A stretch of 64,000 nt of DNA, taken from Microbacterium lacus. Lineage in GTDB: Bacteria > Actinomycetota > Actinomycetes > Actinomycetales > Microbacteriaceae. Under the pieces are notes generated by a model. It worked only from the letters and a program-made list of their open reading frames with translations. It had not been told where the DNA came from and made no database searches. The translations under genes and the position numbers were made by a program. The stretch covers positions 186,001 through 250,000 of the forward strand of contig NZ_BAAAPK010000001.1 of the NCBI RefSeq assembly GCF_039531105.1, read 5' to 3'. Position 1 is the stretch's first letter. Every line of letters begins with the position of its first letter. Of the stretch, positions 1-64,000 are shown one piece after another.

Positions 1-181
1 TCTCGTAGGCTCGACTCAACTCGCTCTGCAACCCCTGCAGCGCAGCAGCCATCCGCTGAAGGGAATGAGCAGCCTGCCGCTCGGCAATCAACTCAGCGCG
101 GCGCTGACGCACGACCATAACGATGCTCGTCGCCAGAACGAAAAGTACTGCGCCGATAAGCACGTACTCCAGTCCCGTCAT
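1..181 (-). CDS. Partial small membrane-anchored protein (runs off the left edge)
   Basis: Reading the minus strand from an ATG at 181 gives an open frame of 60 codons that is still open at base 1. It opens with a short polar stretch, then a clear transmembrane helix (about residues 6-22, LIGAVLFVLATSIVMVV), then a basic and Gln/Ala-rich helical segment likely to form a coiled coil. The ATG overlaps the stop of the gene before it in an ATGA junction, so the two are probably translationally coupled. The C-terminus lies outside the window. The family is not recognised. Confidence 0.55.
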   Translation of the reverse strand, partial: MTGLEYVLIGAVLFVLATSIVMVVRQRRAELIAERQAAHSLQRMAAALQGLQSELSRAYE

Positions 182-492
182 CGCTTTCCCTTCCCTATCG
201 CAAGAAGCGCATCGAGCTTGCCACTATTCTCGTCCGTTTTCGTGCGCACGTGGGCCACGTCTTCTCGGACCATCGCCAGCGTGGATTCCAGGACACTGGC
301 TACGGTAGCTGTTGACGACTTAGCAATCTCAGCAGTCGTGTTGTCCTGTGGGAATATTTTGCGGGCGAGCCCGGGGCCGAACGCCACTACGGCAGCCGTG
401 AGCAGCGACAGGAGAGCTGCCCAGAACTCTCCGCCCCACATATCCGCCTGCTCCGCGACGGCGTTTGTGGACTCACTCAGTAGGAAGTCCAT
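178..492 (-). CDS. Small single-span membrane protein, holin-like layout
   Basis: This 104-residue protein has a polar N-terminus, one hydrophobic segment (about residues 23-45) and a long amphipathic C-terminal helix rich in Thr, Glu and Lys. The layout recalls small phage or plasmid membrane proteins, but no family motif is recognised. It overlaps the 3' end of the upstream gene by 20 bases and the start of the downstream partial gene by four, which places it in the middle of a three-gene minus-strand operon. No function is assigned. Confidence 0.55.
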   Translation of the reverse strand: MDFLLSESTNAVAEQADMWGGEFWAALLSLLTAAVVAFGPGLARKIFPQDNTTAEIAKSSTATVASVLESTLAMVREDVAHVRTKTDENSGKLDALLAIGKGKR

Positions 493-1093
493 GGCCCCAC
501 CCCGGAATACTCATGTCGGCCGACGCCGCGACCAGCCTCCCGGCGCGCGCCCGAACCGCTGCCAATGCCCGTTCCAGTGGCTCAAGTTCTGCAAGATTCA
601 GTTGGAACACGACGGCACTGACACCACCAGAAACCGGTGAATCAAACTCCATTCGGACCGTAACAAATGGCGTCGCAACCACGGTGTCATCTGCCGCATC
701 CGTCACGCGTAGATCAAGTGCGAGACGGTGACTCGTCAGAATGGGGAGGTAGCCGTCGCGCTCTTCGATGCCCTTGATTCGAGTCGTATCGTCCGGGCCT
801 GGGTTTATGGCCGCAATCAGTCGAACTATTCGTGCATCCTCGTCGGGGAACGCTGCCCGGAGCTCAGCTTCTACGCCGTCAATGCCGTCTCGAACCGCGG
901 CTTCGTACAAAATGCCAAGCGCGCGCTTTCCGACTTGATCGCTGGACTGAACGGGCTCGTTACTGAACGTGGCTGTCAGCTCGGCCATCGCACCATCGCG
1001 GAAGGCAGCAAACTGCTCATCGCTCAGGTCGAGAAGCTCCCGGACCGTATTGCGGAACGACTCAACCTTGAACAACGGCGCAAGGCGCGTCAT
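473..1093 (-). CDS. Hypothetical protein, first gene of the left-edge operon
   Basis: This 206-residue soluble protein has no signal peptide or membrane segment. The N-terminal half is helical and acidic; the C-terminal half (about residues 115-190) looks beta-rich with a closing Leu/Glu/Arg helix. I do not recognise a family. It is followed at once by two small membrane-anchored proteins with overlapping reading frames, so the three may form one membrane-associated unit. The start is the first ATG of the frame, and the likely promoter lies in the 314-base gap upstream. Confidence 0.5.
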   Translation of the reverse strand: MTRLAPLFKVESFRNTVRELLDLSDEQFAAFRDGAMAELTATFSNEPVQSSDQVGKRALGILYEAAVRDGIDGVEAELRAAFPDEDARIVRLIAAINPGPDDTTRIKGIEERDGYLPILTSHRLALDLRVTDAADDTVVATPFVTVRMEFDSPVSGGVSAVVFQLNLAELEPLERALAAVRARAGRLVAASADMSIPGWGHGLPTE

Positions 1094-1407
1094 CTCATGC
1101 CCCCATCACCTTCGCGACGATACACGATACGCGTGAAGCCTCCGGGCCCGCGCCAGTTCGCGACCGAGCAGAGCTGATTCACGCGGCGAATGTAGTCAGC
1201 CTCATCGACATCTGACCGACTGAAGTGACTTTACCCGCCTTGAGACGTCGAGAGCCGAGCGGACTGCCCTTCGCCAGCGCTTCGTCCAAGCGCCCCGTCC
1301 GTTCCAGGATCGCCTTGGCGTCACGAACGCACGAAGCCCTCCGAGTGGCGCCCGACTCCCCCGACTGGAGAGAGTCGCCTGTCCGCGGTCGGCTCTACTC
1401 TCTTGGG
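1094..1407. other. Intergenic region between divergent genes
   Basis: This stretch separates the minus-strand operon starting at 1093 from the plus-strand gene starting near 1408. An upstream extension of the plus-strand frame exists from 1225, but its Arg- and Ser-rich translation and poor start context argue against coding. I see no RNA gene or repeat here; it presumably holds two divergent promoters that I cannot place. Confidence 0.3.
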
Positions 1408-2319
1408 GTGACCGACGACCGAGGCAACTACGGCTTTCGCTCCGAATCGGTCGAGGATCCCCAGGAGCTACGGAAAATCGCCGACTTCCGGCGGCGCATC
1501 CGACAGATTCCCCTGCTGCTCGAGTCGTGGCAGAAGTTGAGTGACAGCGAGCGGCTAGCGGACTCTCAACTGGCACTGGATGACGAGTTCACGGCGTGGC
1601 GCCACTTGTCGTCGGGTGTGAACTACTCACTGAACTTCGCGTCCGACAACCTACGGATGCTCCACCAGATCCACCGTGAGGACGCCGCGGATCCGCTCCC
1701 GTTCGTCGCAAGCTACCCACTTGCGAGATCCGCGCTCGAGGCCGGCGCCCTCGCTCACTGGGTGCTTGCTCCGGACGATCCGCGAGAGCGCGTGGCACGT
1801 CATCTGCGGAACGCCGCGAGGGAGCTTTTCGAGGAGACCTCGCTGCGGAACTACGCGTTCGAATTGGCGGACGAAGCGCCGGACCTGATTGGAATCTCAC
1901 GCTCCAAGCTCAGCGAGCAGCGTCGACAGCTGACCGCATGGAGAAAGAAGCACAGCGGACAAATTGCGGAGTGCGCCAGCCGAATCGGGATCACCTCTCC
2001 GGTCGGTGGGCGGCGAGTAGGGTTTGCAGATATCGTCGGCGACGCGACAGAGGCCGCAGGACTTGCCCGATGGCACGGGGTGCTCGTCTGGATGCAGATC
2101 AGCGGACTCACTCACCCATCTTTGATGCGCGCTGTGAGCACTCTCGCAATGACGGAGGAGCGAGACAACAGCGACGGCACGGTGAATGTGCTGATGACCA
2201 GCACGACCGACACCGTCTCCTCAGCTGTCATCGCCGCTGTCATCCAGTTCCGCCAGGCGCTCACCGTCCTCAGGACCCGGAAGCAAACAAGCGGAGATCG
2301 AGCCGACTACCGGCGCTAG
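1408..2319 (+). CDS. Hypothetical helical protein
   Basis: The open frame begins at 1225, but coding character starts around the GTG at 1408 (VTDDRGNYGFRSE), giving 303 residues. The protein is mostly helical and soluble, with conserved-looking aromatic and Arg positions such as PLARSALEAGALAHWVL and GLTHPSLMRAV. The layout resembles actinobacterial proteins of unknown function with a DUF5677-like all-helical core, but that resemblance is only general. It stands alone, with no operon partner. The function is unknown. Confidence 0.5.
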   Translation: MTDDRGNYGFRSESVEDPQELRKIADFRRRIRQIPLLLESWQKLSDSERLADSQLALDDEFTAWRHLSSGVNYSLNFASDNLRMLHQIHREDAADPLPFVASYPLARSALEAGALAHWVLAPDDPRERVARHLRNAARELFEETSLRNYAFELADEAPDLIGISRSKLSEQRRQLTAWRKKHSGQIAECASRIGITSPVGGRRVGFADIVGDATEAAGLARWHGVLVWMQISGLTHPSLMRAVSTLAMTEERDNSDGTVNVLMTSTTDTVSSAVIAAVIQFRQALTVLRTRKQTSGDRADYRR

Positions 2320-2438
2320 TCGGAATCGATCGGCTGACGCGGAGGTGAGCGTCCGTCACGTACAGGCTATGAGTCGCGCCCGCGACGTGCCGTGAGCGTG
2401 CAATGCACGCATAGGGATCCGCATGCGGGAACGGATGG

Positions 2439-3416
2439 CTACCTTTCGCAGACCCAGCCGTCGTTGTCGCGATCCTGATACCAGTTGTATTCAGGGTCCA
2501 CCCCGGCCTGGTAGTCGCCGTAGCCGTTGTCGTTGGCCTCGCCGCAGGTGCGGAACTGCGGGTCAGTAGCTGGTGCGGCCGGTTCGACGAACGGCACCGG
2601 TTCGGCGGGCGCGGGCTCGGCCGGCGCGGGGTCCGGCTCCGGCGCGGGCTGAGCGGGCATCTCGTGCACACCATCCAGGCCGATGTACTCCGACTGGAGA
2701 GGGTGGGTGCCGTAGCCGTCGCGGCCGTCATATCGGGCGATCGCCCGCCCTGTGCTGAGCATGTGGGAACCGGCGTCCTGACCGCCGACTCTGACGTACC
2801 GAAGCAGCCGGCCGTACTGGTCGGTGTCGTCGCGGCCATCGACGGACACGAGCGTGATTGGCCCGGTTGCGAGGAAGGCGGCGAGTTCCGCGGATGCTTC
2901 TGCGTATCCCCATGCTCCTTCCTCAGGCGAGTCGATTCCGATGAGGCGCACGGTGCCTCCGCTGGTGTCGATGGTGTCGCCGTCGACCACTGCGACGAGG
3001 GTCACCGCAACGTCCGTCGGTGTGGGCGTCGGGGTGGGCGTGGCTGAGGCGGAGGTCGTCGGGATGGAGACGAACTCTCTGGCCTCGGTCTCCGGGGACC
3101 GCGTGAGCACGACGTTCGCGAGGCTACCTGTCATCAGGAATCCCACGGCGGCGACCGCGGTCACCCAGGTCGCGACCTTGCGGCTTCGTAACCGCAGCCA
3201 GGTCGGCTTGTTGCGCACAAGGCCGACGATCCCCGTGATGAGCACGACAAGGAATAAGACAGCAAAGATCGGCGACAGGAGCACAGCGAAGCCGAAGACA
3301 ACTGCTGCAATGACGATCCACGCCCACGTGGGTAGACGTCGCTTCGCCGGTCGAGGCCCGCCTGCGGGCGGAGGCGTGAGTCCGTCAAGTGGCGCGGTCG
3401 ACTTCGGCATGCTCAT
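2439..3416 (-). CDS. Membrane-anchored thermonuclease-like protein with Excalibur domain
   Basis: This 325-residue protein has three parts. Residues 1-115 carry two or three hydrophobic segments (WAWIVIAAVVFGFAVLL and a second pair near 90-105). A Thr/Pro linker follows, then a staphylococcal nuclease-like domain (about 135-235) with VVDGDTIDT, VRLIGIDSPEEG and DQYGRLLRYV. After a Pro/Ala/Glu linker the C-terminus is an Excalibur calcium-binding motif ending DRDNDGWVCER. The domain order is common in Gram-positive surface nucleases and predicts an extracellular nuclease held at the membrane. Substrate and calcium dependence are inferred from the family. Confidence 0.85.
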   Translation of the reverse strand: MSMPKSTAPLDGLTPPPAGGPRPAKRRLPTWAWIVIAAVVFGFAVLLSPIFAVLFLVVLITGIVGLVRNKPTWLRLRSRKVATWVTAVAAVGFLMTGSLANVVLTRSPETEAREFVSIPTTSASATPTPTPTPTDVAVTLVAVVDGDTIDTSGGTVRLIGIDSPEEGAWGYAEASAELAAFLATGPITLVSVDGRDDTDQYGRLLRYVRVGGQDAGSHMLSTGRAIARYDGRDGYGTHPLQSEYIGLDGVHEMPAQPAPEPDPAPAEPAPAEPVPFVEPAAPATDPQFRTCGEANDNGYGDYQAGVDPEYNWYQDRDNDGWVCER

Positions 3417-3964
3417 CCCCCAAGATGCTGGGGACGGTGTTCCCCGATTGAGTAGACCCTACCTGTATCGGACTGCGCCGCCGAGTCGTCCTCAGGCAAG
3501 CCAATCAACGCGTCACAACAGCCACAGTGGGATACGTCGACCGCACCCGCATCATCGCCACCACCAAATACAACACGCCCGCAAGAAGGCGAGGGGCCGT
3601 TCCAGCCTGCTTCATCTCCGACTTGGAACGATCAGCGACTGCCAACCGCGTGCCCGGCGCCCAGCCGCGTGCAGTCTGAGAAACTCTCAGTTGGCCACGC
3701 CTATCGCGTCGTGATCCTGGCTCCGGCTGCGCGCCGAAGCTGGGGCAATAGCGAACGCATGCCTGCGGCGAGCTCCACTTCATGTTTTATCGCAACGACT
3801 TACTGGACTGATGTTTCGGCGCACCCGACCCACCGGGAACAGAGCGGCGACCGCACCGCCGTCTGAGCGGTTCCGGCCACAAAGCGGTGACGAATGGCGG
3901 TTGATCATGGCTCGGCGCCCAAGCACGCTGGGGATGACACACGCTGTGGCCCTTGGAGGAACAC
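3417..3964. other. Long intergenic region
   Basis: About 550 bases separate the divergent SNase and hydrolase genes. One minus-strand frame (3505-3783) contains a short hydrophobic patch near its end but has no ribosome binding site and otherwise poor composition, so I do not call it. The 3' end holds a clear GGAGGA ribosome binding site at 3955-3960 for the hydrolase. No RNA gene or strong hairpin was seen. Confidence 0.3.
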
Positions 3965-4930
3965 ATGACAACGACTATCCCCGCTCCCCCGTTCGACGCC
4001 GAATTGGGCGCGGCCCTCTCAATCGCGAACTTCCCCGCAACCCAGACCGTCGAGATGATCCCGATATTGCGTCAGGGCTTCCCGGGGATGAAGCCCGTGG
4101 ATGAGCTCTTGGACGAATACGGCGTTGACCGGCGCGACCTGACGATCTCTGGGCATGGCGGCGCTGATATCGATATAAGCATTCTCACGCCGCGCAATCA
4201 CGAGCATGCCGGCCCGGGCATTTACTACATTCATGGCGGCGGAATGGTTTCGGGTGACCGGTTCGCGGGCATCCACTTTTGCCTGCCTTGGGCGGTCGAG
4301 CATGACGCAGTCGTCGTGACCGTCGAGTACCGTCTAGCGCCCGAGCATCCGGACCCGATCCCGGTTGAAGATTGCTTCGCCGGCCTGCAGTGGTTGGTCG
4401 AACATGCCGATGAGGTCGGCGTCGACCACGACAGGCTGCTGGTCTTCGGCGGCAGCGCTGGGGGCGGGCTCGCCGCCGGAACGACGCTGTTGGCCCGGGA
4501 TCGAGGGATCGGCGGCACCCTGATCGGGCAGGTGCTCATGTGCCCGATGATCGACGACCGCGACACCACGACGTCGAGCAAACAGATTGACGGGATCGGC
4601 GTCTGGGATCGTGGATCGAACGTCATGGGTTGGACCGCGCTGCTCGGCGACCGCCGCGCCGGCGATGACGTTTCGATCTATGCCGCGCCCGCACGCGCTG
4701 CCGATCTCTCGGGCCTGCCGCCGACCTTCATCGACGCGGGCTCCGCCGAAGTGTTCCGTGACGAGGCCGTCGACTACGCATCGCGCATTTGGGCCGCCGG
4801 TGGTTCCGCGGAGTTGCATATCTGGTCAGGCGGATTCCACGGCTTCGAGGGCTTCGCACCGCACGCAGCCCTGTCGATCGCATCCGCGGCCGCCCGCGAC
4901 AGCTGGGTTGCCCGCCTACTGGGCGTCTGA
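3965..4930 (+). CDS. Alpha/beta hydrolase, hormone-sensitive-lipase (HSL) type, copy 1
   Basis: This 321-residue esterase has the HSL oxyanion signature HGGGMVSGDRF, the nucleophile elbow FGGSAGGGLAAG (Ser of GxSxG), an acid residue near DAGSAEVFRDE and the catalytic His in GGFHGFEGF. Start 3965 is chosen because GGAGGA lies four bases upstream; a TTG at 3953 is in frame but overlaps that site. It is strongly similar along its length to the gene at 49147, sharing for instance VWDRGSN, LLGDRR and VSIYAAPARA. It converges on a PucR-like regulator that is also duplicated. The substrate is unknown; an ester of a carbohydrate or aromatic compound is plausible. Confidence 0.88.
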   Translation: MTTTIPAPPFDAELGAALSIANFPATQTVEMIPILRQGFPGMKPVDELLDEYGVDRRDLTISGHGGADIDISILTPRNHEHAGPGIYYIHGGGMVSGDRFAGIHFCLPWAVEHDAVVVTVEYRLAPEHPDPIPVEDCFAGLQWLVEHADEVGVDHDRLLVFGGSAGGGLAAGTTLLARDRGIGGTLIGQVLMCPMIDDRDTTTSSKQIDGIGVWDRGSNVMGWTALLGDRRAGDDVSIYAAPARAADLSGLPPTFIDAGSAEVFRDEAVDYASRIWAAGGSAELHIWSGGFHGFEGFAPHAALSIASAAARDSWVARLLGV

Positions 4931-4994
4931 CGAGACCGATCCGCCCGGCTCGCTGGAGGGCAGGCTTAGCGCGAAGCCGTCCGCACGACAAATA

Positions 4995-5032
4995 CGGCAC
5001 CGCCCGACAGAATTCGCTGTGGGGCGGTGCCG
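4995..5032. terminator. Bidirectional terminator between convergent hydrolase and regulator
   Basis: An 11-base perfect inverted repeat, CGGCACCGCCC at 4995-5005 and GGGCGGTGCCG at 5022-5032, lies in the gap between the convergent genes ending at 4930 and 5049. Its loop contains a second small pairing (ACAG/CTGT). It probably stops transcription from both sides. Confidence 0.65.
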
Positions 5033-5048
5033 CGTCAGCCGGGACCGG

Positions 5049-6032
5049 TCATCCCGCCCCGGTGCCCCGCAGCCGGAGCACGAGGCGGGCAAGCTCGTAG
5101 CGCGTTCGCCCAATTGGCGAACGCGGGTCATACCCGAGCTGCGACTCGAACGCCTGCTGACGCGCTTGCATCGTCGAGTGGTGCATGTGCAGCGAGGCGG
5201 CTGCAGCGCGCACGCTCTCCGAACCGACCAGCGCGTGCAGGACGTCGCGTTGGCGATCGTCAAGCTGCGCCAGGGCCGTGACATCGGGAGGCGGCGGACT
5301 AGCTTCAAGCAGCTCCGCCGCGGCGGTGAGGAGGATGCCTAGGGACTCCGCATCCACAACAGGAGTGTCGTCATCCGTGAGCCGAAACGCGAGCTCAGCC
5401 GTGCGAAGCGAGGTAGGGAGTTGGTCCGCGCGAACGCGAACGCCGACGCCGCAGCGCGATACTTCCACCGTCTCCCTGTCTCGAGCGACGAAAACGCTCA
5501 GAACGCCGGCCGAGGTGAGGGTAGTGGTGGAGATCGGCAACTTGTCAGTGACGCCCGCCGGCGTCAGCAAGACCCTCACCATCGTCCCGGGTGCGAGGCC
5601 TACACGTCCCAGCGCCGACTCACGCTCCTGCGCGCTCCTCGTCGGGTCGATCGCGACGTCCACAGACGATCGTGTAGGCGAATCACGCCGCGAGGCGGTC
5701 ACCGCGGCGACCGCGAATCGCTCCAAGAGCATTGCGTCGTTGGGCCGCGCCTCACCAACGCGCTCGATCCACACCTGGACCTCCATCGACTCGATAGCCT
5801 GGTTGCCCTGCACAGCCGGATCCGCGTGGAGCCGACGCCCGTCCGGAGTGAATCGCGCGAAGCGGCGCGGCGTGCGCGCTCCCGCCGGCACTCCTGCCAT
5901 CGCCGCGGCTGCGCGCACGATCGCCTCGACCCCGAGTCCAGCAGCCATTAGCGCATCGAAGTACGTGACCACCCGAAGTGTCTCCGTCGCCTCCGGATCA
6001 AGTTCCGTCAGCCTTCCGATCAATTCCTGCAT
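5049..6032 (-). CDS. PucR-like transcriptional regulator, copy 1
   Basis: This 327-residue protein ends in a PucR-type helix-turn-helix: residues near the C-terminus read LHMHHSTMQAR, followed by LGYDPRSPIGRTRYELA, as in the CdaR/PucR C-terminal domain. The N-terminus (MQELIGRLTELD, then EATETLRVVTYFDAL) matches the regulator at 50185 almost residue for residue, which also fixes the start at the ATG at 6032 rather than a TTG at 6095. The middle is probably a ligand-sensing domain. It converges on an HSL-type hydrolase, as its paralogue follows one, so it most likely controls that hydrolase. Confidence 0.75.
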   Translation of the reverse strand: MQELIGRLTELDPEATETLRVVTYFDALMAAGLGVEAIVRAAAAMAGVPAGARTPRRFARFTPDGRRLHADPAVQGNQAIESMEVQVWIERVGEARPNDAMLLERFAVAAVTASRRDSPTRSSVDVAIDPTRSAQERESALGRVGLAPGTMVRVLLTPAGVTDKLPISTTTLTSAGVLSVFVARDRETVEVSRCGVGVRVRADQLPTSLRTAELAFRLTDDDTPVVDAESLGILLTAAAELLEASPPPPDVTALAQLDDRQRDVLHALVGSESVRAAAASLHMHHSTMQARQQAFESQLGYDPRSPIGRTRYELARLVLRLRGTGAG

Positions 6033-6091
6033 GTCCGCACCGTTGCGTCTTGTCGATGGTTCAGTCGGCGGACGACGCGGCGTCGACTCTG

Positions 6092-6265
6092 TCAAATTCG
6101 ACGCGCGTCATCTGAGTGGGGCTCCGCTTGTCCATTCGCGGCCTGCAGATTAACGGGCTTCGCCAAGTAGTTTGCGACATCCCTACCAATAATGCGCCGC
6201 ATCAACCTATCTGCGAACGACACCATCGAAAGCGCATCAAAAGCGGCCTGCTGTTCTTGCGCCAT
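6092..6265 (-). CDS. Possible small protein upstream of the PucR-like regulator
   Basis: A 57-codon minus-strand frame from the ATG at 6265 ends in a TGA that overlaps the alternative TTG start of the regulator at 6095. Its translation (ALSMVSFADRLMRRIIGRD) looks like a short amphipathic helix rather than random high-GC noise. There is no clear ribosome binding site. It may be a leader peptide, a remnant or chance. Confidence 0.22.
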   Translation of the reverse strand: MAQEQQAAFDALSMVSFADRLMRRIIGRDVANYLAKPVNLQAANGQAEPHSDDARRI

Positions 6266-6614
6266 GGACACGAGCGCCAATGCAGTTTGTGCGCTGGAGG
6301 ATCCCTCAGCGGGCAACGGTCGCGAGATTGTCAACAATCGTCTCGCACTAGGAGGAGTCGTCGACCGGATCGTTGAGGTCCGGGCTGAGGTAGGTGAGCG
6401 GGCAGCTTCATCAGGCGGAGCTTGTGGGAATCGCGGCGTTGCAGTCCTTTGAGCCACGGGTGATCCGGCTGTCAGTTTTCGCAGTCGCCCGCACGACTGT
6501 CCAAGGTCCCCTGCGCTCTTTCCGGGCTGCCCACGAGCAGGCCCCTTACTGAATGGTTCTCGGCTTGACGTGACTATCGTGAGCCAGACGGGCTTGGTTG
6601 TCTGGACGGAACGC

Positions 6615-7226
6615 TCAGGCGCGTTTTGAGCTTTGCGTGACGAGGAGGTTGAACATCGTTTCGAGTGTGCCTGTCATCTCGTCAGCACTTTGCGTTTCTG
6701 ATCGAAGGAAGAGCTGAAGCGCGAGGCCGTCGCGTAGAGCGATGAGGCCGGATGCGAGCTGGTCGGTGTCGATGCTGGCGACCAGGGTTCCTCGTTGCTG
6801 CATGTCGGTCAAGGTCACGCGGAGGTCCTGATGGATCCGTGTGTAAACCTCGTGGAAGAAGTCATGAGCAGGATGCTCGGGACGGATCGCCTCTGCGGCG
6901 AGTTGCGTGAACATGGCCGTTATCCCGGGGGCGGCCGCATTTGCCCGCACTACGGCGACGATCGCCTGGAAGGGCGAGCCGGACTCCCTCAGCACACGCT
7001 GGAACAGTTCCTGATCGGTCTCATCTCGTTGGCGTAGCAGCGCCATGAGGAGGTCTTCCTTGCTCCGGAAATGGTGGAGAAGCCCCTGTCGGGAGATCCC
7101 GCAGGCGTCGGCTATCTCCTGCAGCGTGACGCCATCGAAGCCTGCGCGACCGAAAGCGCGGGTCGCCTCGACCAAGATCTGCTTATGCCGAGCGCGTCCC
7201 GGAGCGTACCCGCTTCCCGTTGACAC
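6615..7226 (-). CDS. TetR-family repressor of the C-glycoside locus
   Basis: This 203-residue protein has an N-terminal TetR helix-turn-helix (QILVEATRAFGRAGF, VTLQEIADACGIS, LLHHFRSKEDLL) and a helical ligand-binding C-terminus. The open frame runs far upstream on the antisense of the next gene, but a GTG at 7226 preceded by TTAGGTGAGAG is the natural start. It is divergent from the SnoaL-like gene at 7320. A near-perfect 30-base palindrome in the gap is the obvious operator, so it should repress both itself and the locus to its right until a C-glycoside or aglycone binds. Confidence 0.85.
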   Translation of the reverse strand: MSTGSGYAPGRARHKQILVEATRAFGRAGFDGVTLQEIADACGISRQGLLHHFRSKEDLLMALLRQRDETDQELFQRVLRESGSPFQAIVAVVRANAAAPGITAMFTQLAAEAIRPEHPAHDFFHEVYTRIHQDLRVTLTDMQQRGTLVASIDTDQLASGLIALRDGLALQLFLRSETQSADEMTGTLETMFNLLVTQSSKRA

Positions 7227-7244
7227 GCTCTCACCTAACCACAA

Positions 7245-7274
7245 ACGAATACTTACGACAAAGTAGGTATTCGT
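7245..7274. promoter_or_regulatory. Palindromic operator between tetR and the SnoaL-like gene
   Basis: Two 12-base arms, ACGAATACTTAC at 7245-7256 and GTAGGTATTCGT at 7263-7274, are inverted copies with one mismatch around a 6-base spacer. The site sits centrally between the divergent starts at 7226 and 7320, as expected for a TetR operator overlapping both promoters. Confidence 0.7.
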
Positions 7275-7319
7275 GTTATCGTCGCCGCGTTGACAACCGC
7301 TATGCAAAGGAGCTTCACC

Positions 7320-8102
7320 GTGTCCGACACCACCACTGCGGCATCTCTCGAGGAGATCACCGCCGAACTCGCCCGTCTGCGTGATGAGGTCGGCGCTGCG
7401 CGCGCCCTCGCGCAGCGCGCGGAGGACCGCGGCCAGGTCGAGAACCTGTTCAACCGCTACATGTGGCTGCACAACGCGTTCGAGGACGAGCAGATCATCC
7501 CGCTGTGGGTGAAGGAGGGCACGGAGGGAATCCGCGCTCGCTACACCAACGCTGGCCAGTACACGACGTGGCAGAGCGTGACCGACTACCACCGCGGTCG
7601 TCCGCACCCGGAGGGCAAGCTGATCCTGCACGCGACCACGACCCCCGTGATCGAGGTCGCCGCCGACGGCGAGACCGCGAAGGGCGTGTGGATGATGGCC
7701 GGCACCGAGTCCGGGCTGACCGACCCGAAGGTCGCCGAGGCGTTCCCTGACATGTACTCGCCCGAAGAGGTGCTCGGCAAGAAGGTCTGGGCGCACTGGG
7801 TCTGGTGCAAGTACGCCATTGACTTCCTCAAGCAGGACGGGGAGTGGAAGTTCTGGAAGTTCCGCTGCTACGAGCTGGCCCGTGCGCCGTTCGAGGAGAA
7901 CTGGGTCAGCTTCGGTCTGAAGAACCAGGGCGCCTTCGACCTCGACCTGATGTACTTCGGCGACGACGGCAAGCCCGTCTTCATGCCGCCCGCCGACGAG
8001 CCCGCGCCCGACAAGAACCACCCCTACAGCCCCCAGACGGTGCAGAAGCTCGAGCCCGTCCCGCCGGTCGCCCACGACCGATTTACCGACACCTTCGCCT
8101 GA
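7320..8102 (+). CDS. SnoaL-like / NTF2-fold protein of the C-glycoside locus
   Basis: This 260-residue protein starts at a GTG at 7320 with AAAGGAG nine bases upstream. A short coiled coil (about residues 8-40, LEEITAELARLRDEV) precedes an NTF2/SnoaL-like domain recognisable from NLFNRYMWLHNAF, YTTWQSVTDYHRG, VAADGETAKGVWMM and the aromatic WKFWKFRCY. Such folds often bind or dehydrate small aromatic or sugar-derived molecules. It is the first gene to the right of the TetR operator, ahead of the deglycosidase fusion, so it may act on the oxidised sugar or the released aglycone. The exact reaction is unknown. Confidence 0.65.
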   Translation: MSDTTTAASLEEITAELARLRDEVGAARALAQRAEDRGQVENLFNRYMWLHNAFEDEQIIPLWVKEGTEGIRARYTNAGQYTTWQSVTDYHRGRPHPEGKLILHATTTPVIEVAADGETAKGVWMMAGTESGLTDPKVAEAFPDMYSPEEVLGKKVWAHWVWCKYAIDFLKQDGEWKFWKFRCYELARAPFEENWVSFGLKNQGAFDLDLMYFGDDGKPVFMPPADEPAPDKNHPYSPQTVQKLEPVPPVAHDRFTDTFA

Positions 8103-8156
8103 ACCACTCCCCGCGAAGTTCCCTGAGCTCCACCCAGACTGACCACGACTAACCAG

Positions 8157-8194
8157 TGGGGTGAGCATCAGCGCGATCGCTCATGCTCACCCCA
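8157..8194. terminator. Strong hairpin between the SnoaL-like gene and the CarB-CarC fusion
   Basis: TGGGGTGAGCAT at 8157-8168 and ATGCTCACCCCA at 8183-8194 form a perfect 12-base stem with a 14-base loop, followed by TTTACT. It lies inside the apparent operon, 26 bases before the ATG at 8220, so it may reduce rather than abolish read-through, or protect the upstream transcript. Confidence 0.55.
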
Positions 8195-8219
8195 TTTACT
8201 CATCGAAGGAATGACACTG

Positions 8220-9521
8220 ATGCTGCTCGAACGTGACCTCATCCAATCTGTCGGTTTCCGTAACGTCCGGGAGGGCGGGGAGATCACGGGCTTCCAGTTC
8301 CGGGTGCGGATGCCGTCGTACCGCGGGATGGCCGCAAGCCTGATTGACGGCATCGGGGTAAGCATCCCCGGGATTGTCGACGTGGCGGCTGACGTGCCGC
8401 TATGGACCCTGCAGGGTCAGACGCACACGCTTGCGGAGTTGTGGGAGAGCGAGGATCTGCGGTGGCCGTTGGAGGATGCCGCGGTCATCACCGTCCCCCT
8501 CCCTGGCGGCCTCCCGGACGGGATACATGAGGTGTCGATCGATCTGCGGTTGCGGATGTCGTACATCCCGACCGAGCACCAGCCCAGCCGCTACCAGGTC
8601 ACCAAGCACGTGACACTCTCGCCCGAGGCCGACGGTGCTCCGTTCAAATACGGCGTGAGTCTCTACAGCTTCATGGGCGACTACGGCACGGTGCTCGACC
8701 TCGAAACCGCGATGGCCGGCATTGCCGACATCGGTGCGACCGGCATCGAGATCCTCGGTGAGGGTCACATCCCGAACTACCCGAACCCGTCGCAGGAGTG
8801 GGTGAATGACTGGTTCCGCCTGCTCGAGAAGTACGGCCTCGAGCCCACGAACTACGGCTCCTGGATCGACACCCGGCTGCACTCCAGCGGCCCGAACGGC
8901 CGCGACATGACCGTCGAGGAGGGCGCGCAGCAGCTCCAGCGCGACCTGCGGCTCGCGAAGCGGCTCGGGTTCCGGTTCGTCCGCCCGAAGATCGGCGTCG
9001 TCTCCAGCGACCTGGTCCCGCACCCGATCTGGACCGAGGTCGTCGAGCAGTCCCTGCCGCTGGCCGAAGAGCTCGACGTGATCATCTGCCCCGAGATCCA
9101 CTCGCCCACCCCGATCAAGCACGAGGTCGTCGACGAGTACATCGAATTCATCACGCGCACCGGGACCAAGCACTTCGGCATCCTGATCGACACCGGCATC
9201 TTCCAGGACCGCCCGATCCCGCTCAAGCCCGGCGAGCTGCCCGGCCGGCGCCCGGCGTTCCTGGACGGCATCGGGGTCGACCCGGCCGACTTCGCCCACG
9301 TCGCCGAGCACGTCGTGTTCATCCAGGCGAAGTTCCACGACATCGACGAGACCCTCGAAGACCAGCAGATCCCCTGGGAACCGGTGCTGCGCGCGATCCG
9401 CGACGCCGGCTACACCGGCTACCTCTCCAGCGAATACGAAGGCGAACGCGAGCCCTGGCGCTCGATCGAACAGGTCCGCCGCCAGCACTCCCTCATGCGC
9501 CAGGTCGCCGACAAACTCTGA
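8220..9521 (+). CDS. Fused C-glycoside deglycosidase (CarB-like beta domain plus CarC-like alpha domain)
   Basis: This 433-residue protein joins two proteins that are normally separate. Residues 1-135 match the small beta subunit of C-glycoside deglycosidases (CarB/DfgB type, DUF6379-like). Residues 143-433 are the TIM-barrel alpha subunit (CarC/DfgA type, sugar-phosphate isomerase/epimerase fold), with GVSLYSFMGDYG, GATGIEILGEGHIPNYPNP, NYGSWIDTR, FVRPKIGVVS, ICPEIHSPTPIKH, ILIDTGIF, FIQAKFHDID and LSSEYEG; Glu292, Asp324 and Glu405 are likely metal ligands. The family cleaves the C-C bond of 3-keto-C-glycosides. The ATG at 8220 sits nine bases after GAAGGA; an in-frame ATG at 8211 abuts that site. 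Confidence 0.8.
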   Translation: MLLERDLIQSVGFRNVREGGEITGFQFRVRMPSYRGMAASLIDGIGVSIPGIVDVAADVPLWTLQGQTHTLAELWESEDLRWPLEDAAVITVPLPGGLPDGIHEVSIDLRLRMSYIPTEHQPSRYQVTKHVTLSPEADGAPFKYGVSLYSFMGDYGTVLDLETAMAGIADIGATGIEILGEGHIPNYPNPSQEWVNDWFRLLEKYGLEPTNYGSWIDTRLHSSGPNGRDMTVEEGAQQLQRDLRLAKRLGFRFVRPKIGVVSSDLVPHPIWTEVVEQSLPLAEELDVIICPEIHSPTPIKHEVVDEYIEFITRTGTKHFGILIDTGIFQDRPIPLKPGELPGRRPAFLDGIGVDPADFAHVAEHVVFIQAKFHDIDETLEDQQIPWEPVLRAIRDAGYTGYLSSEYEGEREPWRSIEQVRRQHSLMRQVADKL

Positions 9522-9632
9522 GACCGTCCTTGTTCCCGCTTGAACATCTCATGTCAGAGCCGTCGTTCTGATCAGTAATGCCTTCCCGTCCTCGGGCTCT
9601 TCGTCCGGACGGTTCTCAGAAAGGAGTACGTC

Positions 9633-10796
9633 ATGTCAGAGCCGCTGAAGGTCCTGATCGTCGGTGCCGGTATCGGCGGCCTGACCACCGCCACCGCCTT
9701 GGCCCAGATCGGTGCTCGGGTCGAGGTCATCGACGACAAGCCAGAGATCAGCGTCGCCGGCGTCGGCTTCGGCCTCCGCATCAACGGCCTCCGAGCGGTA
9801 CGCGACATTGGCCTGCTGGACAAATGCCTCGCGATGGGCCACCCCGCGCCGGGGATCGACAACTATGACGCCGAGGGAAATCTGCTCAGCACCATGAGCT
9901 ATGGGTCGCAGGACGAAGGCCTTCCGGGCTGCGTGACGATGTCGCGGGTCGCTTTCCTCGAGCTGGCCACACAACACGCCCTCGACAACGGCTGCACCTT
10001 CCGTATGAGCACGACCGTCACCGATCTGACGCAGGATGACGACAAGGCGGTGGTCACTTTCAGCAGTGGCGACCAGGACGAGTACGACCTCGTCCTCGGC
10101 TTCGATGGCCTCAACTCGCAGATTCGCCGCGACTACTTCGGCGAGAAGTACGCTCCCCGCCCGGTAGGCGGCGTGGCGTGGCGTGCGGGGCTTCCGAATC
10201 GACGCAAGATCATGCAGCCGATCATCTGCCAAGGCTACGGCGGCAAGATCATGCTCACGCCGCTGTCGGAGGACACGATGTACATGGTCCTCACGGTGGC
10301 CGAGGAGGGGCGCCCCCGGTACGACACGGACTACATGGCCCAAATTATGCACGATCGCGCGGTCGCCCTCACGGGAGGATCCGAGTTCCTAGCCGACGCA
10401 CTGGAGGACCTCCTTCACGCCGAGAATGTCGCCTACACGCCCTACTCGACCGTGTGGGTACCGTACCCGTGGTTCCGCGGCCGCGTGATGATCATGGGCG
10501 ACGCAGCACACACCATGACTCCGTACCTGGGGTCGGGAGCCGCCATGAGCATCGAAGACGGAGTCGTCCTCGCTCAGGAGCTCGCGAAGGATCAGTCTCT
10601 GCTCGATGCCCAGCTCAACTTCATGAAGCGTCGCCTGCCGCGCGTCCGCGCGGTCCACGACCGCTCGATCGAGTCGATGCTCGAGGAGTTCGACTCCGTG
10701 ACGCCGGAGGCGTACCGCGATCGCATCGAGCACCTCCGCCGCGACGAGCCGATCGCGAACGAATACGCGAACCGCCTTCTGCGGATGCCGTACTGA
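9633..10796 (+). CDS. FAD-dependent oxidoreductase, candidate C-glycoside 3-oxidase (CarA-like)
   Basis: This 387-residue group A flavoprotein has the N-terminal dinucleotide fold VLIVGAGIGG (GxGxxG at residues 11-16), the DG motif LGFDGLNSQIRRD and the GD motif IMGDAAHTMTPYLGSGAAM (Asp290). The generic family is aromatic-ring monooxygenases, but CarA-type members oxidise C3 of C-linked glucose, which creates the substrate for the deglycosidase encoded just upstream. An excellent AGAAAGGAG site precedes the ATG. Substrate assignment comes from context; an aglycone hydroxylase is the alternative. Confidence 0.72.
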   Translation: MSEPLKVLIVGAGIGGLTTATALAQIGARVEVIDDKPEISVAGVGFGLRINGLRAVRDIGLLDKCLAMGHPAPGIDNYDAEGNLLSTMSYGSQDEGLPGCVTMSRVAFLELATQHALDNGCTFRMSTTVTDLTQDDDKAVVTFSSGDQDEYDLVLGFDGLNSQIRRDYFGEKYAPRPVGGVAWRAGLPNRRKIMQPIICQGYGGKIMLTPLSEDTMYMVLTVAEEGRPRYDTDYMAQIMHDRAVALTGGSEFLADALEDLLHAENVAYTPYSTVWVPYPWFRGRVMIMGDAAHTMTPYLGSGAAMSIEDGVVLAQELAKDQSLLDAQLNFMKRRLPRVRAVHDRSIESMLEEFDSVTPEAYRDRIEHLRRDEPIANEYANRLLRMPY

Positions 10797-10835
10797 GCGG
10801 CTGAAACCCGCCCCCTCACTCTCAAGGAGAAGCTC

Positions 10836-12329
10836 GTGTCGCGAACCGACGAATCGTCCCCTGCCGGCGCTCCTGCGCTGGCTTCCCCCACCCGAGTGCT
10901 CGTCGTCGACGCCGGTGAGGAGAGTACCTTCCGGCCGCTGAACGGCGTCGGAGGCATCCCCGGGCCGGTCGCCGGTTACCCGCAGTTCCCGGACATGACG
11001 CCACTGTGGCGCGACGCGGGGGTCACGGTCGTCCGGTCGTTTGACTGGGTCTCACGGCTCGACACCCGCAACAACCCGACAAGCCTGTTCCCCGACTGGG
11101 ACGCCCCTGTCGACGATCCCGCGAGCTACAACTTCGCAGCGACGGACGAGTGGGTCGAGTCGGTGCACTCGGCCGGTGCCGAAGTCATGTTCACGCTGGC
11201 CAGCTCGATCCCCTCCAACAAGCTCCCCGCACAGGACATCGACGCCTACGGACGCGTCGTGGAGCACATCGTGCGCCACTACTCGCAAGGATGGGCGGGC
11301 GGGCCGTCGACGCCCATCCGCATCTACGAGTTCGGGGATCAGCCCGACTTCGGACCCCTGCACTTCGCGGGGCGGCCCGAGGAGTTCTACGCCATGTACC
11401 GGGCGTTCTGCGAGGCGGTGCGCCGCGTCGACCCGTCACTGACGGTCGGCGGTCCGGCTCTCGCCTTCCCCCTCGAGGCCGATGCACCGTACCGGGAGGG
11501 CTTCCTCGAATTCGTGCGCGAAAACGACCTGCCGCTGGACTTCTTCTCCTTCCTCTGGTTCACGGACGGGAGTCGCGATCCCCTCGACTACCGCTACGTG
11601 TCCGCCGAACTGCGTGCGCTGCTCGACCACCACGGATTCACCAACACCGACCTGACGCTCTGCTACTGGAACTATCTCGCCGTTCCCAGCAGCACCGCGC
11701 CAGCGGCGGAGAAGGGCGCCTTCCAGGCAGCGACGGCGATCTACCTGCAGGACACCGTCATCGACCACGCGTTCTTCTTCCGCGCCGACAGTGGCCGAGA
11801 CCCGCACTACGGCATCCTCGACCCGGGCGGCGTCGGAACGGCGGACGACGATCCCGACGAACGGTCCCGCGCCCTCGCCCTCGCCGGACGAGCACTCACG
11901 GGTCACCGCCTCGCGGTCACGGGTGGGGATGAATCGGGTCTCGCCTGCGCGGCCAGTCGGGACGGAGATGTCGTCCGCGTGCTCCTGGCCAACTACGTCG
12001 CCCCCGACGTGGCGCTGATCGAAAGGACGGAAGATCGCTTCACATTCCGCATCCCCATCGGCGCTGAGCGCATCGAGCTGGGCCTCACCCTGCCGCCGCA
12101 ACGGTCTGAACTCGCGTCCGCCGGAGTAGCATCCGCCCGCATCGACATCCGCAACCTTCCCTGGCCTGGGCGAACGGTAAGCGTCACGCGCACCTCGACG
12201 ACCGGGGCAGTCGAGGGCCCACACGACGCACGGGTGTCCGACGCCGGCGACATACAGCTCGACCTCGACCTCGCACCTCAGTCGGTGTATCTCGTGGAGC
12301 TCCAGGCGCGCTGGTCGGACTGGCGGTAG
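10836..12329 (+). CDS. GH39-like TIM-barrel protein with both catalytic glutamates replaced
   Basis: This 497-residue cytoplasmic protein resembles family 39 glycosidases (beta-xylosidase type): WVSRLDTRNN near residue 72, a TIM barrel to about residue 370 and a C-terminal beta-sandwich. The acid/base motif, normally WNEP, reads FGDQP (Gln169), and the nucleophile motif, normally TEWN, reads CYWN (Tyr277). It follows the CarA-like gene by 39 bases with CAAGGAGAAG before its GTG. It is unlikely to be an ordinary retaining glycosidase; it may bind C-glycosides or use another mechanism, such as work on a keto-sugar. Confidence 0.65.
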   Translation: MSRTDESSPAGAPALASPTRVLVVDAGEESTFRPLNGVGGIPGPVAGYPQFPDMTPLWRDAGVTVVRSFDWVSRLDTRNNPTSLFPDWDAPVDDPASYNFAATDEWVESVHSAGAEVMFTLASSIPSNKLPAQDIDAYGRVVEHIVRHYSQGWAGGPSTPIRIYEFGDQPDFGPLHFAGRPEEFYAMYRAFCEAVRRVDPSLTVGGPALAFPLEADAPYREGFLEFVRENDLPLDFFSFLWFTDGSRDPLDYRYVSAELRALLDHHGFTNTDLTLCYWNYLAVPSSTAPAAEKGAFQAATAIYLQDTVIDHAFFFRADSGRDPHYGILDPGGVGTADDDPDERSRALALAGRALTGHRLAVTGGDESGLACAASRDGDVVRVLLANYVAPDVALIERTEDRFTFRIPIGAERIELGLTLPPQRSELASAGVASARIDIRNLPWPGRTVSVTRTSTTGAVEGPHDARVSDAGDIQLDLDLAPQSVYLVELQARWSDWR

Positions 12330-12658
12330 CCGACAGTTCGATGCAGGCTGAACCTATTGGCCATGCGTGTTCGGTGAGGAATCCCTGAGCGGGTAGCGGC
12401 AACTAGCTTGACGACACCCGTCTCGTTGAGCGGCCGTCGAACGGCAATCGCCAACGGGACGATGTGTTCAGATTGTTGGCCAGAGCCTCGTTTGAATAGC
12501 TTGCGAGAGCGAATCGTGCCGTGAACCGTAGGCTTGGGCCGCGGTCGCGGTCCGACATCTGGGCGATGCGCAACCGGATCAACCCCTCCGCCGGCGTGGA
12601 CGTCGGCGCTACCTGCGCTGTGGCACCGAGGTGAGGTCTGTCGGCTCGCCCGACACTG
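12330..12658. other. Intergenic region between convergent genes
   Basis: About 330 bases lie between the GH39-like gene and the minus-strand GHKL gene. I see no convincing frame, RNA gene or repeat. It may contain terminators for both genes, but no strong hairpin stood out. Confidence 0.3.
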
Positions 12659-13870
12659 CTACATGCCGGACTCAATTCTGAGAGCGATGGCACGTTCGAT
12701 CAGGCCACGATTTGTGGGAGAGGCCGAGTCCACGAACACGCGACGCCGAAACTCAAGCTCGCCCAGCTCGACAGCCAGTTTTCCTAGTACCTCATCGGCA
12801 AAGCTGGATGAGATGACACCCACTCCCGAGAAGTCCATGACGATCATGTCTGCACCAGCGACGAGGTAGTTGTTCAAACGCGTCCGCACTTCTGCGCCTT
12901 TTGCTCGTGAACCCAGGGCCTCCTCGATCTCAAGTACACCCACGCGGTGGTACCCCTCTGGAGCCTCGATTGCTTCGAGGAAGCTCCCGCCAGCGGTCCG
13001 ACCACCGAGTGCGTCCTCGATCCTCACTGGAGCAGCACAGTGCAGCCGCCAGTCGACAAGCGTGGCGTGATTGTCTGAGGCATCGAGCAACGGGCGATTG
13101 AGGTCATTTGATCCGGGACTATCCGGATCATTGGACCAAGTTCCGCGGCCGGAGACGATCCGGAGACGCCCTCCATTAATCTCCGATGCTCTCGCGAGCC
13201 CGTAGAGGCCGTTGCCTTGATTCAGCTTCCCCTTGCTCGTCACCCCTTGCTGGACGGCGTACTCGATTGCACTGCGGGCGTCGCGGACTTTAGAGCGGTC
13301 GACTCCCTCGTGTGGAGAAAGGGCAAGTGAGCGCTGAATGCCCCCGCCGCTATCGCCAATCGCAATGACGCACTGCCGGGTGCTCTTATGAAGCTGCATC
13401 ATTACGAAGCCAGCTTCGGCACCGCTGTGCTGGAACACATTGTCCATCACTTCGTACAAGCACCAGTTGAAGGTGTCGACCACGCCATTCTCGCAGCGCA
13501 CCTGATCCACGAGAGCCTCGACGAACTTGTCCGCGATTTTCTGAGCCTCTTCCTCGCTTCGGTACATCCAAACGTTGTGCGTGAGGTGTGTCTCGTACCG
13601 GACGAAGCGGTCAATCGTCATGGGCTCAAAAACGTGGGTCCGCTGTAGGTCGGCCGATTGAGCACCGACTGACACGTTGACACCCTTGTCTCGGAAGTGC
13701 TGGTAGGCGGCAGCGAAAGATACCGCGCCGTCTGGGTAAATGCCCGCCACATTCGAGGCATCAAGTTCGAGCTTGTCGTCGGCCGGCACATTGCGAATCG
13801 CCCTAATGAAATCAAGAGTCGTAGTCTCACGAAGGTCGTAGATGCGCGACACCTGTGCGTGTAGAGCCAT
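12659..13870 (-). CDS. GHKL-type ATPase flanked by STAS-like domains (DUF4325)
   Basis: This 403-residue protein has an N-terminal STAS-like region (about 30-70, KLELDASNVAGIYPDGAVSF), a histidine-kinase-like ATPase domain (about 100-235) and a C-terminal DUF4325-type domain (about 310-390, MIVMDFSGVGVISSSFADEV). ATP-site motifs are visible: the N box EVMDNVFQHSG (Glu140, Asn144), G1 IGDSGGGI and G2 NQGNGLYGLA. No phosphoacceptor His domain or receiver is present, so this is a stand-alone switch protein like those of anti-sigma or defence contexts, not a two-component kinase. It is transcribed alone. Confidence 0.75.
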   Translation of the reverse strand: MALHAQVSRIYDLRETTTLDFIRAIRNVPADDKLELDASNVAGIYPDGAVSFAAAYQHFRDKGVNVSVGAQSADLQRTHVFEPMTIDRFVRYETHLTHNVWMYRSEEEAQKIADKFVEALVDQVRCENGVVDTFNWCLYEVMDNVFQHSGAEAGFVMMQLHKSTRQCVIAIGDSGGGIQRSLALSPHEGVDRSKVRDARSAIEYAVQQGVTSKGKLNQGNGLYGLARASEINGGRLRIVSGRGTWSNDPDSPGSNDLNRPLLDASDNHATLVDWRLHCAAPVRIEDALGGRTAGGSFLEAIEAPEGYHRVGVLEIEEALGSRAKGAEVRTRLNNYLVAGADMIVMDFSGVGVISSSFADEVLGKLAVELGELEFRRRVFVDSASPTNRGLIERAIALRIESGM

Positions 13871-14063
13871 CGATCCCGTCCTCCGCAGTCATTGAGATCC
13901 GACTGTATCTCTCACCGCCGACGCCTGCGAGATCGGAAGAACCGCGAGTCGTAGTCGATCCCTCAACGAAAACTGGTCGCACGATCGTCACCAATCGTCT
14001 CGATGAGGGAGCCTTCAGTGATCGATGCCCGCTGCGACCCGGGCGCTGAACGCGTCCTTTGGG

Positions 14064-14291
14064 TCAAGCGCCATTCGCGATCAATTGCTCGACGGCCTTC
14101 TTGCCTGCGGCGGTGACTTTGTATGTCTTGCGGGCCTGACGAGACTTGCCTGACTTCTTGAGTTGGAGGATCAGCGAAGGCTTCTGGCTGATTAGTGCAC
14201 CCATCACGTGTGCCGTGTCGGTCACGCCGTGCCCGAGGTCTTTGAGCATCTTGTTCAGCTCCAGCGAGCCGAATGCCGTCTTGCCTTCCAT
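14064..14291 (-). CDS. Small winged-helix-like protein; frame stays open well upstream of its only standard start
   Basis: From the ATG at 14291 the protein is 75 residues with LGHGVTDTAHVMGALI, KSGKSRQARKTYKVTAAGKKAV, which looks like a C-terminal winged-helix or zinc-free DNA-binding domain. The same frame is open back to 14504 and its translation stays protein-like (EDWEHFADLYDAASPS, then NPNRLLVAAYWVQYM), yet it contains no ATG, GTG or TTG; a CTG lies near 14430. The true gene is probably longer, about 130 residues, with a frameshift or lost start. The role is unknown. Confidence 0.5.
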   Translation of the reverse strand: MEGKTAFGSLELNKMLKDLGHGVTDTAHVMGALISQKPSLILQLKKSGKSRQARKTYKVTAAGKKAVEQLIANGA

Positions 14292-14850
14292 GTACTGAAC
14301 CCAGTACGCGGCGACGAGCAGCCGGTTGGGGTTCGTGGAGGGACTAGCCGCGTCGTAGAGGTCGGCGAAGTGCTCCCAGTCCTCGTTGCCCCCACCGCCG
14401 TTCCCACTTAGATCGGACTCGTCCAGATCGCCCTCGTCGTACTCACCTTTCGAGGATCCGGGCCTTACTGCGATCGTATGGGATGACTTCCACGCCGTGG
14501 ATGATTATCGAATTCTTGCGCGCGCCGTCTTCGTTGGTTCACAAAGCACCGACTATGCCGACCGATGGCTGGGGCGCTGAAAAGGACGGCGTGGCGTTCG
14601 ACCGTGGCTCCAACGAACTTTGTGGGGGCCTACACCGCACCCAGGTGTCGTTGAGGCTCAGAACGCGTTCCACTCCGTGTTCAGGTAGTCCGTGGACACC
14701 GTGATTATGTTCCGCGATACGAAATAGTCGTCGAACTTGAAGCCAGTGGTCACCCGTGCACCGGACGCCAAGTGCCGACTCAAGGTGTTCGAATGCCGGT
14801 CCGTCACCGCGACAGATGTTGTCCTAGATGGGATCCCTCTACGTGCGGTC

Positions 14851-15255
14851 TCACCAAAGCGGACCTCGGTGCGCCTCGATGAGACTGGCGACCTCTGGGT
14901 CGACGTCGCCCTCACCCCACCAGACGCCGGCCAGCAGCTTGCGGAACTGCCACCGCGCGTCGGCCAAGTGGATGACCCTATCTATGATCACCGGTCCGTG
15001 GTTCTTCAGTAGGTCCTCGAGGGGGCCAGCCGCCAGGACGGCAAAGTACTTGTCGTCTGGGTCGTCATCGACGGCGTTGACGACCTCAACGATGGCATCA
15101 AGCACGATCGTCGGGTGCCGCATCAGCTCAAAGTCGTGATCAAGGTCGGGTATCGGATCGGTCTCGTCGAGACCTGTCCCATCAGCCCACTTGGCGATCC
15201 AAGCGTCCGCTATCTGCCGGGGGCTCCACCGGTGGATTTCGTCGACTTGTTCCAC
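14851..15255 (-). CDS. Hypothetical acidic protein, DUF6869-like
   Basis: This 134-residue protein is acidic, Trp-rich and helical (SPRQIADAWIAKWADG, LAAGPLEDLLKNHG, VIHLADARWQFRKLLAGVWWGE). The pattern matches the short DUF6869-type proteins common beside toxin or recombination loci, but that is from memory of the family style. No membrane segment or catalytic motif is visible. It stands alone. Confidence 0.55.
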   Translation of the reverse strand: MEQVDEIHRWSPRQIADAWIAKWADGTGLDETDPIPDLDHDFELMRHPTIVLDAIVEVVNAVDDDPDDKYFAVLAAGPLEDLLKNHGPVIIDRVIHLADARWQFRKLLAGVWWGEGDVDPEVASLIEAHRGPLW

Positions 15256-15385
15256 GACGCAATCGTGTCAGCGCACGGAGCCGTCCGGACGGACATGACG
15301 CCCGATTCCATCAGGATCCACTATCGGACGTCTGTCGCCGGAGCGACCGATGGCACTTGCGACTCCGAGGTACGACACTCAATGG

Positions 15386-15910
15386 ATGACCCATTCGCGG
15401 AACAGAAGCACCGAGCATCGCATCGCCGTCGTCTTCGCAGCCGTCGGCATGGTCCTCGTCACCGCATACGCCGCGTTGGCCGCGTTCCAAATTCTTGTCC
15501 TCAACTAGCTTGCCGCGGCCCCGGGCAGAAGGCTCGATCAGATCCACGCAGACATGGCCGCGGTCGGCGAGTCACTGAACACGCCCATAACGGCAGGTAT
15601 CCTGGGCCTTGGAATCGGCCTCGCGATCATCTTGTTCGTGCTCATCGTCGTCCGCCCCGACGCGACTCCCTTGGCCGCAGTGTTCGGCTACCTCGTGTTG
15701 CTGGCGTTCGGAGCGCCGGCATATTTCATCGCGTCATTCGGAGCCGGGATGGGCCTCGCTGACACCTACATGATCAGTGGCGCCGACTACTCCCCGTGGG
15801 CCCGCCCCCTGTATCTGACCAGTTTCCTCGCGCTCTTCGCCGTCCTCACGATCGGTGCCGTCGATCTCACGCGCCGTCACCGTCGGGCGACACCGCCGGT
15901 TGCAACCTGA
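15386..15910 (+). pseudogene. Small four-span membrane protein interrupted by an in-frame TAG
   Basis: The frame starts at the ATG at 15386 (MTHSRNRSTEHRIAVVF), runs through one clear transmembrane helix and meets TAG at 15506-15508 (codon 41). The same frame continues without a break through LAAAPGRRLDQIHADM, an ATG at 15554, and three more hydrophobic segments to a TGA at 15908-15910. Continuity of composition on both sides of the stop shows one original gene of about 174 codons. Either the gene is dead, translation restarts at 15554 (118 residues), or the stop is a recent mutation or read error. Confidence 0.6.
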
Positions 15911-16053
15911 CCAACTCGCGACCGAATCCGCCGCTGCGACGGGCAACAACCCGCTCGATGAGCCAGAGAAGGATCCGCCTATGCGGCCGAACCTCTCGAG
16001 GATGAGGACCCGCTTCCGAACAGGCGTCAGCCGCTCACCAGTGCGACCTCGAG

Positions 16054-16302
16054 CTACGGGGCGATGCCCAGCACCGTCAGCAACGCGATAACGAGGCCGA
16101 TGAGCACGAAGATTGCGCCCCCGATACGACAAAGCCAGAGGTAGTAACTCCGCGGCATCGCCAGCAGTCGCGAGTGCCGAGTAAGGCTCTCGTTCCGAGT
16201 CCACATCATGTCGCCGATCGACGACGCCTTCTTGACGAACACGATGCCCATCCCAATGGCGAAGAGCGACCAGAGCAACATGAATAAGCACCCGAGAGTC
16301 AT
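16054..16302 (-). CDS. Small two-span membrane protein
   Basis: From the ATG at 16302 the protein is 82 residues with two hydrophobic segments (LGCLFMLLWSLFAIGMGIVFV and YYLWLCRIGGAIFVLIG) joined by a short polar loop. The open frame reaches 16461, but the extra N-terminal residues are polar and Arg/Pro-rich, so the inner ATG is preferred. No family is recognised. It converges on the broken membrane gene ending at 15910. Confidence 0.5.
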   Translation of the reverse strand: MTLGCLFMLLWSLFAIGMGIVFVKKASSIGDMMWTRNESLTRHSRLLAMPRSYYLWLCRIGGAIFVLIGLVIALLTVLGIAP

Positions 16303-16755
16303 CCGGCTGACCGGAGGCTGGAGGTGCGCGGTGCTGCCGGCATCGCGGTGCGGCGGCCAAACAGCATGATCATTGCCCGCGAGCGCTTCGTCGTCTGTGC
16401 GAGGTCTTTTGACATCGGCTTGACGATACACGCGGGGACACCGCACTGAGCCGGCACCCAATCACCACCACCGCAGTCCACGGATCGACCTCGCAAGAGG
16501 ATCCATAACCGGGCGTTGCTCGCAAGCGGTCCGACGCGCACGGTGGTCAGCGCGTGCTATTGGGATCCCGATGCGAGCCATGCCCGTAGCGCTACCGCTC
16601 CGAACGCCTAACGCGATGCAGATGGGAATGGACCGGACTGTGGGTCCCACGACGGCCCAGGAGTGATGATCTTCCGGGACCCTGCAGCGTCATCGGTGAT
16701 CGGAGCGCATACCGCTGATGCCCATGAACAGCGCTGGAAGTGAGATCCTGGCGCC
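16303..16755. other. Intergenic region
   Basis: About 450 bases with no frame that I can support on either strand. Short open frames here have random-looking Arg/Pro/Ala composition. No hairpin or RNA gene was seen. Confidence 0.3.
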
Positions 16756-17001
16756 GTAAGCTACGACGAAGACCCTCAAGGATGGAGTGCCCGACTGAAG
16801 GCGAAACTAGAGCCGGAAGCGATCCGTTCGACCCTCGCATTCGCCGGGCTGTACCAACTCGTCCACGAGATGATCAAGTCGTCAGTCCTCGAAGACCTGA
16901 AAGGCTTCTGCGGGCAGAGTCCACTCGTGACAGGTGAGTGGATGTGGGGCGATGACGCTCTACAGCTGTGCCGCACTGGTCCTGGCAACAACTCGGCGTG
17001 A
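16756..17001 (+). pseudogene. Truncated gene fragment with a lost start codon
   Basis: The frame 16756-17001 encodes 81 well-formed residues (VSYDEDPQGWSARLKAKLEP, then IRSTLAFAGLYQLVHEMIKS and GEWMWGDDALQLC). The first codon where a start is expected is GTA, preceded by a TGA in frame, with no ATG, GTG or TTG before the coding-like part. The sequence style is that of the N-terminus of a larger helical protein, and the C-terminal portion is missing. It is probably a 5' remnant of an accessory gene. Confidence 0.4.
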
Positions 17002-17060
17002 GTTCGATCGATGGTGGGACCTCATGGACCGTCCGTCTTGTTTGCGACAGACTGACCAGC

Positions 17061-19304
17061 GTGAGCGAGCAATCGTCCAGCGTTGGCGTTTCGGGCCCAC
17101 GCGAAACTAACGACAGTGAAGTCGACGCAGGGTTGATCGGCGCTGGTCTCACGCTAGAGGGTATTGCGGACACCCACGAGACGCAGTTCGACACTGCGGT
17201 CGTTTTGGTTCACGGGATCGGCCGACAACTACGGTCCGAGACGCTGCTCGAATGGTGTGAACCGCTCACCAGAAGACTTGACTATTTGATGCGGCATTCG
17301 GGTGGCGCTACGCAGATCACGGACTCACGTATAGCCGGGAGTACTCGCGATGAGGCCCGAGTCGTCGTGCGCCTAGACCAGCCGAGCGGAACTCGCGACA
17401 TCATTTTTACTGAGGCGCGCTGGGCAGACTCATTCCTGCCACCATCCGCGAAGAGCTTGCCAGGGTGGGTCGTTCGAAACGGATTTAGGGCAGCGCTACG
17501 ACTTGCCATGCTGCTACTGCGTAACTCTCTCGGCACGTGGCGATCCATGGGTCGTGAACTGGTCCGGCCGGTTGCTGTCCCTTTCGTGGCCTTCGGGCGC
17601 ACGCGGGGAGTTGAGGATGCGGCGCCACGCATCATGGCAGTGCGTCCATATTCCATCTTCCGGCTATATGCGGAAATGATCTTCATCTACGCCGGTGCGC
17701 TATTTGCACTCGTCATGTCACTAGTGGGCGCAGTTGCTCTGGTGATCGTTGGTTGGATTCTGCCTGCGATAGCCGTGCTTCTAACCTTCCTCCTTGTAGT
17801 TCTCGTGCGTATCCCTGGCCTAAGCCGCTGGCTACGTGGCGCGGTCCTGCTGCTGACAGATTTCATCGGCGACGCGGCGGTGTGGACCGACCAGCCCGTG
17901 CGAGCGGAAGCGATGATGAATTGTGTTCGCGACGAGGTGCGGCATGCTAATCGCTGCGCAAAGCGAACGATCGTCATAGCGCATTCGCAGGGAGCAGCGA
18001 TCAGCGCTCGGGCCCTCCTCGGCTCTATAGACATTAGAGTCGATCATCTTGTAACCGTCGGAGGTGCTGTCGACCTCTTAGCGGGTGTGGGTTGGCAGGG
18101 CTCGCAGGAAGTGACGCCGGACCCTGTGGTTGCGTGGCAACGGCGAAGCGCAACTCGCTGGACAAATATTTGGGCTGGTTTCGACCCCGTTCCTGCGGGG
18201 CCAATCTCGCCTCGCGGGCTGAAGGGCTTTCGGCGTAGCACGGCGCGCTGGAATGCTGTCGACGCATGTAGTCAGCGACTATCCATTGCGTGGCTGAAGG
18301 TAGCGAACCAAGAGTTCGGGATTGATCCTTCCAAGCTTCGATTCATGGAGACCTACGCCGCTCTTTCAATGTCATTTGCTCATGCCCAAGTGCGCAAGAC
18401 GGCGAAGCGTTCAGTGGCGAAGCAGTTGAAGGCAGGGCAGAAGACTATTGACCGGCTCTTACCGGACGCGCGAATCGAGATGATCAAGAAGTACAAACTT
18501 CAACCCGGGCCCGAGGAGAGGCGGGTGCAAAATCTTGGATCAGTGATCAGCGACCACATCGCGTACGCCAAGAACATCGCTCAGGTCATTGATCCGATCG
18601 CCAGGAGTGTGATCCTGGAGGATGAGACGGGGCGAGTGACCGAAGCCAGGAGACTCTCCAACGATCACGCGCGCGCGGTACGACTGCTTGTTCTACTCAG
18701 GTTGCTAGCGTTCATTGCATCGGTAGCGAGCGCGCCGCTGATAATTGCGTGGATTCCTTGGCTTGCGACCCCTGATGACATGAAAGACATCACGAGCGGA
18801 AGCGCCGTGTGGTCATTCATTGTCGCGACTCTCGAAAGCTCCAGTCTGTGGCCCCTCGTCACGTTGAGCGCGGTCTCTCTTGTCCTCTATGCGATCCTTG
18901 CCGGTCTCGTCGGCGGCGTCTGGAACATTTGGGTCAACGATATTGCTTGGAAGCGTGACCGAAAGCATCCCCTCTTCGGGTTGCTGAAGGTACTTCCATT
19001 TGCGCTTGTCTTCCTCTTTGTGGCGCCGCCAGGCACATTCCTCGGCCTCCGCGCGGCAATCAACATCTACAACGACTGGTTTAGACAGATCCCTGTCTTC
19101 TCATGGGCTCCTCAAGTAGACGCTTCGACAATTGCGCTAATCGTGATTTCGGTGATTGTGCTGGTTGTCATGCTGATAGGTGCCCTGCTCGGGGGAGAGT
19201 ATGCGACCCTCCCGGAAATTCGAGCCACGGTGGGTCAGACTGAAACGATCCGCGTTTCGCCACCCGCTGGCCCAACTGAAGACGCAGTCTCTCGGTCGGA
19301 CTGA
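17061..19304 (+). CDS. Large membrane alpha/beta hydrolase (lipase-like)
   Basis: This protein of about 747 residues has an alpha/beta hydrolase N-terminal half: VVLVHGIGRQLRSE supplies the HG oxyanion motif and IVIAHSQGAA the nucleophile elbow with Ser309. Two hydrophobic segments interrupt the fold around 17680-17860, and four or five more form a membrane C-terminus after about 18680. Start is uncertain: GTG at 17061 is chosen because the protein-like sequence begins near there, while a GTG at 16968 is in frame. GC is lower than in the neighbours. It could be a lipid-acting accessory or defence protein; that is inference. Confidence 0.65.
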   Translation: MSEQSSSVGVSGPRETNDSEVDAGLIGAGLTLEGIADTHETQFDTAVVLVHGIGRQLRSETLLEWCEPLTRRLDYLMRHSGGATQITDSRIAGSTRDEARVVVRLDQPSGTRDIIFTEARWADSFLPPSAKSLPGWVVRNGFRAALRLAMLLLRNSLGTWRSMGRELVRPVAVPFVAFGRTRGVEDAAPRIMAVRPYSIFRLYAEMIFIYAGALFALVMSLVGAVALVIVGWILPAIAVLLTFLLVVLVRIPGLSRWLRGAVLLLTDFIGDAAVWTDQPVRAEAMMNCVRDEVRHANRCAKRTIVIAHSQGAAISARALLGSIDIRVDHLVTVGGAVDLLAGVGWQGSQEVTPDPVVAWQRRSATRWTNIWAGFDPVPAGPISPRGLKGFRRSTARWNAVDACSQRLSIAWLKVANQEFGIDPSKLRFMETYAALSMSFAHAQVRKTAKRSVAKQLKAGQKTIDRLLPDARIEMIKKYKLQPGPEERRVQNLGSVISDHIAYAKNIAQVIDPIARSVILEDETGRVTEARRLSNDHARAVRLLVLLRLLAFIASVASAPLIIAWIPWLATPDDMKDITSGSAVWSFIVATLESSSLWPLVTLSAVSLVLYAILAGLVGGVWNIWVNDIAWKRDRKHPLFGLLKVLPFALVFLFVAPPGTFLGLRAAINIYNDWFRQIPVFSWAPQVDASTIALIVISVIVLVVMLIGALLGGEYATLPEIRATVGQTETIRVSPPAGPTEDAVSRSD

Positions 19305-19539
19305 GTGCCTTCGATTTCGACGTCTGGCACTTTCGACCCGCTGTCTTTCGCCGCATTGTCTGAATGAATTTGGAACGTCTGTGCGCTGTGGTCTGCGGGA
19401 CCGCCGTGGTTTGGCTCAGCGCCAGCCGCCTCCGTGCTTGCATAAAGCCATTTCGGGCTACCTGGCCCGGTTCTCATGCGGCGCCCAACCCGCCCGCAAG
19501 CCGGTCCGCCAGCGCGCCACCGGCCGTAGCGTCACCCGG

Positions 19540-20136
19540 CTAGGGCCGGCCGCTCCCCACAGTCCGATTCTGTCGCTCGATGGTCCTGTAGATCGTGGAG
19601 CGGGCAACGTTGAACAGCTCGGCGAGCTCGGCCGTTGAGTGAGTACCGGCGTTGTGCAGTTCCATCAAATGACGTTGCTGAGGCATGGATAGTTTCGGCT
19701 GCTTCCCGCGAAGCCGACCCTTGGCCTTTGCCACCTGCATCCCCTCGCGGGTTCGAGCTCGGATCAGATCGGACTCGAATTCGGCGACCATCGCAAGGAC
19801 GTTGAAGAGAAGCCTGCCCACCGGATCGAGTGGATCGTGCACCGAACCACCGATGCTCAGCTTGACGTGCTTCGCCGTCAGCTCGTCGACGATGTCCTTC
19901 GCATCGCGAAGCGAACGAGCCAGCCGATCCAGCTTCGCCACCACGAGCGTGTCGCCGTTTCGGCAGGCAGCCAGTGCTTCACGAAGGCCGGGTCGTGCCC
20001 GGTTGGTGCCGGTCAGCCCATGGTCAGTGAAGATGTAGGCGGGGTCGACCCCAAGGTGCTCGAGGGCGATTCGTTGGGCGGTCAGGTCTTGTTCGTATGT
20101 GGACACGCGAGCGTATCCGATCAGTAGTTCATTCAT
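19540..20136 (-). CDS. Serine recombinase, resolvase/invertase type
   Basis: This 198-residue enzyme has the catalytic domain of Tn3/Hin-type small serine recombinases: IGYARVSTYEQDL with the nucleophile Ser, a DTLVVAKLDRLARS motif with both Arg residues, and EFESDLIRARTREGM on the E helix. The C-terminus is a Hin-like helix-turn-helix (STAELAELFNVARSTIYRTI). Start is the ATG at 20136, since the upstream extension is polar. It is intact, unlike the relative at 43715. It may be a resolvase of the island or of a lost transposon; no flanking inverted repeats were recognised. Confidence 0.85.
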   Translation of the reverse strand: MNELLIGYARVSTYEQDLTAQRIALEHLGVDPAYIFTDHGLTGTNRARPGLREALAACRNGDTLVVAKLDRLARSLRDAKDIVDELTAKHVKLSIGGSVHDPLDPVGRLLFNVLAMVAEFESDLIRARTREGMQVAKAKGRLRGKQPKLSMPQQRHLMELHNAGTHSTAELAELFNVARSTIYRTIERQNRTVGSGRP

Positions 20137-20463
20137 GCCCGAAGACTTCTCTTGCGCAGCCGAGCCGACTAGAGGCTGTGACCTCAGCACCACCGTGGAC
20201 AGGCGGCGAAACGAAGTGGGCGTCTATAGCTCGATGAGGCGCCCGCATTGGATGGCTAATCGCGGATCCTGCCGACACTGCGCGTCGTTCGAACGACCCG
20301 TGCGTGGACCACCGATCGTGGACTTCTTGAGCGGGCTCGATCAGTTCTTGTCTCGGGGTGCTCTGAGCCGAATGTCGCGGCGGCGGACTGCGTCAAGTCC
20401 GCGTCGGGCGATGTCACTGACCCGAGCGTTGTCACGCGAGGCGCGCTCTTCCTGCCGGAGCTT
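20137..20463. other. Intergenic region between divergent recombinase and nucleoside locus
   Basis: About 330 bases with no convincing coding frame. It should carry the recombinase promoter and possible recombination sites; I found no clear paired half-sites by eye. Confidence 0.3.
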
Positions 20464-20504
20464 ATAAGTTGCGGCCTATCGTCAGCCTTGAAAGCATCCT
20501 GGAC
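20464..20504 (+). promoter_or_regulatory. 41-bp promoter element, copy C (upstream of nucleoside hydrolase)
   Basis: The element reads ATAAG, eight bases, TATCGT, ten bases, then AGCATCCTGGAC. Every block falls at the same spacing as in the copies at 21579 and 25388, with the TGGAC end fully conserved. It ends 88 bases before the hydrolase ATG. It is the most diverged of the three. Confidence 0.6.
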
Positions 20505-20592
20505 CGCAGCCCGGTGGCACTGGTTGTCTCAGAAGAAGCGGTAATCCAGCACGTCCGACCCAAAGCCGGCATCTCCGGCGAGAAGAGACACC

Positions 20593-21582
20593 ATGGCTCG
20601 ACGCGTAGTGCTCGACTGCGACACCGGCACCGACGATGCCGTCGCGATCATGCTCGCGGGCCTTAGCGCCGAACTCGAGCTGGCCGCTGTGACGACAGTG
20701 AGAGGGAACGTCCCCGTTGACGTGGTTACAGAGAACACGCGCCGCGTGCTGCAGCTCATCGGCAGGTCCGACGTGCCGGTGTACGAGGGAGCCGCTCGTC
20801 CTCTCGAGCGTGACGACTTTCCCGTGCCCAAGGCACAACTCACCGGGTTCGAGATGCACGGGACGTATCTCGATCTGCCCCCGGCATCCGGTCCGCCGGA
20901 GGACGCCTCCGCGACAGACTTCCTGATCACCGAAGCTCGACGACATCTGGCCGACGGATCGCGATTCACGCTCGTCGCTACCGGCCCGCTCACGAATGTC
21001 GCTCGTGCCGTCCGGTCATTCCCGCCCATGACGCACGCGATCGACACGATTGTTGTCATGGGAGGGGGGCATGCCGTGTCGAACGTCACCGCCGCCGCCG
21101 AATTCAACCTCTGGGCCGATCCGGAGGCCGCGGCGGAGGTCCTTTCCGCAGGATTTTCGGATCTGCTGCTCGTGCCGCTCGACGCGACACACCGAGCGCT
21201 CCTTAGTCGCGATGACTGCTCACGGCTGCGGGCGGCTGGGACCCCTGCCGGCATCGCGTCGGCGCAGCTCGTGGAGCAGCGCATCGTCGGCCATGATGAC
21301 TCGCAGCCGATGGCGGAGCGAGGGACGGCGCCCGTGCACGACGCAGTATGTGTCGCGGCCCTGCTAGATCGGCGGCTGCTCACGACCGTCGAAGCGCATG
21401 TTGACGTCGAAACCCAGGGCCGCCTCACCGTCGGGCGCAGCGTGATCGATTTGCACCACCGCACTGGAAGGAAACCGAACGCGCGTGTAGCGGTCGATGC
21501 GAGCCCCGTGCGACTGATGGCGCAGCTGCTCAATGCCTTCTCGTCTCGCGAGCCCGCGCCAGACGGCCCCGTGTCGCGATAA
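20593..21582 (+). CDS. Nucleoside hydrolase (inosine-uridine preferring type)
   Basis: This 329-residue enzyme has the calcium-binding N-terminus of the IunH family, VLDCDTGTDDAVAI (Asp8, Asp10, Asp14, Asp15), a central MGGG segment followed by AEFNLWADPEAA, and the late APVHDAVCVA with the active-site His-Asp. It hydrolyses the N-glycosidic bond of a ribonucleoside to base and ribose. It is the first gene of the catabolic block and carries a copy of the 41-bp element upstream. Its stop overlaps the start of another copy. A pyrimidine nucleoside substrate fits the later genes. Confidence 0.9.
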   Translation: MARRVVLDCDTGTDDAVAIMLAGLSAELELAAVTTVRGNVPVDVVTENTRRVLQLIGRSDVPVYEGAARPLERDDFPVPKAQLTGFEMHGTYLDLPPASGPPEDASATDFLITEARRHLADGSRFTLVATGPLTNVARAVRSFPPMTHAIDTIVVMGGGHAVSNVTAAAEFNLWADPEAAAEVLSAGFSDLLLVPLDATHRALLSRDDCSRLRAAGTPAGIASAQLVEQRIVGHDDSQPMAERGTAPVHDAVCVAALLDRRLLTTVEAHVDVETQGRLTVGRSVIDLHHRTGRKPNARVAVDASPVRLMAQLLNAFSSREPAPDGPVSR

Positions 21583-21619
21583 CAAACGCGTTATCGCTAC
21601 ACGGTTCTTCGTCTTGGAC
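21579..21619 (+). promoter_or_regulatory. 41-bp promoter element, copy A (upstream of the eIF2B-like gene)
   Basis: ATAAC, eight bases, TATCGC, ten bases, TTCGTCTTGGAC. The first half is part of a perfect inverted repeat, GCGATAAC with GTTATCGC around a six-base spacer, which looks like a regulator site; the TTGGAC end resembles a -35 hexamer. It ends 61 bases before the GTG at 21681. Confidence 0.7.
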
Positions 21620-21680
21620 GGGGGTCTTGAGCACATGTGAGGCTCGGTCGCGGGACATCACCCCAAAGAAAGGAACGCCC

Positions 21681-22562
21681 GTGGACCGCCTCGAAGAAGT
21701 TCGCATCGCCATCGCCGAGAACACTGTGCCGGGGGGTAGCGCGTTTGGACGCGCTGCGGCCGAGGTGATCATCCTGACCCTTCAGGCGCAGAAGCCGAGC
21801 GATGCGGCGACGCTACGCGCGGTGCTCAGCGAGACCACCAACTGGCTGATCGCGACCAAGCCCTCGATGACCAGCGTGCGCACCGTCTCCGACATCGCGT
21901 GGAGTCGCGTCGACGATGGCGCAGAGTCAGTCATCTCTGCGATGGCCGAGTTCATCGCGGAGTCCGAGCAGGCGATCAAGTTGATCGCCGCACATGCCGG
22001 TGACGTTATCGCTCCGGGGAACACCGTGCTGTTCCACTCCTTTAGCGGCTCACTTATCAACGTCCTCCGGCGGGCCGGCCAGAGCACGCCTGAGCTCACG
22101 TTTGCTTTCACCGAGTCTCGTCCGTATCGCGAGTCGAGGCGTGTCGTGACGGCCCTCTCGGATCTTCCCGTCGAGTTCGTCGGATACAGCGACGCAGCAG
22201 TGGGCGTCGCGGCCAGCCGCGCCGATCTCGCGATCGTGGGTGCCGACGCCTTGTTCGCTGACGGATCGTTTGCGAACAAGACCGGCACGCTGCCGCTCGC
22301 CCTCGCCTGCCGCCACTATGGTGTCCCCCTCTACGTCGTCAGTGAGGTCTCCAAGCTCTACGAGGGCGATCCCGCCGACGTCGCGATGGAGCAGCGGCCG
22401 TCCGAGGAGATGCATGAGGGCTGGGAGATGGCCGTCTCCGGGCGCGTGCACATCACGAACCAGTTCTTCGAGGTCACCCCCGCCGACCTTGTAACGGCCT
22501 ACCTCACCGACAAGGGACGACTCGCGCCGTCAGAGCTCGCGCACGCGACTATCGGAGGGTAA
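21681..22562 (+). CDS. eIF2B-alpha/MtnA-like sugar-phosphate isomerase
   Basis: This 293-residue protein belongs to the eIF2B/MtnA/ribose-1,5-bisphosphate isomerase superfamily: GNTVLFHSFSGSL, then AIVGADALFADGSFANKTGT, and GVPLYVVSEVSKLY. It starts at the GTG at 21681 behind AAAGAAAGGAACG; an in-frame extension to 21627 is not protein-like. Bacterial members interconvert aldose-1-phosphates and ketoses. In this setting it likely handles ribose-1-phosphate or ribose-1,5-bisphosphate from nucleoside breakdown. The exact substrate is inferred, not shown. Confidence 0.75.
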   Translation: MDRLEEVRIAIAENTVPGGSAFGRAAAEVIILTLQAQKPSDAATLRAVLSETTNWLIATKPSMTSVRTVSDIAWSRVDDGAESVISAMAEFIAESEQAIKLIAAHAGDVIAPGNTVLFHSFSGSLINVLRRAGQSTPELTFAFTESRPYRESRRVVTALSDLPVEFVGYSDAAVGVAASRADLAIVGADALFADGSFANKTGTLPLALACRHYGVPLYVVSEVSKLYEGDPADVAMEQRPSEEMHEGWEMAVSGRVHITNQFFEVTPADLVTAYLTDKGRLAPSELAHATIGG

Positions 22563-22626
22563 CCCACGGCGACAATGATGGGTCACCCGCGGTGATAGTC
22601 GTCGCGGCGACGGAGGAGGAACAACG

Positions 22627-23439
22627 ATGAACGTGAGCGAGATCCTTTCGGGACTAGTCGGACCGCAGTCGTGGAGCGGTCTCGGACTTACGGTCACCCG
22701 ATTGCGCGACCTCGTGATAGTCGACCTCGGATCTCGGTCGCTCGTGATCGCGTGCGACTCGAACGCCTCAATCGGCGACCTTCCCGCTGATCACCTCAAA
22801 CAGGACCCTCGCATCACCGGCTATAGCGTTGCCAAGGTACCGCTCATGGAGGTTCTTGCTGTCGGCGCGACCCCGTTCCTCATCGTCGACAACTTGTGCT
22901 GCGACCTACTGGTCACGGGCGTCCGGATTCTCCAGGGAATCAAGGACATCGTCGACGAGGCTGGCCTGGAGGTGATGATTACGGGGTCTGACGAGTCGAA
23001 CATGCCCACCAGGCAGACAGGCGTCGGGATTACCGTCATGGGCGTGCTCGACACAGCGGCGCTGCGTGTCGGCACCGCCCGTCCCGGAGACGAGCTGTGG
23101 GTGGTCGGGCGCCGCCGCTCGGGCATCGGCGTCGATGCGTACGCCGAGCGGGACGGAAGCACGGCATCCGCGGTCCACGTCGCCGCGGCGACACGGCTGC
23201 CGGGCGTTCACGAGGTGCTCCCCGTCGGGAGCCATGGCATCCGGTTCGAGGCGCTTGAACTCGCGCGCACGGCGAACGCGGGCGTGCAGCTCCGCGACGA
23301 CGTCGACACCGACCTGGGGGCGTCTGCCGGGGCGAGCACGTGTTTCCTCGTCGCGTGCGACCCTGAGCGTGCCGACGGGCTCAGGTCGCTCGCCCTTCCC
23401 CTCGAACTCGTCGGGAGCGTTCGCTCCACCGAAGAATGA
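22627..23439 (+). CDS. PurM-fold (AIR synthase-related) protein, possible nucleoside kinase
   Basis: This 270-residue protein has the AIR-synthase layout: IACDSNASIGDLP at the metal/ATP site, YSVAKVPLMEVLAVGATP, and a Gly-rich loop TGSDESNMPTRQTGVG, with a C-terminal domain ending in an ALPLELVG segment. It is short for PurM and lacks its usual purine-operon neighbours. The closest role I know for such stand-alone proteins is alpha-ribazole kinase (CblS type), a nucleoside kinase. Lying between the eIF2B-like isomerase and PsuG, it may phosphorylate a nucleoside such as pseudouridine. That is inference. Confidence 0.6.
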   Translation: MNVSEILSGLVGPQSWSGLGLTVTRLRDLVIVDLGSRSLVIACDSNASIGDLPADHLKQDPRITGYSVAKVPLMEVLAVGATPFLIVDNLCCDLLVTGVRILQGIKDIVDEAGLEVMITGSDESNMPTRQTGVGITVMGVLDTAALRVGTARPGDELWVVGRRRSGIGVDAYAERDGSTASAVHVAAATRLPGVHEVLPVGSHGIRFEALELARTANAGVQLRDDVDTDLGASAGASTCFLVACDPERADGLRSLALPLELVGSVRSTEE

Positions 23440-23474
23440 CCTCGCGCCGCCGGCGCGTCAAGACAAGGAGTCAT

Positions 23475-24398
23475 ATGTCCACTGCACACGCATCCGCGAT
23501 CGTGGTTTCCGATGAGATCGCGGAGGCGACGGCGGCCGGCAGGCCGGTCGTCGCGCTAGAGTCCACGATCTTCACCCATGGGCTTCCCCGACCAATAAAC
23601 GAAGAAGTCGCTCTTGAAGCGGAAGACATTGTCCGCCAGGAGGGCGCGGTGCCCGCGACAATCGGCATCGTCGCCGGAACGGCCGTCGTTGGCCTCAGCA
23701 ACGAGCAGATTCACCAGCTCTCGAACGAGACCGAGGTGGTCAAAGTGAGTCAGCGCGATCTCGCGGTCGTTGCCGCGAAACGCCTGAGTGGGGGAACGAC
23801 CGTCGCGGCGACCGCGTTCCTCGCGCACCACGCCGGTATCCGCGTCTTCTCGACCGGCGGCCTCGGCGGCGTACACCAGGGCGCGAGCGAGACATTTGAC
23901 GAGAGTGCCGACCTCACAACTCTCGCGGGTGTGCCAATCGTCATCGTGAGCGCGGGAGTCAAATCAATCCTCGACATCCCCGCAACTCTTGAGCGGCTCG
24001 AGACACTCAACATCACCGTTCTCGGCTTCGGCACGAACGCGTACCCGGGCTTTTACGTCACCGAGTCAGGCTCATGGATCGAGTACGCTGTCGACGCACC
24101 CGAAGAAGTGGCGGCCGTCCTCCGCGCACAAGTGGACTTCGGGCTCTCCTCCGCTGTGCTGGTTGCCAACCCGATCTCGCGCGAGAAGCAGCTCGACCCG
24201 GACGAGCACGCCCGCGTGATCGGGGAGGCCTGGGCAAGGGCGGCGGCCGGTGGCATCGCCGGCAACGCCACCACACCATTCCTGCTCGACTACATACAGC
24301 GCGCCACCAAGGGCGAAAGCCTGCGCGTAAATATCGACGTGTACCGCTCGAATGCCAGGCTTGGCGCGCAGATTGCGCGCGCAGCGGCGCTCTCATGA
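23475..24398 (+). CDS. psuG: Pseudouridine-5'-phosphate glycosidase
   Basis: This 307-residue enzyme matches PsuG along its length: VVALESTIFTHGLP with the catalytic Glu29, ATIGIVAGTAVVGL, VVKVSQRDLA with Lys90, STGGLGGVHQGA, IVSAGVKSILD with the Schiff-base Lys163, and GTNAYPGFYV. It splits the C-C glycosidic bond of pseudouridine 5'-phosphate into uracil and ribose 5-phosphate. Start is the ATG at 23475 after AAGGAG. No PsuK is adjacent; the PfkB kinase at 30400 or the PurM-fold protein just upstream could supply the phosphate. Uracil would feed the reductive pathway downstream. Confidence 0.93.
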   Translation: MSTAHASAIVVSDEIAEATAAGRPVVALESTIFTHGLPRPINEEVALEAEDIVRQEGAVPATIGIVAGTAVVGLSNEQIHQLSNETEVVKVSQRDLAVVAAKRLSGGTTVAATAFLAHHAGIRVFSTGGLGGVHQGASETFDESADLTTLAGVPIVIVSAGVKSILDIPATLERLETLNITVLGFGTNAYPGFYVTESGSWIEYAVDAPEEVAAVLRAQVDFGLSSAVLVANPISREKQLDPDEHARVIGEAWARAAAGGIAGNATTPFLLDYIQRATKGESLRVNIDVYRSNARLGAQIARAAALS

Positions 24399-24469
24399 CT
24401 GCCCACGTCAGCTGACGGCGACAGAAGGCTCACTACAATCTCGGACATGCGCCCACCCGAGGCACCCGG

Positions 24470-25372
24470 ATGAACGTGAGCCTACGACTGCTGCGAGCAT
24501 TCGTCGCAGTCAGCCAAGAAGGCCACGTTGGCCGTGCCGCAGCCCGGCTGTTCATTTCGCAGCCGTCGCTCTCACAAGACATTCGGCGCCTCGAGCGAGA
24601 GATTGGCGTAGTCCTCTTCGATCGAGGCCCGCGCGGACTTACGCCCACTCCAGCAGGCGAAGCGCTGCTGCGCAGCGTCGAGGGGGCACTCGCGATGTTC
24701 GACCAAGGCGTCGCCAACGCACGCGAGATCGCGGCGAGCGGGCGCGGTACGATTCGTGTCGCGTATAGCCCGAGCCTCGCCAACATTTTCATGCCGTCAC
24801 TGCTGTCACTCCTCGAGAGGGTGCTGACGGCGGCCGATATTGAGGAGCACGAACTCGACACTGGCGCCGTTGGGCCCGCGATCAGCGTCGGCGCTTACGA
24901 TGTCGGGTTCGCGCACTGTCCGACCAGCGACCCGCGTCTCGTGGTGGCGCACATCGCTGACGAGCCGCTGTGCGTTGCCGTGGCCACGGGGCACCCGCTT
25001 GCGGGGCGGCCGTCCGTGCGCCTCAGCGAGCTCAGCGGCTCGTCGCTGCTGATCTGGCCGCGTGCATCGGCGCCCGACTACTACGACATGATCCTTGATA
25101 TCTGCAGCGAGGCGGACGTCGGCCTCCGAGGGGTTAAGGAGTCCCGCCGTATCACACCGCGCACTTACCTTCTCGATGATCAGCAGACTTTCAGCCTGTT
25201 ACCGCGCTCGGCGGCATCGCTGCCGCGCCCCGAGGTGACCTTCCTCCCTATCGAAGAGAGCCGCTGGACTCTACCTCTCACACTGATCTGTCGTGCGGGC
25301 GACAACCGCCGTGAGCTCGACCAGATTCGGATCAGTGCGGAGCAGGTCGGGCGCGCCATCTCGGCGTGGTAA
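24470..25372 (+). CDS. LysR-type transcriptional regulator of the nucleoside locus
   Basis: This 300-residue regulator has the LysR helix-turn-helix at the N-terminus (LRLLRAFVAVSQEGHVGRAA, FISQPSLSQDIRRLEREIG, LFDRGPRGLTPT) and a substrate-binding domain after residue 90. It lies on the same strand between psuG and the transporter. The inverted repeat inside the shared 41-bp elements (ATAAC with GTTAT) is the natural candidate for its site. The ligand is likely a nucleoside or uracil-derived metabolite. Confidence 0.88.
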   Translation: MNVSLRLLRAFVAVSQEGHVGRAAARLFISQPSLSQDIRRLEREIGVVLFDRGPRGLTPTPAGEALLRSVEGALAMFDQGVANAREIAASGRGTIRVAYSPSLANIFMPSLLSLLERVLTAADIEEHELDTGAVGPAISVGAYDVGFAHCPTSDPRLVVAHIADEPLCVAVATGHPLAGRPSVRLSELSGSSLLIWPRASAPDYYDMILDICSEADVGLRGVKESRRITPRTYLLDDQQTFSLLPRSAASLPRPEVTFLPIEESRWTLPLTLICRAGDNRRELDQIRISAEQVGRAISAW

Positions 25373-25387
25373 TCGGGTTCGGCTGCC

Positions 25388-25428
25388 ATAACCGATGTCT
25401 TATCGCAGGCATCGTGTTCGTCTTGGAC
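25388..25428 (+). promoter_or_regulatory. 41-bp promoter element, copy B (upstream of the ABC importer)
   Basis: ATAAC, eight bases, TATCGC, ten bases, TTCGTCTTGGAC, identical in all three blocks to the copy at 21579 while the spacers differ. It ends 96 bases before the binding-protein start at 25525. Confidence 0.7.
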
Positions 25429-25524
25429 CGGCATTACGGACGCGTGACAGCATGATCGCAGTCATCGGGATCAGCATTCGATGACCGCGTCGTCGCGACG
25501 CCTGCCGAATAGAGGAGCAAGACA

Positions 25525-26919
25525 GTGCAGTCACAGAGTTCCACTTCGCCCGGCCGGCCCTCCCGGAGGGTCCTGATCACCGGAGCCGGGGCGGTGAGTC
25601 TTGCCCTTTGCCTGGCGGCCTGCGCACCAGGCTCGGGCACGGCGGGCCCATCGGCGAGTGGAGAGGCAAGTGCCGGATTCGACACGACTAAGGACGTCAC
25701 CCTGACGATTGCCGACGGCTGGGGTACGTCAGGCACGGGAGAAGTATTCGCAGATGTCATCGCTCAGTTCGAGGCGAAGTACCCGAACGTAACGATTGAG
25801 CGAGACACGACCGACTACAACTCACACACCAGCTCGATCGCGCTCAAGGCATCGTCCCCGACACCACCGGATGTAATGATGCTCACTACGACGGGCTACG
25901 GCCAAGGCTTTTACGACTTCGTCAGGGCAGACCTTCTGCTGCCGCTCGACGATTACTCGAAGCTTTACGACTGGCCGAGCCGAGTTGGTTCGGATGCAGC
26001 GCTTGACGTGTTCCGTTTCGACACGGGCAAGGGGAACCAATGGGGTTCCGGCGCCCTCTTCGGCGTTCCAGAACAGAGCAATGTGATCGGCGTCTTCTAC
26101 AACAAGAGCTTGCTCGCCAAGGCCGGCTTCGACGCGCCACCAACGTCCCTTGCTGAGTTCGAGTCGACACTATCGGGAGCGAAGGCCGCCGGAATAACCG
26201 CGATCGCACAATCGAGCACCTACATCCACACCAACATGGCGCTGTGGGGCTCCTTTGCCGCCGACGCGAAGGAGGTCAACGACTGGGTATACGGCGCCTC
26301 CGGCTCATTCTCCGATCCGGCCAACGTCACCGCTGCCCAGAAGATTCAGGACTGGCAAGGCGCAGGCTATTTCCAGGACGGCGCCTCCGGCACGTCCGAT
26401 TCCGACGCCGCGGGCCTCTTCCTCAACGGCGAGAGCATGTACTACATCTCCGGCAGCTGGATGGCCGGCGGCGTGGACAGCAACCTGGGCGACGACGGCG
26501 GAGTCTTCCTGCTGCCAGGTAGCTCCAGCTCGTCGCCGGTGGGTGGCGGACTTTCCACCCCTCTTGTGATCAGCTCGAAAACGCAGCACCCGGACGTCGC
26601 CGCGGCGTTCCTTGACTTCTTCCTGAGTGCAGAGACGAGCGACTTCCTGTACACGAATGGATGGGGCGTACCTGGCGGCCTCGTCTCATCGTCCGACCTG
26701 GCCAGCGGGCCCACGTCGGCCTCGGTGCTCGACCTCATCGACCATACGCAGGCCGGCCCCGGTACCTTCCCGTTCCTCGACTGGGCAGCCCCTCAGTTCA
26801 CAACGCTGCTGCCCACCGAACTCCAAAAGATGGCGGCTGGCCAGTCGACGCCAGAGCAGTACACGAATCTTGTGCAGAGCGATTGGGAATCGTTCCAGCA
26901 GACTCGGAAATCGTCCTAG
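25525..26919 (+). CDS. ABC importer substrate-binding lipoprotein (CUT1 type)
   Basis: This 464-residue extracellular protein starts at a GTG and has a lipoprotein signal with lipobox LAAC near residue 32, preceded by twin Arg (RRVLITGAG). The mature part shows the cluster 1 solute-binding pattern: VIAQFEAKYPNVTIE, VMMLTTTGYGQGFYDF, NVIGVFYNKSLLAKAGFDAPP, and GLFLNGESMYYISGSW. Such proteins usually bind sugars or glycosides; here a nucleoside such as uridine or pseudouridine fits the operon. It is followed by two permeases. Confidence 0.9.
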   Translation: MQSQSSTSPGRPSRRVLITGAGAVSLALCLAACAPGSGTAGPSASGEASAGFDTTKDVTLTIADGWGTSGTGEVFADVIAQFEAKYPNVTIERDTTDYNSHTSSIALKASSPTPPDVMMLTTTGYGQGFYDFVRADLLLPLDDYSKLYDWPSRVGSDAALDVFRFDTGKGNQWGSGALFGVPEQSNVIGVFYNKSLLAKAGFDAPPTSLAEFESTLSGAKAAGITAIAQSSTYIHTNMALWGSFAADAKEVNDWVYGASGSFSDPANVTAAQKIQDWQGAGYFQDGASGTSDSDAAGLFLNGESMYYISGSWMAGGVDSNLGDDGGVFLLPGSSSSSPVGGGLSTPLVISSKTQHPDVAAAFLDFFLSAETSDFLYTNGWGVPGGLVSSSDLASGPTSASVLDLIDHTQAGPGTFPFLDWAAPQFTTLLPTELQKMAAGQSTPEQYTNLVQSDWESFQQTRKSS

Positions 26920-26934
26920 GGCGACCGCCACACC

Positions 26935-27858
26935 ATGCACTCGTTTCGCACAGACGGGGAGGCTATCGTGTTGTCTCCCCGTCGTCGGCGGCATAGCGGG
27001 GTCACGACCCAGAAGGTCGGACTCGTTTACATCGCACCTCCGCTCGCGCTGTTCGTCTTCGGCATCCTCGTTCCGCTTGGCTACGGCGCGTATATCTCGC
27101 TCTGGCGCTGGGACGGTATCACGCAAGCGACATTCGTCGGATTCGATAACTACCTCGACGCGGTCACCGACCCTCTCGTCCTGCAGGCGTTTGCCCACTC
27201 CTTCTTTCTCGTCGCGTTCTATTCCGCGATCCCCATCTGCCTGGGCCTCGTGCTTACGGGAGTAATAGCCCGTTACCCACTCCGCTTCACCGGCACCTGG
27301 CGGGTACTGCTCTTTCTGCCGCAGGTGCTGTCGATCGTTGTGGTAGGCGTCGCATGGCAGTGGCTGCTTGCGGCGGATGGTCCCGTCAACCAGCTCCTGC
27401 GGCTGGTCGGGCTCGGCGGGCTCACCCGGGTATGGCTTGGTGACTTCGTGTGGGCGTTGCCCGCCCAAGGCGCGATTGGTGCGTGGCTCATGTCGGGGCT
27501 GTGCATGGTGCTCTTCCTTTCGGCGGCACAGAACATCGACCACGAGCTCTACGACGCTGCGGCGGTCGACGGTGCGGGCCCGGTACGGGAGTTCTTCGCC
27601 GTTACGGTTCCCAGCCTCCGGCGTGTGATCGTCGTGGCCGCAGTCCTCACATTCACAGTGTCTCTCAACAACTTCGGGCTCATCTGGGTGACAACCCGAG
27701 GTGGCCCCGGTGGCGCGACACAAGTGGTCGCAACCCTCGTATACGAGCGTGCCTTCGTAGTGACCCAGTTGGGCAGCGCTTCCGCGCTGGCGCTCCTCCT
27801 CGGCCTTATCGTGATGGCGATCTCGCTTGGTATCACGCGCATCTCACGGGAGGACTGA
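26935..27858 (+). CDS. ABC importer permease 1 (MalF/UgpA type)
   Basis: This 307-residue inner-membrane protein has six hydrophobic segments and the permease loop ELYDAAAVDGAGPVREFFAV near residue 200, which docks the ATPase. It lies 15 bases after the binding protein and directly abuts the second permease, whose ATG follows its stop. An N-terminal Arg-rich stretch precedes the first span, so a TTG at 26971 is a possible alternative start. Confidence 0.9.
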   Translation: MHSFRTDGEAIVLSPRRRRHSGVTTQKVGLVYIAPPLALFVFGILVPLGYGAYISLWRWDGITQATFVGFDNYLDAVTDPLVLQAFAHSFFLVAFYSAIPICLGLVLTGVIARYPLRFTGTWRVLLFLPQVLSIVVVGVAWQWLLAADGPVNQLLRLVGLGGLTRVWLGDFVWALPAQGAIGAWLMSGLCMVLFLSAAQNIDHELYDAAAVDGAGPVREFFAVTVPSLRRVIVVAAVLTFTVSLNNFGLIWVTTRGGPGGATQVVATLVYERAFVVTQLGSASALALLLGLIVMAISLGITRISRED

Positions 27859-28680
27859 ATGACCACACGCAATTTCTCCGCCCTCCGCTATGGATTCCTC
27901 GGGTTCCTCTCGCTCGTGACCGTCGCGCCGCTGGTCGTGGTCGCGATCACGTCCTTTAACGCGCCGAACACGCCGGTAGCCGGCTTCCAGTGGCCGGACC
28001 CCTTCACGCTCGAATCCTTCGGCAGCGCGTGGGTCAACGGCGGCTTCGGCTCGGCCTTCCTGGATAACACCCTCATCACGGCGGGCGTCGTATTCATCGT
28101 GACGGTCTGCTCAATCAGCGCGGGCTATGCATTTGGCACGATGCGCTTCCCAGGCTCGCGCTGGTTCTACTATCTATTCCTCATCGGCATCGTCACGCCA
28201 TACGTCGTGCTGGTGGTACCCCTCTACCTGCAGTTTCAGGCGCTCGGCATCCTCGGCACGTACTGGGCGATCATCATTCCCGAAGCAGCGATGTACCTCG
28301 GCTTTGGGGTGTTCTGGATGCAGGCGTTCTTCGCCTCGATCCCGCGGTCGCTCATCGAAGCGGCAAGGCTCGACGGGGCGTCATCGTTCCGCATCCTCGT
28401 CACGATCCTGATACCGCTCGCGCGACCAGCGATCACGACGCTCATGATGCTGACGTTCCTGTCGTCGTGGAACGAGTACCTGGTGCCACTGGTGATGGCC
28501 GCCTATGGCGACATAACCACGGTGTCGCTGGGGCTCGCGAGCTTCCAGGGCCAGTACCTCACGGACATCCCTTCTCTTGCGGCCGCGTCCGTCGTCGTGG
28601 CGCTGCCCGCGGTCCTCATCTACGTCATCACCCAGCGGACCTTCTTCCGCGGATTACTGCAAGGAGCGGTTAAGGAATGA
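27859..28680 (+). CDS. ABC importer permease 2 (MalG/UgpE type)
   Basis: This 273-residue permease has six spans and the docking loop LIEAARLDGASSFRILVTIL. It starts immediately after the stop of permease 1. No ATP-binding subunit is encoded nearby, which is usual for CUT1 systems in actinobacteria that share a multi-use MsiK-type ATPase. Its stop overlaps the ATG of a 23-codon frame. Confidence 0.9.
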   Translation: MTTRNFSALRYGFLGFLSLVTVAPLVVVAITSFNAPNTPVAGFQWPDPFTLESFGSAWVNGGFGSAFLDNTLITAGVVFIVTVCSISAGYAFGTMRFPGSRWFYYLFLIGIVTPYVVLVVPLYLQFQALGILGTYWAIIIPEAAMYLGFGVFWMQAFFASIPRSLIEAARLDGASSFRILVTILIPLARPAITTLMMLTFLSSWNEYLVPLVMAAYGDITTVSLGLASFQGQYLTDIPSLAAASVVVALPAVLIYVITQRTFFRGLLQGAVKE

Positions 28681-28748
28681 CCATCACCCCTGGGCGGCGC
28701 AGGATCTGCGTGACGGCGACCGTATGCGGCACGGCCGCCGTCCTCTGA
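28677..28748 (+). other. Coupled 23-codon mini-frame between permease and dihydropyrimidinase
   Basis: An ATG overlapping the permease stop (ATGA) opens a frame of 23 codons ending in TGA at 28746-28748, ten bases before the dihydropyrimidinase ATG. Its product is basic and Cys/Val/Ala-rich with no recognisable feature. It may be the remnant of a deleted gene or a coupling leader. Confidence 0.25.
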
Positions 28749-28757
28749 AGTCCAACA

Positions 28758-30194
28758 ATGTCAACGACACTTATCACCGGCGGCAAGGTCGTTAATGCCA
28801 CCGGCACTGCCCAGGCTGACGTTCTGATCGACGGCGAAAGAATCGCCGCCGTGCTGGCACCGGGCTCGACGCTACTCGGGCACGACCTGACGGCATCCGT
28901 CGACACCGTCGTCAACGCGACTGGTAAGTACGTGATCCCGGGTGGCATCGATGCGCACACGCACATGCAGATGCCGTTCGGCGGCACCGAAGCCTCCGAC
29001 ACGTTCGAGACCGGCACCCGCGCGGCAGCCTGGGGCGGCACGACCTCGATTGTTGACTTCGTGGTGCAATACCCCGACGAAAATCCTCTTGACCGCTACG
29101 CGGCGTGGCATGAAAAGGCTGCCGGCGAGTGCGCGATCGACTACGGCTTCCACCAGATCCTTTCCGACGTTCAGGACTCCAGCCTGGTCGCGATGGACGA
29201 GCTGGTCGCAGAGGGCGTTACGAGCTTCAAGCTCTTTATGGCCTATAAGGGTGTGTTTCTCTCGGACGACGGCCAAATCCTGCGGGCGTTTCAGAAGGGC
29301 GCCAAAAACGGCGCAATGATGATGATGCACGCTGAGAACGGCGCGGTGATAGACGTGCTTGTCAACCAGGCGCTTGACGCCGGTAACACCTTGCCGTTTT
29401 TTCACGGTACCTCTCGGCCATGGCAGGCTGAGGAGGAGGCCACTCATCGGGCTATCATGCTTGCAGACATCACCGGAGCGCCGCTGTACGTCGTGCACGT
29501 CTCGGCAAAGCAGGCCGTCCAGCAGATCGCCGCCGCCCGCGACCGGGGGATGAACGTCTTCGGCGAGACGTGCCCGCAGTACCTATACCTGTCACTAGAA
29601 GACCAGCTCGGCGCGTCTAGTGAGGAATGGGGAAACTTTGAGGGCGCAAAGTGGGTGTGTTCCACGCCGCTGCGCTCGAAGCACGAGGGCCACCAGCACT
29701 ACATGTGGCAAAGCTTGCGCACCAACGACATCCAGATGGTCTCCACCGACCATTGCCCGTTCTGCATGAAGGGGCAGAAGGACATGGGGATCGGGGACTT
29801 CTCGAAGATCCCCAACGGCGTCGGCTCGGTCGAGCACCGGATGGACCTCATGTACCAAGGTGTCGTGGCTGAGCAGATCACCCTGGAGCGCTGGGTAGAA
29901 ATCACATCGACAACCCCTGCGCGCATGTTCGGCATGTACGGCAAGAAGGGCGTGATCCAGCCCGGGGCGGACGGAGACATCGTGGTTTACGACCCCCACG
30001 GCCATACATCCATCGGCGTCAACGAGACCCACCATATGAACATGGACTACTCCGCGTGGGAGGGCTTCGAGATCGACGGACACGTCGACACCGTGCTTTC
30101 GCGCGGCAAGGTCATCGTCGACGGCGACCGGTATCTCGGCGCCAAGGGCGACGGCAAGTACTTCAAGCGCGGCCTGAGTCAATACCTCATTTGA
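28758..30194 (+). CDS. hydA: Dihydropyrimidinase
   Basis: This 478-residue cyclic amidohydrolase has the binuclear metal site of the D-hydantoinase/dihydropyrimidinase group: DAHTHMQMP (His67, His69), the carboxylated lysine in SFKLFMAYKG (Lys158), MMHAENG, YVVHVSAK and STDHCPF. It opens dihydrouracil to N-carbamoyl-beta-alanine, the second step of reductive pyrimidine breakdown. Its stop overlaps the ATG of a small nucleoside-hydrolase-like remnant. Aminotransferase, semialdehyde dehydrogenase and amidase genes follow, which supports a pyrimidine rather than hydantoin substrate. Confidence 0.92.
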   Translation: MSTTLITGGKVVNATGTAQADVLIDGERIAAVLAPGSTLLGHDLTASVDTVVNATGKYVIPGGIDAHTHMQMPFGGTEASDTFETGTRAAAWGGTTSIVDFVVQYPDENPLDRYAAWHEKAAGECAIDYGFHQILSDVQDSSLVAMDELVAEGVTSFKLFMAYKGVFLSDDGQILRAFQKGAKNGAMMMMHAENGAVIDVLVNQALDAGNTLPFFHGTSRPWQAEEEATHRAIMLADITGAPLYVVHVSAKQAVQQIAAARDRGMNVFGETCPQYLYLSLEDQLGASSEEWGNFEGAKWVCSTPLRSKHEGHQHYMWQSLRTNDIQMVSTDHCPFCMKGQKDMGIGDFSKIPNGVGSVEHRMDLMYQGVVAEQITLERWVEITSTTPARMFGMYGKKGVIQPGADGDIVVYDPHGHTSIGVNETHHMNMDYSAWEGFEIDGHVDTVLSRGKVIVDGDRYLGAKGDGKYFKRGLSQYLI

Positions 30195-30403
30195 TGGTAA
30201 TTACTGTGCCACCTTTCCTGACTGATCCTGGCATTGATGATGCATTCGCCATCGCCATCGCCATCGCGATTGCTGCTGCGCTCACCAGACGCTCGCAGTG
30301 TCGGCATCGGCACAATCGTCGGCAGCATGAGCGTCCTCCCAGCGGTCACATCTTTGTCCGTTGCCCCAAAGACGAAGCAACATCACGGGATGGCAAGAAA
30401 TGA
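30194..30403 (+). pseudogene. Remnant of a second nucleoside hydrolase, coupled at both ends
   Basis: A 69-codon frame starts at an ATG overlapping the dihydropyrimidinase stop and ends in a TGA overlapping the ATG of the PfkB gene. Its first residues, VPPFLTDPGIDDAFAIAIA, are the signature N-terminus of nucleoside hydrolases (DxDPGIDDA type). After about residue 30 the frame turns to Arg/His-rich sequence, while another frame reads GIGTIVGSMSVLPAV, as if shifted. A full enzyme would need about 310 residues, so most of the gene is gone while both junctions survive. Confidence 0.55.
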
Positions 30404-31200
30404 CTGAGCTGCTCACCGTTGTCGGCTCCGCCAATATCGACACCGTCATCAAAGTCGCCTCCCCCCCCGCGCCCGGGCAGACGGTGCTGGGCCGCGGCAT
30501 CGAGCGCCGACCGGGGGGGAAAGGCGCCAATCAGGCAGCGGCCGCCGCAGCATCCGGTGTGCCCACACGCCTAGTAGCGGCCTTCGGCGACGACCAAGCC
30601 GGCGAGACCTATCGCACCCGCCTCAACGATCGAGGCGTCAACACCCGTGACAGCGTCATCGTGCCGGGCCCGTCCGGCGAAGCAATTATCACAGTCGACG
30701 ACCGGGGAGAGAACTCCATCATCGTCATCCCGGGCGCCAACAGCCTCCTGGACCCCGACTCGGCCCGATTCCACCTCGGCGACACCCCCTGGGTCCTGGT
30801 GCAACTCGAGACCCCTCGCGCCACGGTGCAAGCCGTGATCACGGAGGCTCACGCTCGAGGCGCCAAGGTCGCATTGAACGCATCTCCGATAATCCCAGAG
30901 GCGCACGAACTCGCACTTCAGTGCGACCTAGTGATCGTCAATGAGATCGAAGCCGCACAGCTGGAGGGGGTGCAGGATATGTGCATCACCCGGGGGGCTG
31001 GAGCAGTGACCTGGGGAGACGAGATCGCAATGCCGCGCCCCGTCACCGTTGTGGATACCACGGGCGCAGGCGACGCTTTCGCAGGCGCCCTCGTTGCTGC
31101 CACCGCCGCCGGACAGTCCAGGCACAGAGCCCTAGAGACCGCCCTAAATGCTAGCGCGGTAGCTGTGCAGCATGAGGGCGCCCAGCCCTGGCGGCTCTGA
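30400..31200 (+). CDS. PfkB-family sugar/nucleoside kinase (ribokinase or pseudouridine kinase)
   Basis: This 266-residue kinase has the two PfkB signatures: RRPGGKGANQAAAAA near residue 40 and VDTTGAGDAFAGAL with the catalytic base Asp225. It is shorter than E. coli ribokinase by about 40 residues, with a compact region before the second signature. The ATG at 30400 overlaps the preceding remnant's stop. In this operon it could phosphorylate ribose released by the nucleoside hydrolase or convert pseudouridine to its 5'-phosphate for PsuG. The sequence alone does not decide. Confidence 0.82.
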   Translation: MTELLTVVGSANIDTVIKVASPPAPGQTVLGRGIERRPGGKGANQAAAAAASGVPTRLVAAFGDDQAGETYRTRLNDRGVNTRDSVIVPGPSGEAIITVDDRGENSIIVIPGANSLLDPDSARFHLGDTPWVLVQLETPRATVQAVITEAHARGAKVALNASPIIPEAHELALQCDLVIVNEIEAAQLEGVQDMCITRGAGAVTWGDEIAMPRPVTVVDTTGAGDAFAGALVAATAAGQSRHRALETALNASAVAVQHEGAQPWRL

Positions 31201-31271
31201 CCGCCACATCGACACGTCGAGCGACCCGTCCACAAGGGGACCTTGCTCGCACTACCAGGAAGGAGACACCG

Positions 31272-32300
31272 GTGGACTTTGGTGTCGTCGTGCAAGTCAA
31301 CCCACCCGCTCCGCGCATCGTCTCTCTAGCTAAGCGGGCGGAGGAGTATGGCTTCGACTACTTCTGGACCTACGACTCCCACATCCTCTGGCACGAGCCC
31401 TACGTCGTGTATTCCCAGATCCTCAGCAACACCACGCAGATCAAGGTCGGCACGATGGTGACCAACCCGGCCACTCGGGATTGGACCGTCACTGCTTCCA
31501 CGTTCGCAACCCTGAACGCCTGCTTTGGCAACAGGACAATCTGCGGGATCGGCCGTGGCGACTCCGCCGTCAGGGTCACCAATGGCAAGCCGACCACGCT
31601 GAAAGAACTCCGCGAGTCCATCCACGTAATCCGGGAGCTCGCCAATTCTCGGGCTGTGGAGATCAACGGATCTCAGATTCGGTTCCCCTGGAGCCGCAAC
31701 TCAAGTCTGGACGTGTGGGTTGCCGCCTACGGACCCCTCGCGCTGAAGGTCGCGGGCGAAGTGGGAGACGGCTTCATCCTGCAATGCGCCGACCTCGACA
31801 TCGCCAAGTGGATGATCTCGACGGTACGAACTGCTGCTGAGAACGCCGGCCGCAACCCCGAAGACGTCAAGATCTGCGTTGCAGGCCCGATGTACGTCAC
31901 GGACGGCACCCCAAATTCGCGAGCACACGCGATCGAACAATGCCGGTGGTTCGGAGGGATGGTCGGCAACCACGTCGCCGACATCGTCGCCAAGTACGGC
32001 ACCGGCAGCGACGTCCCCGCAGCGCTGACCGACTATATCGCCGGTCGCCAGAGCTACGACTACAACGAGCACGGGAAGTCTGGGAACACCCACGTCGACT
32101 TCGTCCCCGATGAGGTCGTAGAGCGCTTCTGCATCATCGGAACCCCCGACGAGCACGAGGCCAAGCTGGCCGAACTGAAAGCGCTTGGTGTCACGCAGTT
32201 CGCTGGGTACCTCGACCACGACAACAAGGAAGAGACCCTTCGCGTCTACGGCGAAACCATCATCCCCGCTCTCCGCGATTACATCACCGCAAAGGCCTGA
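31272..32300 (+). CDS. LLM-class F420-dependent oxidoreductase, CPS_4043-like; candidate uracil reductase
   Basis: This 342-residue TIM-barrel protein belongs to the luciferase-like family: LAKRAEEYGFDYFWTYDSHIL, IKVGTMVTNPATRDWT, CGIGRGDSAVR, VWVAAYGPLALKVAGEVGDGFILQ, FCIIGTPDEHEAKLAEL. The style is that of the TIGR03842 group, often seen beside dihydropyrimidinases. It starts at a GTG behind AAGGAGA. Since the operon has no dihydropyrimidine dehydrogenase but does encode an F420-reducing enzyme at 35243, this protein is the best candidate to reduce uracil or thymine with F420H2. The family call is firm; the reaction is inferred. Confidence 0.82.
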   Translation: MDFGVVVQVNPPAPRIVSLAKRAEEYGFDYFWTYDSHILWHEPYVVYSQILSNTTQIKVGTMVTNPATRDWTVTASTFATLNACFGNRTICGIGRGDSAVRVTNGKPTTLKELRESIHVIRELANSRAVEINGSQIRFPWSRNSSLDVWVAAYGPLALKVAGEVGDGFILQCADLDIAKWMISTVRTAAENAGRNPEDVKICVAGPMYVTDGTPNSRAHAIEQCRWFGGMVGNHVADIVAKYGTGSDVPAALTDYIAGRQSYDYNEHGKSGNTHVDFVPDEVVERFCIIGTPDEHEAKLAELKALGVTQFAGYLDHDNKEETLRVYGETIIPALRDYITAKA

Positions 32301-32304
32301 CCCC

Positions 32305-33633
32305 ATGACCCATCAGATCAGCAATCAAGCCGTCGCCGACCTCGACATCGCTCGCGTCTTCCACTCCTGGTCTGCGCAGGGGACGCTCAAGCCGATGGCT
32401 ATCGCCGGCGGGTCTGGATCGACGGTCTGGGACTTCGAGGGGCACGAATACCTCGACTTTTCGAGCATGCTCGTCAACACCAATATCGGGCACCAGCATC
32501 CCGCTGTGATCGCCGCCATCAAAAAGCAGGCCGACGTGCTAACAACGGTGGGGCCGGCTTTCGCCAATCTGACCAGGGGAGAGGCGGCCGAGCGCATCCT
32601 GGCCCGGGCCGGCGACGGGTTCACGAAGGTCTTCTTCACCAACGGCGGAGCAGATGCGAACGAGAACGCGATCCGCATGGCCCGTCTATACACAGGACGC
32701 GACAAGGTGCTTTCCATGTACCGCTCCTACCACGGCAACACCGGCGCAGCGATCGTCGCGACCGGTGACTGGCGACGCATCCCCAACGAGTACTCGCGCG
32801 GTCACGCTCACTTCTTCGGTCCCTTCGCGTACCGCTCGGAGTTCTGGTCATCCAGCGCGGAGGAGGAGGGCCAGCGCGCCCTGCACCACCTCCGCCGGGT
32901 AATCCAAGCCGAGGGAGCCGGGTCGATCGCGGCGATCCTTATCGAGACCGTGCCCGGCACCGCCGGGGTGCTCGTGCCCCCGCCTGGCTACCTCGCCGGA
33001 GTGCGGGCGCTGGCCGACGCACACGGTATCGTCCTCATCTTCGACGAGGTCATGGCGGGCTTCGGCCGCACGGGCGGGTGGTTTGCGTTCCAAGCCCTCG
33101 CCGAAAACGGCGACCTCGTGACCCCCGACCTGATCACGTTCGCCAAGGGTGTCAACTCTGGCTACGTACCCACAGGCGGTGTGATCATCTCGCCGGCGAT
33201 CGCCGAGCGATTCGACGACGAGGTGTTCCCAGGCGGACTCACCTACTCGGGCCACCCGCTGGCCATGGCGTCGATTGTGGGTGCTCTCGATGCGATGGAA
33301 TCAGAAGGTGTCATCGAGCACGCCGCCCGCATCGGCTCCGACCTGCTCGCGCCGGGCCTCGCGGAGCTGACTGACAAGCACCCGACGATCGGTGAGGTCC
33401 GCGGGCTCGGCGTGTTCTGGGCCCTCGACCTGGTGGCCGACACCCAGACGCGGGAGCCGCTGCCAGCCTCCGCGATCGGTGTATTGAAGGCTGACCTTCT
33501 CGCCCGCGGACTGCTGCCTTTCATTGTCGACAACCGCATTCACGTCGTGCCGCCGTGTGTAGTCACCGACGACGAGGTCACCCGCGCCCTCGCGATCTTC
33601 GACGAGGCCCTCGCCGCCTTCGAAAGCGGCTGA
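32305..33633 (+). CDS. Class III aminotransferase (beta-alanine/omega-amino acid type)
   Basis: This 442-residue PLP enzyme has the class III pattern: VWDFEGHEYLDFSSML, NIGHQHPAV, FFTNGGADANENAIRMAR, YRSYHGNTGAA, LIFDEVMAGFGRTG with the cofactor Asp, and TFAKGVNSGYVPTGG with Lys281. It starts five bases after the LLM gene. It should convert beta-alanine, or 3-aminoisobutyrate from thymine, to malonate or methylmalonate semialdehyde, which the next enzyme takes up. An aspartate-aminotransferase label in databases would not change this. Confidence 0.9.
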   Translation: MTHQISNQAVADLDIARVFHSWSAQGTLKPMAIAGGSGSTVWDFEGHEYLDFSSMLVNTNIGHQHPAVIAAIKKQADVLTTVGPAFANLTRGEAAERILARAGDGFTKVFFTNGGADANENAIRMARLYTGRDKVLSMYRSYHGNTGAAIVATGDWRRIPNEYSRGHAHFFGPFAYRSEFWSSSAEEEGQRALHHLRRVIQAEGAGSIAAILIETVPGTAGVLVPPPGYLAGVRALADAHGIVLIFDEVMAGFGRTGGWFAFQALAENGDLVTPDLITFAKGVNSGYVPTGGVIISPAIAERFDDEVFPGGLTYSGHPLAMASIVGALDAMESEGVIEHAARIGSDLLAPGLAELTDKHPTIGEVRGLGVFWALDLVADTQTREPLPASAIGVLKADLLARGLLPFIVDNRIHVVPPCVVTDDEVTRALAIFDEALAAFESG

Positions 33634-33717
33634 CATTCCGGTGCCGTCCGCCGCATCCCTAACTGAGCGCGCGACTTCTCTGACACTCACCAGCCCACAA
33701 ACCCGTTCGGAAAACGC

Positions 33718-35226
33718 ATGACCTCCCAGACACTGACCATCGGCCACTGGATCGACGGCGCCTCCGTGGCCTCTCAGAGCGGCCGCACTGCGCCCGTCTA
33801 TGACCCTGCCCGGGGCGTCGAGACCACGCGTGTGGCTTTAGCCGACCATGCCGAGATCGACGCGGCCATCGTCTCTGCGGCCAAGGCCTTCCCCGACTGG
33901 CGGGACCTGTCCATTGCCCGCCGGCAGATGATCGTGTTCCGTTTTCGCGAGCTGCTGTATGAGCGGAAGAAGGAGCTGGCCGAGATCGTCACCGGCGAGC
34001 ACGGGAAGGTGGTTTCCGATGCTCTCGGAGAGATCCAGCGGGGCCTCGAAGTCGTAGAGCTGGCCACCGGCTTCCCGCACCTCATCAAGGGTGGCTATTC
34101 GGAGAACGTTTCTACTGGCGTCGACGTGTATTCCCTCAAGCAGCCCCTTGGGGTGGTGGGAATCATCTCACCCTTCAACTTCCCTGTGATGGTGCCGATG
34201 TGGTTCTTCCCCATCGCAATTGCGGCCGGCAACACCGTCGTGCTCAAGCCCAGCGAGAAGGATCCCTCCGCCGCGATCTGGATCGCACAGCTCTGGAAAG
34301 AGGCCGGACTCCCCGACGGTGTGTTCAACGTCCTGCAGGGCGACAAAGAGGCGGTCGATGGGCTGCTGAAGCACCCCGAGGTGCAGTCCATCTCCTTCGT
34401 GGGCTCCACCCCCATCGCGCAGTACATCTACGAAACCGCATCGAAGAACGGCAAGCGAGTCCAAGCTCTCGGCGGGGCAAAAAACCACATGCTCGTCCTG
34501 CCCGATGCCGACCTCGACCTCGTCGCCGACTCCGCCGTCAACGCGGGCTTCGGCGCCGCTGGCGAACGCTGCATGGCGATCTCTGTTGTCCTAGCCGTCG
34601 AGCCCGTCGCCGGCGAGCTGATCGAAAAAATCACCAATCGCATCGCCAAGCTGCGCATCGGCAATGGCTCCTCCGAGAACGAGCCTGATATGGGGCCCCT
34701 CATCTCCGAAGCGCACCGCGACAGGGTCGCTTCGTACGTGGATATCGCCGAAGCTGACGGCGCCCGCGTCGTCGTCGACGGTCGCGGGTACACCGTCGAC
34801 GGCCACGAGGAGGGGTTCTTCTTCGGCCCCACCCTGCTGGACGTGGTCCCGACGACTTCACGCGCATACACCGAGGAGATCTTTGGCCCAGTGCTCTCGA
34901 TAGTGCGCGTGAAGACCTACGAAGAGGGCCTCGCGCTCATCAATAGCGGCGAGTTCGGCAATGGCACCGCCATCTTTACCAACGACGGCGGCGCCGCCCG
35001 CCGTTTCCAAAACGAGGTTCAGGTCGGGATGATCGGCATCAACGTGCCGATTCCAGTGCCGGTGGCCTACCACTCGTTCGGTGGATGGAAGAAGAGCCTG
35101 TTCGGCGACGCCAAAGCCTACGGTGTGCACGGCTTCGACTTCTTTACCCGCGAGAAAGCCGTCACCAGCCGCTGGCTCGACCCCGCCTCCCACGGCGGCA
35201 TCAACCTCGGCTTCCCACAGAACTGA
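33718..35226 (+). CDS. mmsA: CoA-acylating (methyl)malonate-semialdehyde dehydrogenase
   Basis: This 502-residue aldehyde dehydrogenase carries the MMSDH features: [52 protein letters not shown], and the catalytic Cys285 in [11 protein letters not shown], with no general-base Glu in the usual place of hydrolytic ALDHs. It yields acetyl-CoA or propionyl-CoA, CO2 and NADH from the semialdehydes made by the preceding aminotransferase, ending the pyrimidine route. IolA of inositol breakdown is the same family, but no inositol genes are here. Confidence 0.93.
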
Positions 35227-35242
35227 GGAGCAACACCGGACT

Positions 35243-36262
35243 ATGACGCTTCGACTTGGATACAAGGCCAGTGCTGAGCAGTTCGCTCCCCGAGAGTTGG
35301 TGGAGATTGCCGTTGCTGCCGAGGCGCACGGAATGGAGTCCGTCGCCGTCTCCGACCACTTCCAGCCGTGGCGACACGAGGGCGGGCACGCTCCGTTCTC
35401 TTTGGCGTGGATGGCAGCGGTGGGTGAGCGGACCACGTCAATCCGCATCGGCACCAGCGTCATGACGCCGACGTTTCGCTACAACCCCGCGGTGCTCGCA
35501 CAGGCGTTTGCCACGCTAGGTGAGCTCTTCCCCAACCGGATCTTCCTCGGCGTTGGTACTGGTGAGGCCCTGAACGAGATCGCGACCGGATTCCGGGGGG
35601 CCGGTGAGCAGACCTGGCCAGAATTCAAGGAACGGTTTGCGCGGCTGCGTGAAGCGATTTCATTGATGCGAGCGCTCTGGACCGAGGACCGCGTGAACTT
35701 CGATGGCGAGTACTACTCGACCCACGACGCGTCCATATACGACCGCCCCGCTACCCCCATCCCGGTCTACGTTGCGGCCGGCGGGCCAGTCGTGGCCCGG
35801 TATGCGGGTCGGGCAGGAGATGGTTTCATCTGCACCTCGGGCAAGGGCATGTCCCTGTACACGGACGATCTAATCCCGGCTGTTCGAGAAGGTGCCTCGA
35901 AGGTCCAGCGTTCGTTCGACGACATCGATCGAATGATCGAAATCAAGTTGTCCTACGACAGCGATTACGACATGGCGCTGCAGAACACACGGTTCTGGGC
36001 TCCGCTGGCGCTGTCGAAAGAGCAGAAGCACGACATCACCGATCCGGTCGAAATGGAAGAAGCGGCGGATGCGCTCCCCATCGAGCAGATCGCGTCACGC
36101 TGGATCGTGGGTGCCGACCCTGACGAGGTTGCCGCACAGATCGCGCAGTACGTGGACGCGGGCCTGAATCATCTTGTGTTCCACGCTCCTGGTCAGGATC
36201 AGCGGCGCTTCCTGGAGCTATTCCAGCGCGATCTCGCCCCCCGCTTGAGGGCTCTTGCATGA
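35243..36262 (+). CDS. fgd: F420-dependent glucose-6-phosphate dehydrogenase
   Basis: This 339-residue protein matches mycobacterial Fgd1 nearly from end to end: [37 protein letters not shown] (catalytic His39 and Trp43), [31 protein letters not shown] (Glu108), GFICTSGKG with the phosphate-binding Lys, and [20 protein letters not shown]. It oxidises glucose 6-phosphate and reduces F420. The likely start is the ATG at 35243 after GAGGAGCAACACC; the long upstream frame is not protein-like. Its place inside a catabolic operon with an LLM oxidoreductase suggests it supplies F420H2 for that step. Confidence 0.92.
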
Positions 36263-38322
36263 CCGGCTCGCATGTCGCCGGCGCGCCGATGGGAGAAGCG
36301 GGCGCGCGTATTCATGACGTCGTCGAGCTAGGCGTCGCGGACATGCTTCGCCTCCTCGAGCGGGGCGAGGTGACAAGCGTGGAACTGGTAGTCGCATACC
36401 TCAATCGGATCGCCTACTACGACCGCACCGGGCTCTGCCTACACTCGATCGCCGTGTTAGACCCCACTTGCATCGAACAAGCCGCAGCCTCCGATGCCAG
36501 ACGCCGCGCTGGCCGAGCGGGTCCGCTGGAAGGAATCCCCTTCACGATCAAGGACAGCTATAAGGCAAGGGGTCTCTCCGTCGCTTCAGGTAGCCCCGCT
36601 CTGGCCGAGTTGGTAGCCTCGGAGGACGCCGCGACAGTGCAACAACTGCGCGCGGCAGGAGCAGTCTTGCTTGGCAAGACGAACATGCCGCCGATGGCGG
36701 CGGGGGGCATGCAACCCGGCGTTTACGGGTATGCGCGGAGCCCCTACCATCCGGATTATCTGACGGCTGCTTATGGATCCGGGTCATCGAATGGCTCGGG
36801 CACCGCTACCGCGGCCAGCTTCTGCGCGTTCGGTATGGCGGAGGAGACGGTCTCGTCAGGTCGAGCGCCAGCCTCGAACAACGGCCTCGTCGCCTACACG
36901 CCCTCCCGTGGCGTGCTCTCCATCCGTGGCAATTGGCCGCTGCGACCCACCTGCGACGTCGTCGTGCCGCACACCCGCACCGTCGACGACCTCCTCTTAC
37001 TCCTCGACGTGCTCGCCGTGACCGACCCCGACACGACGGGCGACATCTGGCGGCAGCAGACCGCCGTGACACTGCCCGCGCCAGAAGACGTCATCCCGCA
37101 CCCGGTGGCACGCCCGCGGCCCGAGCGTCTCGATGGTCTGCGAATTGGCGTGCCACGGATGTACATCGGCGAAGACCGAGAATCTCTCGACCCGCCTGTC
37201 ATACGCCCCTCGGTACGCGCGCTCTGGGACCGCGCTGCCGAGGATCTCCGCGCGCTCGGCGCCGAAGTGATCAAGGTCGATTTCCCCGCCGTTTCGAACT
37301 ACGAAGAGGACCGTCCTGGTGCACGTGGCCTCGCGGAACGCGGACTCGTCCCGAAGAACTGGCGTGCCCTTGAGGGCGGCACTGTGACCGCCATGGCACT
37401 CGATTCGTTCCTGCGTGATAACGGCGACCCCAGCCTTGACAGTTGGGCCGACATCGACGGCGACACAGTCTTCCCAGCGGAGGACGCCCCCGTCCCGGTT
37501 TGGATCACCCGGGCCAGGGGAGGTTTCGATTGGCAGCGACTCGCAGAGCTTGTCAAGCAGGGAGTGCCAGCCGACTACGACGCCGTTGCAGGCCTCGACC
37601 ATCTCCTGCGCGGATTAGAAGAGGCTCGCCGGATCGACTTCGAAGAATGGATGCAGGCAGAGGATTTGGATCTGATCGCATTTCCTGCCGCCGGCGACGT
37701 GGGTCGGGCCGACCTGTTCGACCGACCCGAGAGTCTGGAGGCAGCCTCTCGAAACGGCGTCGTCTACTCAAACGGCAACCGGGTCATCCGGCACCTCGGC
37801 ATCCCCACCGTCACTGTCCCCATGGGATGCATGGGAGACATTCAAATGCCCGTCGGAGTTACCTTCGCGGGCCCGGCATACAGCGACGACCTCCTCCTCG
37901 ACCACGCCTCCGCGTATGAGAAGGCGACACATAGACGTCAGCCTGCGTTTCTAACCCCGACGCTCCCGTCGAACCAGATCGATCCCGGCACTCCAGATGC
38001 CCTCGAGGACAGAGATGGGGATGATAAGGCAGCGGAGCCCGAATCGATCACTATCGAAGCGGTTGGCCGATCGTGGGAGGTTGAGGTGCGTCTTTTAGAG
38101 GGCGCGTCCTTCCCGACGCACGTCTGGGCCGACGGCCACATCCTCCGCCCGGACAGCGGCGAGGAGACGGTCTTCCGTGGCCGCGTCTCACTATCCCGCC
38201 CACGCTCAGCGAACGAGATGTTAATTGTCACGACCGCTGGCCGACATGCGGCAAAGCTTTCGTTCGTCGCGCTGCCAGATCGAAGGAAGCCGGGTGACAC
38301 CGCGAGGAAACCCGATCGATGA
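36259..38322 (+). CDS. Amidase-signature hydrolase with a C-terminal extension; possible N-carbamoyl-beta-alanine amidase
   Basis: This 687-residue protein has the amidase-signature core to about residue 555: [14 protein letters not shown] (Lys98), GSGSSNGSG (cis-Ser176) and [10 protein letters not shown] (nucleophile Ser200 by spacing). Around 100 C-terminal residues form an extra beta-rich domain ([25 protein letters not shown]). Its ATG overlaps the fgd stop (ATGA). The pathway needs an enzyme to release beta-alanine from N-carbamoyl-beta-alanine and no standard beta-ureidopropionase is present, so this amidase may do that job. An amide of another metabolite is possible. Confidence 0.8.
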
Positions 38323-38332
38323 CCGAGCTCAG

Positions 38333-38994
38333 ATGGATATTCCTGGCGGCGCTAGTACCTCTGCAATGTGGACATTTAAGGAGCCGACAGTCCGCTCTTA
38401 TGGGGCTCGGGGTGGACAATTCGCGCTGGTCCCTAAAGCCGCCGAGAGCGCGGAGCTCGGTCAAGTTCATGGCCCGTGGTTGTCAATGACTGCGACGGTG
38501 ACTTTGTCAGCTCTTCTGCTCGCTGCGGGCGGCTTTCTGCTTGGCACCGCGAAGGCGATATTCCGTGGCCTGCAACGCCAACCGAGCAGGCCGTTGACTA
38601 CTCGGGCCGCTATCTCGCCTGGGGCGCTGTAGCTCTTGCCCTCGTCGGCTCTGTCGCGGTCGCCATCATTTCGAAGGTGCGGTCAATGTCCGAAGGATTT
38701 GGCTGGGGGTGGGGTGTGCTGACACTTGCGGCATCCGCTGTCGTGGGCGGCGTCGCATTCTTCTCAGCGTTCGCCGTAGCTCACGAGCATTACCTCTCCG
38801 CCAGCCAAGCTCGCAGTCGAAGCGTGCCGACCGCGAAAGGATCCCTCTGCGTTCGACGGTCAGTCGCGCGGTGGCCGGGACTCCGTATCGCCGTCGCCCA
38901 GCGTGGCTCGGAGTTGCTGTTTCACATTGGCGAGGCGGGATCTCGCTGTCGACGGGTTGATGTCGAGCACCGTTGCCGCTTCGTGGGACCGTAA
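38333..38994 (+). pseudogene. Frameshifted multi-span membrane protein
   Basis: A frame from the ATG at 38333 (or 38366) gives a soluble N-terminus and one transmembrane helix (TLSALLLAAGGFLLGTA), then near 38560 turns to Arg/Pro/Ser sequence. A second frame takes over at about 38575 with EQAVDYSGRYLAWGAVALAL and two more spans, then decays and runs 135 bases into the 3' end of the convergent sigma factor gene. Together they describe one membrane protein broken by a frameshift, either decayed or a sequencing slip. Confidence 0.45.
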
Positions 38995-39390
38995 TCCGTC
39001 CCAGTAGACGAGTCGTACGAGTTCGGCGTCGTCGGCAGGCAGTGCCGCGATCGCCTCTCGCAGTTCCGTGGAGACGTCGTCTGTTGCAAACGTCGGCGCG
39101 ATCGTGCGCATCTCGTCGGCGAGCCGTTGCACGGCCGCTGAACGTCTGGCGGCAGTACGCCGCGAGTTCAACATGACGTTCCGCGCGGTCGCGAACATCC
39201 ACATCCGCGCTTCCGTGGGGTCGGCGGGAATTCTCCGTCGGAGCTTCCACGCGGTCAGCAGCAACTCTCCGAACGCTTCGGCGGCGTCTGCGCTGTTGAG
39301 CAGGCGGCGCTGGAAATAGCGGGAGAGGTCGTCTTCGTTCCGGCGTATCAGCTCGTCGAACGCGGACGTCCGCGTCGTCACCGAACCCAT
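38860..39390 (-). CDS. ECF-type RNA polymerase sigma factor
   Basis: This 176-residue protein has sigma region 2 (FDELIRRNEDDLSRYFQRRL, then MWMFATARNVMLNSRR) and region 4 (AIAALPADDAELVRLVYWDG, LRSHEAATVLDINPSTARSR). The ATG at 39390 overlaps the upstream gene's stop as TGATG, so the two are coupled, and an extension to 39474 is not needed. The upstream membrane protein is the likely anti-sigma partner, though it precedes rather than follows the sigma gene. Confidence 0.88.
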   Translation of the reverse strand: MGSVTTRTSAFDELIRRNEDDLSRYFQRRLLNSADAAEAFGELLLTAWKLRRRIPADPTEARMWMFATARNVMLNSRRTAARRSAAVQRLADEMRTIAPTFATDDVSTELREAIAALPADDAELVRLVYWDGLRSHEAATVLDINPSTARSRLANVKQQLRATLGDGDTESRPPRD

Positions 39391-39989
39391 CAGCTGCAGT
39401 CGCTTGTCTGGCTGGAGAGGCTCACTTCCCGACCGGGTTCCATGTCGTACACGCGGTCGCCGAGCCCCGCCCACAGCTGCTCGGCGACGAGCTGGTGGAT
39501 CGCCTTCTGCGTGATCTCCGCATCGCTCATCTCGATGCGCTTCACCTGCCCGTCCAGGTGTTCGACTGGCTCCGATGCCGCGAGCTCAGCCCGGATCTCC
39601 GCCTCCTCCGCGGTGGTGTCAAGACTGCTCAGATCGATGCCGCTCACGATCGCTTTCGCGTCCTGCACGAGCGGGTCGTCTTCGGCCAGGCCCGCCCAGG
39701 TGACGACGATGCCCTGGAAGCACGCCGACCCGTCCGTGCGGCCGATGGAGAACACGTTGTCGGCGACCCATCCCCACGGCGTCTCATTGCCGCCGCCGGC
39801 CATCGCGACCGAGCCGCCTCCCACCAACACCGCAGATGCCGCCACACCGGCAGCCCACATCCGAAGCCGCCGGCCACGCCGACCACGCGCCTCGGCGAGG
39901 ATCTGCGCTCGATGCGACGCCAACCCTGTGGGCACCGTCACCTGCGGTGCGGCATCCCGGATATGTATTCCGAGCTCATCGTCATTCAT
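39390..39989 (-). CDS. Single-span membrane protein, possible anti-sigma factor
   Basis: This 199-residue protein has a cytoplasmic N-terminus of about 45 residues (GIHIRDAAPQVTVPTGLASH, then AEARGRRGRRLRM), one transmembrane segment (AAGVAASAVLVGGGSVAMAG) and an extracytoplasmic domain with two Cys residues that could pair. Length, topology and the coupled ECF sigma gene downstream suggest a sigma regulator. No zinc-binding HxxxCxxC motif is visible, so it is not a ZAS-type anti-sigma. Confidence 0.65.
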   Translation of the reverse strand: MNDDELGIHIRDAAPQVTVPTGLASHRAQILAEARGRRGRRLRMWAAGVAASAVLVGGGSVAMAGGGNETPWGWVADNVFSIGRTDGSACFQGIVVTWAGLAEDDPLVQDAKAIVSGIDLSSLDTTAEEAEIRAELAASEPVEHLDGQVKRIEMSDAEITQKAIHQLVAEQLWAGLGDRVYDMEPGREVSLSSQTSDCS

Positions 39990-40131
39990 GGCGGAAACCC
40001 TTCGCTGAGGACATCATTCGCTCAGTACATGTCCGCAGTCCGAAGAACTGTCCAACACCCACAGATCAAGATTGGGTCGTCGACCCGCAAGCCGGTCCCG
40101 TTGCGAGACCTTGGTGTCGTGCCCTCAGCGG

Positions 40132-40626
40132 TCAGGACCGCTTGCATGGCGGAAGATCGTCAAGCCCCGCCGAGCCGCACGAGAGCGCCATCCCCCACTC
40201 CTTGTCTCCAGAGCAGCTGAACATCCGCAACTCACTCCAGTCGTAACTGCCGAACTTCCCTGGCCAAGCCCAGAAGATCACCTCGGAGTCCTCGAACTTG
40301 ACCTCGATGCCCTGTTCCGCAAAGAAGGTCCAGGTAGCGTCTCCGGAGTAGACCTCATCCGTCTCGTTCCAGCAGATTCCGCTGTCCGTCCGCGTCCACT
40401 GTCCCCCCGGTACGTTCACGAGGGTTGCCTTCCCGTCGGGAAGGAGCAGCAGCGACATGGCTCGATCCTCAGGCTCGGGGGGCTGCGAAATGTCCGACCC
40501 ATCCCATTGGGCGGGCGGCTGCGGCCGCGACTCGGGTGCTCGCTCACCGCAGCCGGTCGCCGCCAAGGCCACAAACGCGAGGCCGCAGATTGCGGCGACT
40601 CTCCAGTAGCGGCGATTCGAATCCAT
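40132..40626 (-). CDS. Small lipoprotein
   Basis: This 164-residue protein has a lipoprotein signal peptide ending in LAATGC (Cys26). The mature part contains two further Cys residues in CWNETDEVYSGDATW and LRMFSCSGDKEW, and aromatic beta-rich sequence. The ATG at 40626 is chosen because the signal peptide starts there; the open frame extends upstream. No family is recognised. The pattern fits a surface-exposed protein of the ECF locus neighbourhood. Confidence 0.65.
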   Translation of the reverse strand: MDSNRRYWRVAAICGLAFVALAATGCGERAPESRPQPPAQWDGSDISQPPEPEDRAMSLLLLPDGKATLVNVPGGQWTRTDSGICWNETDEVYSGDATWTFFAEQGIEVKFEDSEVIFWAWPGKFGSYDWSELRMFSCSGDKEWGMALSCGSAGLDDLPPCKRS

Positions 40627-40922
40627 GACGAGAAACGTACCTCCCGGATCACATACCCGACCTCTCCCCCGCGGAGGCTTCGAGAGCATTGCGTTGGCAA
40701 GACGTCGGTCCTGCGCGCGCGATGAACGGTCGCTGAGCGGTTCTCTGGCGCAGATGGATCGACCCGCACAGGCCCGCGGCCCGCCCGGAAGTAGGTGAGT
40801 CCCGCAAGACCCGCCCGCCAAGCGTTCGCCTTGAGGCGCCCCTTACGGATCAGCTGTTGGGTCCAAGCGGACTGAGGGATGAACAGTAAGCGGAGGGGGA
40901 AACCCGTATACACGCAACAGCT

Positions 40923-41474
40923 TTATTTGATCGCGGAGACGGTGCTCCCTGGGCGTGGCGCCCTTGCGTGAGGGTTCCCCGCGAGGCCGACGTCGCGGGC
41001 ACGGCTCATGAGTCGTGTCGCGGTGCTTCTGCTGACTTTGAGAGTTTCGGCGACGAGCTTCAGTGGCGGGTAGCTCGCTGCGGTAGCGACGCGGTAAATC
41101 GCGGTCGCGGCAAGCATCGTGTCGACCTGCTCCGCCTGCATGCGCGCCAGGAATTCGTGTACGTGCATTCGTTCGTGGGTGGGGTCCTCGCCGACGTCGA
41201 TGGTGACAACCTCTAGGGCGGATGCCGACATTATCGAATGCGCCCGAACTTCGCGGAGGATGCGGCTAGAAATCTCTAAACCCTCGGATTCGCGCTCGAC
41301 ACCGAGAGAGACGACCGCGGTGCGGCTGAGAGCCGGGTCCCATTCGACTCGCGCCGTTATCGTGCCGGGCACGCCGTGCTCACCGGCTACTCGTGCGCTC
41401 CAGGATCTCGGGAGTGTGATGTGGTCGCCGAGATCGACGCGTTCTTTGCTGACGTCGTAGACCTCGATATTCAC
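40923..41474 (-). CDS. Hypothetical protein with a C-terminal helix-turn-helix
   Basis: This 183-residue protein has a beta-rich N-terminal half (GTITARVEWDPAL, AVVSLGVERES) and a helical C-terminus ending in a helix-turn-helix (LKLVAETLKVSRSTATRLMSRARD). Its layout is the same as that of the gene at 47114: N-terminal beta domain, then a helix-turn-helix with SRSTATRLMSRAR against ERTASYWIGQAR. Both flank the partition/toxin region and may be element-borne regulators. Confidence 0.55.
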   Translation of the reverse strand: MNIEVYDVSKERVDLGDHITLPRSWSARVAGEHGVPGTITARVEWDPALSRTAVVSLGVERESEGLEISSRILREVRAHSIMSASALEVVTIDVGEDPTHERMHVHEFLARMQAEQVDTMLAATAIYRVATAASYPPLKLVAETLKVSRSTATRLMSRARDVGLAGNPHARAPRPGSTVSAIK

Positions 41475-41693
41475 AATCGCTCCCTCTCACCCAGGTTGCA
41501 CCCGAGATCGACCGCGTAGGGGCGTGACTCGCCGCCCTGGGATCGATGGAGAACAGTGCTGTGGGGGCGGTTGGCCCCGAGCGAGGCCGCAGTTTCGGCT
41601 GGCGTTATACGGATGCCTGCGTCGCGGCGAGTTACCCTGCTCGCTTGAATAGTCGAGCGGCGGGGTTCAAGGTCGACGACGTACGATCTTCGC

Positions 41694-41882
41694 GTGGACT
41701 TTCTCGATGACGCGCAGCAACCGCGTTGCGTGGAGTGTGGGAGTGTTCTGTACAACGCGGGCGGGTCCGGTTTTGTGTGCCGGGCATGCCGGATAGTCGT
41801 TATCGGTTCCGTACCGTCGAGGCGGGCGGGAGACGAGCTGAGGTCGTCCGCCGCCGCATCAGGTGAGGTCGACGGTCTCTGA
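41694..41882 (+). CDS. Small zinc-ribbon protein
   Basis: This 62-residue protein starts at a GTG and holds two CxxC pairs, RCVECGSVLY and VCRACRIVV, spaced for a single zinc ribbon, followed by a polar tail. Its last 24 bases overlap the end of the convergent DUF1508 gene. The role is unknown; DNA or protein binding is usual for such ribbons. Confidence 0.5.
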   Translation: MDFLDDAQQPRCVECGSVLYNAGGSGFVCRACRIVVIGSVPSRRAGDELRSSAAASGEVDGL

Positions 41883-42035
41883 GTCGGCGTTTGCTTTGAC
41901 GGATGCGATGCCGTGTTGAGCTGACGCTTTGGACTCGTACGCCTCGCTGGAAGCGATGATCTGGCCATTAGCGGCTTTCAGGCGGAATCGATACTTGCCA
42001 CTGGCATCGGTGTAGAGCTCGTACTTCCCGGCCAT
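41859..42035 (-). CDS. DUF1508 (YegP-like) protein
   Basis: This 58-residue protein is a single DUF1508 unit: KYELYTDASGKYRFRLKAAN, GQIIASSEAYESKASA, GIASVKANA. E. coli YegP has two such units; one-unit forms are common in actinobacteria. The start at 42035 is clear from the domain. Its biochemical role is not established. Confidence 0.85.
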   Translation of the reverse strand: MAGKYELYTDASGKYRFRLKAANGQIIASSEAYESKASAQHGIASVKANADSETVDLT

Positions 42036-42469
42036 GCTTCTGCCCCTTCTGTCGTCGCTGACGGGCTCATCATGGCCGACGGCGGCGGCGAACGCAACGG
42101 TCGAGGTCGCGGCACTCCAACTCCCAAGCGGCCAGAATCCTCGATGCCTAATCCGGCTCATGATGGGGCATCGCTTCGACAATCAGCCATCGAGTGGGCG
42201 GGGTCTGCGTAGTGCCCGGAGGGAGTGGTTGCTAAGCGCAGCTCGAAGCGAAGCGGAGAGCGGAGTCTGCAAATAGCGATCGCCGGGAACGGAGCAGGCG
42301 CCGGCCGCTATCCTCTTGCCGTCGGAGCACACCCCCTTGCGCGGACACCTGCGCGTGCGCATCTTGCGTGGCTCCCCGCGCATGTTGTGCGGCCAGCAAG
42401 AGACCTGTGTCGAAATTGTGGTCTCACCATTTCGGTTCACCTCGTTAGACTTCCAGCGGGGAGGCCGAT
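42036..42469. other. Intergenic region upstream of the toxin-antitoxin operon
   Basis: About 430 bases without a frame I can support. The 3' end has a GGGGAGG ribosome binding site for the gene at 42470. The operon promoter and any autoregulatory operator should lie here, but I cannot place them with confidence. Confidence 0.3.
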
Positions 42470-42715
42470 GTGGCGCAGGTGAGCGCGTGGCGCGTGAGCG
42501 ACGCGACCGCGTACGACCAGATGCGTGCCGACGCCGCGCGGCTGTGCGGGCTGCTCTTGCGCGTGCCTTCGGGCGACGGAAAGTCGGCCGACGCCCGAGC
42601 GGAGGAATTGGCGGGGATCCGCCGCGATGCGGTGAGCGTCGACGGGTTCGATAGGCGGGCGATCGATGCGCTCGCCTCTCGTTTCCGTGCGCGAATAGCG
42701 GAACTGAGCGGTTGA
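42470..42715 (+). CDS. Probable antitoxin of a zeta-type toxin
   Basis: This 81-residue helical protein starts at a GTG after GGGGAGG and ends one base before the zeta-like gene. Size, position and helical composition (YDQMRADAARLCGLLLRV, RRAIDALASRFRARIAEL) fit the epsilon/PezA C-terminal type antitoxin that blocks the zeta ATP site. The assignment rests mainly on the neighbour. Confidence 0.6.
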   Translation: MAQVSAWRVSDATAYDQMRADAARLCGLLLRVPSGDGKSADARAEELAGIRRDAVSVDGFDRRAIDALASRFRARIAELSG

Positions 42716-42716
42716 G

Positions 42717-43718
42717 ATGGCGGACTCAACGAACGTTGTGGAATCGACGGCCGCTCCGTCATCAGCGGACGTGATGTCGCTGCTCTTTCCGATGCGTGCC
42801 GCCGTCGCTACTACGCCAGCGCTGGTCCTGGTGCGCCGACCGGCGGGGGTGACGACCGCGGCAGCCACGGGACGGCTGGTCGCGGAGCACGGGCGGGATA
42901 TCGCCGTCATCAATGGCGACGAGCTCCGCGCGATGCACCCCGCGGCCGCCAACCCGGGCCCTGACGCGATGCAGGTCGTGCAAGCCGCTGCCGCGGAGTG
43001 GGTGCGTTCCAGTCTGGCTTTCGCGCGTGAGCATCGCCGCTCGATTCTGCTGGAGGGGTCCTTCACGTCGCAGGCGACGCTGGGGCTTGCTCGGCGGTTC
43101 CGCGATGACGGGTTCGAAGTCAGGGTGGTGTTGTGCGCGGCACGTCGGTCAGACAGCGTCCTTGCGGCCGTGTCCCGGCACCTTTCAGAATTGCGAGCCG
43201 GCATCGCGAGCGTGTTTGCCGGTCGCGACGCGGTGGACCGTGACCGAGATGGTTTATACGGGCTGGCGGCTGCTTTGGAGCAGCCCAGTGCGGTGGGTCG
43301 CGTCTCGGTCTTCGGGCACAGCGGTGCATCGGTTTTCGACGTGCCCGGTGAAGTTCCGGAGACAGGTTTTCCAGGCGTCAGGGACGCTGTGGGGGTTGCC
43401 GAATCTGGACGGCGGTCGAGCCTGGAGGCGGCGCAGTGGCTGAGTGAGCTTCGGCGGGTGACTGACTTCGCGAAGTCCCGACGTAATCTACCTCGGCCGG
43501 TGGTGGTGGCGCTGGTCGAGCTCCATGAAGTCGCCCTGCGGGAGGTGATTCCGGCCCTACCGGTGCCCGCGGGATCGATCGCTGCGGCGGGGATCGAACG
43601 GAACGTCGCCGCGGACCTCGTTCTTCTCCGGCGCGGGCTCGCGATCGAGCGTCCCGGAGACATCGCCGCGCCGTCCGTGGCTCCTGTCAGTCCGAACCGC
43701 GCAGGGCTGGACCGGTGA
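42717..43718 (+). CDS. Zeta-toxin-family protein with an altered Walker A motif
   Basis: This 333-residue protein matches zeta toxins: INGDELRAMHP (the UDP-sugar site with Asp68), ILLEGSFTS with the conserved Glu, and a helical C-terminus. The family phosphorylates UDP-N-acetyl sugars. Where the P-loop should read PGAGKTT it reads PAGVTTA, so the catalytic Lys is Thr46. It is coupled to the antitoxin before it and, through a GTGA overlap, to the recombinase after it. Toxicity is therefore doubtful; a variant nucleotide site is the alternative. Confidence 0.7.
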   Translation: MADSTNVVESTAAPSSADVMSLLFPMRAAVATTPALVLVRRPAGVTTAAATGRLVAEHGRDIAVINGDELRAMHPAAANPGPDAMQVVQAAAAEWVRSSLAFAREHRRSILLEGSFTSQATLGLARRFRDDGFEVRVVLCAARRSDSVLAAVSRHLSELRAGIASVFAGRDAVDRDRDGLYGLAAALEQPSAVGRVSVFGHSGASVFDVPGEVPETGFPGVRDAVGVAESGRRSSLEAAQWLSELRRVTDFAKSRRNLPRPVVVALVELHEVALREVIPALPVPAGSIAAAGIERNVAADLVLLRRGLAIERPGDIAAPSVAPVSPNRAGLDR

Positions 43719-44269
43719 GCCGGATCGTTGGGTACACCCGCGAGATCGACGGCGCGGGTGCGGCCGGCGATGTTGCAGAGCTGGAGCGCGCGGGGGCGGT
43801 GCAGGTGTTCACCGATGTGGCGTCAGACAAGCCCAGAGACCGGCCGGGACTCGCCCAGTGTCTCGCATCACTGGCCCGGCGCGATGAGCTGCTTGTGGTC
43901 AGCTCTGACCGACTCTCCCCCAATCTGGCTCACCTCGTCAGCACGGTTGCGGACTTGACTGACCGCGGGGTGGTGTTCCGGTCACTGTCCGAGCCGGCAC
44001 TGTGCACGACCGCGGAAATCCCGGCCGGTCCAGGTGAGGTGTTGCTCGCGTTACAGCACCTGCAGCGGCGCCTGCGAGGCGTGGAAACTCGTGCCGGGAT
44101 GGTGTCGGCGTCCGCGCAGGGGCGGCATCCGGGACGACCGTCGGTGATGACCGAAGAGCGAATCGCGATCGCTCGTGAACTGCGTAACCATGACCGGTCG
44201 TTCAGTCACATTGCCCGTGTGCTCGGGGTCAGCACGAGCGCCGTCCAGCGCGCGCTCAGGGCCTCCTAG
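43715..44269 (+). CDS. Serine-recombinase-like protein lacking the catalytic serine
   Basis: This 184-residue protein keeps the resolvase layout: an N-terminal GYTREIDG, a middle LVVSSDRLSPNLAHL, a helix GVETRAGMVSASAQGRHPGRP and a C-terminal helix-turn-helix (HIARVLGVSTSAVQRAL). The active-site motif, normally ARVS, reads TREI, so the nucleophile Ser is Ile11, and the LDRLxR segment has Pro for the second Arg. It cannot be a normal recombinase and may serve as the operon's DNA-binding regulator. It overlaps the zeta gene stop by four bases. Confidence 0.75.
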   Translation: MSRIVGYTREIDGAGAAGDVAELERAGAVQVFTDVASDKPRDRPGLAQCLASLARRDELLVVSSDRLSPNLAHLVSTVADLTDRGVVFRSLSEPALCTTAEIPAGPGEVLLALQHLQRRLRGVETRAGMVSASAQGRHPGRPSVMTEERIAIARELRNHDRSFSHIARVLGVSTSAVQRALRAS

Positions 44270-44315
44270 GACTCGATCGACGCGTAGCACGCCGACGGCT
44301 CGCAACCGCTCTCGT

Positions 44316-44516
44316 CTACAGCGTGGCGAGGTAGCTCGTTGGGTCCGCGGACAACGTTGCCGCCACGAAACCGACAACGGTGAGGACTGCGATCGCTGAC
44401 AGCAGACGGAGGCTGGCGGCGAGCCGCCCGCGTACCACGCAGACCGCGAGCGTCGGCAGCAAGAGCACCGCGGCGACAGAACTCACGACGACAACGAGCA
44501 TCGATAGCTCACTCAT
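44316..44516 (-). CDS. Small two-span membrane protein
   Basis: From the ATG at 44516 this 66-residue protein has two hydrophobic segments (MLVVVVSSVAAVLLLPTLAV and LLSAIAVLTVVGFVAATL). GGAGGTGATC, an exact match to the anti-Shine-Dalgarno sequence, stands three bases before the ATG and decides the start against an upstream one at 44567. It is the last gene of the minus-strand partition operon. No function is known. Confidence 0.6.
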   Translation of the reverse strand: MSELSMLVVVVSSVAAVLLLPTLAVCVVRGRLAASLRLLSAIAVLTVVGFVAATLSADPTSYLATL

Positions 44517-44570
44517 CGGGATCACCTCCGCCCCTTCGACAACCAGTGTGACGGTTGGCTGCGACATCCT

Positions 44571-44870
44571 TCAGGTGCTGGCGAGGGCCCCAAGGTCGTC
44601 GATGAAGGCGCGACGGTCGGCGAGAGGGTCGGTGATGACCGTTCGGATTCTCTCGCGAATCTGGGTGAGGAGCTCGGGCGGCAGGTTTCGAAGCGGTGCG
44701 GCGCACCAGTCGATGTCCTCGTCCACCCGGTATCCGGTCTCGGTGTCCTCTTTGCCGGGGTAGTAGGTGAACGCGGACACGGCCACCCGGTAGAGGGTTG
44801 CTTCGGTGTCGGTGCGATCGATCATGGTGGCTCCCATCATGGCGCCTGCAGGGTGGGCGGTGCGGGTCAT
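44571..44870 (-). CDS. Hypothetical small protein of the partition operon
   Basis: This 99-residue acidic protein starts at an ATG overlapping the stop of the upstream gene (ATGA); a later Met, MIDRTDTEATL, is a possible alternative. It contains an aromatic YRVAVSAFTYYPGKEDTETG segment and a helical LPPELLTQIRERIRTVI end. No family is recognised. It is probably element-specific. Confidence 0.55.
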   Translation of the reverse strand: MTRTAHPAGAMMGATMIDRTDTEATLYRVAVSAFTYYPGKEDTETGYRVDEDIDWCAAPLRNLPPELLTQIRERIRTVITDPLADRRAFIDDLGALAST

Positions 44871-45901
44871 CGGTTCAGTCCTGGTCCGTTCGGGTTGTGC
44901 AGCATCGGGTGCGGTGCCGCCGGGTCTTTGTGATGCGCGCGGCGGACGTTGCCCGCGTGCCGGAGTCGTTCGTTCACGGCACGGCCGATCTCGTCGAGGC
45001 GTGCGTCCTCCGCCTGTCGGCGCTCATGTTCTGCCTGCCGTTCACGCCTGATCAACCATCTCTGCTCTTCAGCGGTGGGTTGCCGCGTCTTGAGCTCCTC
45101 GGCGAGCCTGTACTGGAGGAGAGTGTCCTCGGCGAGTTGGTGGGCTGCCCGAGCCCGTGCGCTGTCCCGGTGGAAGGCGGCGATCAGGGCCGGCGGGGTG
45201 GGAGGTCCGTTTCGCATCCCCTGGATCTGCGCAGCGGTGTATTGGCGGAGGAAGAACTCATCCGCGACGGCATGGTTGGACTGGCGTTCCTGCTTGGTCG
45301 TGCGGTGCCGGGCGGGCACGGGCAGGCCGGCCGCTTCACGTTTGCGATTCTTTTCCAGCCACCGGTACTGGTACTCGCGGCGCTTCTCCGGGTGCTCCTT
45401 GAGGAACGCACGGCGCTCCGTGTTGAGTCGGTCCGCGTTGCGGTGGTAGTAATCCCTGCCGCGCTCACGGGTGTCTTCAGGGAATGCCTTGTCCCGCGCC
45501 TCCCGCGCAATCCTTGCCCGAACCTCCGGAGGACGGCTCGCCCACCATTCACGGCGCCGAGCCGTCTCCGCAGCGCGAAATCCCTCGGGGTCCTCCGCCA
45601 TCCGCGCCGCGCGCCACTGCCGCGTGTTGGCTCGGCGCTTCTCCGCATTGGCCTCGTAGTACGCCCGCTGACGCTCCCTCGTCCGGCGCCTTTGCTGCTC
45701 GCGCTCTCGCGCACGCTTCTGTGTCTCCCGGTTCAATTCTCTGTGACGTTCGGGATGCTCGGCACGCCACTGCTTCCGGTACGCCCGGACACGGTCCGCG
45801 TTCTGTTCCCGCCACCGTCTCATCGCCTCTCGCCGCGCGACACCCGGCTCAACTCCCGATCCCTTCCCGGCGGCGTCGTCCGCGTCCTCGGCGTTCACCA
45901 C
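44867..45901 (-). CDS. Long, highly charged coiled-coil protein of the partition operon
   Basis: This 344-residue protein is almost entirely Arg, Glu, Gln and Ala helix. Short degenerate units recur in the first 170 residues: WREQNADRVRAYRKQWRAEH, YYEANAEKRRANTRQWRAAR and YYHRNADRLNTERRAFLKEH, each Tyr/Trp-Arg-x-x-Asn-Ala/Glu-x-x-Arg. Such spacing suggests a nucleic-acid-binding or filament-forming rod. It starts at a GTG overlapping the upstream gene and is followed by two small coupled genes. Confidence 0.6.
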   Translation of the reverse strand: MVNAEDADDAAGKGSGVEPGVARREAMRRWREQNADRVRAYRKQWRAEHPERHRELNRETQKRAREREQQRRRTRERQRAYYEANAEKRRANTRQWRAARMAEDPEGFRAAETARRREWWASRPPEVRARIAREARDKAFPEDTRERGRDYYHRNADRLNTERRAFLKEHPEKRREYQYRWLEKNRKREAAGLPVPARHRTTKQERQSNHAVADEFFLRQYTAAQIQGMRNGPPTPPALIAAFHRDSARARAAHQLAEDTLLQYRLAEELKTRQPTAEEQRWLIRRERQAEHERRQAEDARLDEIGRAVNERLRHAGNVRRAHHKDPAAPHPMLHNPNGPGLNR

Positions 45902-46317
45902 GCACTCTTATCCGCGTGGTCGGAAGCTCGGTGGTGCGGGAGTTCGGGAGTCCCGGGCTCAGGCACATCCGACGTTGCGGAGCCCGGTAGTCCGGAAGTC
46001 CACGGCGGAACTGCGGCGATCGCGGACTTCCGGAGTTCGTGTTCGCTGGACCCATGCAGCCGGTCCGCGTGCGCGAGGAGCAGGTCGATCGCAACGCGGA
46101 TCAGCGTGTTCTCCGTGATCCGTTCCGTCCTCACCCTGCGCCGGCGCATCAGCGTCTTCGCGAGGGCGGTCAGCGCGGCCGTCTGATCGGCCCGAATCCG
46201 GGTGTCCTTGCGCTCCAGGCGAGCAAACTTCGGCAGATCGCGCTGCACATCGGGTGTGTCAGCATTCGCGCGGGCGCGGGCGTCCTTAAGACTGCCGGCA
46301 AGATCGATCCTGCTCAT
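45895..46317 (-). CDS. ParA partner, candidate centromere-binding protein
   Basis: This 140-residue basic protein starts in an ATGA overlap with the parA stop, the position of a ParB/ParG-like centromere-binding protein. The middle contains LTALAKTLMRRRRVRTERIT and ENTLIRVAIDLLLAHADRL, which could form a ribbon-helix-helix or helix-turn-helix; the tail is disordered and Pro-rich. No full ParB motif is visible. Function is inferred from its place. Confidence 0.6.
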   Translation of the reverse strand: MSRIDLAGSLKDARARANADTPDVQRDLPKFARLERKDTRIRADQTAALTALAKTLMRRRRVRTERITENTLIRVAIDLLLAHADRLHGSSEHELRKSAIAAVPPWTSGLPGSATSDVPEPGTPELPHHRASDHADKSAW

Positions 46318-46979
46318 CGGAACATCCTCGCCGCGGTTGCCGGGGCGAACTGAGCGGTCATCTCGTAGCCCACACGGGTAACGTCGCCGATCGTTCCGGC
46401 GGTGCGTTGGTTGTCGCGGAACGTCGTGACCAGCTGGCCCAGGATGGGGGCGTCGGCGTGGGCTTTGTACTGCCGCAAGTACGTGTCGAAGCGAGGGATG
46501 CCGAGGGTGGTGTCCAGGAGTTCCTGCCACCGGTGCAGCTGTGCGGGGTTCCGCGCATCGATCCGGTTCAGCAGCACGGCGTGGCGGAGGTGCCGGGGAT
46601 CGATCAGCCGGCCGATCGTCCGCAGTGTCGGCTCCACCGCCAGCGGCTCCGGCGTCATCGGGATCACCGCGAAGTCGGCCGCGTCCAGCACGGTCTCTAG
46701 GACCGCGGTGTCCTCGAGGCTTCCCGGCGTGTCCACGAGAACGAAGTCATACTCGATCCGCAACTCGTGCAGACGGCTCAGCATCTGGGGGTTCTGACTA
46801 CCGGCGAAATCGAACGGCAGCCGGTCCCGCATGTTCTCCGCCCACCACACCGTCGACTGCTGACGATCCACGTCCACCACCAGCACCCGGTGGCGTCGGG
46901 ACAGCGCCGCACCAAGCTGCATCGTGACCGTCGTCTTCCCGACGCCACCTTTCTGGTTCGCCACCGCGATCATCTTCAT
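46314..46979 (-). CDS. parA: ParA-family partition ATPase
   Basis: This 221-residue ATPase has the deviant Walker A motif KGGVGKTT (residues 10-17), the Walker A' region VVDVDRQQS, and Walker B FVLVDTPGSLED. Short length and no N-terminal helix-turn-helix mark a type Ib plasmid-like ParA. The ATG at 46979 is chosen because the ATPase fold begins there. It drives segregation of a plasmid or an excised integrative element with the downstream coupled protein. Its presence argues that the region can exist in a circular form. Confidence 0.88.
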   Translation of the reverse strand: MKMIAVANQKGGVGKTTVTMQLGAALSRRHRVLVVDVDRQQSTVWWAENMRDRLPFDFAGSQNPQMLSRLHELRIEYDFVLVDTPGSLEDTAVLETVLDAADFAVIPMTPEPLAVEPTLRTIGRLIDPRHLRHAVLLNRIDARNPAQLHRWQELLDTTLGIPRFDTYLRQYKAHADAPILGQLVTTFRDNQRTAGTIGDVTRVGYEMTAQFAPATAARMFR

Positions 46980-47113
46980 GCCGAACTCCCGCTCTTCCGA
47001 ATTGCAGATCTTGATTGGACCTTGACAGAAGTAAACGCCTAAGCAAGATTGAGAGTCAAGACATTCTGCAGAACACGGACTGAGTAACGCAAAATGGAGA
47101 GGTGAGGGTAGAC
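46980..47113. promoter_or_regulatory. Divergent promoter/operator between parA and the HTH gene
   Basis: A TTGACA at 47022-47027 followed after 17 bases by AAGATT (47045-47050) is a plausible plus-strand promoter. A perfect palindrome TTCTGCAGAA at 47064-47073 sits just downstream of it and may be an operator for the plus-strand gene. AT content is higher than in the flanking genes. Confidence 0.45.
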
Positions 47114-47692
47114 GTGAAGACCATCGACGGCCAGCCCATGACCTCCTCCGCGATCTCCCAGCCTCTGGGCGCCTCTCTGCGGATCGCTCCCGGCTTCCTC
47201 GCCACCTCAAGCGGAGACGAGACCGGTGTCGAAACGACCCTCGAAGCCCGCTACAACTCCGAACGCGGGCGATACATCGTCGTCACGGTCCTGAACCGTG
47301 CCGTCCGCGACGACTTCGATGACTACCGACTTCTGCACACCGCGCCGCAAGCCATCGTGCGGGCAGCCGTCCCTCACTGCATCACCGTGCGCCTCGAAGA
47401 CACGACCGACTCCCCCTGGATCAGCGTGGCCGACCTCACCACCAGCGAGGGGCGAATCATTCCGCCGTGGATGGCAGACGCCGTCACACGCCGCGGCGTG
47501 AAGGATGCGCGGTGGGACGTCATCGAGATCCTCTACGGCACATCTGCCCTCTCCGACACACCACCCGCGAAACTGATCGCCCTCGAACTCGGCATCCCCG
47601 AACGAACGGCGTCGTACTGGATCGGACAAGCCCGCAGCGCGGGTCGACTCGAAGGTATGCAGTCGAACGTAGGGAGGCCGGCCGATGACTAG
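47114..47692 (+). CDS. Hypothetical protein with a C-terminal helix-turn-helix
   Basis: This protein of about 192 residues starts at a GTG at 47114 (a GTG at 47102 is in frame but too close to the GGAGAGG site). The N-terminal two thirds are beta-rich (ETTLEARYNSERGRYIVVTV); the C-terminus is helical with LIALELGIPERTASYWIGQA as a probable helix-turn-helix. It shares its layout with the gene at 40923. It overlaps the excisionase-like gene by eight bases and is divergent from parA, so it may control replication or excision functions. Confidence 0.55.
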   Translation: MKTIDGQPMTSSAISQPLGASLRIAPGFLATSSGDETGVETTLEARYNSERGRYIVVTVLNRAVRDDFDDYRLLHTAPQAIVRAAVPHCITVRLEDTTDSPWISVADLTTSEGRIIPPWMADAVTRRGVKDARWDVIEILYGTSALSDTPPAKLIALELGIPERTASYWIGQARSAGRLEGMQSNVGRPADD

Positions 47693-47912
47693 CGTTCTGA
47701 GCACGCCAGTGTCCGCTCCGACTATCGTGGCCGTCGACCATGCGACCGCCGCGGCCGCTCTTGGTATCAGTCCGTCGCGACTACGGCACCACGTCCGTCT
47801 GGGCGAAATCACGCCTCATTTTTCTGGCACGAAGCCTCTTTACGCTGTGTCGGAACTCGAACGATTCGTCGAAGCCCTGCCCACTCACCCGGGACATTTG
47901 CCCGTTTCGTAA
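47685..47912 (+). CDS. Excisionase-like MerR/Xis DNA-binding protein
   Basis: This 75-residue protein is a single winged helix-turn-helix of the Xis/HTH_17 type: TAAAALGISPSRLRHHVRLGEI followed by the wing HFSGTKPLYAVSELERFVEAL. Small proteins of this kind direct excision or regulate element genes. It lies about 280 bases from the tRNA-Gly fragment, the expected neighbourhood for a directionality factor, though no integrase is adjacent. Confidence 0.7.
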   Translation: MTSVLSTPVSAPTIVAVDHATAAAALGISPSRLRHHVRLGEITPHFSGTKPLYAVSELERFVEALPTHPGHLPVS

Positions 47913-48099
47913 CGCAGCTCGACGATCTCGACTGCGCAGATGAACGCCAAGCACGGACCACGCGTCGGCCCATGGCGTTGACATTCCGATCGCGAAGAGT
48001 CCAGGGCTCTTCCGCATGCGAGGCGCACTACGGAGGCCGCTAGAGGGCATGAATCGCGCGGACCGGCGGCTTGCGGCGATTGCACATCACGCCACAGCT

Positions 48100-48122
48100 A
48101 TGTGTACACCAATGTGTATACC
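48100..48122. repeat. Tandem 12-base repeat near the attachment scar
   Basis: ATGTGTACACC at 48100-48110 and ATGTGTATACC at 48112-48122 differ at one base and are 12 bases apart in phase. They lie about 70 bases from the tRNA fragment in an otherwise gene-free stretch (47913-48189) and could be arm-type sites for an integrase or excisionase. Confidence 0.4.
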
Positions 48123-48189
48123 GCGCCACCAAACGCAGCACTCATCCCTGTAATGCCGCGGTTTTATCGCATGAATGCCTAGCGGGGAT

Positions 48190-48238
48190 ACAGCTTCCCA
48201 AGCTGATAGCGCGGGTTCGATTCCCGTCATCCCCTCCA
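48190..48238 (+). tRNA. tRNA-Gly(CCC) 3' half, probable right attachment site (attR)
   Basis: The sequence contains an anticodon arm with loop TTCCCAA (anticodon CCC), a T arm GCGGG TTCGATT CCCGT, and a 3' acceptor strand CATCCCC followed by T and CCA. No D arm is present: the anticodon stem is preceded directly by GGGGATA, which could pair with most of the acceptor strand. It is therefore not a normal complete tRNA. The best reading is the 3' part regenerated by site-specific integration, with the intact gene to the left of this window. Confidence 0.6.
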
Positions 48239-48278
48239 ATGCCCCGATGTGCCGACGAAGTCGGTGCAGCGGGGCATT
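48238..48278 (+). terminator. Hairpin after the tRNA-Gly fragment
   Basis: AATGCCCC at 48238-48245 pairs with GGGGCATT at 48271-48278, and GCCGAC/GTCGGT form a second stem within the loop. It starts at the last base of the CCA end, as expected for the native terminator of the tRNA gene. Confidence 0.6.
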
Positions 48279-48451
48279 CGTGGTGATGCCGTCCGAAACG
48301 ATCCGCCCCGGGCGGGCCCCACCGCCCCCAGGGTCTCTCGGCCCGCGCCGCGCCTCCCGGCCCCCCGGGCACCACGTGCCGCGAGGACGACGGCGTGCCG
48401 CGAGCCAGGCACGCCCACGCCCCTCCCAGCGACCGGTGACACGATGGCGGG

Positions 48452-49018
48452 ATGACGCGCCGTGCGAGCCTGGTGGGGACGGCGATCGTCGCCGTGCTGA
48501 TCGCCGCTCTCGTCGCGCTCATCGGCGGCGCGTTCTCAGATGGGGCCCGGTCGACCGGTCCGGTGGCCGCGTTCGACGCCGAGCAGCTGTGCAACGCGTC
48601 CACGATCATCTCGGTGGGCGCGGGTCTGGGCATGTCGACCCGGGACCAGACGATCGCCGTCATGACCGCGATGGGCGAGTCGTCGCTCCGCAACCTCCCC
48701 TACGGCGACTGGGAGACCAGCGGCGTCCGCAATCCCGACGGCTCACCGACCACGTCGATCGGCCTCTTCCAGCAGCAGGACGACTGGGGAACGCGCGAGC
48801 AGCGCTTAGATCCGCCGACCGCCGCCACCCTGTTCTACAACGCGATGGCCGAGAGCGTCCCCCAGCCCGAGCGCGACGCTCTCGAGCCGACGCTCGTCGC
48901 CCACCGCACGCAGGTCAACGACGATCCTCAGCACTACGCGCGCTTCTGGCCGGCGGCCGTCGCAGTGGTCGACGAGATCACGACGACGGATGCGGGCCTC
49001 GCATCGCGTTGCACCTGA
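48452..49018 (+). CDS. Membrane-anchored lysozyme-like protein
   Basis: This 188-residue protein has an N-terminal signal anchor (LVGTAIVAVLIAALVALIGG) and an extracellular lysozyme-like domain: DQTIAVMTAMGESSLRNLPY with the likely catalytic Glu, SIGLFQQQDDWGTREQRLDP and a closing helical part. Such domains are common in actinobacterial peptidoglycan hydrolases. It is the first gene on the chromosomal side of the attachment scar and is preceded by a weak ribosome binding site. Confidence 0.72.
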   Translation: MTRRASLVGTAIVAVLIAALVALIGGAFSDGARSTGPVAAFDAEQLCNASTIISVGAGLGMSTRDQTIAVMTAMGESSLRNLPYGDWETSGVRNPDGSPTTSIGLFQQQDDWGTREQRLDPPTAATLFYNAMAESVPQPERDALEPTLVAHRTQVNDDPQHYARFWPAAVAVVDEITTTDAGLASRCT

Positions 49019-49146
49019 GCGGCAACCCGCCACCTGGCGGCACCGCGAACCGGATCTGCGCCCCCGTGGCGGTTCACCCCACCCCTCGCCGAGCCGATCA
49101 TGGAGTCAGGTCACGACGCCGTGACCCCCGACCAACGGAGGTCCAC

Positions 49147-50118
49147 ATGACGCACACCCACCCCGCTCCGCCGTTCGACGTGGAGCTCGGCGCGGTCCTG
49201 GCCGCGCTCGGCGAGATGCTTCCCCCGACGCTCACGCCGGAGATGATCGCGCCGATGCGCCAGGGCGGTCTGCTCGCGACGCCGATCGACGAGCTCATCG
49301 GCGATCGACCGATCCGGCACGAGGAGCGCCGCGTGCCCGGTCCCGCTGGTGCACCCGACATCACGCTGTCGATCTTCACGCGCACCGACCACGTCGCGCC
49401 GGGCCCGGGCATCTTCCACACCCACGGCGGCGGGATGATCCTCGGCGACCGCTTCACCGGCGCCGAGGAGTACCTGAACTGGGTCGTGGAGCTCGATGCC
49501 GTCGTGGTGTCGGTCGAGTACCGGCTCGCGCCGGAGAACCCCGACCCCGCGCCCGTGGACGACTGCTACGCGGGTCTGGTGTGGACCGCGGCGCACGCCG
49601 ACGAGCTCGGTATCGACCCGGACCGGATCGTGATCGGCGGCGCCAGCGCCGGCGGCGGGCTCGCCGCGGGCGTCACCCTCACGGCGCGCGACCTCGGCGG
49701 ACCTGCGCTGGCCGGACAGCTGCTCATCTACCCGATGCTCGACGACCGCAACGAGACGGCGTCCAGCCACCAGGTCGACGGGTTCGGCGTGTGGGATCGC
49801 GGCAGCAACGACACCGGCTGGGACGCCCTGCTCGGCGACCGCCGCAAGACGGATGCCGTCTCGATCTACGCCGCCCCGGCACGCGCGACCGACCTCACGA
49901 ACCTGCCGCCCGCCTTCATCGATGTCGCGAGCGCCGAGGTGTTCCGCGACGAGGACGTCGCCTACGCCGTGAGGATCTGGGAGCAGGGCGGCATCGCCGA
50001 ACTGCACGTCTGGCCGGGCGGCTTCCACGGCTTCGACGCGATGGCCCCCCAGGCGGCCCTGTCGCTCCGCGCCCGCGCGGCGCGCCTGGACTGGCTCCGC
50101 CGTACCCTCGGCGTGTGA
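49147..50118 (+). CDS. Alpha/beta hydrolase, HSL type, copy 2
   Basis: This 323-residue esterase has HTHGGGMILGDRF, GGASAGGGLAAG with the nucleophile Ser, and GGFHGFDAM with the catalytic His. It is similar along its whole length to the gene at 3965, including VEYRLAPE, VWDRGSN and SIYAAPARA. CGGAGG precedes the ATG. A strong terminator and then a PucR-like regulator follow, the same pairing as at 3965-6032 but on one strand. The base composition is higher in GC than in the island copy. Confidence 0.88.
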   Translation: MTHTHPAPPFDVELGAVLAALGEMLPPTLTPEMIAPMRQGGLLATPIDELIGDRPIRHEERRVPGPAGAPDITLSIFTRTDHVAPGPGIFHTHGGGMILGDRFTGAEEYLNWVVELDAVVVSVEYRLAPENPDPAPVDDCYAGLVWTAAHADELGIDPDRIVIGGASAGGGLAAGVTLTARDLGGPALAGQLLIYPMLDDRNETASSHQVDGFGVWDRGSNDTGWDALLGDRRKTDAVSIYAAPARATDLTNLPPAFIDVASAEVFRDEDVAYAVRIWEQGGIAELHVWPGGFHGFDAMAPQAALSLRARAARLDWLRRTLGV

Positions 50119-50123
50119 GCCCC

Positions 50124-50162
50124 CTTCTGCCCCACCCGCCTCGGGCTAGGGTGGGGCAGAAG
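50124..50162 (+). terminator. Terminator after hydrolase copy 2
   Basis: A perfect 14-base stem, CTTCTGCCCCACCC at 50124-50137 and GGGTGGGGCAGAAG at 50149-50162, begins six bases after the hydrolase stop. It separates the hydrolase transcript from the regulator gene. Confidence 0.75.
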
Positions 50163-50184
50163 TCCACTCGAGGCGGCGGCGAAG

Positions 50185-51231
50185 ATGCAGGAACTCGTAG
50201 GGCGCCTCACAGCGGTTGACGCCGAGGCCACCGAAACACTCAAGGTCATCGCGTACTTCGACGCGCTCGTCAACGGCCATGCCACCACCGAAGTGCTGCT
50301 GCGGGGCGCCGCGATCCTGAGCGGCTGTGCCGCGGGACAGACGGTCGGCGGCAAGACCATGCGTGTCGACGCCACCGGCACCCGCGCGGTGGCTCCCCCC
50401 GGCGAATGGCCGTCGCGCTCGTTAGAGGACGGCGGCTTCGTCTGGATCGAGCGGACGGGCCCCGCGCACGCGAACGATGAGATGATCCTCGAGCGCCTCG
50501 CGATCGCCGCGGGGATCGCCTACGAGCGCACGTCCCCGGCAGCGGCGTCCCGCCGCGCCCTTCAGACGATCATCGACGACCAGGCTTCCGCGGAGGCCCG
50601 CTCGGATGCCGCGAAGCGGCTCCACGTGGACGTGCGGGCGCGCTACCGCATCGTCGCGACTCCGGATGCCGATCCCGCCGTCCCCACCGGCCGAGTGCCC
50701 GTCGTCGTGGTCGGAACCCCCTACGGTCCGGTGCGCGCCATGCTCGCCGCCGACAGCGACGGCACGGCCGACTGCGACGACGCGCGCGACGGGGACAAGA
50801 GACAGCGGCAGCCGCGCACGGGGATCGGCATCCCGACCGCGCCCGCTTCGCTGCCCGAATCGTGGGCGTCCGCGCTCGTCGCGCTGCGTCTGTCCTCGCC
50901 GCGCGAACCCGTCGTCGACGCCGCCGAGCTCGGTGCGCTGCTCCCGCTGGCACGGGTCGCGGACGAGGCACCGCACACGATGCCGGACGCCGCGGCGCTG
51001 TCCGATCTCGTCGCCGCGCACCCCGGTGCTGCCGCGCTGCTCGATGCGATCGCCACGACCGAGAGCCTCCGCGCGGCAAGCGTCGAGACGGGTCTCCACC
51101 ACTCGACCGTCCAGGCCCGCGCAGGTCAGTACTCCGACGTCCTCGGCTTCGACATCCGCTCCCCGCGCGGGAAGGTGCGTCTCTCGCTCGCCCTGGCCCT
51201 CTACCGCCTCGCGACGAGCCGCTTCGACTGA
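50185..51231 (+). CDS. PucR-like transcriptional regulator, copy 2
   Basis: This 348-residue regulator has the same N-terminus as the one at 6032 (MQELVGRLTAVD, EATETLKVIAYFDAL) and the same C-terminal PucR helix-turn-helix (TGLHHSTVQARAGQYSDVLG, FDIRSPRGKVRLSLA). The middle region is more diverged. It follows the hydrolase in tandem rather than converging on it. It probably regulates that hydrolase in response to its substrate. Confidence 0.75.
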   Translation: MQELVGRLTAVDAEATETLKVIAYFDALVNGHATTEVLLRGAAILSGCAAGQTVGGKTMRVDATGTRAVAPPGEWPSRSLEDGGFVWIERTGPAHANDEMILERLAIAAGIAYERTSPAAASRRALQTIIDDQASAEARSDAAKRLHVDVRARYRIVATPDADPAVPTGRVPVVVVGTPYGPVRAMLAADSDGTADCDDARDGDKRQRQPRTGIGIPTAPASLPESWASALVALRLSSPREPVVDAAELGALLPLARVADEAPHTMPDAAALSDLVAAHPGAAALLDAIATTESLRAASVETGLHHSTVQARAGQYSDVLGFDIRSPRGKVRLSLALALYRLATSRFD

Positions 51232-51236
51232 GCCGG

Positions 51237-52112
51237 CTACGCGAGCGGCTCCTGCTGCCGCGCCGCCGCGCGCGACGAGGCCCGCACCGCGCCGATGCTC
51301 GCCGTGATCACGAGCGCGATCCCGCAGACCTCCAGCAACGTCAGGTCCTGACGCAGCAGCAGCCAGCCCGCCAGGGCCGCGGTCGCCGGTGACAGGCTCA
51401 TCAGGATCGCGAACACCGCGGCCGGCAGTCGCCGCAGGGCGATGAGCTCGAGCGCGTACGGGATCGTGGAGGACAGCACCGCGACCGCCGCGCCGAGCGC
51501 GAGCAGGTCGGGGCGCAGGAGCGCGGATCCGGCGGTGAGGATGCCGAACGGCAGCGCGATGAGCGCTCCGGCGGTCATCGCGAGGGCGAGGCCGTCGAGT
51601 CCGCGGAACTCACGCCCGACCCGGGCGGAGGCGAGGATGTAGAACGCCCAGCTCGCCGCGGCACCCAGGGCGAAGAGGACGCCGAGCGGATCGAGCCGGT
51701 CCCAGCCACCGCCGGCGAGCGCGACGACTCCCGCAAAGGCCAGGAGCGCCCACAGCCACGCCGAGCGCCGCTTGCTCGCGACGATCGAGAGCACGAGCGG
51801 ACCGAGCACTTCGATCGTGACGGTCACTCCGAGCGGAAGACGGGCGAGCGCGAGGTAGAACAGAGCGTTCATGAGCGCGAGGACCAGGCCGAAGCCGAGC
51901 ACGGCGAGCCAGCCGTCGCGCGTGTGTCCACGCAGACCGGGCCGGGCGATGAGAAACAGGAGGACCGCGGAGAAGACGAGCCGCAGCATCACCATGCCGA
52001 GCGGGCCGACCTCGGGGAAGAGCAGGACCGCGAGCGCTGCCCCGACCTCTTGGCAGGCCAGGCCCACCACGACGAGCGCGATCGCGGGCGTCGTCCCCGA
52101 GCGGATGGTCAC
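51237..52112 (-). CDS. EamA-family exporter (RhtA-like)
   Basis: This protein of about 291 residues has ten hydrophobic segments in two EamA repeats, with PLGVTVTIEVLGPLVLSI in the first and STIPYALELIALRRLPAA in the second, the pattern of RhtA-type amino-acid or metabolite exporters. The GTG at 52112 is chosen because the long upstream frame is antisense to the next gene. It lies ten bases after the serine-hydrolase-like gene, so they may be cotranscribed. Confidence 0.82.
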   Translation of the reverse strand: MTIRSGTTPAIALVVVGLACQEVGAALAVLLFPEVGPLGMVMLRLVFSAVLLFLIARPGLRGHTRDGWLAVLGFGLVLALMNALFYLALARLPLGVTVTIEVLGPLVLSIVASKRRSAWLWALLAFAGVVALAGGGWDRLDPLGVLFALGAAASWAFYILASARVGREFRGLDGLALAMTAGALIALPFGILTAGSALLRPDLLALGAAVAVLSSTIPYALELIALRRLPAAVFAILMSLSPATAALAGWLLLRQDLTLLEVCGIALVITASIGAVRASSRAAARQQEPLA

Positions 52113-52122
52113 CGCCGCGAGG

Positions 52123-53409
52123 TCACGCCGCGGGCGCGGCGCAGATCGCGGCGGCGGCGATCTGGTCGTGGTACTGCTGAGCGGTCCACGGGAGCCCCGC
52201 GTCGGGCGCGGTCGCGCCGCCGGAGGCGGGCGCCTTCGAGGCGATCGCCGCGAGCTCCCACGCGAGGTATTCGGCGAAGCCGCCGCCACCACCGGAATTG
52301 TTCAGCACGACCGCGACGGTCAGGCCCGACGACGGGTCGGAGAACGCGGCGGTGGCATAGCCGGGCACCGAGCCGAACTGCCCGATGAGTGTGCCGGCCT
52401 GCAGCGTTCCGCCGTCCGCCGTGTACCAGGACGGCGCCCCGCCGTAGACCGGCAGCGGGTTCTCGATGCGGTCGACGCCCTCCGGCAGCAGCGCGCCGGT
52501 CGCGAGCGCCTGCGCGTACCGGCCGAGGTCGCGGATGTCGGTGACCACGCCGGCATCGGTGTAGCCGATGCTCGCGGACAGCGTCGTGATGTCCGTCGGC
52601 TCGGTGCAGTTCATCGCCCCGTCCGCGCCGGGCGAGGAGTGGTGACCCTTCAGCACGGGCCCCGACGGCGAGGGGGCGGCGGCCTTCCCGCCGGGCAGCC
52701 GCGTCGCGGTCAGATCCAACGGCTCGGCCACGTAGTCCTGCAGAAGCTGCGCGGCGCTCTTGCCGGTCGCGCGCTCGAGCGCGAGGCCGAGAAGCACGTA
52801 GCCGGCATCGGAGTCACGGTAGGCGGCACCCGGCTCGCCTTGACGAGGCTGGCCGACGCCATAGCTCGCGAGCTCGCGCGGGTTCCACACCCGCGCCGGG
52901 TTGGCCAGGAACAGGCCGGAGAGCTGGCTGCTGTACGACCCGATGCCGGACGTTCCGTCGCACAGCTCGCCGAGGGTCACATCCGAGAGGTCGGGGAAGC
53001 CCGAAACCCACTTCGACACCGGGTCCTTCAGCCGCACGAGACCTTCATCGGCGACGGAGTACAGCACGTCGCACGTCATGGCCCGCGTGACCTGCGCCGC
53101 CCGGAACTGCATGTCGTCGGTGACCGGCTTCGAACTCGTCGCCGATTCGACGCCGACGCCGGTGACGAGCGACCCGCTCCACGGCGCCCAGACCCCCACG
53201 ATCGCGCCCGAGGAGCCCGATGCCGTCATCGCCTGAGCGATCGCGTCCTGCAGCTGCTGCGCCGTCTCCTCGGGGAAGGCGGCATCGACCTGGGGCGGCA
53301 GATCGAGCGTCACCTTCTCATCGGCGGTGCAGCCCGCGATCGACAGGGTGAGCGCGGCGATCGCCGCGACGGCGAGCGCGACACGTCCTCGTGTGGGTCG
53401 AACCCGCAT
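52123..53409 (-). CDS. Lipoprotein with a serine beta-lactamase/DD-peptidase fold, catalytic residues lost
   Basis: This 428-residue protein has a lipobox SIAGC (Cys27) and a class C beta-lactamase-like fold: VTLGELCDGTSGIGSYSSQL, YRDSDAGYVLLGLALERATG, and FGSVPGYATAAFSD near the KTG position. The SxxK motif, expected as FRIGSVTKTFT, reads FRAAQVTRAMT (Gln106, Arg109), and YxN reads YRD. The usual acyl-enzyme chemistry is therefore impossible. A binding or sensor role in the cell envelope is likely. Confidence 0.75.
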   Translation of the reverse strand: MRVRPTRGRVALAVAAIAALTLSIAGCTADEKVTLDLPPQVDAAFPEETAQQLQDAIAQAMTASGSSGAIVGVWAPWSGSLVTGVGVESATSSKPVTDDMQFRAAQVTRAMTCDVLYSVADEGLVRLKDPVSKWVSGFPDLSDVTLGELCDGTSGIGSYSSQLSGLFLANPARVWNPRELASYGVGQPRQGEPGAAYRDSDAGYVLLGLALERATGKSAAQLLQDYVAEPLDLTATRLPGGKAAAPSPSGPVLKGHHSSPGADGAMNCTEPTDITTLSASIGYTDAGVVTDIRDLGRYAQALATGALLPEGVDRIENPLPVYGGAPSWYTADGGTLQAGTLIGQFGSVPGYATAAFSDPSSGLTVAVVLNNSGGGGGFAEYLAWELAAIASKAPASGGATAPDAGLPWTAQQYHDQIAAAAICAAPAA

Positions 53410-53510
53410 CCTTCACCCCCAGATAGCTGCATTGAATTCAAACACACGGATGCCGCGCTTCCCTCACTGCCCGCCGTGGTGTATGCGAGCTTTCAGCCTG
53501 CGGCGGGCCG

Positions 53511-54869
53511 TCACGACGCCGAGGCGTGGACGCCGGCCATGAAGCGCTGCACGTCGGGGTCGACGCGGATGTCGCTCGGGCGCAGCGGCCTGCTGAGGTA
53601 GAGGCCGTCGAGCGAGGTGAGTCGGGAGAGCGCGACATAGGTCTGTCCGGGGGCGAACGCGCCCGACCCGAGGTCGACGACGGCGCGGTCGTACGTCTTG
53701 CCCTGGCTCTTGTGGATCGTCACGGCCCACGCGAGGCGGAGGGGGAACTGGGTGAATTCGGCCACGATCTCGCGGGTGAGCTGCTTGGAGCCGGGGTCGT
53801 AGGCGTAGCGGAATCTCTCCCACACCGCCGGTTCGACGTCGAACTGCTGCCCGTCGACCTCGACCCGCACCGTTCCGCCGGCGATCCGCACGACCGTTCC
53901 GATCGTCCCGTTGACCCAGCGCGGCGGCTCGCCGAAGGATCCGGTGTCGTTGCGCAGGAACATGACCTGGGCGCCGACCTTGAGCTTGAGGTCGACATCG
54001 GCCGGGTAGGACGCGTCCCCGCGCCCGAAGTCACCGCTGATCTCGGCCGACGCGGTCTGCTCGCGCCCGACCAGTTCGCCCAGGTGCCTCCGGTTGATGC
54101 TGTTGACGATGTCGTTGCGGGTCGCGAGCGTGATCACGGGGTGTTCCCCGTCGGCGGGGTCGGGCGGTGTGCGGGCCCCGGTGTCGTTCAGGATCTGCGC
54201 GATGTCGGCCGTCACGCGTCCGTAGCGCACGGCGTTGAGCATCGCCTTGAACGCCGGGTCCGCCTGCCGGTGGATGTCCACGAGTTCGCGGATGTTGAGG
54301 TCGGCCCCGTACGCGCCGATGTCCATCAGCCCGTCGCCGCCGACGCTGCCGACCCACACTTTCGCGTCGAAGAACCAGAACGACCGGTAGTGGTCGCTGA
54401 TGTAGCGCGCCTCGTCCCCCCGCGGCGGCACCGGCGCGAGCTGATACGGATCGCCGAACATGACGATCTGCACGCCGCCGAAAGGCTCGGCACGACGCCC
54501 GCGCGCCTGCCGCAGCGACCGGTCGATACCGTCCATCAAGTCGGCGTTGACCATCGAGATCTCGTCGATCACGAGCGTGTCGATCGCGTTGAGGATCTTG
54601 CGCGTCGCGTCGGTCTGATCGATCTGCCCGTTCGCGATCAGTCCGATCGGCAGGCGGAACAGCGAGTGGATCGTCTGCCCCTCCACGTTGAGGGCGGCCA
54701 CGCCGGTCGGCGCGCAGACCGCGATCTGCTTCGACGTGTTCCAGGCGAGGTGCTGCAGGAGCGTGGACTTGCCGGTGCCGGCGCGGCCCGTGACGAACAC
54801 GTGCTCGCGGGTGTCCTCGATCAGGCGGAAAAGAGCCTCCTGCTCGGCGGAGAGCGGCGGCGTGTTCAC
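53511..54869 (-). CDS. PIF1-like / RecD-like helicase
   Basis: This 452-residue SF1 helicase has Walker A VTGRAGTGKSTLLQHL, motif II VIDEISMVNADLMD, motif III IVMFGDPYQLAPV, and the late motifs KVGAQVMFLRND, WAVTIHKSQGKTYD and YVALSRLTSLDGLYL. The arrangement is the short PIF1 type with a C-terminal UvrD-like region. It may resolve G-rich secondary structures, which would suit a high-GC genome. It stands alone, transcribed toward the serine-hydrolase gene. Confidence 0.9.
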   Translation of the reverse strand: MNTPPLSAEQEALFRLIEDTREHVFVTGRAGTGKSTLLQHLAWNTSKQIAVCAPTGVAALNVEGQTIHSLFRLPIGLIANGQIDQTDATRKILNAIDTLVIDEISMVNADLMDGIDRSLRQARGRRAEPFGGVQIVMFGDPYQLAPVPPRGDEARYISDHYRSFWFFDAKVWVGSVGGDGLMDIGAYGADLNIRELVDIHRQADPAFKAMLNAVRYGRVTADIAQILNDTGARTPPDPADGEHPVITLATRNDIVNSINRRHLGELVGREQTASAEISGDFGRGDASYPADVDLKLKVGAQVMFLRNDTGSFGEPPRWVNGTIGTVVRIAGGTVRVEVDGQQFDVEPAVWERFRYAYDPGSKQLTREIVAEFTQFPLRLAWAVTIHKSQGKTYDRAVVDLGSGAFAPGQTYVALSRLTSLDGLYLSRPLRPSDIRVDPDVQRFMAGVHASAS

Positions 54870-54981
54870 TGATTCATGCTAACGACCCGCCGCCGCACGG
54901 GGGCACGCCGTGCACAGTCCCCGCGCGACGGCGGATGACGGCATCCGTGATCGTCGCAGCCGGCCTTCTTAGACTGGGGGC

Positions 54982-56028
54982 GTGCAGACGACGAACGGAC
55001 GCCGCCGCCTCGGCGTCGATCTGACCCTGCTCGCGATCATCGGTGTGCTGCTGATCGCCGCGATCTCGGCCGGTGCCGCCGCGATCTACCGCGAGTTCTA
55101 CAGCCCCACCGCCTTCGTCCAGCGCTACCTCGATCTCCTCTCCGCCGGCCACGCCGCCGACGCGTTGACCGTTCCGGGCGTCGCCGTGGACTCGGCCGAG
55201 CTCGAAGCCGCCGGGCTGCCGGCATCGGCATCCGACGCCCTGCTGCGCTCCGCGGCTCTCGCGACGCTGACCGACGTGCAGATCGGTCCGGAAACGGTCC
55301 GCGAGGACGGCACGGTCCTGATCACCACCACCTACCGCGCGGGCGCCTACGCCGGGTCGACGACGTTCGAAGTCGCCCGCGACGGATGGATCGGCGTCGC
55401 CCCGACCTGGACGTTCGCGCGCAGCCCCCTTGCGCTCATGGACGTCGCAGTGAAGGGCTCGATGACGTTCGAGGTGAACGGCTTCGCGCTGGACAAGCGC
55501 CAGGTCTCCCCGGAGGGGACGGATGCCGACCCCTCTGCTCCCGTGTCGCTCCTCGTCTTCTCGCCGGGCATCTACTCCGTCTCGGTCGACAGTCCGATCT
55601 CCGCCACCCCGGGCGTCGCCGTCCTCTCCGACAGCCCGCTCGCGAAGGTCCCGGTCGATCTGCAGGCCCAGCCCACGCCGGAGTTCGTCGCGATCGTGCA
55701 GCAGCGGGTCGAGGAGTACCTCACCGCGTGCGCGACCCAGCAGGTGCTGCAGCCCACGGCGTGCCCGTTCGGCTACGTCGTGCAGGACCGCATCACCGAG
55801 CCGCCGGTGTGGTCGATCCTCACCCAGCCGATTGTGACGGTCGTGCCCGAGGGTGCCGACTGGCGGATCCCGCCTGCCGAGGCGGTCGCGCACATCGATG
55901 TCGGCATCCGCTCGCTCTTCGACGGCTCGGTGGAGGATGTCTCCGAAGACGTGCCGTTCCTCGTGACCGGGACGATCGCCGTCCTCCCCGACGGCACGGC
56001 GTCGATCACGATCGGCGGACCCAGCTGA
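54982..56028 (+). CDS. Membrane-anchored extracytoplasmic protein
   Basis: This 348-residue protein starts at a GTG and has one N-terminal transmembrane helix (LTLLAIIGVLLIAAISAGAA) followed by an NTF2-like first domain (SPTAFVQRYLDLLSAGHAAD) and a second beta-rich domain with YLTACATQQVLQPTACP holding two Cys. The pattern is common in Microbacteriaceae proteins of unknown function. It is alone on the plus strand between two minus-strand genes. Confidence 0.65.
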   Translation: MQTTNGRRRLGVDLTLLAIIGVLLIAAISAGAAAIYREFYSPTAFVQRYLDLLSAGHAADALTVPGVAVDSAELEAAGLPASASDALLRSAALATLTDVQIGPETVREDGTVLITTTYRAGAYAGSTTFEVARDGWIGVAPTWTFARSPLALMDVAVKGSMTFEVNGFALDKRQVSPEGTDADPSAPVSLLVFSPGIYSVSVDSPISATPGVAVLSDSPLAKVPVDLQAQPTPEFVAIVQQRVEEYLTACATQQVLQPTACPFGYVVQDRITEPPVWSILTQPIVTVVPEGADWRIPPAEAVAHIDVGIRSLFDGSVEDVSEDVPFLVTGTIAVLPDGTASITIGGPS

Positions 56029-56037
56029 GGTCGGGGG

Positions 56038-58089
56038 CTACCGACGTTGCGCGTCCTGCGCGTCTCGCTCCGCGAGCGCCGCGAGCTGGGCGTTGTAGGC
56101 CTCCAGCTCGGCATCGCCGGTGCGGTCGGCGTGGCGGTCCGCCCGCTTCTGCGCGCGGTCGTCGCTGCGGCTCCACTGGATCGCGACGGTCACCGCGAGG
56201 ATGAGGGTGGGGAGTTCGCCGATCGACCAGGCGACGCCGCCGCCGATGTACTGGTCCTCGAGCGGGGTCGGCCCCCACATCCTGCCCATCGCGCCGAACC
56301 ACTCGGCGACCATGAGACCGGACTGGCTCATGATCGCGATGCCGAAGAACGCGTGGATCGCCATGACCGCGATCAGGAGCACGAGGCGTCCGGCGTACGG
56401 CAGCCGGTACGGCACCGGGTCGATGCCGATCAGGGTCAGCACGAACAGGTATCCCGTGATGAGGAAGTGCGCGGTCATCCATTCGTGCCCGAGGTGGTCG
56501 TAGAGCGACCACCGGAACAGGTCGGTGAAGTAGAAGACCCACAGCGACCCGACGAACAGGCCCGCCGCGACGAACGGGTTGGTAAGGACACGGGCGACCG
56601 GGGAGTGCACGGCCCACAGGATCCACTCGCGGCCGCCGCGCGTGCCGTCGGTGCGCTTGTGGATCGCGCGCGCTGCCAGCGTGACGGGCGCCCCGGCCAC
56701 CAGGAGCAGCGGGATCGCCATCGTCAGCAGCATGTGTCCGACCATGTGCACGCTGAACAGGTAGTCCTGGTACGCGTTCACGGGGCCGCATGTCACCCAG
56801 AACAGCAGGGCGAGACCGGCGACCCACAGGATCGTGCGGAAGAGAGGCCACGCGTCGCCGCGGCGGCGCAGCCTCCATACGCCCGCGAGATAGAGGAAGA
56901 TCCCGAATCCGGCGGCGAACGCCCACAGCAGGTCGACGTTCCACGACGTGAACCAGCGTTCGAGCGTGAGCTCGGGAGGCAGCGCCGCACCGGTCAGGTA
57001 CTCGGCGGGGGTTCGCACTTCCGGAAGCGCGGAGGTCGTCGGGGGCGCGGTGCGACCGAGCGCCGCGGCGGCGCCGCTCGCGATCCCCATGAACGCCAGC
57101 TCGAGCACGACGAGTCCCCAGAAGAGCCGCGAGGCGGCATCCGCCGCCGCGAGCCGGCCGATCATGCGCTTGCGGTACCAGGCGCCGAGGATGCCGAGGG
57201 CGATGAGCGCGCCCACCTTGACCAGCAGGATCGCGCCGTACGGCGAGGCCAGGTTCTCCCAGGCGCCGACGCCGATGCTCGCCCGCACGGTTCCCGACAC
57301 CGCGACGACGACGAACGCGGCGAGAGCGATGCTGGAGTACCGCGAGAGCGCTGCGGCGATGCCGTCGCGGCCGTGCTCGCGCTCGAGGATCGGGCGGATC
57401 ACGACGAGCAGCACGAGCCCGCCGAGCCAGACGGCGGCGGCGATGATGTGCAGGATGATCGCCATGACGGCGGCGTTGTGGTTCGCCTCCTCACCCGAGT
57501 GGCCTTGCGTGCCCATCGGCACCATGGCCGCGATCGCGAGGATCGCCACGAACAGGGTCGGCGTCCACGAGCGCACGGCGAACGCGAGCACCGTGATCGC
57601 GGCGCCGGCGATCGCGGTGAGCAGCCAGGTGCGACCGCCCTCGGTCTCGACGAGGAACCGTCCGAGCTGGGCGCCGAACTCGGGGCCGAGGCCGACCGCC
57701 GGATTGAACGCGTTGATGAACGTGAAGAAGCCCGTGGTCGCCGCGGCGAGCGTGAAGATCGCCGCGGAGACGGATGCCGTGTCCAGCGCCGCGTCGAATG
57801 ACCGGTCGCCGGCCCTGAGGCTGAACAGAGCGACCACGAGCGCGCCCACCATGCCGGCGGCGGAGAGGTTGACCGCGAGCGTCGCGGTCGGCAGACCCCA
57901 GCGCACGAGCGGACCCGGATCGCCGATCACGAGCGGCGCGGCGCCACCGCCGACGATGAGGCCCCAGATCAGGGCCGCGACGGCCGCGACCGCGAGGATC
58001 GCCGGTCCGGCGATGCGCAGTGCCGTGGCCCGGTCCGCCGGCAGTCCGCGGCGCGCGCCGGCCTCGCGGAGAGTCGGGGTGGAGGTCAC
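56038..58089 (-). CDS. CopD / CtaG fusion membrane protein
   Basis: This 683-residue protein is two membrane modules in one. Residues 1-330 are CopD-like with eight or so spans (MGTQGHSGEEANHNAAVMAI, HIIAAAVWLGGLVLLV). Residues 370-650 are a caa3-type oxidase assembly domain (CtaG), with VHMVGHMLLTMAIPLLL and HEWMTAHFLITGYLFVL giving conserved His. The fusion is usual in actinobacteria and is thought to deliver copper to the terminal oxidase. Its 3' end converges on the gene at 54982. Confidence 0.88.
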   Translation of the reverse strand: MTSTPTLREAGARRGLPADRATALRIAGPAILAVAAVAALIWGLIVGGGAAPLVIGDPGPLVRWGLPTATLAVNLSAAGMVGALVVALFSLRAGDRSFDAALDTASVSAAIFTLAAATTGFFTFINAFNPAVGLGPEFGAQLGRFLVETEGGRTWLLTAIAGAAITVLAFAVRSWTPTLFVAILAIAAMVPMGTQGHSGEEANHNAAVMAIILHIIAAAVWLGGLVLLVVIRPILEREHGRDGIAAALSRYSSIALAAFVVVAVSGTVRASIGVGAWENLASPYGAILLVKVGALIALGILGAWYRKRMIGRLAAADAASRLFWGLVVLELAFMGIASGAAAALGRTAPPTTSALPEVRTPAEYLTGAALPPELTLERWFTSWNVDLLWAFAAGFGIFLYLAGVWRLRRRGDAWPLFRTILWVAGLALLFWVTCGPVNAYQDYLFSVHMVGHMLLTMAIPLLLVAGAPVTLAARAIHKRTDGTRGGREWILWAVHSPVARVLTNPFVAAGLFVGSLWVFYFTDLFRWSLYDHLGHEWMTAHFLITGYLFVLTLIGIDPVPYRLPYAGRLVLLIAVMAIHAFFGIAIMSQSGLMVAEWFGAMGRMWGPTPLEDQYIGGGVAWSIGELPTLILAVTVAIQWSRSDDRAQKRADRHADRTGDAELEAYNAQLAALAERDAQDAQRR

Positions 58090-58150
58090 CCGTCCAGCCT
58101 AGGCTCCCGGCCTGAGCGCGGACCCGAGAGCCGAGTGGGCGGCGGGCATG

Positions 58151-58188
58151 CAGAAGGGGGATGCCGCGGGTGCGGCATCCCCCTTCTG
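58151..58188 (-). terminator. Terminator of the HU gene
   Basis: A perfect 17-base stem, CAGAAGGGGGATGCCGC at 58151-58167 and GCGGCATCCCCCTTCTG at 58172-58188, with a four-base loop, lies 14 bases beyond the hup stop. It is one of the strongest hairpins in the window. Confidence 0.8.
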
Positions 58189-58201
58189 GAAGAACGTCGG
58201 A

Positions 58202-58489
58202 TTACTTGACGGCGGCCTTGAGCTTCGAACCCGCGGTGACCTTGACGCGCTTGCCGGCCGGGATCTTGATCTCGGCGCCGGTCTGGGGGTTGCGGCCCGT
58301 GCGAGCGGAGGTCTCGACCTGCTCGAACGAGATCCAACCCGGGATCGAGACCTTGCTGCCCTTGGCGACGGCCTCGGAGACCGTGGAGAAGAGGGAGTCG
58401 AGCACACCCGACACAGCGGCCTGGCTCTGGCCCGTCGCGCTGGCGATGCTCGCGACGAGTTCGGTCTTGGTGATGGACTTGTCAGCCAT
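58202..58489 (-). CDS. hup: DNA-binding protein HU
   Basis: This 95-residue protein is a standard HU: KTELVASIASATGQSQAAV, ISFEQVETSARTGRNPQTG (the beta-arm with RxGRNPxTG) and a Lys-rich C-terminus ending LKAAVK. It lacks the long Lys/Ala tail of mycobacterial HupB. A monocistronic layout with its own terminator is normal. The open frame extends to 58684 but the HU start is unambiguous. Confidence 0.95.
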   Translation of the reverse strand: MADKSITKTELVASIASATGQSQAAVSGVLDSLFSTVSEAVAKGSKVSIPGWISFEQVETSARTGRNPQTGAEIKIPAGKRVKVTAGSKLKAAVK

Positions 58490-58703
58490 GTGGTTGTCCT
58501 CCGAGGCGGCGAGGATGCCGCCTGTCATTGCTCGGACCGGAGACGGATGCCTCCGGCTGGTCGTGTAGACCGGTCCCGAATATACCCACGTTCCGCGGAA
58601 TTCCGCGGATTTGCGCCCCGCTTGACGTAGCCGACCGGCGTGTCGCTGTGACTGATGTGACTCCTGTGACTGGTGTGACAGCATCCCGCTCTTCCGGGGA
58701 TGC

Positions 58704-58739
58704 CGAAGGCCCGGCGTTCCGAGGAACGCCGGGCCTTCG
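58704..58739 (-). terminator. Terminator of the L28-L33-S14 operon
   Basis: CGAAGGCCCGGCGTTCC at 58704-58720 and GGAACGCCGGGCCTTCG at 58723-58739 form a 17-base stem that must open at its tip. It lies 17 bases after the rpsN stop. Confidence 0.8.
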
Positions 58740-58755
58740 GGCGGAAAGCGGGTGC

Positions 58756-59061
58756 TTACCAGCTGGACTTGGTCACGCCGGGCAGCTCGCCACGGTGCGC
58801 CATGTCGCGGAAGCGGACACGCGAGATGCCGAACTTCGTGAGCACACCGCGCGGGCGGCCGTCGATGACGTCGCGCGAACGCAGACGCACGGGCGACGCG
58901 TTGCGGGGCAGCTTCTGCAGGCCGATACGAGCGGCCTCGCGCTGCTCGTCGGTGCTCGTCGGGTCGACGAGGGCCTTCTTCAGTTCGGCGCGCTTCGTCG
59001 CGTAGCGGTCGACGACCACCTTGCGCTGCTCGTTGCGCGCGATCTTGCTCTTCTTGGCCAT
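58756..59061 (-). CDS. rpsN: 30S ribosomal protein S14, zinc-free type
   Basis: This 101-residue protein ends [40 protein letters not shown] and TKSSW, a canonical S14 C-terminus. It is the long form without the CxxC...CxxC zinc ribbon of the short S14. It is the last gene of a three-gene minus-strand operon after rpmB and rpmG, separated from rpmG by four bases. In relatives such zinc-free sets replace zinc-binding paralogues when zinc is scarce. Confidence 0.95.
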
Positions 59062-59065
59062 GTGA

Positions 59066-59236
59066 TCAGCGCTCCTCTCGGAAGTCGACGTGCTTGCGGA
59101 TGACCGGGTCGTACTTCTTCAGCACGATGCGGTCGGGGTTGTTGCGGCGGTTCTTGCGCGTCACGTAGGTGTACCCCGTGCCCGCGGTCGAACGCAGCTT
59201 GATGATCGGACGGACGTCCTGAGCCTTCTTGGCCAT
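59066..59236 (-). CDS. rpmG: 50S ribosomal protein L33, zinc-free type
   Basis: A 56-residue protein read from the ATG at 59236: [19 protein letters not shown], then [19 protein letters not shown] and [17 protein letters not shown]. The fold is that of L33, with no Cys residues, so it is the zinc-independent form. The ATG overlaps the rpmB stop as TAATG. It is short and easily missed in gene finding. Confidence 0.95.
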
Positions 59237-59472
59237 TAGAGCTTCACACCCTTCGCCTGCAGGTCACGGACGACGGACTCGATGCCGCGTGCGTCGATCA
59301 CCTTGATGCCCTTGGCCGAGACGTTGAGCTTGATGTTGCGGCCCAGCGACGGCACGTAATACGTCTTCTTCTGCACGTTGGGGTCGAAGCGGCGCTTCGT
59401 CCGGCGGTGCGAGTGCGAAATGCTGTGACCGAAGCCGGGAACCGCTCCGGTCACCTGGCACACTGCTGCCAT
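59236..59472 (-). CDS. rpmB: 50S ribosomal protein L28
   Basis: This 78-residue protein starts at the ATG at 59472 after AGGAGGAGAG and reads [40 protein letters not shown], then the [14 protein letters not shown] tail. Only one Cys is present, so it is the zinc-free form. It leads the operon rpmB-rpmG-rpsN, and its leader contains a small perfect hairpin. Confidence 0.95.
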
Positions 59473-59493
59473 GGTTCTCTCCTCCTGAATACC

Positions 59494-59513
59494 GTGGGAC
59501 CGGACGGTCCCAC
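59494..59513 (-). promoter_or_regulatory. Leader hairpin upstream of rpmB
   Basis: GTGGGACC at 59494-59501 and GGTCCCAC at 59506-59513 form a perfect 8-base stem with a four-base loop, placed just upstream of the rpmB ribosome binding site. It may be an autoregulatory site for a ribosomal protein. I saw no convincing AT-rich Zur box here. Confidence 0.4.
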
Positions 59514-59614
59514 CCAAGATCCCTTGTCTGCACCCCCACGCCGAACGCGGCCGATGAGGGCCGCAGAAGGAGGAAGGGTACGAACTGCGTGCTGGAGTGC
59601 GCGCAGACAAAGAG

Positions 59615-60301
59615 TCAGTCTAGCACGGGGGCGATCCCGGCCTGACCCGCCGCTCCCCTCCCCCACCGGAACGCCGAGACGGTCGGATCCCCCGCGATCC
59701 AGAAGCGCCACGGAAAGGCGCTCGTGCCGGCGTGGCCGGCGACACCCACCCTCGGACCGGTGGAGATCTCCGAGACAGGAACGACGGGGACCGACAGGCA
59801 CGCCGTCGCGCCGGCCTGCTCGCGACCGGTCACGGCGTCGATGCCGTCGTGGACCGGATGCCGCAATCCCACCGCGGCGCCCAGGCGACCGGGGCCGCGC
59901 GCGAGGTCGCGGTCGCGGGTCGCCGCCGGGCGGCGCCGACGTGCGGCATCCGTCCCCGAGATGACCTCGCCGGCGCGCAGCAGGATCCCCCCGGCGACGT
60001 CCACCGGTCCGCACACCACGTTCACGCACGAGTGGATGCCGTGACTCAAGTACACGTAGAGGTGACCGGGTTCGCCCCACATCGTCGCGTTGCGCGGGGT
60101 GGGGCCCATGCGGGCGTGAGAGCCGGGGTCGGGCACCGGACCCGTCCCGAGTCCGTGGTACGCCTCGACCTCGGTGATCCGCACGGCGACCCGGACCCCG
60201 TCGACCCGCGTCTCCAGGACTCCGCCGAGAAGCCTCGGGGCGACCTCGAGCGGCAGCGCGGCGACATCCGCACGGGTGACGGGACGCAGTGCCTCGGTCA
60301 T
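59615..60301 (-). CDS. mpg: DNA-3-methyladenine glycosylase (AAG/Mpg type)
   Basis: This 228-residue enzyme has the AAG-family motifs: [20 protein letters not shown] with the catalytic Glu, [36 protein letters not shown] and [13 protein letters not shown]. It removes alkylated purines from DNA. Its ATG at 60301 overlaps the stop of the upstream propeller protein, making it the last gene of the zur-led operon. A long upstream extension of the frame is not protein-like. Confidence 0.93.
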
Positions 60302-61704
60302 CCGGGCGGCACCTGGCACCAGGACATGTCGAACCCGGCGAGGGTGACGACGCTCTTGCCGGTGCCGATCTCGACGATCCGCGACTCGAGTTCGCCCGGC
60401 AGGGGGAGGCGGTACCGGTCGTAGGGATTCTGCACGATGTCGGGTGCGACCAGGACGGCGGCATACCGACCGCTCGGCGACACGCACGTCTGCAGGACGA
60501 CATCACCCGCGGGGAGGTCCATGAGCTCGGTCGTGGCCCCGTCGGCGTCCACCGCGGCGACCGTCGTGCTCACCGGAAGACCGGCGTCGTCCGTCGGGGC
60601 CCCGACGCGGACGGTGCCGCCCCCGGGGATCGGCGTGATCGCTCCGCGGAGCCCGAGATCGGCGTCGGGGGCGACGAGGTCGGTCTCGGATGCGTCGGCG
60701 AGGTCGATGACCTTCATGCCCTCGAACCGCGCGACGATCGCCTCGGACGAACCGCGCGCGATCCCCTCGATCGCGAGCGCGTCGCCGAGCGCGGTGGCAC
60801 CTTCGCCCGACGAACCGGTCAGCAGCAGCGATCCGTCGAAGGACAGCAGCAGGATGCTGTCGGTGTCGGGCACGAAGCGCCACTCCGCGACCCGCTCATC
60901 GGCGCCGGTGACGGCCACGGGCGTGGGATCGGCATCCGCTTCGCTCTCCTTGAGCGAGGCCGTGAACAGGGCGCTCTCCAGGCCGCCTCCCGCGCCCAGA
61001 TCGGCGTCCGAGAACGTGTAGCCGATGAGCTCGCCGCGGTCGGCGCTCTGCAGATTCGAGACGAAGCCGTCACCGGGCAGCGGCAGCTCGCGCTCGGAGC
61101 CGCCGTCGAGATCCGTGACGATCAGGGCGGACTCGTCGCCGTCGAGCACCGAGACGACCAGGTGGCTCGAGGTCGCGCGGAAGTCCTCGATGTGGTCGTT
61201 GCGGAAGACCGGCACGGCTTCCTCGCCGGTGAGGTCGGTGCGGAAGATCGTGTCGCCGCTCGAGGTCCGCTGCAGCAGGTAGACGTGGGTCGACGGCGTC
61301 TGGAACGTCTGCGTGAACGTCGCCGCCGGCCCGCCGCCGCGGCCCTCGATGTCCCGGAAGGTCACGGTGTACTCGGTGTCGTCGAAGAGCGGCAGCGTGA
61401 ACCGCACGCCGACGCTCCGGCCCGATGTGTCCACGGTGAACGGCGTCGCGGGACTGACGGTCACCTGCGCGGGGTCGACCTCGGCGAGGGACTGCGACGT
61501 GGTGACGATCAGACGTGATCCGGATGCCGCCACCGCGGCGGCCGGATCCACCTGCACGCCCGAGACCCGCGGCCCCTGCGCGACGCCGGCGGCCGCGCCG
61601 ACGAGCCCGATCGCGGCGAGGGCCGCCGCGACGATCGCGAACGTGCCGAGGAACACCCGCCCGCGCCGCTTGCGCGCACGGCCGGCGCGCGTGTCAGTAC
61701 TCAT
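60298..61704 (-). CDS. Membrane-anchored beta-propeller-like protein
   Basis: This 468-residue protein has a basic N-terminus, one transmembrane helix (FLGTFAIVAAALAAIGLVG), an Ig-like segment (TPFTVDTSGRSVGVRFTLPL) and a long series of repeats with Asp-rich turns (VLDGDESALIVTDLDGGSER, VPDTDSILLLSFDGSLLLTG) typical of an extracellular beta-propeller. It overlaps both neighbours in the operon. The role is unknown; a surface sensor or binding protein tied to metal handling is possible. Confidence 0.7.
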   Translation of the reverse strand: MSTDTRAGRARKRRGRVFLGTFAIVAAALAAIGLVGAAAGVAQGPRVSGVQVDPAAAVAASGSRLIVTTSQSLAEVDPAQVTVSPATPFTVDTSGRSVGVRFTLPLFDDTEYTVTFRDIEGRGGGPAATFTQTFQTPSTHVYLLQRTSSGDTIFRTDLTGEEAVPVFRNDHIEDFRATSSHLVVSVLDGDESALIVTDLDGGSERELPLPGDGFVSNLQSADRGELIGYTFSDADLGAGGGLESALFTASLKESEADADPTPVAVTGADERVAEWRFVPDTDSILLLSFDGSLLLTGSSGEGATALGDALAIEGIARGSSEAIVARFEGMKVIDLADASETDLVAPDADLGLRGAITPIPGGGTVRVGAPTDDAGLPVSTTVAAVDADGATTELMDLPAGDVVLQTCVSPSGRYAAVLVAPDIVQNPYDRYRLPLPGELESRIVEIGTGKSVVTLAGFDMSWCQVPPG

Positions 61705-62473
61705 ACGGGTCGGACGGCTCGTCGATCGGGTCGACGGCGGTGGCGTCGACCTCCAGGCCCCCGGCCGTCGTCGAGCGGATCGTCCCGGTGATCGTGACCC
61801 ACTGTCCGGTGTCGAAGTCCGCGGTGCTCGCGGTCACGGGGACGCTCGCCGGCTGCGCGTCGATCACGCAGTGCGTGATCACCAGACGGGTGAGGTCGAA
61901 TCCGCTCCCCCCCTCGGCGGGAGTGACGAAGCCGGTCAGGGTCACGGTGTCGCCGTCGAACGCGTCGGGGTTCGTCGCGGTGGCGAACACGGTGGCCCAC
62001 TCCCCCACCCCGAACGACGCCGTGTCGCCGGTCGAAGCCAGGGTGACGGCATCCGCCCCCGCGAACAGCGGCGGAGCCCCGACGTCGCGAGACATCGCGA
62101 GCTCGGCCGACAGCGACGCCGGCGGCAGGAGCAGCGTGAGCACCACGACGCCGGACGCCGCGACGCCGCCGGCCACCGTGGCCGCGAAGGCGACGGGGTG
62201 TGCCGGGTGCGCGTGTTCGTGCGTGTGCGTGTCGGACTCGGGATGATCGCCGTGGTCGTGCCCGTGGTCGGCTTCGGCCCCGAGCGGCAGCGCGAAGCTC
62301 AGCGCCGCACCGACGAGCACGAGGACCGCCATGCCGACCGCGAACCAGGCCGAGTCCGGGTTGATGTACAGCGCGAGGCGTCCGGTCAGGGCGAGGCCGA
62401 TCGTGAACACCGCCAGGAGCGCGGCCAGCCCCACGCCCAGCCACCTCGTGCCCACGAAGCCCGCCTTACGCAA
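61694..62473 (-). CDS. TIGR03943-type putative permease partner (YcgQ-like)
   Basis: This 259-residue membrane protein has two N-terminal spans, a His/Asp-rich loop (EADHGHDHGDHPESDTHTHE) that could bind zinc or another metal, a third span, then an extracytoplasmic domain with FDGDTVTLTGFVTPAEGGSG and a Cys in ITHCVIDAQP. It is the standard partner of the COG0701 permease that precedes it, and overlaps it by eight bases. The pair is thought to handle metals. Confidence 0.85.
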   Translation of the reverse strand: MRKAGFVGTRWLGVGLAALLAVFTIGLALTGRLALYINPDSAWFAVGMAVLVLVGAALSFALPLGAEADHGHDHGDHPESDTHTHEHAHPAHPVAFAATVAGGVAASGVVVLTLLLPPASLSAELAMSRDVGAPPLFAGADAVTLASTGDTASFGVGEWATVFATATNPDAFDGDTVTLTGFVTPAEGGSGFDLTRLVITHCVIDAQPASVPVTASTADFDTGQWVTITGTIRSTTAGGLEVDATAVDPIDEPSDPYEY

Positions 62474-63488
62474 GGAGGTTCACCACCGACCCGATCGCGA
62501 ACGCCGAGAGCACCACGATCACCACGAGCCCCGCGAGGGTGCGGGTCGTGAAGGTCGTGCGCATGAGCGCGAGCATCTTGATGTCCACGAGGGGTCCGAC
62601 GAGCAGGAACGCGACGATCGAGCCCGGAGTGAAGGTCGACGCGAACGACAGCGCGAAGAACGCGTCGACGTTCGAGCAGATCGACACGACCATCGCGAGC
62701 GCCATCATCGCCACGATCGACAGTGCCGGGTTCGATCCGATCGCCAGGAGCGCCTCGCGCGGAATGAGCACCTGCACCGCGCCGGCGAGCGCCGATCCGA
62801 TCACGAGGGCCGGCATCACGGCGCGCAGCTCGATCACGAACTGGGCGAGGCTGCGGCGGCCGCGTCCGCCGGGCTCGTCGAGCACGAGCTCGCACGTGTC
62901 GCGGAACCGGTCCGTCAGCAGGGCGTCCGGGTCGGGGTGGCGGCTGTAGAGCCAGCCGATCAGGTTCGCGATCGCGTACCCGCCGAGCAGACGGGCGATC
63001 AGGATGCCGTCGCTGAAGCCGAACGCCTGGTTCGTCGTGATGATCACGATGGGATTCACGATCGGCGCGGCGATCAGGAACGTGAGGGTCTCCGGGACGG
63101 TGAACCCGCGCATGAGGAGCCCGCGGGCGAACGGGACGTTGCCGCACTCGCACACCGGGATGAGCATGCCGAGGAGCGAGAGCACCATGCGGCGCGCCCA
63201 CGCCCGGCGCGGCATCCACCGTTCGATCGCTCCGGGTGGCACCCACACCTGCACGACGATCGAGAGCACGACGCCGAGCGCGACGAACGGGAGCGACTCG
63301 ATCAGGACGCTGACCGCGAGCGTCAGCCCGTCCTGCGCGCGGGTGGGCAGGGAGGCGGGGAAGAGCGTCGGGGCGACCGCGTCGATCACGAACAGCGCGG
63401 CGATGACCGCGACCCCGATCGCGACGGCGACCAGGGTGCGTCCCGTCCGCCGCGGCGCGGCGACCGGGCGGCTCTCAGTCCGCGTCAC
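62466..63488 (-). CDS. COG0701 permease (YcgR-like)
   Basis: This 340-residue membrane protein has about eight spans and the family motifs VWVPPGAIERWMPRRAW, GMLIPVCECGNVPFARGLL with the conserved CxC, LIAAPIVNPIVIITTNQAF and ICSNVDAFFALSFASTF. It lies in an overlapping chain between the Zur-like repressor and its TIGR03943 partner. The set is repeatedly seen with zinc regulators in actinobacteria, so a role in metal transport is likely. Confidence 0.88.
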   Translation of the reverse strand: MTRTESRPVAAPRRTGRTLVAVAIGVAVIAALFVIDAVAPTLFPASLPTRAQDGLTLAVSVLIESLPFVALGVVLSIVVQVWVPPGAIERWMPRRAWARRMVLSLLGMLIPVCECGNVPFARGLLMRGFTVPETLTFLIAAPIVNPIVIITTNQAFGFSDGILIARLLGGYAIANLIGWLYSRHPDPDALLTDRFRDTCELVLDEPGGRGRRSLAQFVIELRAVMPALVIGSALAGAVQVLIPREALLAIGSNPALSIVAMMALAMVVSICSNVDAFFALSFASTFTPGSIVAFLLVGPLVDIKMLALMRTTFTTRTLAGLVVIVVLSAFAIGSVVNLLA

Positions 63489-63885
63489 GCTCGCTCGCGG
63501 CGGCCGTGCACGCCGCGCAGAGGCCGAAGATGTCGACGATGTGCTCGGCCTGGGTGAAGCCGTTGCGCTCTGCCGTCGCCCGCGCCCACTGCTCGACGTC
63601 GGTCGCCTCGATCTCGACCGTGAGACCGCACGAGCGGCAGATCAGGTGGTGGTGGTGTCCCGAGGTGGAGCAGGCGCGGTAGAGGGCCTCACCCTCGGGA
63701 CTCTGCAGGGAATCGGCCTCGCCTTGAGCCGCGAGACCGGCGAGCGCGCGGTAGACGGTGGCCAGCCCGATGCCGGTGTTCTCGTCGCGCAGGGTCGCGT
63801 GCAGCGACTGGGCACTCACGAACCCCGGAGCGTCGGCGAGCGCCTCGCGCACGCGATCGCGCTGCCAGGTGTTGCGCTGAGCCAT
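63475..63885 (-). CDS. zur: Fur-family regulator, Zur-like
   Basis: This 136-residue regulator has the Fur winged helix (DRVREALADAPGFVSAQSLH, IGLATVYRALAGLAAQGEAD) and the metal sites GHHHHLICRSCG and GLCAACTAAA, giving two CxxC pairs for the structural zinc. Its closest context is zinc control: it heads a five-gene operon with the CopD-free permease pair, and zinc-free ribosomal genes lie 4 kb away. Mur or Fur function is less likely but not excluded. Confidence 0.85.
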   Translation of the reverse strand: MAQRNTWQRDRVREALADAPGFVSAQSLHATLRDENTGIGLATVYRALAGLAAQGEADSLQSPEGEALYRACSTSGHHHHLICRSCGLTVEIEATDVEQWARATAERNGFTQAEHIVDIFGLCAACTAAASERDAD

Positions 63886-64000
63886 GCCGGCGAGTCTACC
63901 GAGCGGCTCTGAGCGGGAGCCGGGAGGGGGTGGCTGCCGCGCTCGGTGAAACGCCGGGGGGATTTCGCGGGCCCGGGTAGCTCACGCGGCCGCAAGTGTC

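Follow-up and report, generated by a model that had tools for sequence, protein, structure and literature searches.

A putative F420H2-dependent pyrimidine reductase of family TIGR03842 in a pyrimidine catabolism gene run of Microbacterium lacus

How might a bacterium reduce uracil for catabolism when its pyrimidine degradation genes are found without a recognizable dihydropyrimidine dehydrogenase? This question is raised by a gene run in a window of 64,000 nt (the whole stretch of DNA analysed) from contig NZ_BAAAPK010000001.1 of Microbacterium lacus, a member of the Microbacteriaceae. The initial annotation had proposed that an LLM-class oxidoreductase encoded in this run reduces uracil or thymine with F420H2 supplied by an F420-dependent glucose-6-phosphate dehydrogenase (Fgd) from the same operon. 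All of the operon genes that it named were found on the + strand. The run and the genes upstream of it are as follows.

20593..21582, + strand: inosine/uridine-preferring nucleoside hydrolase (PF01156, 262 bits)
23478..24398, + strand: PsuG-like pseudouridine-5'-phosphate glycosidase, Indigoidine_A family (PF04227, 383 bits)
24470..25372, + strand: LysR-type regulator (PF00126/PF03466)
25525..26919, + strand: ABC transporter solute-binding protein, SBP_bac_1 (PF01547)
26935..27858, + strand: ABC transporter permease 1 (PF00528)
27859..28680, + strand: predicted ABC transporter permease 2, abutting permease 1 (its 29% relatives belong to transporter runs at loci L042 and L044)
28758..30194, + strand: dihydropyrimidinase, PydB-like (TIGR02033, 532 bits, cut-off 393)
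30361..31200, + strand: PfkB-family kinase, ribokinase-like (PF00294, 148.9 bits)
31272..32300, + strand: LLM-class oxidoreductase, candidate F420H2-dependent uracil/thymine reductase (TIGR03842, 557.8 bits)
32305..33633 (start likely), + strand: class III aminotransferase (PF00202; PRK06062, 711.9 bits)
33718..35226, + strand: CoA-acylating (methyl)malonate-semialdehyde dehydrogenase, MMSDH (TIGR01722, 681.2 bits, cut-off 449)
35243..36262, + strand: Fgd (TIGR03554, 630 bits, cut-off 420)
36259..38322, + strand: amidase-signature hydrolase (PF01425; PRK06565, 690 bits, cut-off 575)

IF-2B-like and AIRS-like genes also lie upstream, beside those for the nucleoside hydrolase, the PsuG-like protein (presumably acting as PsuG), the LysR regulator and the ABC transporter. 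From the LLM gene to the amidase gene the successive intergenic gaps are 4, 84, 16 and -4 bp, and because these gaps are short the run is probably co-transcribed. Promoter- and terminator-like sites are no more numerous here than in shuffled sequence. The PfkB kinase gene, which lies inside the run, was absent from the initial annotation; its product scores below the ribokinase cut-off (TIGR02152, 191.6 versus 299.65 bits) and is probably a ribose or nucleoside kinase.

The LLM gene begins with a GTG codon preceded by AAGGAG. Its product aligns over residues 2-334 with the curated model TIGR03842 and exceeds the cut-off of 295.45 bits. This family is without known function and its members are labelled hypothetical. 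The nearest solved relative, by sequence as well as by fold, is the F420-dependent enzyme Mer, and the top 15 rows by Z in a comparison with the structural model are all F420 enzymes. Val63, Asp97 and Gln171, which correspond to the cis-peptide-site valine and to positions that contact pterin or F420, are invariant in 28 of 28 aligned LLM sequences. By sequence and fold, therefore, the protein is predicted to be an F420-dependent, Mer-like LLM oxidoreductase. We rejected its identification as Mer itself, since it scores 136 bits against a TIGR03555 cut-off of 348.7 and lacks Glu6. The position of this catalytic residue is occupied by Val, Cys or Thr in all 28 sequences, so the candidate enzyme would use another proton donor; Ser36, His37, Asp97, His234, Tyr264 and His267, each invariant in the 28, are candidates. 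Residues 38-40 and roughly 231-280, which form parts of the modelled active site, have low confidence. Membership of the PydA/PreA family was likewise rejected, as there is no homology to this FMN/Fe-S enzyme (NF006183).

No PreA-type match (NF006183) reaches the cut-off in the genome, the best scoring 30 bits at a place other than the LLM gene, and PreA is found in none of 199 Microbacteriaceae genomes. The F420 cofactor appears to be available. CofD, CofE and a CofG/FbiC-like gene next to an Fgd gene (L041) are encoded in the genome, as the initial annotation required, and together with the Fgd matches they rule out a genome lacking F420 genes. The identity of the 35243 protein as Fgd was also borne out. 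Its ATG codon has GAGGAG 12 nt upstream, and the protein carries His39, Trp43 and Glu108. Its alignment with FGD1 of M. tuberculosis (3B4Y; 5LXE was also aligned) shows that the Thr/Lys/Lys/Arg set of the phosphate site is kept, where we take the F420- and phosphate-binding roles of the FGD1 residues to apply here as well.

Putative F420 use by the LLM protein is read from genomic linkage: CofE, the F420 ligase, is present in 92 of 92 Microbacteriaceae genomes with TIGR03842, a co-occurrence whose P values ignore shared ancestry. CofE was chosen as the F420 marker after a first count by CofD. At E <= 1e-40, CofD was not found in 20 of the 92 genomes; all 20 have CofE, and we treat CofD as missed or diverged there. 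Of 63 genomes in which CofD and the LLM gene share a contig, 62 have the two within 25 kb of each other. Among the 107 genomes of the family without the LLM gene, 19 nonetheless have F420 genes. In a sample of the phylum, 3 of 62 LLM genomes (96, 81 and 89% complete) gave no CofE match, and a 17 kb stretch of Streptomyces BHT-5-2 held none of the F420 genes sought.

The company kept by the LLM gene points to its pathway. A scan of genome contigs, from which the best 80 of 272 loci were kept, yielded loci that are all Actinomycetota by title. Dihydropyrimidinase is encoded next upstream of LLM in 70 of these best 80, and a nitrilase-type carbamoyl hydrolase is encoded in 73. Dihydropyrimidinase was not seen in 10 of the best 80, the three long ones among these being from Brevibacterium, where the order is hydrolase, LLM, nucleobase permease and npdG. 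Beyond Actinomycetota, the view was drawn from plasmids (60 of 150 records) and protein names (120 of 7457 matches). On two annotated plasmids of Leisingera, an F420 operon includes the F420 reductase gene npdG and a TIGR03842 LLM gene, and its divergent partners encode HydA, a Zn-hydrolase, an aminotransferase, a transhydrogenase and a nucleobase symporter. The window carries Fgd and both Leisingera and Brevibacterium carry NpdG; thus unrelated F420-reducing enzymes appear to serve one pathway. Of 39 plasmid records with CofD, only 11 are also among those listed with a TIGR03842-like match of at least 43%, and F420 therefore has other uses in Proteobacteria. In all, TIGR03842 is linked by gene order to genes for dihydropyrimidinase and carbamoyl hydrolase as well as to those for the synthesis and reduction of F420. 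This comparative linkage, in Actinomycetota and with another arrangement in Rhodobacterales, lends indirect support to the proposal that the LLM protein may be an F420H2-linked pyrimidine reductase.

That the operon has an F420-reducing enzyme of its own holds for the window, but only for some loci elsewhere: Fgd at no less than 58% identity lies near LLM in 5 of the best 80 of 272. An LLM tree of 99 rows was built, leaving out L047 and L099, whose LLM frame either fell outside 300-360 aa or lacked a start motif, as well as L124, a duplicate record. The window copy falls into a group of 16 rows with support 87/95, whose join to Kineosporia has only 82/48. Fgd or NpdG accompanies 9 of these 16 rows versus 3 of 78, a tree-guided, post hoc comparison in which genes were counted anywhere in fetched stretches of differing length. 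The genome carries another set (L040) of dihydropyrimidinase, LLM, aminotransferase and MMSDH genes, accompanied by genes for an NMT1/THI5-type transporter and a hydrolase of the nitrilase type. The window set is a second copy in this genome, probably acquired horizontally, to which Fgd and nucleoside genes have been added.

The initial annotation had found every step from dihydrouracil encoded in the run, which was not borne out. The 28758 protein belongs to dihydropyrimidinase family TIGR02033, with a hydantoin or dihydropyrimidine as predicted substrate, and the 32305 aminotransferase is, from its context, probably a beta-alanine/beta-aminoisobutyrate transaminase. No recognized beta-ureidopropionase is encoded in the window run. 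The 36259 amidase, which matches amidase-signature model PRK06565 and has the amidase-fold protein Tse8 as nearest solved chain, is an unproven candidate N-carbamoyl-beta-amino acid hydrolase. Because it is no known beta-ureidopropionase, a complete dihydrouracil route in the run is only putative. Nesterenkonia (L064) has a 67% relative of the amidase in the same cluster and carries the nitrilase-type enzyme as well, which weakens the amidase as a simple nitrilase replacement. The nitrilase-type enzyme of L040 is a CN_hydrolase named from its context (best NCBIfam AguB, 229 bits, below the cut-off of 410).

As a whole, these observations are very likely best explained by 31272 being an F420H2-dependent pyrimidine reductase in a reductive pathway, with Fgd resupplying F420H2. 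Uracil and ribose phosphate would enter through the action of the nucleoside hydrolase, the PsuG-like protein and the PfkB kinase. In the 31272 protein, F420H2 would donate a hydride to C6 of the uracil (or thymine) ring and an acid in the active site would protonate C5, so that dihydrouracil would form without FMN or Fe-S clusters. The 28758 dihydropyrimidinase would then open the ring, and beta-alanine would be freed by a carbamoyl hydrolase, either the 36259 amidase or the nitrilase-type enzyme encoded in the L040 set. From family and context, the aminotransferase and MMSDH would yield acetyl-CoA, or propionyl-CoA from thymine, while the 35243 Fgd would regenerate F420H2 from glucose-6-phosphate.

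An F420-dependent LLM protein might instead reduce a different cyclic ureide or pyrimidine, and dihydropyrimidinase would open the product; candidate substrates are thiamine-type pyrimidines, modified uracils, hydantoin precursors and purine-derived rings. The NMT1/THI5-type transporter (Pfam NMT1) in 54 of the best 80 of 272 loci belongs to a family known for thiamine pyrimidines, and dihydropyrimidinase homologues also open hydantoins, the nearest solved chains of the 28758 protein (4kqn, 3sfw) being named D-hydantoinase/dihydropyrimidinase. We nevertheless consider such a substrate improbable, as LLM is paired with a uracil/xanthine-family permease in Brevibacterium (L080; below every curated single-substrate cut-off) and with the nucleobase symporter in Leisingera, the downstream aminotransferase and MMSDH suit beta-alanine and beta-aminoisobutyrate, and a PsuG-like protein and a nucleoside hydrolase are also encoded in the window.

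It is highly unlikely that the LLM protein is a RutA-type FMN/O2 monooxygenase on uracil and its F420 linkage incidental. RutA (TIGR03612) is nowhere above the cut-off of 498 in the genome (best 68 bits, elsewhere), the 10 listed places do not include 31272, and its nearest relatives and fold neighbours are Mer and other F420 enzymes. CofE accompanies LLM throughout the family, and the RutA product needs no dihydropyrimidinase. Growth on external dihydropyrimidines is possible in principle, so that LLM could be a passenger outside pyrimidine catabolism and dihydrouracil be imported; this has scarcely any probability in our view, given that dihydropyrimidinase directly precedes LLM in 70 of 70 loci with both (best 80 of 272) and that in Leisingera the functional partners are found again, with a differing hydrolase and transporter.

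The preferred reading, an F420H2-dependent uracil/thymine reductase, would make TIGR03842 a non-homologous stand-in for PydA. It is also likely, though less so, that TIGR03842 is a further class of dihydropyrimidine dehydrogenase in which hydride passes directly from F420H2 to uracil, that it provides the main route of reductive pyrimidine breakdown in Actinomycetota and one reason for F420 production in many Microbacteriaceae and some Rhodobacterales, and that in one lineage it moves between families as a self-powered module (Fgd or NpdG). If so, uracil would be broken down with a rare cofactor replacing the usual iron-sulphur flavoenzyme, and with the recharging enzyme in the same cluster; a hypothetical-labelled family would gain a function, and the reductive pathway of actinobacteria without PydA would be explained. 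A simple one-domain enzyme would reduce uracil-type rings, an obvious case being 5-fluorouracil, a PydA-type substrate. Among the matches listed in open PMC (preprints and most subscription papers lie outside), no title or abstract opening describes F420-dependent uracil reduction and no published assay of a TIGR03842 member was found; the names TIGR03842 and CPS_4043 occur in no open PMC paper. In the part available, PMC10143877 treats F420 LLM proteins only as a gene class. A 2021 FEMS review of F420, in its accessible portions, leaves unanswered why mycobacteria encode many predicted FDOR/LLHT enzymes and why Proteobacteria and Chloroflexi produce F420, and that main text has no word starting with 'uracil' (PMC8498797). 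For some lineages, the review's question would be answered if F420 served primarily in the catabolism of uracil.

Several known systems resemble the one proposed. LLM shares a superfamily and the area of pyrimidine catabolism with RutA, which requires FMN and O2 and opens the pyrimidine ring itself. It differs from Mer in lacking Glu6 and in its context of pyrimidine catabolism, and W226, F227, N233, H234, Y262-Y264 and H267 form conserved segments in the LLM sequences. The 35243 Fgd shares cofactor- and phosphate-site residues, as we understand their roles, with FGD1 of Mycobacterium tuberculosis and Rhodococcus jostii, but is placed in a catabolic cluster, and two further Fgd genes occur in the genome, one adjoining cofD. 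PydA/PreTA, which use NADPH, NADH or ferredoxin, catalyse the same first step as is proposed for LLM with F420H2, yet PydA is a multidomain FMN/Fe-S enzyme and LLM a non-homologous single luciferase-like TIM-barrel domain. Pyd clusters, as described in the available part of PMC7332683, carry dihydropyrimidinase, carbamoyl hydrolase, aminotransferase and semialdehyde dehydrogenase genes alongside that for PydA. The reductive uric acid degradation of Chloroflexota offers a further parallel: judging by its description in the available text, a putative F420-dependent luciferase-family reductase is proposed there for a purine breakdown product (PMC12507026), and like LLM it would be an F420 enzyme standing in for a flavin/Fe-S enzyme at the step that precedes a cyclic amidohydrolase.

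Gene and domain/profile searches confirmed the coordinates and family assignments that the initial annotation had given for the run at 28758..38322, in which a luciferase-like protein (LLM; family TIGR03842) is the proposed F420H2-dependent reductase of uracil or thymine. The genes of this region are as follows.

Upstream of the pyrimidine run, + strand: nucleoside hydrolase, IF-2B-like, AIRS-like and PsuG-like proteins, LysR regulator
25525-28680, + strand: ABC transporter
Start 28758, + strand: dihydropyrimidinase
Start 30361, + strand: PfkB kinase
Start 31272, + strand: LLM protein, Shine-Dalgarno-like sequence upstream
Likely start 32305, + strand: class III aminotransferase
Start 33718, + strand: (methyl)malonate-semialdehyde dehydrogenase (MMSDH)
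Start 35243, + strand: F420-dependent glucose-6-phosphate dehydrogenase (Fgd), Shine-Dalgarno-like sequence upstream
Start 36259, + strand: amidase, candidate carbamoyl hydrolase

The intergenic gaps from the LLM gene to the amidase gene are 4, 84, 16 and -4 bp. In an alignment, the Fgd agrees with FGD1 at the F420 and phosphate residues, which we take to bind these ligands. Counting this gene, the genome has three for Fgd: one adjoins cofD, and the third (L042, G000:C1:3050001-3067000; 72% to the window Fgd) lies near sugar-type ABC transporter genes. The consecutive nucleoside hydrolase, IF-2B-like, AIRS-like and PsuG-like genes at 20593-24398 may form a pseudouridine/nucleoside salvage unit, parts of which also lie near LLM in Paractinoplanes (L045, L048).

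The window LLM served as query in a survey of loci, of which the best 80 of 272, all named, were kept. Among these 80, dihydropyrimidinase occurs in 70, a nitrilase-type hydrolase (labelled PydC, beta-ureidopropionase, from context alone) in 73, an NMT1/THI5-type transporter in 54, an aminotransferase in 45 and MMSDH in 22; for the 65 loci of at least 16 kb the respective counts are 62, 64, 49, 41 and 20. Wherever LLM and dihydropyrimidinase occur together (70/70), the latter is the nearest searched-for gene 5′ of LLM. Another set in the window's own genome (L040) comprises hydrolase, dihydropyrimidinase, LLM, transporter, aminotransferase and MMSDH. As for the classical enzymes, PreA (NF006183) stayed below cut-off genome-wide (best 30 bits, cut-off 335), and RutA gave no match over cut-off in this genome. 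PreA was found in none of 199 Microbacteriaceae genomes and in two of 296 phylum genomes, both lacking LLM; among 14 control genomes the search detected E. coli and Deinobacterium chartae.

LLM is likewise linked to F420 synthesis. In the family sample (n = 199; Microbacteriaceae, judging by named relatives; TIGR03842 by curated cut-off, CofD at E <= 1e-40, CofE at E <= 1e-30), LLM occurs in 92, CofD in 89 and CofE in 111 genomes. CofE is present in all 92 genomes with LLM; it is missing from 88 of the 107 without and present in 19. The phylum sample (n = 296), which has a few genomes in common with the first, has CofE in 59/62 LLM genomes versus 104/234 others, the three exceptions being 96, 81 and 89% complete. 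With kinship ignored, P for co-occurrence is 5e-38 (family) and 1e-14 (phylum). CofD and LLM are both found in 72 family genomes, on the same contig in 63; in 62 of these, from 33 genera, they lie within 25 kb. CofE is within 30 kb of LLM in 62 of 70 one-contig genomes. In 20 family LLM genomes CofE was found and CofD was not at E <= 1e-40; CofD there may have diverged or been replaced.

Other genomes arrange these genes differently. Two annotated Leisingera plasmids carry cofG-cofH-cofD-cofC-cofE-npdG-LLM divergent from pntA-pntB-aminotransferase-Zn-hydrolase-hydA-NCS1 symporter, and in the other eight Leisingera records, among the matches listed, LLM and CofD are ~3 kb apart by coordinates. 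Paracoccus alcaliphilus has cofG to npdG and LLM, then an NMT1-type transporter, with no hydA seen within the 49 kb inspected; the LLMs of both genera are ~44% identical to that of the window. The order in Brevibacterium yomogidense (L080) is cofE-cofC, cofD, hydrolase-LLM-uracil/xanthine-family permease-npdG. The LLM run extends to a CofG/FbiC-like gene and Fgd in Microbacterium sp. 18062, and to Fgd in Agreia sp. PsM10; in Nesterenkonia (L064) Fgd is immediately 3′ of LLM, with an amidase farther along. Fgd (PF00296) and NpdG (PF03807) are unrelated F420H2-making enzymes; that one can stand in for the other next to the same LLM points to F420H2 as the common need. CofD occurs in 39 plasmid records, of which just 11, among the matches listed, also have a TIGR03842-like match of at least 43%; F420 therefore has other uses on those plasmids.

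In the mechanism we propose, hydride would pass from F420H2 to C6 of uracil and an acid would protonate C5. Dihydropyrimidinase would then open the ring and a carbamoyl hydrolase release beta-alanine, which transamination and MMSDH would convert to acetyl-CoA (propionyl-CoA from thymine). Fgd would recycle F420 at the expense of glucose-6-phosphate, and the nucleoside genes would serve as the source of uracil and ribose phosphate. That the LLM substrate is instead a different pyrimidine or a ureide seems to us improbable.

In the tree, the window LLM stands apart from the genome's other copy, in a 16-row group (support 87/95) that spans five families; its relatives are from Kineosporia, Agreia, Microbacterium 18062, Microbacterium mangrovi, Paractinoplanes, Frondihabitans, Nesterenkonia and Brevibacterium. 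Both copies also occur in Agreia PsM10 (L044/L090) and Microbacterium 18062 (L043/L088). Fgd (58% or more) or NpdG lies in the fetched stretch for 9/16 rows of this group versus 3/78 of the other actinobacterial group, a comparison made post hoc with the tree already in view. Together with the tree grouping, this suggests that the window-type version may have spread horizontally, carrying its own F420 reductase. Resolvase-type proteins flank the nucleoside/pyrimidine cluster (19540-20193, - strand; 43715-44269, + strand). Taken with the unusual placement of the LLM in the tree, this is a hint that the island may have been acquired. At ~48000 the G+C content climbs from 0.60-0.66 to 0.70-0.72, so the pyrimidine cluster lies in the lower-G+C part.

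Elsewhere in the window, the protein encoded at 8211-9521 combines a C-glycoside deglycosidase beta-subunit domain with a xylose-isomerase-like one and is adjoined by an FAD-binding monooxygenase-like protein (9633-10796); 7290-10796 looks like a C-glycoside breakdown cluster. The 778-aa protein at 16968-19304 has no Pfam match at E <= 0.001.

A uracil version of F420-dependent LLM reduction was not found among the papers listed in the literature searches. For Chloroflexota, PMC12507026 proposes an analogous F420 LLM for a purine-derived ring, and the general concept, in which an F420 LLM takes the place of a flavin/Fe-S reductase ahead of a cyclic amidohydrolase, is therefore already in print.
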